DNA of 64,000 nt from Styela clava (taxonomy: Eukaryota; Chordata; Ascidiacea; Stolidobranchia; Styelidae): NCBI RefSeq assembly GCF_964204865.1, contig NC_135252.1, forward strand, positions 11,553,383 to 11,617,382. Direction: 5' to 3'. The notes beneath the pieces are model-generated. The model was not told the origin of the DNA. It was given only the letters and a program-made list of their open reading frames with translations, and searched no databases. Positions 1-64,000 of the stretch are shown here, one piece after another. Each line of letters starts with the position of its first letter. Within the stretch, counting starts at the first letter, position 1. A program made the translations under genes and the position numbers.

Positions 1-290
1 ATGGTATTAAGTATATATAAACTGTTGCGGTGTCCAGGGTCTATTCCTGCTTAACAGACACCAACAATTCTGGATATCTCAGTCTCTATCATACATATTA
101 TATTAGACTCAAAAATTTCAGTTTAGTTTGATATGACGTTAGCCTGAATCTAGTCCGAAATGTTCTGCCTCAGCTATTTTTAATTAATCAATGTTCCATT
201 TTTTACAGATCCGTCGGTTATAATAATCTAAAGTAGCCACCGTCGTAGGCCTAGTTTTAGTAGCATTACGAATTCGCTCCCAGTGCCGAG

Positions 291-1848
291 ATGTTTTCAC
301 AACAAAATACTGTTCTACTAGTGATTCTTGCTCTTCTGGCTACAGCGATTATCGCAGGTAAGGTGATGAGTATATATATAATGTGGCTAAATATGACTAT
401 AAGTTCTTACAATCACGAACATCATTGCCGTACAGTACATAAGATGGATTGCCTATTACATTTTTTTAAGTAAATGAGCAATTAATTCGTGGTATTATAC
501 ACACCTTCGACGTGAGCTCGTGTAAAAATGTGCGTTTTATTTTGTTTAAATATAATAACCTACTCTTTGTGTATTATTTTCCACTTGAGTTGTTTATAAA
601 GGGTATAATCCTACGTAAAATACGTGTAGTAAAGTATTTCAAGTGTAATTGAAAGACTATCGTAGTGTTCTTGTATATATATAATGCATGGGCGCGGTTT
701 TTCGCTTGCTCTTGTGATACTTTATTTTGGAGAGATCTTTGTTCTTGGCTGTTTCTTCAGAATTCCACCGACTCGGTCGTCATAAAACTGGTCTAACGCA
801 ATCGTAAGCTGCCGAAAAAATTAAAGCGTCCCATTTCGTTTAGGCAGATAAAGACCGGCAATGTACCCAATATGGTGTGCCGTTTCCCACATTTCGAATG
901 TTCAAATTCCTCACCTGCTCTGCTCATAAATAGTAATCTGTTTTAATACATAATTTTTCTCACGCTCTACCATGACGATAAAAATTTTATTGCTAATTAG
1001 TTTGGAAACGTCTGTTTAGGTAATTTTAAAAATTCTCATTCTTGCTAAAGAATTTCTTATTTAGTAGGAAGTAGGAGTGTATGAATTGTTTCTTGATACG
1101 TTTACACACCATACAAAAATTGCTTGTAAAATGTTAAAACTTCTTCTATAGCCTGCATCAAGATATCGCTACATGTGCAAATTAGTTGTGTTGAAGTATA
1201 TATATTGTTATCGCAAAATGCTGAAATCGAGAAACATGTATCTGGTCAATTACAATTTATAGAAATATAGATTTTTCTCGCTATCAGGAACAATATCAGT
1301 TGATGGCCACGTATACACATATTTAAATATATTCTTGTGTGGACTAACAACTTCCATGTTGGTATTTTATCAGACGCAAAGCCTAGCAAGAACAACAAGT
1401 CCAACAATCCTGATTCCAGTGATGATAAGAAACACAAGTCGACAAATGATGGCACTTTCACGGCAAAGACGGGAGTGCAAAACTATGTGGCCAAGTGTTG
1501 GATGTATTGTCTTCGCAAAAACCTGTATACCTTCTATCTGAGGTGCCAAAATGTACAAGATAAAAGTGAGTTGTGAAATCTTCAATTTCGTAGATAAAAT
1601 GATTTGGGTCGACTCAGCATCTTCAAGTGAAGAGACTTGTGAATAGTTGTGATGCTGGCTGTTTGTGGCAACTGTGTGTAAATGTGCCACTGAAAGATTG
1701 TTTTACGTACCCTATGTACTTGTGCACCCTCCGCAACACTTAAGAGACCATATAACTTAAGACCTAATGATGCACAATTTCTTTTTCAGCTACGTGCATG
1801 TATTGCAGATATTGGTTGAGATGTCCAAGCGGCTATGGGTATTTTTGA
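291..1848 (+). CDS. Small secreted six-cysteine peptide, three exons, 105 aa
   Basis: I do not recognise this gene. Exons are 291-357, 1374-1565 and 1790-1848. Donors are cag|gtaagg and aaaa|gtgagt; acceptors are tttatcag and ctttttcag. Phases join without a stop and give 105 residues. Residues 1-22 are a strong hydrophobic signal peptide (MFSQQNTVLLVILALLATAI...). Next comes a polar linker rich in Lys, Asn, Ser and Asp (about residues 23-52). The C-terminal half carries six cysteines in two groups: CWMYC then LRC in exon 2, and CMYC then LRC in exon 3. The similar halves suggest an internal duplication or two linked disulfide motifs. If intron 2 is retained, the protein instead ends four codons later at DKSEL. 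An acceptor-like site near 208 suggests a 5'UTR intron. The role is unknown; an extracellular defence or signalling peptide is only a guess. Confidence 0.62.
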
Positions 1849-2068
1849 GAGGTCAGTATTTGCTTTTACTAATTATTTAAATCAGTGGTTCTCATTTTCT
1901 GTTAAATTCCTCCCTTAGCCTATTTTGGAACTATTCCTTCTTCCCTGTGAATATACCTACTTTATTAGTTTAATCTTCAATGGATCCTTTGCTAGTTCTA
2001 TGGCATGCCGTACTCCCACTTTTGTACAGTTTAGGTTTAGGTAGATTGTTATATGTTCATGAATAAGT

Positions 2069-2074
2069 AATAAA
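2069..2074 (+). terminator. Polyadenylation signal AATAAA
   Basis: A canonical AATAAA lies about 220 bp after the stop codon of the six-cysteine peptide gene, on the same strand. This is a normal 3'UTR distance. The motif is common in AT-rich DNA, so the assignment rests on position. Confidence 0.4.
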
Positions 2075-3570
2075 GTAATATTATATTAGTAATAATACAG
2101 CAAATACAAAGCAAAATTCCTCACCTAAAATGACAAAATTCCTCTCCGGCTGGGTAACGTCGATTTCAAAGATCAACATTGGAAAATATCTGCCCTAATC
2201 TATTTAACCTACTTATGGACTTCTAGAGATATTCCTGTTTCTGAAAAAACGTTATGAATGTATAATTCGAAAAGTGAATATTAGTTTATCTGTAATATTG
2301 AAAGTGTTTTTCAATTATAATTTAGTTACGTATATTCACGTGGATGTTAGTCAGAAATGTATGGATAAATTTTATATACGTGTGTTAGTTCAATTTTCTT
2401 CAACAAGTACTTTCTATAAATACGATAAAAATATTTTTACAGGTTGATGTTGTTACAACTGCAACCAGCCATTTCCAGAGTGTTCCACAGTCCCAACCGA
2501 AGATACTTGAGGCAACACCTATTTTGTATTGTATGGAATGTGATATGATTGAAGGGAAGATGAAGATACCTTGAAACATTTGCAAATTTGTATACCGGTA
2601 CTTCTATCGCATTGGAAGAAACTTTTGTGAACATAAACTTTGAATCTCCCCAGATGAGAACATTGTTGACACAATTTCATTTCGTTTTTGCTTGCACAAT
2701 CGCATCGGGGTTTTGTGTGTATTTTGATATAATAAACATTCATATTTGCACCTTTGTACACCTTTGTCTGAGAGTATCAGACGCTGGCCAATGAATATGT
2801 AGTCTATATTATGCGTTTCGAGGTTTGTTCCGGGCAAGTGAGAAGTTGGGAGAGTTTGGATCTTGTTTGTTGCAGTAAGATGTTCTAGAATTCTACAGTG
2901 TTGTGAAGAAAGAGGTAACTCTTAGTAGTTTAATGGGATGAACAAATCCTCTGTAAATCGAATAATCTAATTATTTCATGGCTGTTTCTAAAACCACTTG
3001 CAGGCCTTAAAAATAAACGTTCCCGCTTTCGGTGTTCTGTGACTAGATGCGAGATTCAACATTTGATGAAATTACGGTTTCGTCTAAGGACTCGTGCATG
3101 ACTTTTGGTTGCAAGTGAATATTTCACTAATAGTGATTACCGTTTGTGTGGTTATTGCAACTGCCTTATGCATCTACAAATTGTTGTCTAAACAAAGTAA
3201 ACGATGCCTGCCAACTGTAGTATTATGGCGGTTATTGGAAGGTTTGAGTCCTCTCGCTGCCAGCCGGTAGAAGATCAGATTTATAAAATCACAACATTAC
3301 CGTGTAACATTCATTTTTTGCAACTATATATATATATTCTACAATGTGTATATATAGAAAATTACATAAAATACGTCTGTGTGCAAACTATTTAATAATG
3401 GAAAAATCTCATTCAATCTGTTTTTATCTACTTTGTTTTCTACCAACTATATACTGTATACAGTACACGAAAAAGTTCGTTATAAAGAAAAAGTGAGAAA
3501 AAATAATTAATGGAAATTTAAAAGTAAAAGCTCAAAATCTATTGCCATCTGCTAATACATAAAGTATAAA
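2075..3570. other. Intergenic stretch between converging genes
   Basis: I see no exon with matching splice sites and no conserved protein. The short open frames around 2400-2837 overlap on both strands and look random. The flanking genes converge here, so the stretch probably holds their 3' ends. Confidence 0.5.
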
Positions 3571-3576
3571 TTTATT
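3571..3576 (-). terminator. Polyadenylation signal for the ankyrin/ZU5 gene
   Basis: Plus-strand TTTATT reads AATAAA on the minus strand, about 250 bp past the stop codon at 3825. It is the first canonical hexamer I see downstream of that gene. Confidence 0.4.
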
Positions 3577-3824
3577 TCGGCTCATTGTGATCATCTGGTA
3601 CACATAGATCTCCAAAATGTTCGGAACTCAGTTCAGATAGTCTAAATGCCATAGCACACGTTTACAACTTCGCATACATTTGGAATTGAGAAAGGCAAAA
3701 AACTAGACTAAAAAAAGTTCGAAAAATGTATATCTGAGTTCGTGCAGTGTGATAATGTTATTAGGCTATTGAGAAATTAGTTTACTGATTATGCTTTATG
3801 ATTGATTGCAGTAATTATCTTAGG

Positions 3825-6800
3825 CTACGTTGATTGTTCTTCAAGATCCAAAGAATCTCTGTAACCGCTGTCAAGACTCAATGTAGATTCTTTCGTGAGA
3901 TATTGATGATTATCTTGTGACAACTCTGCTTGGTCTTCTGCGAAATCTTCCCGAGGAGATACTGGATTCTCATCAGTAAAAACTGGCTCCTGCGTCTCTT
4001 CAGAAATAGTCGCTAGCTCTTGATCTATTGGATGTTTAATTCGGATATTTTCTTCCAATTCATCAACACATGATTTATACCTCACGTGCATGTCATCATC
4101 TTGTCCTACTTCGTCTTCCATTTCTGCGTAAGAATCTGCGTCGCTTCCATCGCAACTCCCACTCGTATCACTTGCCGGCTTAGCTACAATAACCTGCCTG
4201 GCCCAGAATTTTTCGTTTAGAAGAGAGTTAGGGGGATCTTCTAAGCTATCGCTTGTATTCTTTTCGTCCTCATCATCGCTGCTACTGATGTCAGTAATTG
4301 CTTGCTCGTCTTCGATATTTTCGATGTCTTCATTTGACTTCCCTGTCTCAAATTCAGACAATTTTGTGGGTGGTATAACAGTCGAATTAATAAGCGATAC
4401 CTGAAAATAAAAGTGATTCTTAATTATCCTCAAGACGTTGTATTAAGCGTGGGTATTTACTGAAATGTGAAGCCGATTCGAAACCATCATAACCGTACGT
4501 TATCATTCATAAATTTTCAAGTCACTCGATATTCAAGTAAATTTTTGTTTCGTGTGAGTACTTCGACTTCGGGAAATATACAAATCAGTAAAATTGCCTT
4601 ATAAACATACGTAGAAATACCTTTTTTGTGAGTGGAACTGTTTTTTCTTTCGTCAATTTAAAATTTAAGCTGACGTCACTACCTACGTCATCAGTGAGCT
4701 CACGAAAACATTGCCACGATGTCCCGCCTTCCCAGCTCATACCACTGAATGCAGGAGGCGCTTTGATTTCTCCTTGATTTTGCACCCAGGGAAGAAGTAG
4801 AGATTTACCTTTTAAAAGAACACAAAATAATAGTCTCTCATTACATATAGTATTTAATATTCACACTGCATAAGATGTTTAAAGTAATTATATATTAATA
4901 TTAACGATGTGTTGTTTTGGACGGTTTTTATAATAATTTGTTGCGACTTAGCACCTTAGTAACTGCATGTTACTTTATTGCGTATCACTAAAAACAATAA
5001 ACAACAACACTCGTGGAATTATTGCACTTGTTATGACGATAATATTATATATGACCTTACCTGGAAGGTTGATTTTCAAATCAAATTTAAAATCATAATC
5101 AGCCAGATCTGTTACCGATTCGTTTTCAGTATTCGGTCGAATTGTAACCTATGAATAATATAGATTCACGATAAAGAATTATATAATTGAATTTGTTAAG
5201 TTTCAGATATAGTGCTATAAAATCTTTAATTGACAGATTCAAATGTTGCGTGGCATGATTCATATCACATATACTCGGTTATGACATATGTATATTAATA
5301 TAACATCTCAGTAAACAATAAACAGTATCGTATTATAAAAACACAGTAGTTTTACTGTTATTCACTGGTATGGATGCGTAGTAAAAATTTGTTTTTCGGT
5401 AGTAATAAACACTGCTCTAAGGATGAGTAAAAAGCTGTTATTGGTTGTTCGTGTAGCATTAAAAGCGCTTTCGTCACTACGGCAATATTTAGATATTCCC
5501 ATATGGTGTAATCAGTGCATTATATATTAAGATTGGACCCCTGTGTTGCATTCCATACTTTCTCATAAAATGAGTCAAGTGGATATTTTTTGACAAGGTC
5601 GGCAACCGACAAGCCTGTTTCCTTTTACGAATAGCCGGACGAATTTTATATTTTTTAACAATAGCAATCAACTGCGTAAAATCGGAATTATATTTTTTCA
5701 ATGTCCAATTAATAGTCGAAGTCTAAATCTGTTCCACTTCTATACATGAGATGTAACGAATATGTCACCTTCAAGCGTGTTCCACTCGGCATTGCATCCG
5801 GAGGAATTATAATTTTCTTGTTATTAGGAAGTTCTATTACTCCTTTGCCTCCTCCTCCCGAAAACTTGTCAAAACTTAACCTGCAACTGCTCCTTAATAA
5901 ATTCAAATTGAAACTGTAATTAATTCAGTGTCTAGGAAGTTGCATTTTCATTCATTACGATTTAATTTATTTCGATTTTAAATGTAGGCTACACCGTATG
6001 AGTAATACACTCTGATTTTTTAATTTAAATTATTTTACGACATTTTTTTGTTCATTTCTGAACGACGTCCGGTGCTTTTCTTTTTTGTTATGTCATTTTC
6101 TTAATTTTACTTGATGTTCAGTAAGAAGAAAACATCTGATTTTTTCAAGATGCTAGTTTGAATCAATTGGTTAGCAGCCATGATCAATCAATTTTTCTAT
6201 GTGTAAGCAATACGAATGGTAACAAATAAAACATTGTTATTTCTATGGAAGGTTCATTTCTACGATTGCCTCTAGATTACCAGGTTTCACATTGTTACCA
6301 TTCAACAAGTCCTGATTTGGCTTCAGAAGCAAATGAATCGCTGAATATTACTATTATTTTATAAACATACTTGGCACTGAAAAAGGTTTTTATTCAGATT
6401 TAGATAAAATTATGGAAAATGCGCATTATGGCTTCAACTGCATTGGATAATAAGGAAAATAAGTACTTTTTTTCGATGATCCAGACGGCCAAACCCGGAA
6501 AAAGCCTGAGGTAGATGTTTAAACAAGTTACTTGAAAATATAAAAGATGAGAATTCTCTGCAAAATATTAGCACTTCCCGGCAGTCAGTTTTAAATATAC
6601 CCATGTCCATGCGCATACTTCCAATCGAATATTGACTGACCTTCCTGTTGAATATCCGCCTTCAGATAACACAGATCGACGAGGATATATAACTTCAGAT
6701 CGACGTCCTCTATCTCCGCGAATGAAAGATCCATTTTTATCATATTCTGATGATGAATCAAATGAATTTTGCCGGTCATTCAACCAATTTTGCACAGATC

Positions 6801-9800
6801 GATTTGTTCTAGGCGTCGCTCCGTACAACAGTTGGGTATCCTCGGCTTCTACAAGATCAGTTGTTTTTGTTGTTCGCTCTGTAAGGGTGAAATTTGAATC
6901 AAGATAATGAATGTCATGAAGATAAGTTTTTTTTTCCTCGAGTGGTATCAAAGATGATCAAGTATTACCACCCTTCCGCACTATAATATCATTGTATATA
7001 GGGATCTTTTAAGCGAAGTTTGTGACAGGCGAACTTGATGAACCGTATTTCCTAATCAAAATGAGGCAAATTGCCGCTAAAGCTATTTTTGCCATGTGCA
7101 AATTAAATACATGACTGATTATTACATCTCGATATATCGTACAAAAGTCACTTGAGTTCTATATTGTATTGGTATTTTTGTGTTGTTCTTGCCAGCGACA
7201 AGCTTCATACTTTGTTTGAAGGGGTATCTTTTATTAGAGCAACTTGTTTTCACTTACAAGTTGCATTTGCCAATTTTGCGGACTACATGATTATACAAAA
7301 TTCAAATATCTACCTAGTAAATCGTTCTCCTCTTCTTCCAATACTTTTCGAATTTCTTCCGAAGCTGCAACCTCAGATGCACGGTTGCCGTTGTTGTCTC
7401 TCAAACGAACCTTATTTAGCATAAAAATGATTTTTTTACAATACGATATGAAAATGTAGAATTATACGAATGATATTCAGGAATATTTAATATTTCTTTG
7501 TAGTAGAGTCCGCGTGGTTTGTTTAGGTTAAAATTAGTAGAAATGCGATCATGTATACAGTGCCATACAATGTTTATATGTAAAACCTAACTAAACATAC
7601 CAGCACATTCCAGATTCTGACACCCGTCCCAGCCATGAAAGCTGAATGTATCTTACCTTCGCATTAAATTTCAGCAGCAAGAGAACAGAATTATTTGTCG
7701 ATTCTGCGGCCACGTGGAGCGGAGTCTGGCCTGAGAAAATATATAAAAGTCTACAGCATAAATAGGAAAAATTCATTTTTGTGTAACAATCGCCATTATA
7801 GAAGTTCCGTAGCACCACCGTACTAGTTATTGTCTTAACTTGTTAGAAAGTTTCGCAACTCGATCGTTTATCGCAGGGTTCTTCAAACTGGGGATCGTGA
7901 AACCCACCATCACCGAAATAAAGCCAAGATTCTTTCTTTTGTGCGAGAATTTGTAAGCACATCGGTCTCGTTAATCGTATTGTCGATTTTGTTATTATTT
8001 TTTTTAAATACTTCCTGTAATATTAAATTTGACTTGATTTTTATTTTAGTTTCTGCTGTTCGCGAAAACATTTGGCAGTGCCGAGTGGGTCGTGATGAAA
8101 GAGGTCTATGGTATTAGATAGAAATGGCATATTTATGAAAAAGTTTATCAAGGGATGGATGGAAAGTTTTATCTTTCATTTAAACATTATGAAATTCTGT
8201 TTACACCCTTATTCATATGCGGTGAAAAATCATGACTAAATTAGCTTACCATGTCTATTTTTTAAATTAGGATTCCCTCCAAATCTAAGTAGAATTCCGG
8301 GAATAAGCGGATCAATCCCCCTTCTCAATGCACAAGCATGCAGTGGAGTGTCGCCATCTACGTTGCTAATATTAGGATTTGCTCCTCCTCTCAATAACCA
8401 TTCAATCACCTTTAGATCACATCCGCAACAAACTGCACTGTTTATGCAAAATAATGAATATTTATCAAATATTACGATCATTTCCTATGGTTTGAATGTG
8501 AACAATATATTATATTGGGGTTCTATTATTATAAGGGTTGACTCTATTTTATTGTCTGCATCTGTCATAGCCACAGAAGGGCACACGTCTATGGTTTCAG
8601 ATTTTTATTGTTTTCTTTGCGGAAAAGCAATGCTGAAACACGGAAATGATATTATAAAATCGAGCTTTGAGAAGTTTTAGATTGGGCACTGTTGTACCGC
8701 AGAGAATCTTAAGAATCACTTAAAGCCATTTCTCGCTTCAGTTGAGTCGTTTATACTGTATGATGTAATTACGATGATTAATTAATTAATAAATCAATTA
8801 GTGATTGAGGTTTCATGTTTACCTGAACAAAGCTGTGTCTCCGTGGTCGTTTTGTAAGTTGATATTTGGTTTGAATTTCAGAAGTAATATAACTGATTCA
8901 GCATTGTTGTGAAACATGGACACGTAATGCAATGCGGTATCACCTTGCGAGTCTTGCTCATCTGCGTGCAAAAATTATCATCTGAATTATACATCTTGAC
9001 ATGAACACATTCTTATTTGCAAAATAATAGTGGTGACCTCTGTTGCAAAAATTTTGACCTGTACTCATGCCTACACCTAAAAACATTCTTTGCGCTTCAT
9101 AGTATTATCTGTGTACATAACATTGTCTAATTTGCATTATTAGTAAAAGAACATTTCATTATTACACGTTGGTCATTTTTGGTTGAAATACGTCTGAAAG
9201 TTTCGGAAAATAGTCTATTGATGCAAAAATACGACATAGCTAAAAATGTCAGTCGCGAACAATAATTGTTAGTCAGTGAAAAGTCGTTGGGTGAAAATAC
9301 ACGTCTAGAGGAAACATTAACGAGAAAATGAGATTGCGAAGATGGCATCTTAATACGAATATAAACTGGCATAGATGTGTTCAAAGTGACCCTGTAGTGG
9401 GTCAAGAACATACTGCGCTACATTAATAATGTTGAATTTTGACTTTGCAATGTGCTACAAATCTTACTATTGATATATATCAATAAATATTTAATCAGCA
9501 TTACCCGCGACACTCGACAAACGCTATAATATTTTACCAATGCCTCCTAAATACCAACGCTATTATATGACTTGGCAAACAGTTCCGATCTCTAGAAACC
9601 CTTGTCGTCAACTGGTTGCCTCGATTAATGACTGGAGATTTTGTAGACATATACTTTGTTATTTGATCAGCCCTGTATAAATTGGATTTAAAATATTGGC
9701 ACCAGGTACTGTCGTTAATACTGTTGTGTAATGTCGTATGTGTTAGTTACGGCGTTGAAGCACAAAAGATATTTGATAAAATCAGATTTGGGCGTAATTC

Positions 9801-10237
9801 AAGACATGCACATTTATTTTTCAACAATATTTTCGGAGATTGAAAAAAAATTTTTTTATGAACCTACCTACGTCATATACTCGATTCAGCACAAAGCTCA
9901 ACATTTTTAGGTTGCTTTTCCGACTTGCCGATCTGTGTAACGCGTTCATTTTTAACGGTTTGGGAGGTGGCGTTTGATTTTTTTGACCTAGTTCATTGTC
10001 AGCTGTTTCTTTTGCCATTGTATCAACCAGTTGATTAAACGCTTCATTATATTTCATATCAATTTCAGTAGCACTCTCCACTTTTAGTTTCTGGGGTTTG
10101 TTAAAATTTTCATATTCCAGCAGTTTGTTGAGGTCTCCACCTTTCTTGAGATATTTTTGCAATTCTGACAAATCTCCTTTTTCTGCAGCTTCATGCAAAC
10201 GATGATTTATTTCATCCGTGGTTAGTGTATTTCCCAT
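3825..10237 (-). CDS. Ankyrin-repeat and ZU5-domain protein, ten exons, 689 aa
   Basis: Minus-strand exons are 10237-9868, 8961-8823, 8437-8250, 7730-7657, 7410-7314, 6878-6641, 5880-5769, 5148-5061, 4808-4621 and 4400-3825. Every junction is GT-AG and keeps frame (2070 nt). The protein starts MGNTLTTDE, which fits an N-myristoylation signal (Gly2, Thr6). Residues 13-38 look like a lone ankyrin repeat, and about 125-285 hold four or five more (motifs GDTALHYV, GDTPLHACA, GQTPLHVAA). A Ser/Arg-rich linker follows (about 290-370). Residues about 372-405 match the start of a ZU5 domain (glycine run, then a GVIELPNNKKIIIPPDAMPSG-like core). About 405-498 may complete ZU5 or form a UPA-like region. 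The last exon is strongly acidic and Ser-rich with no recognisable domain. I see no transmembrane segment and no obvious death domain, unlike UNC5. A cytoplasmic membrane-associated scaffold is an inference. Confidence 0.82.
7874..8110. mobile_element. Possible degenerate hAT remnant
   Basis: The stretch begins with CAGGGTTCTTCAAACTGGGG, which resembles the terminal repeats of many animal hAT elements. A weak inverted counterpart (gtgggtcgtgatgaaagagg) lies near 8085-8105. It sits in an intron of the ankyrin/ZU5 gene. I could not find a clean target-site duplication. Confidence 0.3.
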
Positions 10238-10299
10238 TATTATTTAGTCGCTAGGTCATAATTAGCTTGGAAACTGAGTATAAAGTAGAAATAAATAAA

Positions 10300-13200
10300 T
10301 AGTAGATAAATTTAAACAAGGCAAATTTTATCCGCCGGGACGTGGAGTAACCTCTAATTGGGAATGTCTATTGTACTCTTAGTTATCAAAAGGAGTGAGT
10401 TTAGATATGACAGTAGTACACGTACTGAGTCTCCATATCATCATAGCAGTATGGACATAAATTACAATGACCCACTATCTAACTAATCTCTGAATATCAT
10501 CTTCCTTCCTAGACCATAGACAATACGGCACACGCACATAAAAGAACGCCAAAGTCTTCTAATCTCGACCTAAATAAATTGTATTTCGTAATATGTTCAA
10601 CGACTTCGTTTGGTAACTGATAGATTCGTACATCTATACTGATAGTTTAAAAAACGTGAGCATGTCATAAAGAAACCGTGATCTCTTTGTTCCTTGAGTT
10701 AATTAGTGATATCGTTTATTTTTCTTCGCATCTTACTATATACTTAACTGTAAATACGAATATCGAAATACGAATATCTCTGTATTTAATGAGGCCATAT
10801 AACTTTGGATGCGTAAAACCTAAAGCACTTGTAAATTGAAGTAGATTAAAAGAATGTTTAATGAGTGAAAAAACACAAAATTATAATCGCAACTCCTGTA
10901 ATCTAATTTCGTCAAACAGTAGAAACTGGACTATTTTACAGTTCAAGTTCTTTGAGGGTCATTAATTCTATATTTCTCACAGGAATGGCTCAATTCAGGG
11001 CTATCACATGTACAACTATCATCACAAAATTTTGCTCCAAATGAGTACGGACGGATTCATTCTCATCCTATCTAAAAGGTCATCCAGTAGTCTTTGGATT
11101 AAAGGTCAAACTTTAATACCGAAGTCTATACATAAACTGCTGATAAAAAAGTAAAATTCCAAAAAATGATATAGAAAGAATAAAAATGAGAGAGTTTTTT
11201 CAGTTGCCCGTGGATCACATATACGTCTAATACAATATTATTCTTGTTTAGTATATGTCACTACTTATCACTTAATTAACGGAAATCACGTGACAGATTA
11301 GATTATTGCTTATTCCGGCGTTTCATCACCGCCAGACAGTTAAAGGAAATATTTAATCATTGTATATATTACAACAGTGGGAGGAGTTACTATCACAACC
11401 TCATTCAAATTGAAAACTAATTCATACTATTGTCGTCACAACTCCAAATCTGAAACTCCGATCTTTTAGTTTGTTTAATCATTTATAAAATTCAATACTC
11501 TCATTGAAGAAGTACAAGCAAGTATTGCTACAATGCTAATTTAAAAAAATGCTAATTTAGAAATTAGTACGGTACATTCAAATGTTAAATTCGTTCCTTT
11601 TGTCCTAGTCTAATGAGTAACTCGGACTATTGAGAAAAATGAAAATAAATGATATTTCGAGAGTCTACTCTTATTTACTTTTGACATGAGCTTAGTCGGC
11701 AATTACGAAATGGCAGAATGGTGACAAACACACAATTCACGTGATCGAATTTGTTTTTTTATAGGTTTCTTATAAAATAGTTTTCTTCACATGTCTCAAT
11801 TTTTTTAAATTTTGGTTGAATGCATTTTGTGCTTTATGGTGGTCGTTGGGATTTCTCCCTCCACGAGTCTACATAACAAAGTACAGTAACATTTGGAAAA
11901 TCGCCATAAAAACATGCCGGTTCTACAACACTGACGGCCATTTTTAATATTTCGCAGTTTTTATTATTCTTAAACTTATTGATTTGATTATTGTAATCAT
12001 ACACTATCATGTCTGCATATATATGCCAAATGATTTTCTATACTCTTTCGAATCAGAGGAGGCCCCGAATATAGTTAACATTCCTGCAAGTTTTGACCTT
12101 TTGATAACTGACAACTTAATCGATTCAATCACACCTTAACTAAGCTGAGGTAAGGCGGAAATGATATTCGTGATTGAACAATTAAATCTACATGAATGAT
12201 GACCTGTGATAAACAATTTGTTGCATACGAAAAGAATACGTCATATATAGCTAAATTGATGATAGTATGAGTTTTATACCCGCGCTAATAAGATATCACA
12301 TCTGTTTTAGTTAAGAGCCATGCGGTATATTTTGAATGTGGTAGCAATAAAGATTTGCAATATGTTTATTTTATCACATCCTCGAACAGGTACAGAACAT
12401 CCTTTTTGCTCAAAAAACCTATAAAACAAACCGATCACATGGACTGCAGGTAATCGTGTTTATTAGCATTCTTCCATTTCATATTGTTGACTAAGCATCG
12501 CATGTCGAAAGACAGTCATACCTACTAAATGGGAGTAAACTGGCAAAATGTATATTGTTTTATTTTTCGCATTTGGCCGAGTTACTTATCAGTCTTCAAT
12601 CAAATCGAAAAAATTCACCATTTAAAGTTAACGCACTAACTCCTATATTCGTAATTTTTCATTTTTCTTGTGATTAACATTGTAACAATGCTAGCTTGTA
12701 CTTCGTTAATAAAATTATTGAACACATGATATTTTTACAATATTCTCGGACAAATAGTTTTTTATATGGCGTTTCACGTGTTAATTACTCAATTCAGCTC
12801 TCATTCGATCAAATAAAAACTCTTCGAAATTCCTAATAAAAGTATTTAAATTGGGCGTGAGTTTCGCAATGACGTTGGTTTCTTATTAAAACAAACCGCC
12901 AACCCCAAACAAACATATTTCATATCTGGGCAATTATTGAAATAAACGAATTTAATAGTAGCTTACTTGAAGAAAAACGTTAGCTGGATCGCTTTGATGT
13001 CGTTATTAGAAATAAAAAATTTAAAGCTCCCTTTAAATATTTTTGGAAAAAAAAATGAAATACTACTAGAAAAAAGTTTTTTTCCTGTCTACGTTGTCAA
13101 ACTGATCCTATCCCATAATATCTGCCTAATTTCGAAATAGGGTAAATCGAATATCTGAACAACCTTATTCATTTAAAATATAAATACTGTGTTAGATACA

Positions 13201-15100
13201 ATTGAACTATAAAGCAGTTGCTCCTACCAAGCTTACCCGTTTTGAAGCTGAATTCGACCTCGACCATAAGTTGACCATGTACTTCTAACGCGTCATCAAT
13301 ACCAACTACCCAGGTGTCTTTAGGTGTTCAACAAGACAAACTGGGATTTCTTGAACTAACAATCAACAAATAGTTTGTTTGATAAAGCGGGCTATATATG
13401 GGCCACAAATTATACATTTGGTATATCCACGTACTATGTTTGTTCAATCGTAACTTTTAGGGCGATTAAAGTGAATGAAAATACATTGCTTGCTTTTAGG
13501 GAGGAGTGCACAATATTATAGGTGGTTTGGTACACTTCTAGAATCAAGTATTTTATTAAATGCTTTTCCGTGTAATTCAATTTTCTGTTCTTATTCAGTG
13601 TATGTTCTTAGTAATATTCTCAACCACATTCCTCAACCAACGGGATATGGAGTTGAATTTCTTTTCTTGTATTTTGGAGTGTTAAACTTGAATGGATCTA
13701 TATTAGGGAAATATAGGTAGATGATAATGTTTATTTTCTACCACAAGGTAAGATCCATGTAATAAGGGCGTCGGCGATGATGTAGGACAGTGAGACCTAA
13801 CAAAATAGCGACATTATCCGACCATAGTTTACATTAAATAAAGCAGACTGAATAGTATGGGTGGGGGAACATACTGTTTGCCACATACCACCTACAAATT
13901 CTAATATCGACCATAATTGTTTTGCGCTTGGTGTTAGGTTACTGGGTGAAAACTTAAATATGAAACGTAAATGAAGTTCTGTCATCAAATATGACTTATT
14001 AAATTTGGGTATAAGCTTAGCCCTGTTGTCGAATTTTACATTCGATCAAAAGCGAAATTATTATTGACTCTGTGGAATAAAAGAATGTTTCTGTGGTATA
14101 TCTTATGAAACTGTACTATTTATTAAATCCATATTTTGGCAGTGGAGAGAATATGAGGTAAAATATAATGTGTTTTTATGTAAATTAATAAAAGGCACAT
14201 GTTTGGGTTGATTCAAACCCTAAAGAATTGTGTTGAAACCACGGTACAGACATTACACACTTCAATATAGAAGTGACCATATGAAGCCTCTATGCTTTCG
14301 TAATTACCAACTGGTTGAGCAGTATAAATCGCGCGGTTATCACCAGATATCGACTTCCATTACCCCAAAGTTTTTTTATTATCGCGTCTCGGCATCATGG
14401 GCACCGCTCAGCATTGAACCACTTGGGACGCTATTGAGCTGTTATATTCTTGAATAACTGACAACTTGGCTCATATAGGTCAGGTGATCGAGGTAATAAA
14501 AGCTATGAATCTGTCTATGTTAATATATCAAATATTACTGGGTATGTGAAATAATACTATAAAAATTGTTTTATAATGAGAGAATGGGCCCTTCATTAGT
14601 CTTACATAAAGACGTATATGCTTGCAAACATAAATGTAACTGAATCGTTTGAATCGACGGTACAGCAACCTTGCTTTAATGAATGCAAATGAGAAAAGTG
14701 AAAGGAATTGCCTTTCACTGGAATCTAGAGGATAGAAAACTGTTTGGCTTCATTTTGAATGCAAATATTGCTTTAAAGTCTCTTTATTCTGATCAAACGC
14801 ATGATTAGAATTTTTTGATATTTTCCAATTATTTATATTTTGTGAGGGATTCCTGTCAGATGTACGCACTGGCAAACGTACAGCAAATCTCACATTGGTA
14901 AATAATAATACATAGAGAAGGCGATTGTATTTCACAAACAACATTCAAAGTAAAAAGCCACAGTTTGAATAATATTGTTTCGTGGGATCAGTCTGCACGA
15001 CCAGAGGATGTCATCGAGGCTTTGGAGTTTGGACTATAGCTTCGTCTGTTTGAATTCTTTTTATTATTTATCATATGTTTGTTAATTAAATCATCAAACT
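10300..15100. other. Gene-free stretch
   Basis: This is AT-rich DNA upstream of the ankyrin/ZU5 gene. Open frames are short (81 codons or fewer), lack recognisable domains and lack convincing flanking splice sites. It may hold promoter or enhancer sequence for the gene starting at 10237, but I cannot point to a specific element. Confidence 0.5.
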
Positions 15101-15159
15101 AACATGTATAAGATCGAACTTATTTATTAACGAGAAGCAAGTCACTTATTAAACACGTT

Positions 15160-15500
15160 TAGTGGACATAGCGATCGTTTTGTTGGTATGTTGTTCTTTG
15201 ACACTTTTTGGACACCTAGTGGAAATATTAAAAAACCTCTTTTCTCTTTGATCACTGGACCAATTGCTTTGAAATTTTTAGTGGTTGAAGATGAAATTTT
15301 TCTTCAGAAGGCTATTACTTTTATTTATTTCAAATATTTCTGTTAGCTCTATGAGATTTGTTTTTGTTCGCTATGACGTCACTGAACGTTCTGAGGACGC
15401 ATATGCAGGCACTCCTCTTTTTGATGACGTGCCTTCAAACGTTGGCGTGACGGCGGATTCTGAAAGTCGCAAGTTTTTCGAGGTTACCCGTGAATGGTGG
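15160..15500 (+). repeat. Diverged copy of a GGACACGT-ended dispersed repeat
   Basis: It contains the blocks 'cgtttagtggacata', 'ctggaccaattgctttgaaa' and 'aaggctattacttttattta' in the same order as the fuller copy at 52090-52505. It is more divergent and lacks the last third. The 72-codon frame over it (15285-15503) is therefore probably repeat sequence, not a gene. Confidence 0.6.
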
Positions 15501-15504
15501 TGAT

Positions 15505-15690
15505 GCTAAAGGTACGGTAGACCGTACTGTACTGCTTTGCTTGGTGTGAATATATTTGTAGACTGTGGTCTAGACTAGAGGTACGGTATACCGTGCTTCA
15601 CTGCTTCGCTTAGTGTAAATATATTTGTAGACTGTGGTCGAAATGCTTCGCTTGGTGTGAATATATTTGTAGACTGCGGTATCTGCTGTT
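15505..15690 (+). repeat. Short tandem repeat, about 65-70 bp, two and a half units
   Basis: The block 'tgtgaatatatttgtagact' or a near copy recurs three times at roughly 15545, 15615 and 15657. The first two units are preceded by near-palindromic ggtacggtagaccgtac-type sequence. The third unit is truncated on its left side. Confidence 0.65.
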
Positions 15691-15770
15691 ATAATACGGT
15701 GATAAATCGAATAAGTTGGTTTTGCAGAAAAGAAGCGTCTGGCATTACAGGTAGGAAGGGGAATTGGAAT

Positions 15771-16400
15771 ATTTCCAATACGTCGATAATATCTTTGTCA
15801 ACCAATTTGCGACCACCGTGTTTTTGTCTGTTTGATTGCTGTGATGTGGTGCTTTGTTTATAATTTGACAAGTTTTGTTCGAAATAACCGTGTTCTTAAA
15901 ATATATGACGGTCAGAAATGCAATTAGAAGCCCAGATAGAGAAGTTCTGGTACCGTAACACTGAACTAACTCGTAGCTGTCAGAAGCTTGAAAATCCATA
16001 CAAATATAAGAGATAAAAAGATGAAACTTGGCAGGTGGGTAGAGTTGTTTTTCTTTTAACCACATTTGAAGGTTTCGCGTTTCTACATTCAAAAGAGGGG
16101 GAATAGGGGGGGGGGGGTGCGCAATTGCGCATTTCCAATACGTCGATAATATCTTTGTCAACCAATTTGCGACCATCGTGTTTTTGTCTGTTTGATTGCT
16201 GTGATGCGGTGCTTTGTTAATAATTTGACGGGTATTGTTCGAAATAACCGTGTTCTTAAAATATATGACGGTCAGAAATGCAATCAGAGGCCCAGATAGA
16301 GAAATTCTGGTACCGTAACACAGCGCGATGACACTGAACTAACTCGTAGCTGTCAAAAGCTTGAAAATCCATACAAATATAAGAGATAACAAGAGAGCTA
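15771..16400 (+). repeat. 360-bp tandem duplication with a partial third copy
   Basis: The sequence starting 'atttccaatacgtcgataat' at 15771 starts again at 16131. The block 'ggtcagaaatgcaat' with its flanks recurs at about 15910 and 16270, so the period is 360 bp. A piece of the unit ('gtttttgtctgtttgattgc') appears a third time near 16720. A separate block ('ggcaggtgggtagagttgt') is at 16030 and 16638. The unit includes a run of about 12 guanines near 16107. Confidence 0.75.
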
Positions 16401-16640
16401 TGCTCAAATATATGGACACGTAGAGTCACATAATTTTGATGACGTCATAGCGAAAAAAAAAGTAATAGCCTTCTGGAGAAAATTATTATCTTTAACCACT
16501 GAAAGTTTCAAAGCAATTGGTCCAGTATTCGAAGAGAAAAGCGACTTTTTAAAAACGTGTCAAAGAACAAGAACAACAACAACATAATATTGAAACGATC
16601 GTTATGTCCACTATGTGTCCAAAAAGACGAAATTTGGCAG
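16390..16640 (-). repeat. Second dispersed-repeat copy, inverted
   Basis: Read on the minus strand, it carries the 52.1-kb repeat blocks (ccaattgctttgaaactttc, aatattatgttgttgttgtt) between a ggacat end and a caagagagct end. The central part of the full repeat is missing. Confidence 0.65.
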
Positions 16641-17378
16641 GTGGGTAGAGTTGTGTTTCTTTTAACCACCTTTGAAGGTTTCGCGTTTCTACATGTAAAG
16701 AAGGGGGAATTTGCGACCACCGTGTTTTTGTCTGTTTGATTGCTGTGATGTGGTGCTTTGTTTATACAGGTACGTCACCGCATAAGATTTTTGGGGAACT
16801 GTTCTACGTGTTCATATATTTGAGCATTGCTCTCTTGTTTTTATGTCTAATTGCTACTTTGCAGTCAATGAATGTCTGAACGACAGTCTCTTTCTCCTCG
16901 TTCTTCTGGAATTTCGTTTGATACTAATCAAAGATAAACTTGGCAGACGCTAATTTGACATCGAAGGCCTCAAATAAGTTTTTATCTGTTTCCACTTCGA
17001 GAAAGATCGTTCGCAATTAGCAATTGTGCCAAGTAGCCAATTGTGAGTAATAAACAATATGCAATGCTCTAAGTAGGAAAAACATCCCAGCCAAACTCAA
17101 CTAACGAAGCAATAAAATCTTTGCATTTATTGGAAAATCAGAGTTGCCTATGTTGAATTAAAATAATTGTTTGAAACATATAAACCTTTTTGAGGCGCTT
17201 ACTTGCGAAACCATCGTTAAAATGAGCAGCAAAAATGTTGCAATTGTAGAATATAGGAAGAATTTTTCTGGGGACAAGGGTCGGGGAAAATTCTTTTTTG
17301 ACTCGCCATCACCACAGTCAGTCACACACGACCTAATACACAATGTCAGCTTCTAATTAAATAAAAACACATTGAGAA

Positions 17379-17787
17379 CAAGAGAGCTACGCACAAATAT
17401 ATGGACACGTTAGACCGAGCGAATCAGTCCTTACCGGTACCTTTGACGCTACCGGTACCCTCAAAAAAGTTCTAAATTTCCAGTAGCAAGAATTGTGCAG
17501 AATCAAAACGTACAGCCAGTCATGACACTGACTAAAATCTGTGTTCCCATGGATAAAAAATAATACAGCAAAATTTTAGACGAAATATCAAATTTCATAG
17601 AATTCACGCAAAATTTTGAAATAAATAAAAGTAATAGCCTTCTGGAGAAAAATTTTATCTTCAACCACTGAAAATTTCAAAGCAATTGGTCCAGTATTCG
17701 AAGAGAAAAGCGACTTTTTAAAAACGTGTCAAAGAACAACAACAACAACATAATATTGAAACGATTGTTATGTCCATTTCGTGTCCA
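17379..17787 (-). mobile_element. Non-autonomous element with GGACACGT ends, copy A
   Basis: Over about 410 bp this is the reverse complement of 52090-52505. Shared landmarks include the paired accggtacc motifs, 'ccagtcatgacactgac', 'tccatggg' and 'ccaattgctttgaaat'. Near the ends are short inverted repeats: ggacacgttta on one side and taacgtgtcc on the other. There is no coding capacity. A MITE-type DNA transposon derivative is the simplest reading; the family is unknown to me. Confidence 0.7.
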
Positions 17788-17799
17788 AAAACGTGTGTA

Positions 17800-20540
17800 A
17801 TACCGCAAACTCTACAGCTTGGCTATGATGCCCCATACAACGTGCTGCCCGGGGCGGTTTCCCCTTTTGCCCAATCCGATGTATATATATCGCATATAAT
17901 TATTGATACGGTCGAGATATAGCAGAAGACAATCAGGGTACTTGGCCAACAAAATCTTCTTCATACAGTATTCCTGTTAATAGACAAGCAAAGATTTTAT
18001 TTATTTCCAGGTGTCACAATAGCCCAAACCTGTGAACCATCTTGTTTCAACGATCTTTTTTTAATTTTAACTTGTCGCCTGCTGATTAGAATAATATATA
18101 ATATATATATTCTTTCAGAATTTGTGTCATATTCGGCAAAGTAATTACTAAATGTTTATGTAGATGTATAAGCTTAGCAATTTCTCATTTATGCAGTTTT
18201 ACAGATGTAAAATTTCATGACGACGGTATAGTTGGAGTTTGGTTAAGTGAATTAATTTCTTCAGAAAATGTCATGTACCCAGGAACTTGTTTTCGCGATA
18301 CTTGGTTGAGATATGAGAAAACACATACTGCATAATCGTAACACACAAAGTCATATTCGAAACAAATGTAACAAACTAATTTTGGAGTTATGAAATCTAA
18401 TATATTACCCAGTCTATAAAACTGACTCTTTAGATTTAGACAATTTGGCAATATTTATGAGGCTTCTGACTGAAATTATTATCAAAACAACTCCCAAATA
18501 TTTAAAGCTTTTGGTTCTTTGAGTTTTATTATGACAAAAGCCTCCAAAACTTATGATGATAATAATTCCTTTCAATGAAGTTTGTATCAGCTTACGATTC
18601 GTTACTGCCGATTATCATCGACAATAATTATAGTCGTTGCATTGCGTTGAAGATTGCTGGGTAGTCCGTGATCGATTTGCGACCACCGTAAATGCAATTA
18701 TAATTTTCTCGGCAAAAATTATAACATTGATTCTGGTATCTTTTTAGGGTCCCATGGATGACGATTGGAGAAATGTGAAAATAATCATACCAAATGGGCT
18801 CTGAAAACCCTAAATAGGTTTCCGGAGTTAGAATTGCTTTGGTCATATTTGCTTGGCTATTCCGGGTTTTGAACTTAGCCTGAACCAGAAACCACATGTT
18901 GCCTGATTCAAATTCCCCCACTTTCTATTCTCGTTTTATCCTCTAGTTAACGCGTACACAATCAAAGATTATTCCATTTCATTTTGAGTAAGTTATATTT
19001 ATGCATTATAAACAAGCATAAGAATAGAAAATATCTGCATATATAGTTACTTTTGTGGTTGTTCCGGTCGGTTCGTCTTTATCCCCACCGTTGTAATTCC
19101 TGTCTGAATGTACGGCTATCTGCGGACGGTGACTCCTACCAACGTTAATTATCATTCTGAACAAGCGTTTTCAAAGATATTGGACAGACAGATCGAGGAT
19201 TTTTCGGTTTACATACAACTTAGAAATACGTAGTTGATAAATGACCAGACGCAAAATGGGATCGATACAAGCGGCTGGCAGGGACGTAAAGCATAGTATT
19301 AGAGAAACATCTCTAATATGGTTTTAGAGAAACGTCTCAGGAGAAACAGCTCATTGAACATTCATGTAAAGATTTGTACGTCGTTGCAAATTGAAACACC
19401 CAAATTTCAAATTAATTGTATCATATCATGCGACTTAAGCAAATTTGAGACATATTTTGTACTTTGTTTCAAGTGGGCAATATAACAAAATATTGCAAGG
19501 AAACTTGAGTGTTTATTATTGGATTGTGTATATAGTGTTCAAAAATTTGGTATTTAGTTATTGTATATTTTCTCACAAAAATAACCATACGGGATTTCAG
19601 CTTCACGAATAAATGAGTATGAAGAAATGGTGGGAAATAAAAGTATGCCAATTGGAACACCTTTACTTTAATAAATGAAGCAATATTTCCGTGGAAACCA
19701 TGAACCGTGAACGTGAATTCCGTGAAATATAGTAACAAAACGATCCATATCATGTTCACTTTGTGTCCAGCTGTTTTGCGTTAGTGAAATGAAATAAATT
19801 ATTCCATCGTTTCTCACGAGGATAATTGATGATAATGTGATATTGATAATGCTGCGATTTGTTCCACAATATATGACATCATAAAAGGCTCAATTAACTT
19901 TTACAGCGCACCGTGGAATAGTTTAGTAGTATGTTGAAAATAAAGTAATTATATCATAAATCGCTCGTGAGAACGGAAACTTAGCTATAATGTATCTAAT
20001 AGACTAGTTATGGCTACTAATAATATGATGCGGCGGAATAATAAATGATTAAAGTGCAACGATAAAAGCACGTAACTTATAGGCAATCCAATTGCTTCAT
20101 TAGAGCGTTTATGTATCTTATTCATTTGATAACGCAGTAAAATTCGCTATAGATGTTGTACTTAAAAGCTATTGTAAACTATGTTGCTTCTATCCAGTAG
20201 CGAAAATTACTACTTGGTCGCCGAGAGCGATAAAAACAGTTTGAGCTAATCATTCTAGCTAGATAAAAATAAATAAATCTGTCAGAAAGTGTAGTGCATG
20301 AAGAATGCAGTAGAAAAGTCGTAATTGAATTCGCAATTATCACGATATATAATTGTAATATTGAAGACATTTTCAGTTTTTTATGTTTCAGTTTCCAGAT
20401 TCAGTTTTTGATCAAGGTTAGTATTTGAATTTCCCAGTCCCATCACACAAAATCGATTGGACTAGCGCATGTTGGTATATATCTGAATACATTATTTTTT
20501 AGTTTTGGATCAAAGTTTTGATTAGTTGAGTGCTTTTATA
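17800..20540. other. Gene-free stretch
   Basis: I found no exon chain or conserved protein. The longest frame, 97 codons at 18628-18921 (minus), has no recognisable domain and no splice support. I see no clear transposon ends in this part. Confidence 0.45.
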
Positions 20541-20547
20541 GTGCAAT

Positions 20548-22127
20548 CAGCGCCGGATTAACCATTAAACAATATAAGCACGCGCTTAGGGCACCAAGCA
20601 AAGAGGGGCACCACAGAAATTTTAGAGCAGAATTTTATATAGTTTATCGGTGTTTATTAATTAACCAGAGTTCACCAGACGACTCAGACTTCAAAATGTT
20701 CGCTTATTTTTCGTCTTCAAGTATCATATTAGCCTTCTTTATTAAAAATAAACACTGAAACTTATTTATTGAACACGAAATGGGCCTAAGATTCGTTTTC
20801 TTAAATTTTTTTCTTTTAGTATTCTCCTTGTTGCTGCATTTTTGTTTTAAAAAAATTTCTTTTCTTTTCAACAAATGGACCAATGAACTATTTACACTAT
20901 GTGGCGGTTCCACGACCGCATTTCAACGATATAGTGGTCAGCGAAGTCGGGAGTTTTTTGATAAGGTAGACCAGGGTGGTCCAAACCCTGTCATGCTGAT
21001 ACATTCCGTGCGGCTCACAGAACAATTTTAGCGTATATTTGTTATGAAGGAACGTTTTTGAGTTTTTTTTAGCTATTCTAAGTGGGGTTGGGATCCCGAG
21101 ATTCAAACCCTTTTTCTAACGCTGTGTGCCTTTATTTTAGTAAAAACATTCCTCTGTTTTCGAGCGTCGGCCATGTGACAGTAGTGACGGAACGCAAAGC
21201 CGACTTAACGCCGCACAATCCAGTTTTATTTTAAATAGGTCCCGAAATACCAACTTAGACGGACTTGGTTGGTATATGACGATAGCACTAAGCTTGCTCA
21301 CGCTGCAAGGTTTTAAATTACTCGATATAACAATTCGTAATAAAATGAGTGTCGCAAAAAGATGACATGGGGAAAACACGGCGGAAACGTATTTCCTTGC
21401 CCATCACACAGTGTCTGGTTTGATTTCAAGTAATATCTGTCACGAAAGAATATAATTTGAAGCGACATTAAACGGGAGATGCGCAAAATGCGACGGTAAT
21501 TCTCGGGAATTAACTTTAAAATAACTGAAGTCTTTATATATATATATATTATCTTTAAAAGAACGCCACCCATGCAACATAATAATAGTTTGATTAGAAC
21601 GGTAAACTCTCGTTGTTTATTAAATTTAAAGTAAGTAAATTCGCGATATTTCGATCACTTTTGGGTTTTCTCCGAATTGGGACCCGCGAGACCTCCTCAA
21701 AAGTTTTTGCGGTCCTTCAACCTAGCAACCTTGAACCACCCTGAGGTATAACAACTAGGTACCGGTAAAATTTCAAACTACAGTTGTGACTTGTATCCTT
21801 CGGTATTTCGATTCACGTTGAAACTGGAGGCTTGAATCTTTATTGTCACACTCCTTCAGGATTTGAGCTCAACCGATATGTCGGCCCGATATTGCGTGTT
21901 TGCCGATATATCATATATATCGACCGTTTACGATATATATATCGGCTATATATAACAGTTAAAAAACCTAAAAATGTTCGTAAAAGTTGTTTTATTTACT
22001 GTTGGTTGTGATTATTTTTAATGGATAATAAACTTATGTGGTTTATTGTTTTTATAAATAAATTACACATGAGGGGGCACCAAAGTCTTCAGTGCTTAGG
22101 GCACCAAAGGGGCTTATTCCGCCCGGG
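20548..22127. mobile_element. hAT-like element, outer member of a nested pair
   Basis: The left end is CAGCGCCGGATTAACC. The right end, read inverted, is CCCGGGCGGAATAAGCC, a matching terminal repeat. The flanking 8-mers are agtgcaat and ggtgcaat (7 of 8 match), as expected for a hAT target-site duplication. Subterminal copies of 'gcttagggcacca' occur near both ends. No transposase is seen, so it is non-autonomous or decayed. Its right end lies 111 bp before the first PITP start codon. Confidence 0.72.
20972..21743. mobile_element. hAT-like element nested inside the outer one
   Basis: It starts CAGGGTGGTCCAAACC and ends with the inverse of CAGGGTGGTTCAAGG. The flanks aggtagac and aggtataa match at 6 of 8 positions, consistent with an aged 8-bp target duplication. 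It is about 770 bp with no evident transposase. Confidence 0.62.
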
Positions 22128-22238
22128 GGTGCAATACTGTACACATATAAAATGTCATAAATGTAAAGTTAATATTTATTTTTAAAGTTTTGTTTATGTT
22201 TAATAGACAAACTCCCACTTAGTGTTTCTTTTGTCAGT

Positions 22239-23054
22239 ATGATTATCAAAGAATTTCGCATCGTCTTACCAATCAGTGTGGAAGAATATCAGTTCGCTTA
22301 TCGTTGGTCTGTCACTGAAGCCGATAAGAATGAAACTGGAGGTGGAGAAGGTGTAGAATGGGTTATAAATGAACCAAGAGAAAATGATGAGCATGGAAAG
22401 CATCAGTACACTCACAAAATATATCATTTGCTATCAAAAGCACCGTCTATTATAAGAAAGCTGGCACCAAGTGGATCTCTCCAAGTACATGGAAGATCAT
22501 TCAACGGGTATCCATATTGCGAAACCATAATTACTAACGAGTATATGAAAGATAGTTTCCTTGTTTCAATTGAATCAAAACATGTCTCAGATTTTGGAAA
22601 AATAGAAAACATTTTTGGTCTCTCTAAAGATGAACTGGATAAAAGGCAAGTGATAAACGTTGACATTGTGAATAACCCAATCGATCCAAGAGATCACACA
22701 GCAGAAACTGATCCGAAAAAGTTCACATTTTCAAGAGATGGAGTTGCAAGGGGACCTTTGGCTGAAGATTGGATGGAGAAACTAAAAGAAAATGATTCGA
22801 CCAAACCCCATATGTGTGTATATAAACTTGTCAAATGTGAATTTAAGTGGTTTGGTTTGCAGGAGACCATGGAAAAAAGGATAATGAAATTTTACGCTCG
22901 ACTATTTCTCAATTTGCATCGCCAAGTTTATTGCTCAATGAAGGAATGGTATGGTGTTGATATGGATGACGTGTTGACAAAAGAAGAGAAAACCAAGGTC
23001 GAATTAAATGAAATGAGAAATATCGGAACTGTACAAGGGATGACAGAAAAATGA
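22239..23054 (+). CDS. Class I phosphatidylinositol transfer protein, copy 1 (intronless)
   Basis: This 271-residue single-exon frame matches animal PITP alpha/beta (about 270 residues) end to end. It transfers phosphatidylinositol and phosphatidylcholine between membranes. Visible family landmarks are [10 protein letters not shown] (about 31-40), YTHKIYHL with the lipid-headgroup Thr/Lys pair at 58 and 60, YPYCETIITNEYM with the conserved Cys, FKWFGLQ (the membrane-docking Trp-Trp site, here Trp-Phe), FHRQ-like LHRQVYC, and a C-terminal EMRN...GMTEK tail. PITP genes normally contain many introns, so an intact intronless frame suggests an old retrocopy. No poly(A) tract or target duplication survives. 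It is the most diverged of the three copies and lies just downstream of a hAT element. Confidence 0.9.
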   Translation: MIIKEFRIVLPISVEEYQFAYRWSVTEADKNETGGGEGVEWVINEPRENDEHGKHQYTHKIYHLLSKAPSIIRKLAPSGSLQVHGRSFNGYPYCETIITNEYMKDSFLVSIESKHVSDFGKIENIFGLSKDELDKRQVINVDIVNNPIDPRDHTAETDPKKFTFSRDGVARGPLAEDWMEKLKENDSTKPHMCVYKLVKCEFKWFGLQETMEKRIMKFYARLFLNLHRQVYCSMKEWYGVDMDDVLTKEEKTKVELNEMRNIGTVQGMTEK

Positions 23055-24933
23055 AGTGCGCCGAAGTATTGTATATTGCATCAAAATATAATCTCATTCA
23101 ATTTCAACCTCCAAACCCATAGCAATTTAGCACACCATTTCCAGTAATCGTGTTCAGCTGGGTAAAAAAACTCTCCAGTTTTAAAATAAGAATGTTACGC
23201 TAAGCATTTTGGATTGCAAATTCTTGTTGAATAACACTGTTTTTCCGCACTATCAAACTGCATATTCACCGCATTATTATAAATAATGTTTTAGGGCTTG
23301 TGACTGATGTAGTTTTTCGCATGATGTATTATACATATATATACAGTATATCTAACAAGGCTTGCAATATATTTTATTAACTTGTAATTTGCTCTCGCCA
23401 CGGTGACTAGTATTTCAGGGTGTGTGGTGCTGAGGGTCGCAATAAGGGTATGGGTCTTGTTCAGACACAAGAATGTCTGAACCATAAACCATAAATAAAA
23501 CAGAAGAAATCGGCTAAACGTTCTCTTTATTATAAGCAACAAGCTCACGTAAACAGTGTTTTTCTTTTGGCCAGTTTATGATTTTGAAACCCCGTTTGTT
23601 GTGTCGTAACGGGAGTAATTCTTTCCTTGAATGAAAATTTAAATTTGTAGGATTGTTTTAACGACTAGTCTACTAAGTTGAAATCAATGGTATAAATGGC
23701 ATCAACAAATCGTAATTTTTCTCCCAATAGGAGCGCAATGATTTTCAACACCACGAAATAAAAAGATAATTGAATAAGATTTTTCGGTCTTGTAGCAATC
23801 TTATTAAACTCGTAAGACTAACCATGTAAATTTATCCAATAATAACTCAGAGAATCCCGTTTCCATTCATCGATCGTTGAAACATGAGCATCTAATTTGT
23901 TTCTTTCAGAAATACGAACTTTTAGCAATCACTTACTTTTTGTATTAACATTGATGTTATTTCGCAAAACAGCTTACTTTGTACGAAATTATGAGTGTAA
24001 AGTATAAACCATAAACATTGCATATTAGCTCGTAGTGCAATTGTGTGTTATCGTGCTTTGGTATTTCAGAAGATTTCAACATAACCGTTGAAATGAATCA
24101 AGTCTGTTGCAGTATGCTTTGTCCTTTAAAATTTTAAAACATTTAATAAAGTAAATTTTGACTTCCGTAGTATACATTGCATTTTAGATTGTTTGTTTTC
24201 ATGGAAAACGTTTGTACGTGTTCACACCCTACTATTCTTAGAACCAAAATCGTTTCCGTGCACTTTTTCAATGCTATTGTCAATATTTCAATAAAAAATG
24301 CAAAAAGTGATTTAGAGTGTATTTTTTTATTGAAATACCAGGCATCGCTGTGGAACTACAAAAACAATGGTGCTATTTAAAAGCTGTACATACTGTCGGA
24401 ATAATGATTTACAATTACAATTAGAAATTCTTGTTGAATAACACGTTTCTGTCCTATCAAATCTCGTTTGTGTTGTCATAACAGGGGTAATTGCTTTCCT
24501 TGATGTTTTAACGACTATAAGGCTACTTAGTTGAAATCATTGTGATCATGTCAGCGGCACGAAGTAGGGCATATGTGCCCATAATATAGTTTTAGCTACC
24601 ATTTTGGTGAATAGGAAATTGGATTTATAAGCATATAGGCCCATTTTCACATAGAACAATAATGTAAAGAGTTTGAATGCAATTTTTTTAACCATAGTGG
24701 AAGACAAATGACACGTTTCAGACTTGAGAGGTATTATTATGTGTTTTCCCTCGCTATTTTTGCAGCTTATTTCTGGTCATTGTACTGGCTTGCTCTTTTA
24801 CATTACTCTGCGGCTAAAGCTTACCTTACACTACAGCATTGTTTAAGCTTATATATACAACACTTAAACTTTCGAGAAAATATTATGTATAATTTATAAA
24901 TGAAATAATAACAGAGAATAACTGGCTATAGAG

Positions 24934-25129
24934 TTACTCCTCCGGTGCCGCAGTAGGTCCCGGTTCGTCTTTAATGAAATTTTCATAAAGAATTTTGCCA
25001 TCCCCATTCGTGTCCATGTAGGCAATCATTTCGTCAACTTCGTCTTCTGTTAATGCCTCTCCAATGGTAGTCAATGTATTTCGAAGTTCAGTAGCATCAA
25101 TAAATCCGTTTTTATCCTTATCCAGAATT
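24934..25129 (-). pseudogene. Orphan duplicate of the EF-hand terminal exon
   Basis: This matches the terminal exon at 30634-30829. It has an intact acceptor (tattccag-like 'tctatttcag') and encodes the [12 protein letters not shown] and [12 protein letters not shown] loops and the stop codon. No copy of exons 1-2 precedes it inside the array. It can only be used if the upstream EF-hand transcript skips the nearer copy and reads on another 5.7 kb. It is either a dead duplicate or an alternative last exon encoding the same protein end. Confidence 0.75.
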
Positions 25130-27026
25130 CTGAAATAGAATCAAGATAAACACGTATTTAAATAATCAAATAAATTGTTACGGGTGAAAGACCAGTCGGG
25201 CGCCTGACACAATCTCATTTCAGGCATTTGACGCTGGATCATATTTTTTGTTATCAGGCCAGATGCTATTCACTAAAAACCCTCCTCAGCGGCTTTCGTT
25301 CAGTGATCTCGCAAAAATTAAGAAAAATTAAGATAAAAATGCCATGGGTAATGGTTGACAAATTGCAATTTTAGTTTCACCAAAGAGAGAATTTATCATC
25401 CAGCCCATCCATTAGCTCGCAGTAATGAGTCGAAAAATATCGAAGATAATCGCAATTATGTCGGAGGAATATGAACACAGGATGTGAATCTTCTGTTAAA
25501 AATTCACGAGCGGTTTCGATTCATGACCCTATAGTGACACCGCGTGTCCCATCACTATTTAATTAATAACTCGCTAATTATACGACATAATTATCCAAAA
25601 TCAATAGGCTTCTGGTCCGAGATATGATGAATGCACATGCCAAATTTGGTGGAGCAGAATCAGCCACGCGTTCGTGAGGTATCGCGTGCATCTAACAGAC
25701 AAACAGACAAATACCTATCAACATACTTACCGATCTAAAGATCGATAAGTAACAAGACGACTGCGAATGTTATTTTGATGTAATTTCGGGTATTTCATTC
25801 GTTTTTTACTATAGTCAAAAAATATATATACGAATATTTTGCTGCTTTGTCAAAAAAAAAATTTGTTATCCCTATTTGTATAATTCGGAATGCCCTCGGT
25901 TGTTGGAAATTCCTACATTATCCACAAGAATTTAACAGAAATAGTAAGATCACGAAGCGTCATACGTTACAAACACAACGCCACGAAAACAAGTAACAAC
26001 ATAATGTCATTATATAATAACACCATTTGACTTTTGAACTGTTAAATGTAGCCACAATAGTTTCGAATAATATTTAAGATAGATTTATCATTTGTTCATG
26101 CCATAAAGAAGCAAACTGAAAATGAAATGACCGTCAACGACACGCATGCACTTGTTTAGAATTTAAATTATCAATAATGAGAATTTACCCAAAATTTTGG
26201 GACATAATTTGTACTTTCTTCTACATGAGCAATACCAAAATATTGCTCAGAAACTTTCCACGTAACTTTCCACAAACAATATAAGTGCAATTGCATGTCC
26301 AGTATTGCGGAGGCAGTTAAAGTTATGTGCATTGTACATATGAAAATATAGTTTATATAGAAAATTGCTTTAGTTTAAATCAGGCAATAATTTTGCAAAA
26401 ACCAATAAAAATCATCTCAGTATTTTGATAAACAATATTACGTTCTATCCATTCTATGTTTTACCAAATCTAATGAATATCTTATCACAAGGTTTCAGTT
26501 TTCCACCAGCGATTTCACTTTTCAACATACATAATATGCAGCGGTATCAAATCGAAGCAATGTCAATCACAATTGTGAGGCAATAACGCAAAATAATTGA
26601 ATAGTTTGAATTGAACAACTTATGCATTTATGCAATAATTGATAAATAACAGCAATTAATATTGCAAAGAAATGAATGTGTGCAGAGATTCACACATAAT
26701 TGACGGGTAATTCAATTGCTTCATTACAGTGATATAAATAGAATAAGTTTTATAACGATATGAAAATCGTTATGGCTATAAGGGTTCAGAAGTTCTTTTC
26801 ATATAAGCTCGAACACGGAAACATTTTGCCAAGAGGTGCTGTTCAGGACATCGCACACGTATATAGTTTCTATCATCGATATTGATTAATATTGTTGCAC
26901 ACTTTGCAATCATCATAAGTTTAATAATGAAGAGGAAACTGATGTGCCATAGCTATTAATATATGACACGTTAAAATTGATTGATCGAGTGGAACGTGAA
27001 TCACTCCTACCACATGAACAAATAAT

Positions 27027-27030
<4 letters not shown>

Positions 27031-27059
<29 letters not shown>
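27031..27059. repeat. TA dinucleotide microsatellite in unit 1
   Basis: A long TA run follows 'caaataattga'. The equivalent run in unit 2 (about 32853-32873) is shorter. Further TA runs occur at about 27670-27686 and 27718-27735, with counterparts at about 33592 and 33634. Confidence 0.8.
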
Positions 27060-27062
<3 letters not shown>

Positions 27063-27946
27063 TTTGTATTTTCTATGGCGCATTATTTAGGGCTGCTGGA
27101 TTTAAAATCTATTGTTGACTGCGATGCTCTCAGTCAGTGAGTGACACTGAAAACATGAACATCACCAAGAACAGTTTTTGCAATTCACCCTAAATCCAGC
27201 GCACAAGACTGTCAATTTGAATAAATTTTGAAGTGGAGTATTTAAAAAATCTGCAGAGGCAGAATGGTTGATAAAGTTCTTGGTTTGCATGAAATCACAG
27301 CAATTGTTAGAGAAATTTTGATTCAGGTTATGACTGCACAGACAGCATTTTGCTTTTCGGTTAGCTAACGTTCAAGTGTGTTTGTTGATGGCCACATTCT
27401 GATTGGGTAGAACCTGTATTATTTATTTGAATTTATAACCTAAAAGACTACTAACGTCCTCTTGAAGCCTTGTCAAATATTGGTCAACTTAAATTTGATG
27501 CGAGCTCTAGGTTGGTGGTAAAAATGCCTGAAATCATTATTGAGTTTCAGTCTTTTGTTTCAATTACACAAATGCCACACCAGGTATATATTTTTGGTTT
27601 GAATTTTGATTAAAGTAGCAACAAAATTGTTGTTAGTAGCGAAACCTACTACAGTCATGGATGTTTCAAGATATATATATATATATACAAGGTGTCCAGA
27701 TATCGTTTTGACCTTAAATATATATATATATATATTGTACAGTTCATTAATCAATTTTATAAGTTGTAAACATATTTATGAATACCATGTTCATCAGTTT
27801 CTTACTTTTGCGATGAACCGATGTCGTCATGATCTTACGCGATACGAAGTTGAACTCTGTTAAAATTTATTCCATTCTGATAAATATATATCTTTGTTTT
27901 TTATTTTCAAAGAGTTGTGTTTTACTTAGTATTTCTTTTTGTCAAT

Positions 27947-28765
27947 ATGATTATCAAAGAATTTCGCATCGTCTTACCAATCAGTGTGGAAGAATTTCAG
28001 TTCGCTCATCGTTGGTCTGTCACTGAAGCAAATAAGAAAGAAACTGGAGGCGGAGAAGGTGTAGAATGGGTGACGAATGAACCAGGTGAGAATGAGGAGC
28101 ATGGGAAGCATCAATACACTCATAAAATATACCATTTATACTCAAAAATACCGTCTATTATAAGAAAGCTGGCACCAAGTGGATCTCTCGAAGTACATGG
28201 AAAATCATTCAACGGGTATCCATCCCATTGCAAAACCACAATTACTAACGATTATATGAAAGATAGTTTCTTTGTTTTAATTGATTCAAAGCATGTGTCA
28301 GATTTTGGAGAAATAGAAAACATTTTTGATCTCTCTAATGATGAACTGGATAAAAGGCAAGTGATAAACGTTGACATTGTGAATAACCCAGTCGACTCAA
28401 GAGATTACACAGCAAATACAGATCCGAAAGAATTCACATTTTCAAGAGATGGAATTGCAAGGGGACCTTTGGCGGAAGATTGGATGGAGAAACTGAAACA
28501 AAAGGATTCAGCCCAACCGCACATGTGTGTATATAAACTTGTCAAATGTAATTTTATGTGGAGGGGGTTGCAAGAGGTCATGGAAAATATGATAATGAAA
28601 TTTTACGGCCGACTATTTCTCAATTTCCATCGCCAAGTTTATTGCTCAATGAAGGAATGGTATGGTGTTGGTATGAATGACGTGTTGAAGAAAGAAGAGC
28701 AAACTATGATTGAACTAAATGAAATGAGAAATATCGGAACTGTACAAGGGATGACAGAAAAATGA
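27947..28765 (+). CDS. Class I phosphatidylinositol transfer protein, copy 2 (intronless, chimeric)
   Basis: It encodes 272 residues in one exon. The start chosen is the methionine of [11 protein letters not shown], which aligns with family starts. An upstream in-frame ATG would add ten hydrophobic residues. Up to about residue 255 it differs from copy 3 at only four positions. Its last 16 residues and 3' flank are those of copy 1 instead (NEMRNIGTVQGMTEK). It keeps YTHKIYHL and the conserved Cys, but that loop reads [14 protein letters not shown] with one extra residue, and the docking site is MWRGLQ (Trp-Arg, not Trp-Trp). The frame is intact, so it may be functional. Confidence 0.88.
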   Translation: MIIKEFRIVLPISVEEFQFAHRWSVTEANKKETGGGEGVEWVTNEPGENEEHGKHQYTHKIYHLYSKIPSIIRKLAPSGSLEVHGKSFNGYPSHCKTTITNDYMKDSFFVLIDSKHVSDFGEIENIFDLSNDELDKRQVINVDIVNNPVDSRDYTANTDPKEFTFSRDGIARGPLAEDWMEKLKQKDSAQPHMCVYKLVKCNFMWRGLQEVMENMIMKFYGRLFLNFHRQVYCSMKEWYGVGMNDVLKKEEQTMIELNEMRNIGTVQGMTEK

Positions 28766-31700
28766 AGTGCGCCGAAGTATTGTATATTGCATCAAAATAT
28801 AATCTCATTCAATTTCAACCTCCAAACCCATAGCAATTTAGCACACAATTTCCAGTAATCGTGTTCAGCTGGGCAAAAAAACTCTCCAGTTTTAAAATAA
28901 GAATGTTACGCTAAGCATTTTGGATTGCAAATTCTTGTTGAATAACACTGTTTTTCCGCACTATCAAACTGCATATTCACCGCATTATTATAAATAATGT
29001 TTTAGGGCTTGTGACTGATGTAGTTTTTCGCATGATGTAATATACATATATATACAGTATATCTAACAAGGCTCGCAATATATTTTATTAACTTGTAATT
29101 TGCTCTTGCCACGGTGACTAGTATTTCAGGGTGTGTGGTGCTGAGGGTCGCAATAAGGGTATGGGTCTTGTTCAGACACAAGAATGTCTGAACCATAAAA
29201 CAGAAGAAATCGGCTAAACGTTCTCTTTATTATAAGCAACAAGCTCACGTAAACAGTGTTTTTCTTTTGGCCAGTTTATGATTTTGAAACCCCGTTTGTT
29301 GTGTCGTAACGGGAGTAATTCTTTCCTTGAATGAAAATTTAAATTTGTAGGATTGTTTTAACGACTAGTCTACTAAGTTGAAATCAATGGTATAAATGGC
29401 ATCAACAAATCGTAATTTTTCTCCCAATAGGAGCGCAATGATTTTCAACACCACGAAATAAAAAGATAATTGAATAAGATTTTTCGGTCTTGTAGCAATC
29501 TTATTAAACTCGTAAGACTAACCATGTAAATTTATCCAATAATAACTCAGAGAATCCCGTTTCCATTCATCGATCGTTGAAACATGAGCATCTAATTTGT
29601 TTCTTTCAGAAATACGAACTTTTAGCAATCACTTACTCTTTGTATTAACATCGATGTTATTTCGCAAAACAGCTTACTTTGTACGAAATTATGAGTGTAA
29701 AGTATAAACCATAAACATTGCATATTAGCTCGTAGTGCAATTGTGTGTTATCGTGCTTTGGTATTTCAGAAGATTTCAACATAACGACTGAAATGAATCA
29801 GGTCTGTTGCAGTATGCTTTGTCTTTTAAAATTTTAAAACACTTTATAAAGTAAATTTTGACTTCCGTAGTATACATTGCATTTTAGATTGTTTGTTTTC
29901 ATGGAAAACGTTTGTACGTGTTCACACCCTACTATTCTTAGAACCAAAATCGTTTCCGTGCACTTTTTCAACGCTATTGTCAATATTTCAATAAAAAATG
30001 CAAAAAGTGATTTAGAGTGTATTTTTTTATTGAAATATCAGGCATCGCTGTGGAACTACAAAAACAATGGTGCTATTTAAAAGCTGTACATACTGTCGGA
30101 ATAATGATTTACAATTACAATTAGAAATCCCTGTTGAATAACACGTTTCTGTCCTATCAAATCTCGTTTGTGTTGTCATAACAGGGGTAATTGCTTTCCT
30201 TGATGTTTTAACGACTATAAGGCTACTTAGTTGAAATCATTGTGATCATGTCAGCGGCACGAAGTAGGGCATATGTGCCCATAATATAGTTTTAGCTACC
30301 ATTTTGGTGAATAGGAAATTGGATTTATAAGCATATAGGCCCATTTTCACATAGAACAATAATGTAAAGAGTTTGAATGCAATTTTTTTAACCATAGTGG
30401 AAGACAAATGACACGTTTCAGACTTGAGAGGTATTATTATGTGTTTTCCCTCGCTATTTTTGCAGCTTATTTCTGGTCATTGTACTGGCTTGCTCTTTTA
30501 CATTACTCTGCGGCTAAAGCTTACCTTACACTACAGCATTGTTTAAGCTTATATATACAACACTTAAACTTTCGAGAAAATATTATGTATAATTTATAAA
30601 TGAAATAATAACAGAGAATAACTGGCTATAGAGTTACTCCTCCGGTGCCGCAGTAGGTCCCGGTTCGTCTTTAATGAAATTTTCATAAAGAATTTTGCCA
30701 TCCCCATTCGTGTCCATGTAGGCAATCATTTCGTCAACTTCGTCTTCTGTTAATGCCTCTCCAATGGTAGTCAATGTATTTCGAAGTTCAGTAGCATCAA
30801 TAAATCCGTTTTTATCCTTATCCAGAATTCTGAAATAGAATCAAGATAAACACGTATTTAATAATCAAATAAATTGTTACGGGTGAAAGGCGCCTGACAC
30901 AATCTCATTTCAGGCATTTGACGCTGGATCATATTTATTGTTATCAGGCCAGATGCTATTCACTAAAAACCCTCCTCAGCGGCTTTCGTTCAGTGATCTC
31001 GCAAAAATTAAGAAAAATTAAGATAAAAATGCCATGGGTAATGGTTGACAAATTGCAATTTTAGTTTCACCAAAGAGAGAATTTATCATCCAGCCCATCC
31101 ATTAGCTCGCAGTAATGAGTCGAAAAATATCGAAGATATTCGCAATTATGTCGGATGAATATGAACACAGGATGTGAATCTTCTGTTAAAAATTCACGAG
31201 CCGGCGAGCGGCGACTATTTAGGGCAACATTATAATTCGGTATGAATCGTATCATTTCTTGTCAAAATAATAACGAGAACATCGGTCGGAGACCGAAGAC
31301 TTAACGATCGAAACTGCGGTTTCGATTCATGACCCTATAGTGACACCGCGTGTCCCATCACTATTTAATTAATAACTCGCTAATTATACGACATAATTAT
31401 CCAAAATCAATAGGCTTCTGGTCCGAGATATGATGAATGCACATGCAAAATTTGGTGGAGCAGAATCAGCCACGCGTTCGAGAGGTATCGCGTGCATCTA
31501 ACAGACAAACAGACAAATACCTATCAACATACTTACCGATCTAAAGATCGATAAGTAACAAGACGACTGCGAATGTTATTTTGATGTAATTTCAGGTTTT
31601 TCATTCTGGTTTTTTACTATAGTCAAAAAATATATATATATATACGAATATTTTGCTGCTTTGTCAAAAAAAAAAATTTGTTATCCCTATTTGTATAATT

Positions 31701-34626
31701 CGGAATGCCCTCGGTTGTTGGAAATTCCTACATTATCCACAAGAATTTAACAGAAATAGTAAGATCACGAAGCGTCATACGTTACAAACACAACGCCACG
31801 AAAACAAGTAACAACATAATGTCATTATATAATAACACCATTTGACTTTTGAACTGTTAAATGTAGCCACAATAGTTTCGAATAATATTCAAGATAGATT
31901 TATAATTTGTTCATGCCATAAAGAAGCAAACTGAAAATGAAATGACCGTCAACGACACGAATGCACTTGTTTAGAATTTAAATTATCAATAATGAGAATT
32001 TACCCAAAATTTTGGGACATAATTTGTACTTTCTTCTACATGAGCAATACCAAAATATTGCTCAGAAACTTTCCACGTAACTTTCCACAAACAATATAAG
32101 TGCAATTGCATGTCCAGTATTGCGGAGGCAATTAAAGTTATGTGCATCGTACATATGAAAATATAGTTTATATAGAAAATTGCTTTAGTTTAAATCAGGC
32201 AATAATTTTGCAAAAACCAATAAAAATCATCTCAGTATTTTGATAAACAATATTACGTTCCATCCATTCTATGTTTTACCAAATCTAATGAATATCTTAT
32301 CACAAGGTTTCAGTTTTCCACCAGCGATTTCACTTTTCAACATACATAATATGAAGAAACATGCAGCGGTATCAAATCGAAGCAATGTCAATCACAATTG
32401 TGAGGCAATAACGCAAAATAATTGAATAGTTTGAATTGAACAACGCATTTATGCAATAATTGATAAATAACAGCAATTAATATTGCAAAGAAATGAATGT
32501 GTGCAGAGATTCACACATAATTGACGGGTAATTCAATTGCTTCATTACAGTGATATAAATAGAATAAGTTTTATAACGATATGAAAATCGTTATGGCTAT
32601 AAGGGTTCAGAAGTTCTTTTCATATAAGCTCGAACACGGAAACATTTTGCCAAGAGGTGCTGTTCAGGACATCGCACACGTATATAGTTTCTATCATCGA
32701 TATTGATTAATATTGTTGCACACTTTGCAATCATCATAAGTTTAATAATGAAGAGAAAACTGATGTACCATAGCTATTAATATATGACACGTTAAAAATG
32801 ATTGATCGAGTGGAACGTGAATCACTCCTACCACATGATGGACAAATAATTGATATATATATATATATATATATACATTTTGTATTTTCTATGGCGCATT
32901 ATTTAGAGCTGCTGGATTTAAAATCTATTGTTGACTGCGATGCTCTCAGTCAGTGAGTGACACTGAAAACATGAACATCACCAAGAACAGTTTTTGCAAT
33001 CCACCCTAAATCCAGCGCACAAGACTGTCAATTTGAATAAATTTTGAAGTGGAGTATTTCAAAAATCTGCAGAGGCAGAATGGTTGATAAAGTTCTTGGT
33101 TTGCATAAAATCACAGCAATTGTTAGAGAAATTTTGATTCAGGTTATGACTGCACAGACAGCATTATGCTTTTCGGTTAGCTAACGTTCAAGTGTGTTTG
33201 TTGATGGCGACATTCTGATTGGGTAGAACCTGTATTATTTATTTGAATTTATAACCTAAAAGACTACTAACGTTAGCGGTTAGCTAACGTTCAAGTGTGT
33301 TTGTTGATGGCGACATTCTGATTGGGTAGAACCTGTATTATTTATTTGAATTTATAACCTAAAAGACTACTAACGTCCTCTTGAAGCCTTGTCAAATATT
33401 GGTCAACTTAAATTTGATGCGAGCTCTAGGTTGGTGGTAAAAATGCCTGAAATCATTATTGAGTTTCAGTCTTTTGTTTCAATTACACAAATGCCACACC
33501 AGGTATATATTTTTGGTTTGAATTTTGATTAAAGTAGCAACAAAATTGTTGTTAGTAGCGAAACCTACTACAGTCATGGATGTTTCAAGATATATATATA
33601 TACAAGGTGTCCAGATATCGTTTTGACCTTAAATATATATATATATATATATTGTACAGTTCATTAATCAATTTTACAAGTTGTAAACATATTTATGAAT
33701 ACCATGTACATCAGTTTCTTACTTTTGCGATGAACCGATGTCGTCATGATCTTACGCGATACGAAGTTGAACTCTGTTAAAATTTATTCTATTCCGATAA
33801 ATATATATCTTTGTTGTTTATTCAAAGAGTTGTGTTTTACTTAGTATTTCTTTTTGTCAATATGATTATCAAAGAATTTCGCATCGTCTTACCAATCAGT
33901 GTGGAAGAATTTCAGTTCGCTCAACGTTGGTCTGTCACTGAAGCAAATAAGAAAGAAACTGGAGGCGGAGAAGGTGTAGAATGGGTGACGAATGAACCAG
34001 GCGAGAATGAGGAGCATGGGAAGCATCAATACACTCATAAAATATACCATTTATACTCAAAAATACCGTCTATTATAAGAAAGCTGGCACCAAGTGGATC
34101 TCTCGAAGTACATGGAAAATCATTCAACGGGTATCCATCCCATTGCAAAACCACAATTACTAACGATTATATGAAAGATAGTTTCTTTGTTTTAATTGAT
34201 TCAAAGCATGTGTCAGATTTTGGAGAAATAGAAAACATTTTTGATCTCTCTAATGATGAACTGGATAAAAGGCAAGTGATAAACGTTGACATTGTGAATA
34301 ACCCAGTCGACTCAAGAGATTACACAGCAAATACAGATCCGAAAGAATTCACACTTTCAAGAGATGGAATTGCAAGGGGACCTTTGGCGGAAGATTGGAT
34401 GGAGAAACTGAAACAAAAGGATTCAGCCCAACCGCACATGTGTGTATATAAACTTGTCAAATGTAATTTTATGTGGAGGGGGTTGCAAAAGGTCATGGAA
34501 AATATGATAATGAAATTTTACGGCCGACTATTTCTCAATTTCCATCGCCAAGTTTATTGCTCAATGAAGGAATGGCATGGTGTTGGTATGAATGACGTGT
34601 TGAAGAAAGAAGAGCAAACTATGATT
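28712..34626 (+). repeat. Tandem segmental duplication, unit 2 (about 5.9 kb)
   Basis: This is homologous along its length to 23001-28711. Differences include about 115 bp near 31201-31315 absent from unit 1, a local 103-bp tandem duplication at 33174-33376, shorter TA runs and small indels. It holds the EF-hand terminal exon that pairs with the exons at 35.3-35.8 kb and ends inside PITP copy 3. Confidence 0.9.
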
Positions 34627-35784
34627 GAATTAAAGAATATGTTAAATATTGGAACTGTACGAGGGATGTCCGAAACCTAAAATAAACTATAAAAACTCTA
34701 TGAATATATTGTATACACACGTTAAAATCATGTTGTTTATTCAACAAGTTCATTCAAGTATTGTAATTCACAGTATGCATTTATATTATATGTATTTATT
34801 CGCATATAATAAACTTCATTCAACATTATTCTGACTGTAGACACAAATAACGAGATAACGGCGATTATTTGGGCGATATATTCACAAATGAAACTCCGCG
34901 AAATCTAAAACAAATAAACCAAAAATTTTGTGGTTAAAATCGGAATGACGCTTGCTAAATATTTCCAATCCCGAACTGAAATAAAAATAAAAAACAAGAT
35001 GCGTCGAATATCGAAATGCTCAGCTCTACCGATGACGTAATATTCCAACACAAAAGCTTATAATGACTATATGCGCTGCGACTCCAAAAAATATTTCAAT
35101 TTATGGTTCATCACGTGCCGTGTTTCTCTGTGCCCGAATATCCATCGCGACACGCGAACATAATCTTGTAGGCAATGCGATATTTCTACTGCGATGCCAT
35201 CCTCATTGAATGGTGTATCGGAATCAGCCAATTGTTTCGGATTTACCCATTGTTGTCGCTTACGGCGTAGACAATATTGTTTGAAGCCTACTCTCAAGCC
35301 AAAATATTCCCACAACATTAACGAACACAGTAAGTAAGTCATTACCTGAATGCCTTTGCTATTTCGTCTTCAAGTTCATGTGGCGGTTTTACGAGTTTGG
35401 CGTATAAATCTAACATTGTCTCATAGCTGATGTCACCCATATACTGTGGATCAATTTCCTGAAAATAACATATATATATATATATATATATACAAGTAAT
35501 GCGCATATAGAAAAGTACATGATGGGTATTTTGTGCCCATTCATATGACTAGGAGAACAATCGTAATATATCGAGAGCAGCAAAAGAGAATGCAAAATAA
35601 TAAATATATATTAACCAAATACCAGTTTGTATTCTTCTATTTCTTCGAGTGTCGGAGTAAGACCCATTTTTCTTAAAACGTCTCCAGCTTGTTCGACCTG
35701 AATAGGGCCTCCTTCTTCTTTAACAAAACTATTGAACGCCTCCTTGAATAACGACTTATCTTCGTCAGATAACCTTTCAACCAT
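30634..35784 (-). CDS. EF-hand protein, calmodulin/myosin light chain-like, 156 aa
   Basis: Exons are 35784-35623, 35458-35346 and 30829-30634 (162+113+196 nt, in frame, GT-AG). The start [10 protein letters not shown] is the first ATG of exon 1. The fold is that of the calmodulin, troponin C and myosin light chain superfamily. The first two EF-hands are degenerate ([22 protein letters not shown]). Loop 3 ([12 protein letters not shown], residues 95-106) is a full calcium-binding loop. Loop 4 ([12 protein letters not shown], 131-142) ends in Asn rather than Glu, which should weaken calcium binding. The C-terminus ends in an unusual Pro/Glu tail ([11 protein letters not shown]). Intron 2 spans about 4.5 kb and contains PITP copy 3 on the opposite strand. 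I cannot decide between light chain and calmodulin-like protein. Confidence 0.82.
33174..33376. repeat. Local 103-bp tandem duplication
   Basis: The block beginning 'cggttagctaacgttcaagt' at 33174 starts again at 33277. Unit 1 has only one copy (near 27358), so this arose after the large duplication. It lies upstream of PITP copy 3. Confidence 0.85.
33862..34680 (+). CDS. Class I phosphatidylinositol transfer protein, copy 3 (intronless)
   Basis: It encodes 272 residues in a single exon, and the start aligns with copies 1 and 2. It is nearly identical to copy 2 until the final helix, where it reads [16 protein letters not shown]. This makes it the donor of the 5' part of copy 2. It has the same YPSHCKTT insertion and MWRGLQ docking-site change as copy 2. 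It lies inside an intron of the minus-strand EF-hand gene. AATAAA overlaps the end of the frame at 34681, and a second AATAAA is at 34808. Confidence 0.9.
   Translation: MIIKEFRIVLPISVEEFQFAQRWSVTEANKKETGGGEGVEWVTNEPGENEEHGKHQYTHKIYHLYSKIPSIIRKLAPSGSLEVHGKSFNGYPSHCKTTITNDYMKDSFFVLIDSKHVSDFGEIENIFDLSNDELDKRQVINVDIVNNPVDSRDYTANTDPKEFTLSRDGIARGPLAEDWMEKLKQKDSAQPHMCVYKLVKCNFMWRGLQKVMENMIMKFYGRLFLNFHRQVYCSMKEWHGVGMNDVLKKEEQTMIELKNMLNIGTVRGMSET
34808..34813 (+). terminator. Polyadenylation signal after PITP copy 3
   Basis: AATAAA lies about 130 bp past the stop codon. A second AATAAA starts at 34681 immediately after the stop and is probably too close to be the main site. Confidence 0.4.
35471..35492. 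repeat. TA microsatellite in the EF-hand first intron
   Basis: This is an uninterrupted run of TA dinucleotides just outside the acceptor of exon 2. Confidence 0.75.
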
Positions 35785-35789
35785 TGCAA

Positions 35790-37249
35790 TAAACTTTTTA
35801 AACCGCTGTCTTAAAATTATATATATTAACTCTTAACTGTATATAGTTTTTGAACAGTCGTGTGGTTTCTACCGCAAAACTTGTGTACTTATACATATAT
35901 ATATATGGTTGATGACGGTTACAGCTAAACACTTGTCAGCTCTAATCAAGTGCTTCCATTACTTGAGGTATCCAAGAGCTTTCCATAGCGCTTGTAAGTA
36001 TCTCCTTTACAACTTCATACAATCGATTACTATTGTTTTGATCGCATTCGAGACATCACGATACATAATGGGGAATCGCAAATTCGTACAATTACCGAGG
36101 AATGGCCGAAGAAACCAAGACTCTTGATGGAGATGGCATACTGTTCTCAAAAGTTCCAAGCCTTTATTCTATGTGGAGAAAATAGTGCAGGTCGAGATGA
36201 ACCATAGTATTTCAATCATTTCAAGCTCTAATACAACTCAATTCGAATGCTCGCATTCCCGTTAATATTAAAAACATATAATCATATTACTCCTAACATG
36301 TCAAGTGGGACACGTGGTTCAAGACATTTTGGAGACACCGGCAAAAATGTCGCACGTATTGCCTTACCTGCAACGTAATACATTGTATGAATTTTTGAGA
36401 ACGTACCTCCTGAAATGAATCTTTCCGCAACAATGACTATACCTTACGTCTACTCGATAACAATATAGACGTTTTTTTGATAATGTAGAGGGACGCGCAA
36501 CCGCGCCTTGTTTCGGTGCATTTTCAGGAAAAACGATGAAGGAAAACGGAATTCTGGTAGTGAACACGTGACGCACTTTTAGGATTCTACTTGCGCCTTC
36601 CATGATTCCGAAAAACTCGACAAAAGATTTTTGATTTTTACTTTTATTTGTCATGAACATAAACATTTGTTAATTACAACCATGATTGCAAAATAGTTTT
36701 AGTCTTATCTTTAGTCAGTGTCATCGTTCAAGATAGGATAATACAACATACATTCCCTTTTGCGGCCTGTCCTAAAAAGTCAAAAGACCACGCTCAGAAA
36801 GTTCAGTGCTCACGGTAAAAATAAATGTTTCAGTGCTGTTCGAACAATCTTAAGTATCAGGATGGAAAAGCTTAGACTAATTTTGACCTACAGATTGAGA
36901 GATTCTGGATGGGTGTTGATGGTTGTATGTATTATTCGAGAGAGTAAAAGATAGAGGCTAAATGTATCCTAACACAACATGGCAAATAATAAGAAATTCA
37001 TAGTTTGAGACAAAGTTAACAACTGCTTCATAAACAAAAACAATACAAATTCAAAGAACTGTTAGAAGTGTGGCATCATGTATAGCAAGCATTCTGATTG
37101 TCATCCCATGATTGTTTCATTTTGCGACGTACTAATTAAGCTAAACCAACCCAGCACTATTACTTACTCTAACTAACACCCTACAATACATATTCAGTCA
37201 ATAGTAAAACTTAGACACATTTGCAAAAACTTTATACATAAGTGATTTT
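35790..37249. other. Gap between the EF-hand and glycyl-tRNA synthetase genes
   Basis: Both neighbours are on the minus strand, so this contains the EF-hand promoter and the synthetase 3' end. A 100-codon minus-strand frame at 36364-36666 has no recognisable domain. I see no repeat ends here. Confidence 0.45.
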
Positions 37250-47258
<10,009 letters not shown>

Positions 47259-47327
47259 ACAAACGCTAAAAATCAGCACAATTAGAATGACATGCAACGC
47301 AGTTTACAGAAAAAAGTCGTCGTAGTA

Positions 47328-48508
47328 TTTTTTTTTTTTTTTTTTTTTTTTAATGGGATAATATAATAAATTATAACAAAAAGTATATAACCATTCGAGC
47401 AATCATAAGATAAATAATCCAATATTCATTTTTCATATGTCCATTCCATCAGTGTTTGAGGTGTTGATCGCATCGGCATACAATTCATCAATTTTTAGTA
47501 TATTGAGTTAGATTATGTACAATAAACGTAAAAAATTAAATATATATTAGACATGTTCATTTTAATATATACTAAATTTATACACACTAGATTTATAGTT
47601 CAAATACAATTCCTTAGTATTTCAAATTCTCTGACAAAATTTAGTGATTTTCTATTTTTTTCAATGTTGAGTCTGTAAGTGATTGCAGTTTTTATTTGTT
47701 TGATAACTAGGTGCTGATTAGGGGGATTACCTTCGAATATAACAGAATTTCTTTGTATCCATATTTTATATCTAGTGATTGAAATTAAATAAACAATAAT
47801 ATCTAAATCTCGTCTTGTAATGTTGGAATGTAACAAATAGCTTAAATCCAATGAAACACAAGTTTCATAATTTTTCAAAAGCCTGGCATTATTTAATTTC
47901 CTTACAGTATTTTCCATAAAATCAAAAACATAATCGAAATATTCACAATTCATAAATAGATGGCTAACAAATTCTGGTTCTTTTCCACATAACACACACA
48001 TATCATTTCCTGCTATATTTCTTATTCCAGGTTTTGTTTTTACTGGTAAAATATCCCACATTAACTTGAAATTAAAGGTTTTCATATAGTTTGCCAGAAT
48101 ATTATTATGAATATTCTCACATGCAATATTTAAATTACAATTGCGTAGAAAAATTAATCTGTCCCCATTCATAGAAATAACAATTTTTTTATAAATAGTT
48201 TTATGCATATCTTCTTTTATATCTGTACTACTTATGTTATGCTTTCTTAAAAATTCTAATATTAATCTATACTCACTTTGAGGACAAAATCTATGTAAAC
48301 ATGTATTTTTAGTTCTAATCCCCCAAAATGTACTAAGTTGTTGTCCAATATTGTATTCAACAAAGGACATACAAATATGATTGTAATCCTCATTATAATC
48401 ACATTCTCTAGCTTTATAATAATCCAAGACACTAATTATGTACATGCACATTGTAAAAATGGGTATGTTAATAATATCATAACCCCCCAAATTTTTTGGT
48501 TTGCACAA
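47328..48508 (-). mobile_element. 5'-truncated LINE with poly(A) tail
   Basis: An intact 302-codon frame (48508-47600) is followed by about 250 bp of 3'UTR and 24 adenines (plus-strand T run 47328-47351). The protein has the zinc-knuckle of the zf-RVT type seen at the C-terminus of many non-LTR reverse transcriptases (CVLCGKEPEFVSHLFMNC, CX2CX7HX4C). Its N-terminal part (KPKNLGGYDIINI) resembles the usual GG(L/Y)G motif between the polymerase and zinc-finger regions. The reverse transcriptase and endonuclease regions are missing. It is in the same orientation as the synthetase and lies just upstream of it. I could not define the target duplication. Confidence 0.82.
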
Positions 48509-48599
48509 ATTATTTGTTATGGGTTAATCAAGATCGGGCCGACGTTACTCCGACAATACGACGCGGACGCGAACGAAATGAATGATGAAATAACTAGTA

Positions 48600-49979
48600 A
48601 AGCGTAACAAAACATTGCACGTGTCGTTCCGCACTGGCCAGTACGACATGCAGGGTTATATTAAACTTTATAAATACGCTTTCTAATACTGTACCGGTAG
48701 TGTAATTCACTTTTCTGTTCATCGGTCGAGAGTCGCAGTCAAGTCTGACCGTGGTAATTTCACCTACAAAACTGTGAAATGAAAACTCGCAGCATATATA
48801 AACGCAAGACAATATGCTCAGAAATAATCAAACGGTAGCCGATATTCTTCGTGATTAAAACTTAAAATAAGTATTTGCTTGTCCTTCAGACGTCTATATT
48901 TCATATTTGGGGTTTCGCGAAGTAAACGCCGTAAGCCCGCAACTGCATAAAGATCACCAAACACAAATGTGGTGTGAAAAAGAATGCTAGGCTATAAGTG
49001 ATTTAATAACGCCAATCAAAAAAAATAGGATGTGAAAACACCATCCAAATTTTCATTTTTTAAAATAAATGTGTCTCTAAACTGCATGGGACATAGCTGC
49101 TTGGCTGGAAATTGAGTAGATTTGATTTGAACTAAACCAACGCCTATTTCAATAATTTTTTTTCTGCGTCATGCGCCCCTTTTTCTTAAGACTTTTGAGA
49201 GATCAACAAATTCTGCATGCCATATCCTGCATATCACTTAAGACGCTAAGCTAGGCTACTTGACTTTGCTTGTCAATAGTAAACCGCGAAAAACTCATCA
49301 TGGACGAATTACGCCAAAATTAAATTTAACTCTGATTACCCCAATCAACCAGATTGACTAATTTTTTGTGTGTTTGAACTTTTTGTTTGTCAACAGGGTC
49401 TCCCAAGCGTCACTTCAAGCTGAATACTTTTTTTTATCACATTAAAATTCACATATTTTTGTTTGTTTGGCTTTATTTGAACAGTCACAGCGTTTACTTC
49501 ACTAAACCCCATATTTGTGTGTGTGTTTTATTATGTAACACAGGTTTTAAATAAAACAGTTTATGATATGCCCATCTAAATTATGGTATTTTTATTCGCA
49601 GACTTCTTGATACAGTTGCTGGGTTTACAGGTTTAGTGTAGTTAAGCCATGCTTGTAATTCGATAGCATATAATTTACTCGAAAGTTGTCAAACACTACA
49701 CTAACTTGAACCCCCTAAACATCTACTGGCATAATTTATTATATTGCAAACTAACACACATTTGGATTCCCATCTTATCCAACTTATCGAGTACGGTACA
49801 TATGAAAGAGTCTGAGAGTGGTGCTATGAGCCTCTTATACATTAACAAGACAACAGTTTTCAATAACATAAAACAGAATAATAAGCATTTAAATTTGAAG
49901 CAACCTTTATATTTATTTAGATTTACATAGAAGATAGTGTAGTTTTCATATGTGCATTTTAGAAGAAAAATAAAAAATC
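48600..49979. other. Intergenic stretch upstream of INTS2
   Basis: This lies between the LINE and the INTS2 start and probably includes the INTS2 promoter and 5'UTR. I see no supported exon, transposon end or RNA gene. Confidence 0.4.
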
Positions 49980-52900
49980 ATGCTCGCCAATATAGCTCCT
50001 GAAATATTGGAAGCATATGCAAATCTTGACATTAATACGTTATTACAAAATCCTGCTTCATCCATCAGACCTTTGCTACCTTCTCTCAGTCGCATGCTGT
50101 TGTGTTCTTCATTGGACAAAACATGGAGGTAAAATATGAAGATGTGAATATATTTTTTCAAATTTGTTTATTCGAGAAATTTATAAAAATGCTCGAATAT
50201 TCATTCCCATCTTACTCTCTATTTGGTTTTTAGTATAAATATCGATTATTGAGAAATTGCTGTTCAAATGCAATAATAATTTGAATTGTCTTTCGGCATT
50301 CGCATGTATTGTTATATACAAGTAAAAACGCAAATAGCTTATCTAAATTGAAATCGTTGTTAGGCATATATCGTATGTATCTTTGCTTATAGTTCATAAA
50401 ACATTCTAATTGTGATATTATCTAACACTGAGTTCGTTAAAAATTCATTTCAATATTTTTTATTTTAGATGGGAAGAAAATCAGAAAGATCTAATGCAGT
50501 TATTATCAGGAATAGAAGATGTCAATGACATTGTCGCTCTGTTATCTGTTGATTTTCATGCTTTAGAAATTGATGCTAAAACAGAACAAAAAACAAGGTG
50601 TTTATTCTTCTATTTTTTATGCATATGTTTACATTTCAACCATCACAATCACCAAACATTGAGATTAACCTCATTACTTTGTTTCAAGAATTTTAAACTC
50701 AACTTTGTGTTACTGTTAGTAAGATTGCCATTTGTAAAATTTCTACTAGTCTCATAACTGGGTCTGGGCATTTTCGAATACTGTATCTGATGATTTCAAA
50801 ATCAAATTTCGATTACTTCGAAAATATGAAATCTATCACTCAGACAGTTCGATGAGTGTTCACGCACAAGAAACATGCCTCATCAATAACTTACTCAGGT
50901 GAAAAGAGTCATATGTCACAATTGTGTTTTAAAAATATGGCACAATAAATAAAAAAATGAATGATTCATCTTATTCTTTGGGTGGACACAAACAAGATGC
51001 CGACGATTCACAATTCTCGCCTGAACCGATTCAAATAATTTACTATTCCATTTGAATACTCAATTTAAAATGCCTAGTTCTACGCATAACCAATCATTAT
51101 CGTTCTTCATGTATAAAAATATAGTGGGAGTGGAATATTTTCATGCTAGTTTTCTCAAAGTCAATTTGCAATCGAGTTGGAAATAGAAATATTTGCATAA
51201 CTATCATTAAATACAACTGTAATATTTTGCACAAGTAACTTTGACTAATACAAGAAAAGTTTCTTTAAGCTTTTGGCATGCACGATTAAATTATGGTATA
51301 AGAATAATTCGAAGCTTTTTATATATGCTTAACTTTGAATACTACCTTTCGAAAATTTTGACATCAGTGTGATTCAGTGTGTAATTTATGATACAGGCCT
51401 ATCTAAGATTTTCAAGAAAGGCATAACTTCTGTTAATTTGTTTTATAGGCAAAAAATTACAACTGGAGGCAGAAGTGTAATTACATCCAATCTCCAAAAA
51501 CATGGTCTCATCTTAGAATTTGAAAGAAGTGAACCTGCTCGAAAATTGCGTTTACTGATTTCAGATATCATGCCATTGCTGGTTGCATTTTCAAATTCAG
51601 GTTACAAGATTATAATAAAACTATCAGAATGATTTGAATTTTTGCTGCTATGCCTGATGCACTACGTCTAACCTTTTCCTTAATTAATAGAAAACTTCAT
51701 TGCCTAATATGAAATTTGTATCATAGTTATATATATTGTAGTTATTACGGTAAATACAAATTTGATAATTTTATGGTGCCATATTTCTTCTAAACAGGTG
51801 AAGGATCAAAATCCTTAGTCTTAGATGATGATGGATTTGCTACAAAATCTGAATTATTTAGTTGTATTGCTTATCTTCAAGTTGTTTCTGATGTTCTTTG
51901 TATTGCAGTCGCAGGTAAAATAAGAAACAAGCGATATTTGGGTGCTAAAGTTCTCAACTTTCTGTAAATTTGATTTTATTGTTGATGTTGTAAACTTTGT
52001 TAAACCTTGTTATAGATGTTGCAACTTGCAATGGTCATACTGATTGTGTATACCATATTCCCGTATGAATAAAGTTTAACATAGCTTTATTGGACACGTT
52101 TAGTGGACATAACGATCGTTTCAATATTATGTTGTTGTTGTTCTTGTTCTTTGACACGTTTTTAAAAGTCGCTTTTCTCTTCGAATACTGGACCAATTGC
52201 TTTGAAATTTTCAGTGGTTAAAGATTAATTTTTTCGCTAGAAGGCTATTACTTTTATTTATTTCAAAATTTTGCGTGAATTCTATGAAATTTGATATTTC
52301 GTCTAAAATTTTGCTGTATTATTTTTTATCCATGGGAACACGGATTTTAGTCAGTGTCATGACTGGCTGTACGTTTTGATTCTGCAAAATTCTTGCTACT
52401 GGAAATTCAGAACTTTTTTGAGGGTACCGGTAGCGTCAAAGGTACCGGTAAGGACTGATTCGCTCTGGTCTAACGTGTCCATATATTTGTGCGTAGCTCT
52501 CTTGTCTCTAATATGAAGTGAAATTTTTAGCAAAGTATTTATTTCTGTTTGTTAGAATTGCCAACATTATTAAATATATTGGACATGGCAGAAGCACTGA
52601 TGTATGTTCCCAATGGAGGAAAGGTTTTATGTAAATTGGTAAGATCACTTTTGATATTTCCATCAGCTATGGTTATTTGAACTCTGTCAAAATCTTTGCC
52701 TTTCAGTATCGTTTATTATATGCAGGACATTCAAGATAATTATAATGCAATTCCAGATTTCTAAACCTACTTGTCAGATAAGTAAGCTGTATGTGTATCA
52801 CATCAACTACACCTATAACTTCCTGTATTTTTGGTGCTTCCATGTGAATTTGAATGTGAACGTTAAGTGTACATGTGATTCTTGAATTATCAAGTGAGGC

Positions 52901-55900
52901 ATGCAATACGACTGACTTAGTCATATGACGGCTCATCATCTAATTAATAACAGTCTTCAATCTTCGATGTGCGATAAGCAATGATGGCCAAAACCAAGTC
53001 TTTTACTGTTTCGAATACATTCTGAGAAAATAGTTTTGAATATGGAATATTGAATACATTTTAAATACGCTCATGTGAAAAATTACATAAATCACCATAT
53101 TGTTCTCGTATTGATCACATCTAAAACAGCATAAATATATAAGGTCATTGCTTTTGCTGTGTTGTTACTTACCAGTTGAGATATCGTACATTTGATCCAT
53201 TGATACATTGTCCGACTGCTAAAAATCCCTAATTTTTGAATAAAGATTTACTATATCGAATATAATGAATTTTGAATTTATTTCGATAATCGATTCGTTC
53301 TGAACATCCCTGGTGACAAGTTATTTTTTTAATGCATGAGCTGGTTGGAGTTCTTTTCCTTGCTTTGATAAATTTGATTTCAATATATTCATATTTTACA
53401 GCTTGCAAACAATCCTGCTTCAATTTTACCAGTTTGTCAATGCATTATTAAAAATCATACAATGAATGACATATCACAGTCAAAGTCAAGCATGAAATGC
53501 ATTGAGGAAAGAAGAAAAAGTTGTATCGAAATGATTTGCTCCATGAAACCAGATATTGCTTCTAATATTAGAGCATTGACTGTAAGTAATCCCAAGTATT
53601 TTTACCTTAATATGCCTGATAACTTTTCTATGACAAATTTTATTGGGTTTACAATTGATTAATCGAATCTATGATGGATGCATTTTTATTGAATACAAAG
53701 TTTACATGTGGATCGTTGCATTATTATGCTGTTGGTCTTGATGAATAGCATTCTTTTCCTTTTTCATCTTATGAATAATTGCATTTCAAAAATATGGATT
53801 AATAAATAAACAAAGAATCAAGATGGCGGCGATTCACAATCTCGCTTGTACCAATTCAAATAATAAACATCATCATATTTGTCATTGTTCCATCTTTTAT
53901 CAAAATACTAGCATATTATATTTATTACTGGACACAAGATCGGCACCACATGGACATGGACCCTTTTTTCTAAATTATTGTTGTTGTGACAAAACATTAA
54001 ATTCTTTCCAACTACTGGTACAATCACTTTCATTAGATAGTAGTCTGTGGGTCCTGCTATTTTGTTTATAATTTTGCATTTTTTGAAAAAACATAACATT
54101 ACACATGTTTCCATCCTCCAATTATGGCACCTTAGTGCTCAACAAATGGCGAGGCATTTAAAATAGGTCTCATGTTTTATTGGGTCTAGAAGTTGAATTG
54201 CCTTGGATAATATATTCAATTTTCCAGGTTCAATATTGTAAATTGCCAAGCCTAGCAATATCACTTACACTTAATCATATCATGGGATCTCACATAATGA
54301 GTGATGGACGTGTCAGTGAATTAGTAACATTTGTCAGTGGTCTTCTTCTTGGCAGCAATGCTAAAATTAGATCATGGTTTGCTTCATATATCAAAAGCTC
54401 TCAAGATGTAAGTACTATTCAGACTATTAATAATGGGTATATTGTAAGATTCATTTGTTCATTTTTGTATTCAATTCTGACTATGTTGAAGAACTTCATT
54501 CAAGCTTTGATTATAAATTTGAACAATTTGGGAGACTCGACTTGAACTCTTTATATGCTGTTCAATGTGGTGTAAGGAAATTTAGTGGTTTGCATGTTTT
54601 GACTGTCACTTTATATCTGAAATATATACCGGCCAGATATTTGATAAGACGTTTCTATCGATGATGAGTTTGAAAAATAATATTAATAGCATATATATTA
54701 TACTACTTATATGTCCCCAATTCTTTACCCAATTTCTCACAAAAAGATTTAGGCCGGGTTCATACTCCATCCACCCTAGTTAATAAATCAGTACACTGAA
54801 TGACAGAACTACAAAGTGAGTAGCTTACTATGTCTGAGTGCCTCTTTGTAGGGTATGAAGCGAAGGATGAAGCCTAATAATTGTGTCATAAAAAGTGTTT
54901 TGGCTCTCAAATTATACTATTGATGACATTGCAGTTGTTAATTGATAGTTTTTCTTCCCAGATTCACCCAAACTATTTACGAAAAGAACTAGAGAAAGAA
55001 TTACGGACTATAGTTGTATCCTCTCAAATAATGAATGAATCTACTCTAGACTCCTCATTAAGACAAGGTATTGTGGTTTTAAATCATTTTGTTTCTATCT
55101 GCTTTCTTATTAAACATTTAAGTTTTATTTAATCCGGTTGGTATTTTTCAAAAGATGTTTATGCTACTTTGGGCTAATAAATCCATTTGACAATACTTTC
55201 AGCACTATATATTCCTATGTATTTCTGTCCATATTTATAACTTCATAACCCATCTATTTGTATATTTCTCATTGCTTCTTGTCAATACAGATTCAATGAT
55301 GGAAGATGATTTGATTGATACAACAATGTGTATTTTAAATGAAGAACAATGTCTAAGAGCAACTACGTTGATTCGACTATGCTGTGCATTGAAAGCAATA
55401 GCAGGACTCAAGTAAGGCTTTTTTCATTGTTATGTTATTTTACACCCATCTCCTCAAATTCAAATTTGAGTATTCAGATTTATGTAAGTTATATTTGGTT
55501 TCAGGTTTTCAGAAGTGGAATCAGATTTAGTACTTCGCCTCATTACTTGCTTTCCTCCTCTCACAGCAGCAGGAATTCGTTTTATGTCTCTTTCATTGAG
55601 TATGTTGCTTGCTTGCTCTGCTTTGATTGTGTAAGTCTACTTGCTTTTTCGGTGAGGATTGTACTATTCTTCATAATCTTCAATTTCACCTTATAAATGT
55701 TTTTATAGGGATCAAGATAAAGAGAAACGTTCTATAAATTGGATTAAATGGCTTGCAAGCCGATCTTCAGAACTTCAAAAGTAAGCTTATTATGTTTCAT
55801 ATTTCTTTTGGTTTTTGCATTATTATTAAATCAAACCTGAATTTACAGGCCTCCTTTATTCTTTGTTAACAAGCTATGGCAACATAACATAGGTTGCTTC

Positions 55901-58900
55901 CGAAAAGGAGGTTCTGTTCATCGAAGAGTTTTCCATTGAAACTAGACAATACAAGCGTCTCCACTCTTCAGCAAGAATTTATTCGTATTTATAGGATGTT
56001 GTTATTCAGTATCTAGTAACTACCGATACACTGCTGTTTTACTTTAAAGTTATATTGGGTATTCTAATGATATTTCAATTATCGCTATCTTCTTTAAAAA
56101 AACATGGTTGTAAAGATAATGCATTATTATATCACTATTTCTTCTTGCTTTTTGAAACAATCAACATAAAAACAAGTTTTATTAAATCCATTTTTGAAGC
56201 AGGCAGCTTTATGAATAACATAATGTTGAAATGATAGTTTCATTTTCAAACTCAAATAGTTATAAAATCCGTAACCTTTTTGTTTTTGTGACTCATAGTG
56301 CTGGTCCAGAAGGGGGATCTTTTGCGGAGCAATTGCTCTTGATGGCAATTCATCTACACAGCGATCAACGTCATGCAGTTGCTGAGTTAGCTTGTTCTAC
56401 ACTCGGAATGAGAATTAAAGTTCCAACGTCTTCGCTCACAAGAATGAGACAAATTTTTACAGAAGAAGTTTTCACCACTCAAGTCAGTGAAGCCTTATAA
56501 TTATCATTTCTATGTTATTTGTGATTTATTGATACAATATGAATACTTCACTCATTTATATATACTCTTACATTCTGTGGGCCTTTTAAAAATACTTGAG
56601 GATGAGGAAAGATGGCTACCGAGAATTTTCACCTTGGTGTAAATCTAGCATATGAATAACTGTTCTCTCTTGTGCCGTTACCAGTACATACCAGTTGGGT
56701 GTGGGATTAGTTAGCCAGTTATTTGTTTCAGATGCATGGACTTGATAGTGGAGGAAACCGTAACCGACCTCCGGTTAGGTGCAGTGGTGGGATTCAGCCG
56801 GTTTGCACCAGTTCTATAGAACTGTTTCACGGAATTTTATGAGATCAGCGAACCGGCCAGCATTACTGGTTACTGTCAATGTTCTGTTTTTAACAGAACC
56901 GGCTGAAGAATATGACTTTTGTGAAGGAACCGGCTGACAAAAAATTTGAATCCCACCACTGGTTAGGTGAACCACTCAACGACGACGAGCGAACCCATGC
57001 ATATATACTTATCTTATCTATTTAATTATCGTCACTGCCACTGTATGAAGTAAACGTAGAAAGCTATCCTGATCCCAAGTTGCATATTTTTACAGGTTGT
57101 CGCAGCTCATGCAGTAAATGTTCCTGTCACTAAATCACTCAATGCCACAATGACTGGATACCTTCCCCTACATTGTGTTTATCAACTACTTAAAAGTAGA
57201 GCTTTCTCAAAGAGCAGAGTCTCAATTAAAGTAAGTTTTTTTATATACTTATATATCCTCATATTATATAGGAATTCCCAAGGTTGGTACTTGGTATGAA
57301 CATTATCGACATTCAATTCTTATTAAATTTCAGGAATGGATCTACAAACAAATATGTACAACGTCATCTCCACTTCATCCTCAATTGCCATCTTTAATAA
57401 GACAATATGTTTCTACAGTAGTAACCCCACATACTAAAGGTAGGTTAATATAGAATTTAGCAATATTGAAAATGTTTAGAATGTTGCCAGTTGATTTTTA
57501 AAATTTTGATTTTTAAAATAATATTATTAATAATAAATAAATATTTGAATTTAAGGTCATGATAAAGGAATGTTAAACAATCCCTTGACAGAAGAAGAGA
57601 TAATGTCAATTTTCAGTGACAAAATAACACTTGATGGATCTACTGCTACATCACCTGACTCTACTCAAGAACCAAGTCTCACATCACAACTTTTAATTTT
57701 ATATTATGTTCTTCTGTATGAAGATTCTGTATTAAATCACATGAAAACACTGGGTAGGTTTATTATCATGTATTAAATAATATAATATTTTTGCCACTAT
57801 TTTCCACGATTAGCCAAGTTCATTGATAGAAGGTCCTATAATCCAATTTATGAAACGCGCTTCTGAAGCTTTTGAATTTGCAAAATCAAAATTTGGTTGA
57901 ATTGTCTTGTAAAGAAAGTAGACATGATAACTGATAAGTGGTTTTTTGATAAGGGTATAAGTATAGTGTCACAATTAATATACAAGTTGAGAATTCAATT
58001 GAAAATAAAAGAAGATGACATGCATGGTAAATTTGATTAGCGCCACTAAAAGTTATTCTGCAAATGGCTCAACCAATGATTATTACTTTGATAACATAAC
58101 AATTATGACATGTATTTAATTTTTCAGTTACATTGCCAAGCGGTCCTAAGCGATATCCATCCAGTCTCATCAATAATATTCCTGTTAAACTACTGTTACA
58201 CAGAGCCCAACTTGAACCACAGTCATGCGATAGGCTTTATCCTGCTCTTCTTGGACTACTTGCCACACATCTTCCCCATCTCTGTCAGGTAACTGAGTTT
58301 ATAAATTAGTTGTAGATATTTCATGCACTGACCACTGCATAGGAAGATATTATCTGTTCAAATCACAATTGCTTGCCGTTGATGATGATAAACGAAAATG
58401 GTAATGAAATTCTTTCATCTCTTTCACTTATATTCATGTTTCATGTATTATCACAATGCCCAAAGCCCGATTAGTATCTATTCTAATAATGCCTTTTCAT
58501 TAATATTTTAAGGCACAAGGTAATATCATGCATATAATTCTTTTAAGCATAGTGTTTTAAACCTCATTTGAAGTTTTGGCAACTTTTGTAGCTTTCCATC
58601 CTCTTCTCATATCTGTGAAAGGCGGTAACACCTTTCAAAAGATCAAGATCTTTTGTTGACCAAATAATTCTTGGGTTAGCAATGCCTTTTTTAGGAATTA
58701 TGTTTGAGAAATGTCTATTCCATAATATATCATAATATAAATTCAGGTTGAAGACTGGATCTCGGAATTAGATGTGACATCATCCATGTCAATAGAAACA
58801 GGGCAGCCTGAACTAGGCAAAACGAAAAGTTCGTTTTCACCAGACTTGCTGTATAAAGGTATTTTTTGTGTAGATGTGTCTAACTGTGGAACTCCGATCG

Positions 58901-61900
58901 TCACATTAGGCCTGACTTAGCCATCAAATGTTTAAATTTCATGCCCCATGCCCAACTCATCATGGTTGATTAAATTAGATGGGCTCTATTGATCTCGAAA
59001 GTCTTTACGGCTATCAAACACATGGTATCCGTGGCCTTTTTTGATGTAGTGTTTTATAAAATGTCATGCAACTATAATTTAATTCAATTTATTTAATCTC
59101 CTGTTCCAGCATTTTGCAGTTCCATACAGTGACACCAGGGGTCCGCAACCGTTTGTCGCACGCAGACCAAAATTAAGGGTTGCAAATTGCAATTGCAAGT
59201 CATTGGCGGGCCGCACATACTTTTAGAAAGTTGAAAATCGAGCGGAGGACACTATTCATAATAAAATTCAAGCAGTGTTACATTGTGTTGCATCTCAAAA
59301 AGTTCCATTTGAATATTTTCGGCACCATGGAGCCCTTTACACTTAGCATCAACTTTTCTGCGTTCTGTTGTCATTTGTCTAATTATAATCAAATTATAGG
59401 CTCATTAAACGAGTAATTGTGAATTTTATACTTGTTGTTAGATTATAATATAATTTAGTCTACGCGTGTCTCCCAATAAATTCTGTTACGTAAAGAATAT
59501 AATCGTCAAAACAGCTGTTTTGTTACTATAATTCAGTGAAGCTTCGCAGGCCGGATTATAGTACTCCGCGGGTCGGATCCAGCCCGCAGATCGTAGGTTG
59601 CCGACCCCTGGGTTACACTCACCTTCTAACCAAGATCTTCAAAAGGAGAATATTCTCCTGCAAAGCTGCACAAGATCTGCTATAACTCTTATGCTGTTAC
59701 TGTTATTCCAGGTCTTCTGCATGCTGATGTTAACCCTGCGCTTGCATTGATGCATCTCCGTACATTGACATCCACTAAATTCAGTACTCAATTAACAATA
59801 CCATATGCAGAACCTCTAACAAAAGGGTTATGGAAACTATTGGAAGAAGACGTGTCACGTCGAGTAAAGCAAGAAGCTTGTAAATTGTGGTTGAAATTAA
59901 ATTCTGTTATTCCATGCAAGTATGTTGCTTTTTAATATTGTATTTGGGAATATTCTTTTTGACATAGTTGGCTGTTGTGGTCAGTGGCGTCCTGCCCGGA
60001 GACAAGTTTGTGCAGCCCACAAGAGGCTTTATCCCCCAATTTTCAACCAGTTGTTTATTATTTGAATTAATTAGTCCACATTTCATTCAAAATTTTCATG
60101 TGTTTATTCCACATTCTAGTGGAAGAGGCTGCGAAAATATATACAACTTGAACTCATTAATTTTGTTCCTGAAAGATGGAAAATTGTTACAAATCACTAC
60201 TTGAAACCAACATCCATTCTTCACATATTCCTTAAAATTAAACTGTTATTTATGTTGTGTGACATGTTATTTACTGTGGGGCCCACGGCAAAACTGAAAT
60301 ACAATTTGTGGCCCCAAATGGCATTTGGGTTGGACATGACTTATCGATCGAAGTAACTTGACATGTGGTGGTTTGGGTTTGTCATATGATTAAGCCTTTT
60401 AATTGACTTTCCTCTATGAACATCTTTTTCATATTATGATGTACTTAGGATGATACAAGTTTTTCATTTTCCATATGGAGAAAGGAAGATTACCAAAACA
60501 TCAGATGCTTTGACTTTATTTTCTTGTAATTTTCTTGGACTTTATAAGAATCATTATAGCAGTGTTTGTATTATACTATTAAGATATTAGCAAAATATTT
60601 ATTTGATTTTTCAGATTATGGGTCCTGACGTGCAATGAGTTGAGATCAAATCCATCAAGAGGTTCTGAATTTAAATTGAAACAACAAGATATAACTTTAG
60701 ATAATCTTGTCGAAGATCCTCTCACCATACTATCTCTGGACGACAGAGTATTTCGAGGCCCAGAAATTCTTTCTATTGTTTTGAGAATGGTCAGCGCATG
60801 TCTCGCAGCATCAAGGGTTCATTATTCTGCTTTGGTGAAATCGAATCCAACTATTCCACCTGTTACTACACCTGCTATACCGGTGAGAATGTTATGAAAT
60901 TTTATGTTGGTGTTTAACGTCTCTGATAGGTTGGACATTTGAAACTAATTAAGAAAATTGTTATGTAGCCCATCTTTACATAAGTTTTCTACGCCGGGAG
61001 TATTGTTTGATTATAACTAGAGCAGTGATTATGCACCTTTATATTCTTGTGTTAATTTTTTGACGAATTGTAACGTAAAATTTACCTACCCCTCAACTGC
61101 GGATACTGTCAATTTCATTAAACTGTAAGTGAAATATAGAAAAAAGGTCCGATGCTAGTCGGTTCTCTTAGCTGTGATAGCTTAAGGAATATCAATTGTG
61201 TAACAGAGGATGTTGCAGTCTGCTGTTAACAGCCACATTTGGTCATATACTTTCTTGCTTGAAAAATTTACCCCCAATACCAGTCAAAATTTACCCTCAA
61301 ACATGGGTTCAATTCATACTGGTTGAGAACTCCTAAAATATTTTGATGAATAGTACAGACAGTTTGGTTTGTTCCAAATAGCCTTGCCGTCAGAATGCAT
61401 AATACAAAGGAGAGAGAAAACTGGAACGAATGATCAAAAATTCCAACTTTTTCTTTCTGCTTTTTTTTTAAATCAAATAGTAAAATAAGACCAACCAACC
61501 ATTTTCAGAGTCGAAGTGATACACCAACATCCTTTGCGCCACCTGTATCTGATAATGAAAAGGAGGAATTATGCTATGCATTGGTCAGTGCACAAGATAG
61601 TGCTGCAATTCAAATATTAATAGAAGCATGTCTTCCTACTGCAAAAGATTGGGAAGTGGCTGGTACAATAGGAGTCACAAGGAAAGGTAATTTGGTGACA
61701 TCTTCGGATATGGAAATATCTTTACTGTGTGGTCAAATTTACTTATTTTAACTTCTCAGATGAAATTGAATTTCGAAATGTCAATAAGACTGCTTAATCA
61801 TGTGCTTTCCTTCGGGTACCAATCCATTATCTTGCATATGAAAAGTTAACCAGGTAATAGTTTCATTTACGTGGACTTGATGGTTGGTGCAAAAGCTATG

Positions 61901-63470
61901 ACCGACCAGCACCTATGTGAACCACCCTACGACCTTGTGGAGTCCAGTAATTCTCTTGAACGTTATCATAGGTACTGTATTGGAACCAGTGACGCACGCT
62001 GGGTAATCAGTGTCGTGATTAGAAGTGGTGTTTGTAACACTTGGCGTAATGCGTGAGCCAGATGGTGATTCACGTTCGTTCTTTGGTTCAATTGTTACAG
62101 GGTCATGCTATTTGTGTTTTGTTATAAACCCCTACTTTTCTGTTCTTTTTTGCATTAATCTTTAGGTGAAGAGATTCCTGGGAATCTATTGACGTCTTTG
62201 CGTGAAATTCATTGTTTGATTTGCTCAACACTTCATCAAATGTTTATAGCAAATCCAAAAGTGGCAAAATTAGTGCATTTTCAAGTGAGTATCTGAGATA
62301 TTTATTAAATTTGTATATTTTACTATTTGATAATTTTTACTTGGACCTTGAGCAACCACCTCCTTTGAACCGACCTTATCATTTTACCCCAGTTTATTTG
62401 GCAAAGGCCTTTACGGTGCCTAATAAATCTGTGTCAAGGGACAGTACAATAAAACATATACCTAAACATACAGTATTTCAGTTATTAGTTCATTTTTTCT
62501 TTAATCTTGAATTTTTTTTTTTACTCCAACTTTAAGCGTTTTTACTATCGAACGTAATTGAATTATATTAGACAACCGGTTATGTAGAGAGTGATATTTC
62601 CTGACTTCTTTTTCATTTCTAAGCACTCTCTTTTATTTAGGGATACCCCAGTGAATTAATACCTGTGTTTGTGGGCGGTGTTCCTTCCATGCACATCTGC
62701 CTCGATTTCATTCCTGAATTATTACAACAACAAAACATAGGAAAACAATTATTTGCAATACAACTGGCGTCTCATCTATCGACACACTATCCGCTACCTA
62801 AGTCATTATCGATTGCAAGGTTGTGCGTCAATGTTTTATCTACGCTGGTATCAGGTGACGTTTCTCTTTTTGTAACAATTTTTTGGGATAGAATGATTTT
62901 TGAAATTATGGAACCAGTTTCATGTGTTTCTTTTAAATCTTTATAATTTATTGTTTGTGAGCCAGCCTTAGCTGTATCCAATTTTTATTAATTGGCATCC
63001 AAGTACAATTGGCTTTCAATATGATTCTTCAGTATTCAAACATTATTCAGCATTTTTCGTCTTCAGTCTAAAGACTTCCTGAAAATGATAATTCTAATTT
63101 ATTCCCAAATCTAGATTTTTGTAATAAACTTGGAAGCAATTTGAAGACTTGATTAATTTATGACGTCCCTATGATAATTGTTTGGAATAAGTAACAGATT
63201 GAGCATCTTTGCGGTTTTCGCAAAGCGGATATGTTGTAGTAACCATGTAGGCAACTTCAAGATTTAATATTTTACCTATCTTCATTCCAGTTCTTCCTGC
63301 CCATCAGCGATGTGAATTTTTTTCTCTTGCTCTGACGTCGTTACGTCGATTCTCCAGTGCGTTTCCGCCTTTGTTACGCAACTGTATCAGTATTCTTCTC
63401 CATTTATCACGGATATCACATTGTCATCTTGCTTCACATGATTCGTCAGTACCAAATGAAGTAGATACAG
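49980..63470 (+). CDS. INTS2: Integrator complex subunit 2, 23 exons visible, 3' end outside window
   Basis: Exons are 49980-50128, 50469-50597, 51449-51600, 51798-51914, 52556-52638, 53402-53581, 54228-54407, 54935-55067, 55291-55411, 55505-55630, 55709-55780, 56299-56482, 57096-57230, 57334-57439, 57556-57753, 58128-58288, 58747-58858, 59712-59919, 60615-60882, 61509-61686, 62166-62284, 62641-62854 and 63291-63470. All are GT-AG and in frame, giving 1168 codons so far against about 1200 in human. INTS2 is a helical-repeat scaffold subunit of Integrator, which cleaves snRNA 3' ends and attenuates promoter-proximal RNA polymerase II. Recognised blocks are IVALLSVDFHALE, LVTFVSGLLLGSNAKIRSWF, ACSTLGMRIKV, HPQLPSLI, LLILYYVLLYED, AQDSAAIQIL, VHFQGYP and PSMHICLDFIPELL. 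The last donor, at 63471, leaves phase 1, so at least one more exon follows. Confidence 0.96.
50759..51090. mobile_element. MITE related to the nested 39-kb element, inverted
   Basis: The left end ctgggcattttcgaata and right end aaaatgcctagttctacg frame about 330 bp. Its right half, read inverted, matches the left half of 38958-39343 (for example 'aatagtaaattattt'). The flanks share cataac. It lies in INTS2 intron 2. Confidence 0.65.
52090..52505 (+). mobile_element. Non-autonomous element with GGACACGT ends, copy B
   Basis: This is about 415 bp, the inverse of 17379-17787. It begins tggacacgtttagtggacat and ends taacgtgtccatatatttgt plus a short tail to ctcttgt. It sits in INTS2 intron 4 and has no coding capacity. 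Confidence 0.72.
53818..53890. repeat. Fragment of the 39-kb MITE family
   Basis: The stretch caagatggcggcgattcaca and the following 'accaattcaaataat' match the internal part of 50759-51090. It is a short remnant in an INTS2 intron. Confidence 0.5.
56782..56961. mobile_element. Short hAT MITE with perfect target duplication, 180 bp
   Basis: The left end is CAGTGGTGGGATTCAGCCGG and the right end, read inverted, is CAGTGGTGGGATTCAAAT. It is flanked by gttaggtg on both sides (56774-56781 and 56962-56969). Internal repeats of 'gaaccggc' are present. It lies in INTS2 intron 12. Confidence 0.9.
59136..59610. mobile_element. hAT-like element, 475 bp
   Basis: The ends are CAGGGGTCCGCAACCG and the inverse of CAGGGGTCGGCAACCTACG. 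The flanks agtgacac and ggttacac match at 6 of 8 positions. Subterminal 'gggccgcac' and 'gatccagcccgc' are typical of this hAT type. It lies in INTS2 intron 17. Confidence 0.82.
59985..60330. mobile_element. Possible degenerate hAT remnant
   Basis: It begins cagtggcgtcctgcccggag, a hAT-like terminus. Near its far side is 'gtggggcccacggcaaaac', but I find no matching inverted end or target duplication. It is in INTS2 intron 18. Confidence 0.3.
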
Positions 63471-64000
63471 GTAGATTTTTTTAATCCCCTATTGATTATG
63501 CTTACACCAAATCGGGATTAGCGAATCTCGTTCTAGTCAAATTTCCAAGTCCAGGCGAGCGTCTAGCTTTAAATCAGTGGTCGGCAAACTTTATATACTA
63601 CTTGCCAAATGTGACAATTTGGGCTACATTAGTTCCCACCTATAAACAATTGCCACATTAAACTTCGAATTATGACGTACCCGAAACCCTATTCCTGTGT
63701 TAATAGCAACTGACGACGAGTAAACGACACACACCCTTCGCAGATAATAATAAATTTATGAACAATTTTTGTTTCATGCATTAAAAGTGAGATCGTTCGA
63801 GGGTCACAAAAACTGCTCTGATTGATTATTCACTTAGATATTATGAGTTAAGTAACGCTGTTCCAACCAATATTCTTCTTGCTAGTTTGTAAAAAAAACT
63901 ATTACATACTCTGATTCAATATACTCTCAAATACGATCACACTCGCTGATAAAGTAATCAAATGATATTTAAATAATTTTTTATCCGTATTATCGAATTA
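63471..64000. other. Final visible INTS2 intron, with a hAT-like left end
   Basis: No further INTS2 exon is seen. At about 63577 the sequence cagtggtcggcaaactttat resembles a hAT terminal repeat. The other end, if present, is beyond the window or lost. Confidence 0.35.

Follow-up and report, generated by a model that had tools for sequence, protein, structure and literature searches.

Layout of the array

The window, a stretch of 64,000 nucleotides from Styela clava, contains three intronless PITP genes and a predicted calmodulin-like EF-hand gene on the opposite strand (Table 1). The array reads P1 – X – hybrid – X' – P3, with P1, the hybrid and P3 also denoted copies 1 to 3 (c1, c2 and c3). 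All three array proteins match the full-length PF02121 domain (287.6–300 bits, compared with a cut-off of 21.3), P1 at 300 bits with E 1.8e-89. P3 lies antisense to the EF-hand gene, within the last coding intron of that gene.

Table 1. Coordinates of genes, exons, units and the switch interval in the window.
Feature	Position	Strand	Remarks
P1 (copy 1, c1)	22239-23054	+	271-aa ORF with PITP domain, no introns; the upstream partner
Copy 2 (c2), hybrid ORF	27947-28765	+	intronless, 272 aa; P3-type to 28711, P1-type from 28720
P3 (copy 3, c3)	33862-34680	+	272-aa ORF with PITP domain, no introns; the downstream partner
Switch interval in copy 2, GAA(C/T)TAAA	28712-28719	+	bounded by diagnostic sites 28711 (c3-type) and 28720 (c1-type)
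Homologous 8-base tract in P1	23001-23008	+	
Homologous 8-base tract in P3	34627-34634	+	
Unit 1	23005-28714	+	from the tail of P1 through intergenic X, which holds the EF-hand terminal exon, into the P3-type 5' part of copy 2
Unit 2	28716-34629	+	from the P1-type tail of copy 2 through X' into the 5' part of P3
116 bases in unit 2 only	31200-31315	+	ends with ~50 bases from the beginning of a dispersed repeat
103-base exact tandem duplication	33174-33376	+	the 103 bases occur twice in unit 2 and once in unit 1
EF-hand (calmodulin-like) gene, predicted first coding exon from ATG	35623-35784	-	splice sites and frame; Pfam EF-hand
EF-hand gene, predicted second coding exon	35346-35458	-	splice sites and frame
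EF-hand gene, predicted terminal coding exon, unit-2 copy (proximal)	30634-30829	-	acceptor and frame intact
EF-hand gene, predicted terminal coding exon, duplicate in unit 1 (distal)	24934-25129	-	same acceptor

Units 1 and 2 match along their length, in agreement with the preliminary description of this DNA; they are 99.12% identical, with 50 mismatches in 5671 aligned positions and 15 gaps. Mismatch frequencies do not differ between coding and non-coding parts (5 of 768 and 45 of 4853, respectively; Fisher p 0.54), and such equal divergence is predicted by a single event. Along the unit, mismatches fall in clumps (variance/mean 2.07, attained in 56/10000 random draws), which hints at later conversion or constraint, and the longest clean tract between the units spans 805 bases (24432-25246), a length attained in 217/10000 random draws. 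The divergence of 0.9% does not date the event. As the 116 bases confined to unit 2 run into a dispersed repeat, they were probably deleted from unit 1 at 25510. When the assembly was queried with unit 1, the near-full matches among the best 40 of 2835 candidates were unit 1 itself and the unit-2 copy, the latter in three pieces; the other matches among these 40 were dispersed repeat or short pieces.

The duplicated unit also carries the terminal coding exon of the antisense EF-hand gene, on which the preliminary description was silent. Either copy of this exon gives the same predicted 156-aa EF-hand protein, and the distal copy sits inside the 805-base mismatch-free tract.

Identity switch within copy 2

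Alignment of the coding regions and windowed identity, as proposed at the outset, gave a sharp change from c3-type to c1-type sequence at the 3' end of copy 2. Over the first 760 alignment columns copy 2 is 90.0% identical to c1 and 99.3% to c3; over the 59 columns from column 760, a block that takes in three c3-type sites preceding the switch, the values are 93.2% and 78.0%, respectively. In 100-base windows, the 5' flank of copy 2 has identities of 0.91–1.00 to c3 and 0.29–0.61 to c1, and the 3' flank 0.98–1.00 to c1 and 0.36–0.51 to c3, indicating that the c1-type match extends through the 3' flank, as described before.

Among the 96 variable ungapped columns of the coding region, copy 2 agrees with c3 at 78 and with c1 at 16; the one column private to copy 2 and the one three-way column were excluded from the switch test, leaving 94 informative sites. 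To the left of the switch, 78 of 82 sites are P3-type and four are P1-type, each of the four isolated between P3-type sites and not forming a tract, and to the right all 12 are P1-type. The maximum chi2 of 67.06 was equalled in 0/20000 permutations, confirming that copy 2 is a hybrid with a P3-type 5' part and a P1-type 3' part.

Before the join, the 23 bases 28689-28711 hold seven c3-type sites; after it, 12 c1-type sites occur within 28720-28764 (45 bases). The preliminary description had placed the switch within about 28712-28720, at a gaa(c/t)taaa shared by all three genes; the tract stands, the interval ends one base earlier, and the 8-base stretch common to c1 and c3 is GAATTAAA, with the C at 28715 found in copy 2 alone. 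Likewise, copy 2 does equal c3 up to about codon 255 save for four residues (c2 to c3: H21Q, F165L, E210K and Y239H), and its c1-type tail is present with a certain length of 15 residues (258–272) instead of the 16 first given, codons 256–257 being uninformative.

At the four sites of the c2/c3 residue differences, the c3 base is that of both canonical copies in 4/4 cases, a pattern that would be odd had c3 simply mutated and that counts to some extent against a single simple exchange; the c3 residue equals the canonical one at Gln21 only. Conversion between c1 and c2 as a source of this pattern was set aside, as these positions stand alone and only Gln21 also agrees in its residue. Functional divergence due to the four changes is unsupported, since 4.0 nonsynonymous and 1.0 synonymous differences (NG86) are too few to test.

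Origin of the hybrid and the duplicated unit

The hybrid and the duplicated unit were likely made by an out-of-register exchange between P3 (left) and P1 (right). In the ancestral state, a pair of intronless PITP genes that had already diverged (P1 and P3) would have stood on either side of a segment X. The terminal coding exon of the antisense EF-hand gene would have been part of X, and P3 would have lain in the last coding intron of this gene. Two chromosomes, either homologues or sisters, would have misaligned with P3 paired to P1, and an exchange within the 8-base identical tract, which ends 46 bases short of the end of the reading frame, would have yielded a product that retained P1 and P3 and gained the hybrid and a second X. 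The hybrid would then consist of the P3-type 5' flank and codons 1–255 followed by P1-type codons 258–272 and 3' flank. The preliminary description had suggested unequal exchange of an ancestral pair of copies 1 and 3, and this is borne out by the topology, the in-register breakpoint, the unit duplication and the similar divergence of coding and non-coding parts. We infer the two-gene ancestral state and a reciprocal crossover instead of a homology-guided template switch.

The 6-kb neighbourhoods of P1 and P3 share 1200 maximal matches of at least 8 bases, only 34 of which are in register in the coding region. The join has just 8 shared bases and yet is in register, which argues for an exchange between diverged copies. 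P1 and P3 share 77 exact tracts in the coding region, the longest of 51 bases; exchanges in tracts as short as 8 bases would be expected in 27% of cases if the chance is proportional to length and in 7% if it is proportional to length squared. Beside the join, 50/60 bases are identical on the left and 34/46 on the right. In the accessible part of PMC2583991, efficient exchange is given as requiring ~134–232 bp in cultured cells to 300–500 bp in human meiosis, with shorter stretches on record of <114 bp (NF1, somatic) and <50 bp (alpha-globin). Because the 8-base tract is far shorter than the lengths quoted for efficient recombination, crossover, crossover with conversion and homology-guided template switch are all candidate enzymology. 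Classical long-homology NAHR (>100 bp identical tract) does not fit a join of 8 bases in genes whose longest identical coding tract is 51.

A tandem duplication by replication template switching or microhomology-mediated repair at the 8-base GAATTAAA, without meiotic crossover, would suit a junction in a poorly matched stretch when an exact tract of 51 bases exists elsewhere in the two genes. We consider it unlikely: the in-register position is expected for just 34/1200 such matches in both neighbourhoods, and the junctions described in the accessible part of PMC2583991 show 2–5 nt, with register not required. It is unlikely that the array results from two haplotypes assembled end to end, even though the unit divergence of 0.9% could be allelic, as the 8 bases shared at the join offer no k-mer or read overlap bridging P3 to P1, a haplotype misjoin is not expected to end at a homologous codon, and the unit did not appear a third time among the best 40 of 2835 candidates in the assembly.

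We give least credence to gene conversion, in which tandem duplication came first and partial overwriting of copy 2 later produced the switch. In its favour, the clumping of mismatches and the 805-base stretch free of them point to some exchange between the units, and the unusual bases at the four c2/c3 residue differences may be read likewise; against it, the c3 match upstream and the c1 match downstream span whole flanking units, the four P1-type sites preceding the switch form no tract, and a duplication ending at the switch is needed anyway. Conversion as a sole cause is rejected on account of these whole-unit matches, and it would not add a 5.7 kb unit.

Encoded proteins, ancestry and known parallels

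Like class I PITPs (PITP-alpha/beta, PF02121), the array copies comprise a full IP_trans domain (271–272 aa) with no extension, and they are 46–49% identical to PITP-alpha 1t27. The accessible part of PMC8266687 lists Thr59, Lys61, Glu86 and Asn90 as inositol-ring residues, Cys95 and Phe225 as PC residues, and Gln22, Thr97, Thr114 and Lys195 as phosphodiester residues. Thr59, Lys61 and Asn90 are retained in 3/3 array copies and Glu86 is Gly in 3/3; the array copies therefore do not have the full inositol-ring set of a PI-binding class I PITP, and weak PI binding is predicted. Two other full-length intronless PITP copies in the genome (L009) both retain Glu86, with Phe at position 204; Trp204 of class I PITPs is replaced by Phe in c1 and by Arg in c2/c3. 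Cys95 is retained in 3/3, with one residue inserted ahead of it in c2/c3, and Phe225 is Leu in c1 and Phe in c2/c3. Gln22 is Tyr, His and Gln in c1, c2 and c3, respectively, Thr97 and Lys195 are retained in 3/3, and Thr114 is Ser in 3/3 and in both L009 copies. The hybrid is predicted to retain the P3 lipid cavity and control region and to take the C-terminal lid end and 3' UTR of P1. Weak constraint on the P1–P3 pair is indicated (c1/c3 NG86 dN 0.108, dS 0.209; pS 0.174 vs pN 0.102, Fisher p 0.015 on rounded counts; gapped codons skipped). From array to canonical copies, NG86 dS is at least 1.77 or not computable.

P1/P3 similarity extends no more than ~70 bases upstream of the coding region, with no significant similarity next to it downstream. 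The flank alignment score was attained by 14/500 shuffles for 200 bases upstream, by 69/500 for bases -300 to -27 and by 436/500 for 300 bases downstream. In the 3-kb flanks, blastn found a 66-base 77% match (E 1.6e-8), located ~2.7 kb upstream of P1 and ~1.8 kb upstream of P3, along with three weaker matches between P1 and P3 flanks (E 0.004–0.05); these matches are not collinear next to the genes, and the 66-base one matches both units. As the flanks next to P1 and P3 align weakly at best, RNA-mediated copying or conversion confined to the coding region is suggested. Retroposition of the array genes appears plausible; reading of the flanks revealed neither poly(A) nor a target-site duplication. 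A class I parent with introns may be among the exon-split PITP genes of C1 and C4. Nested retrogenes are intronless genes inside introns of host genes, and P3 resembles them in being intronless and within another gene's intron.

Taken jointly, a broader picture is possible but doubtful: the intronic gene and its diverged neighbour served as a short, imperfect recombination handle; one exchange both created a hybrid lipid carrier, its lid end swapped, and provided the host calcium sensor with two alternative terminal exons; the PITP branch without the inositol contact Glu86 carries or senses another lipid; and the copy number of PITP genes and EF-hand exon is polymorphic today. The EF-hand gene is predicted to gain a spare identical terminal exon, and the reciprocal deletion, which would remove that exon, should be selected against. 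Since the units are 99% identical over 5.7 kb, recurrent exchange and copy-number variation are predicted. The array may serve as a natural test of how little identity is needed for exchange between 10%-diverged genes, here 8 bases at the join, and of a nested gene as a handle that can duplicate the terminal exon of its host.

Among the publications listed by the literature searches, none has a title or abstract opening that describes a comparable PITP array. The mechanism is already familiar; as the preliminary description had pointed out, both parents, the hybrid and the join are readable in one place. In Hb anti-Lepore, the three genes stand in the order upstream gene, hybrid, downstream gene. 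In the array, the hybrid, made of the 5' part of the downstream gene and the 3' part of the upstream gene, likewise lies between both, the intervening segment is duplicated with boundaries coinciding with the switch, and the exchange lies at homologous positions. The accessible parts of the sources describe Hb anti-Lepore as a beta-delta hybrid produced by unequal crossover with a ~7.4 kb duplication (PMC10954745) and as the counterpart of Lepore (PMC5434260). The resemblance is that of a neighbouring-paralogue hybrid formed by unequal exchange, with a duplicated segment of 5.7–5.9 kb here. Hb anti-Lepore is a rare human variant, whereas the Styela clava array was read from one assembly; unlike the globin case, the array genes are intronless, one of them lies in the intron of a host gene, and the terminal exon of that host is duplicated as well.

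Similarity switch within the middle PITP gene

Alignment of the coding regions of the three PITP genes in array order, P1 (c1), the hybrid c2 and P3 (c3), where P1 and P3 are the presumed parents, contains 96 variable ungapped columns: 78 group c2 with P3, 16 group it with P1, one is private to c2 and one differs three ways. With the latter two left out, the 94 informative columns split best between positions 28711 and 28720 of c2, leaving 82 sites to the left and 12 to the right (maximum chi2 = 67.06, equalled in 0 of 20000 permutations). P1-type sites to the left are four and isolated, corresponding to the four amino-acid differences between c2 and P3, while to the right 12 of 12 sites are P1-type. 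The flank of c2 resembles that of P3 upstream and that of P1 downstream. The preliminary description had c2 as P3-like with four amino-acid differences, followed by a P1-like 3' end and 3' flank; the split and the flank profile agree with it, and the identity switch at the 3' end is indeed sharp.

Features of the PITP array and the overlapping predicted EF-hand gene
Feature	Position	Strand	Remarks
P1 (c1) PITP ORF	22239-23054	+	Intronless, full PITP domain
c2 PITP ORF	27947-28765	+	Intronless, full PITP domain
P3 (c3) PITP ORF	33862-34680	+	Intronless, full PITP domain
Dispersed repeat, ~300 bases	25510-25755 (unit 1); 31263-31561 (unit 2)		Genome search
103-base tandem duplication	33174-33376		Unit 2 only; exact, 100% match over two copies
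EF-hand gene, predicted exons	35623-35784, 35346-35458	-	In-frame splicing
EF-hand gene, predicted terminal coding exon	30634-30829, or copy 24934-25129	-	In-frame splicing

An assembly misjoin would have to account for this pattern with very little sequence, since a join made by an assembler requires a shared overlap. P3 and P1 share only 8 bases at the join, with seven P3-type sites in the 23 bases before it (28689-28711) and 12 P1-type sites in the 45 bases after it (28720-28764), which argues against such an origin of the array. A genome search with 23100-27900 revealed no third copy of the unit among the 48 matches listed (best 40 of 2835 candidates scored); apart from its own position, the query matched the unit-2 copy, split into three, a dispersed repeat of ~245 bases and short pieces.

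Repeated units and the EF-hand gene

The near-identical repeats of the array, unit 1 (23005-28714) and unit 2 (28716-34629), match along their length, as previously described, with 50 mismatches over 5671 aligned positions and 15 gaps, the largest of 116 and 103 bases; position 28715 of c2, which belongs to neither unit as delimited here, is left out of these counts. Divergence does not differ between coding (5/768) and non-coding (45/4853) positions (p = 0.54), in line with a single event. The mismatches are clumped: counted in 18 full 300-base bins, they have a variance/mean of 2.07, a value that 56 of 10000 random draws attain. A mismatch-free tract of 805 bases, equalled in 217 of 10000 draws, covers the EF-hand exon together with sequence on its 3' side. 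This clumping counts against a wholly even history of the units and could reflect constraint on the EF-hand exon or some conversion between units. We infer that the 0.9% divergence gives no date for the exchange, because alleles brought together by an exchange between homologues differed beforehand and conversion could erase later differences. Considering that dS between P1 and P3 is about 0.2, the exchange appears considerably more recent than the divergence of the two genes.

The query 31150-31620, covering the ~300-base repeat, had 43 matches among those listed, three within the array. All of the other 40 begin at query positions 106-127, ahead of the point at which unit 1 picks up again (position 167), so that the 116-base gap is most likely a deletion from unit 1. 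The repeat had 3218 candidate places at first look, of which the best 40 were scored; the listed non-array copies are 89-94% identical. The tandem copy of 103 bases in unit 2 is exact and hence probably young. Upstream of P1, the 66 bases at 19441-19506 are 77% identical to 26193-26256 and 32008-32071, one per unit, and are probably a small dispersed repeat. Elsewhere in the window, repeats 60-191 bases long, in both direct and inverted orientation, cluster at 15228-17791 and 40159-40833; most are 84-97% alike, with one copy at 63%. A minus-strand ORF at 47600-48523 matching zf-RVT (Pfam E 4.3e-7) is a remnant of a reverse-transcriptase-type element, and a frame at 50416-50757 matching Integrator complex subunit 2 (Pfam E 1.1e-12) is probably an exon of that gene.

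P3 lies antisense within the last coding intron of the predicted calmodulin-like EF-hand gene. Either terminal exon, with identical acceptor sequence, yields the same predicted protein of 156 aa, which matches EF-hand models; among 488 PDB matches, the best 60 comprise calmodulins, calmodulin fusions and one calmodulin-related protein, with E values down to 8.3e-36. As the terminal exon lies inside the duplicated unit, the exchange would have doubled it too, leaving the reciprocal product without it.

PITP complement and predicted lipid binding

A PF02121 profile search of the genome (376.6 Mb, 379 contigs) returned 14 matches. Five are full-length unbroken frames, namely P1, c2, P3 and two canonical copies at C3:15.10 Mb (279 and 280 aa), on the contig where the window occupies C3:11553383-11617382. 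Of the remaining nine, all partial and exon-sized, C1 carries six and C4 three. By eye, the gene on C1 looks class-II-like; a class I PITP gene with introns may exist elsewhere in the genome. Immediately 5' of the P1 ATG, TTTCTTTTGTCAG (22226-22238) resembles a 3' splice site, with CAA replacing CAG at the equivalent sites of c2 (27933-27946) and P3 (33848-33861); P1 alone may possess an intron in its 5' UTR or a trans-splice site.

The three array proteins are 46-49% identical to PITP-alpha (1t27) and all retain Thr59, Lys61, Asn90 and Cys95. At Glu86 all three have Gly, and both canonical copies have Glu. PMC8266687 describes Gln22 as a phosphodiester contact and Glu86 as one of four inositol-ring residues in class I PITPs; if any of the four is lost, PI binding is abolished and PC binding is not. 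Given this role of Glu86, the alignment predicts poor PI binding for the array proteins. The Gln22 equivalent, codon 21, encodes Tyr in P1, His in c2 and Gln in P3 (CAA, as in both canonical copies), and the Phe225 position is Leu in P1; these changes also leave PC binding uncertain. The docking-pair residue Trp204 is replaced by Phe in P1 and both canonical copies and by Arg in c2 and P3; in mammalian PITPs docking is blocked by WW203/204AA, and the lid comprises the G-helix and 11 C-terminal residues (both in PMC2635478). The swapped residues 258-272 of c2 align with PITP-alpha from about 256 on.

Origin of the hybrid

The join falls in 8 bases common to P1 and P3 at matching codons (23001-23008 and 34627-34634, respectively). 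The parents share 77 exact tracts, the longest of 51 bases, in a count that treats P3-private sites as identical; tracts of 8 bases or less would be expected to host 27% of exchanges if chance is proportional to length and 7% if proportional to length squared. Such a tract, flanked by identities of 50/60 on the left and 34/46 on the right, is poor for ordinary NAHR. PMC2583991 reports that recombination in cultured cells falls sharply between 232 and 134 bp, with 300-500 bp for human meiosis, and that alpha-globin exchanges are known on fragments under 50 bp. Template switching as the source of the duplication is the main rival. However, the 6-kb neighbourhoods of P1 and P3 have 1200 matches 8 bases long or longer, of which only 34 are in register, and the register of the join speaks for guidance by homology. 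We therefore favor unequal exchange between the diverged copies P1 and P3 as the origin of c2 and the doubled unit, perhaps accompanied by a conversion tract that displaced the switch as now seen to where homology ends. The switch, the in-register join and the unit identity support the proposal in the preliminary description that c2 is a chimera made by unequal crossing-over.

Such events are of an already well-known kind; this case gains slightly in interest through its short and imperfect handle, the doubling of a terminal exon and the absence of Glu86. Hemoglobin anti-Lepore likewise has a three-gene order. The outcome in the array is the same as that described for anti-Lepore in PMC10954745.
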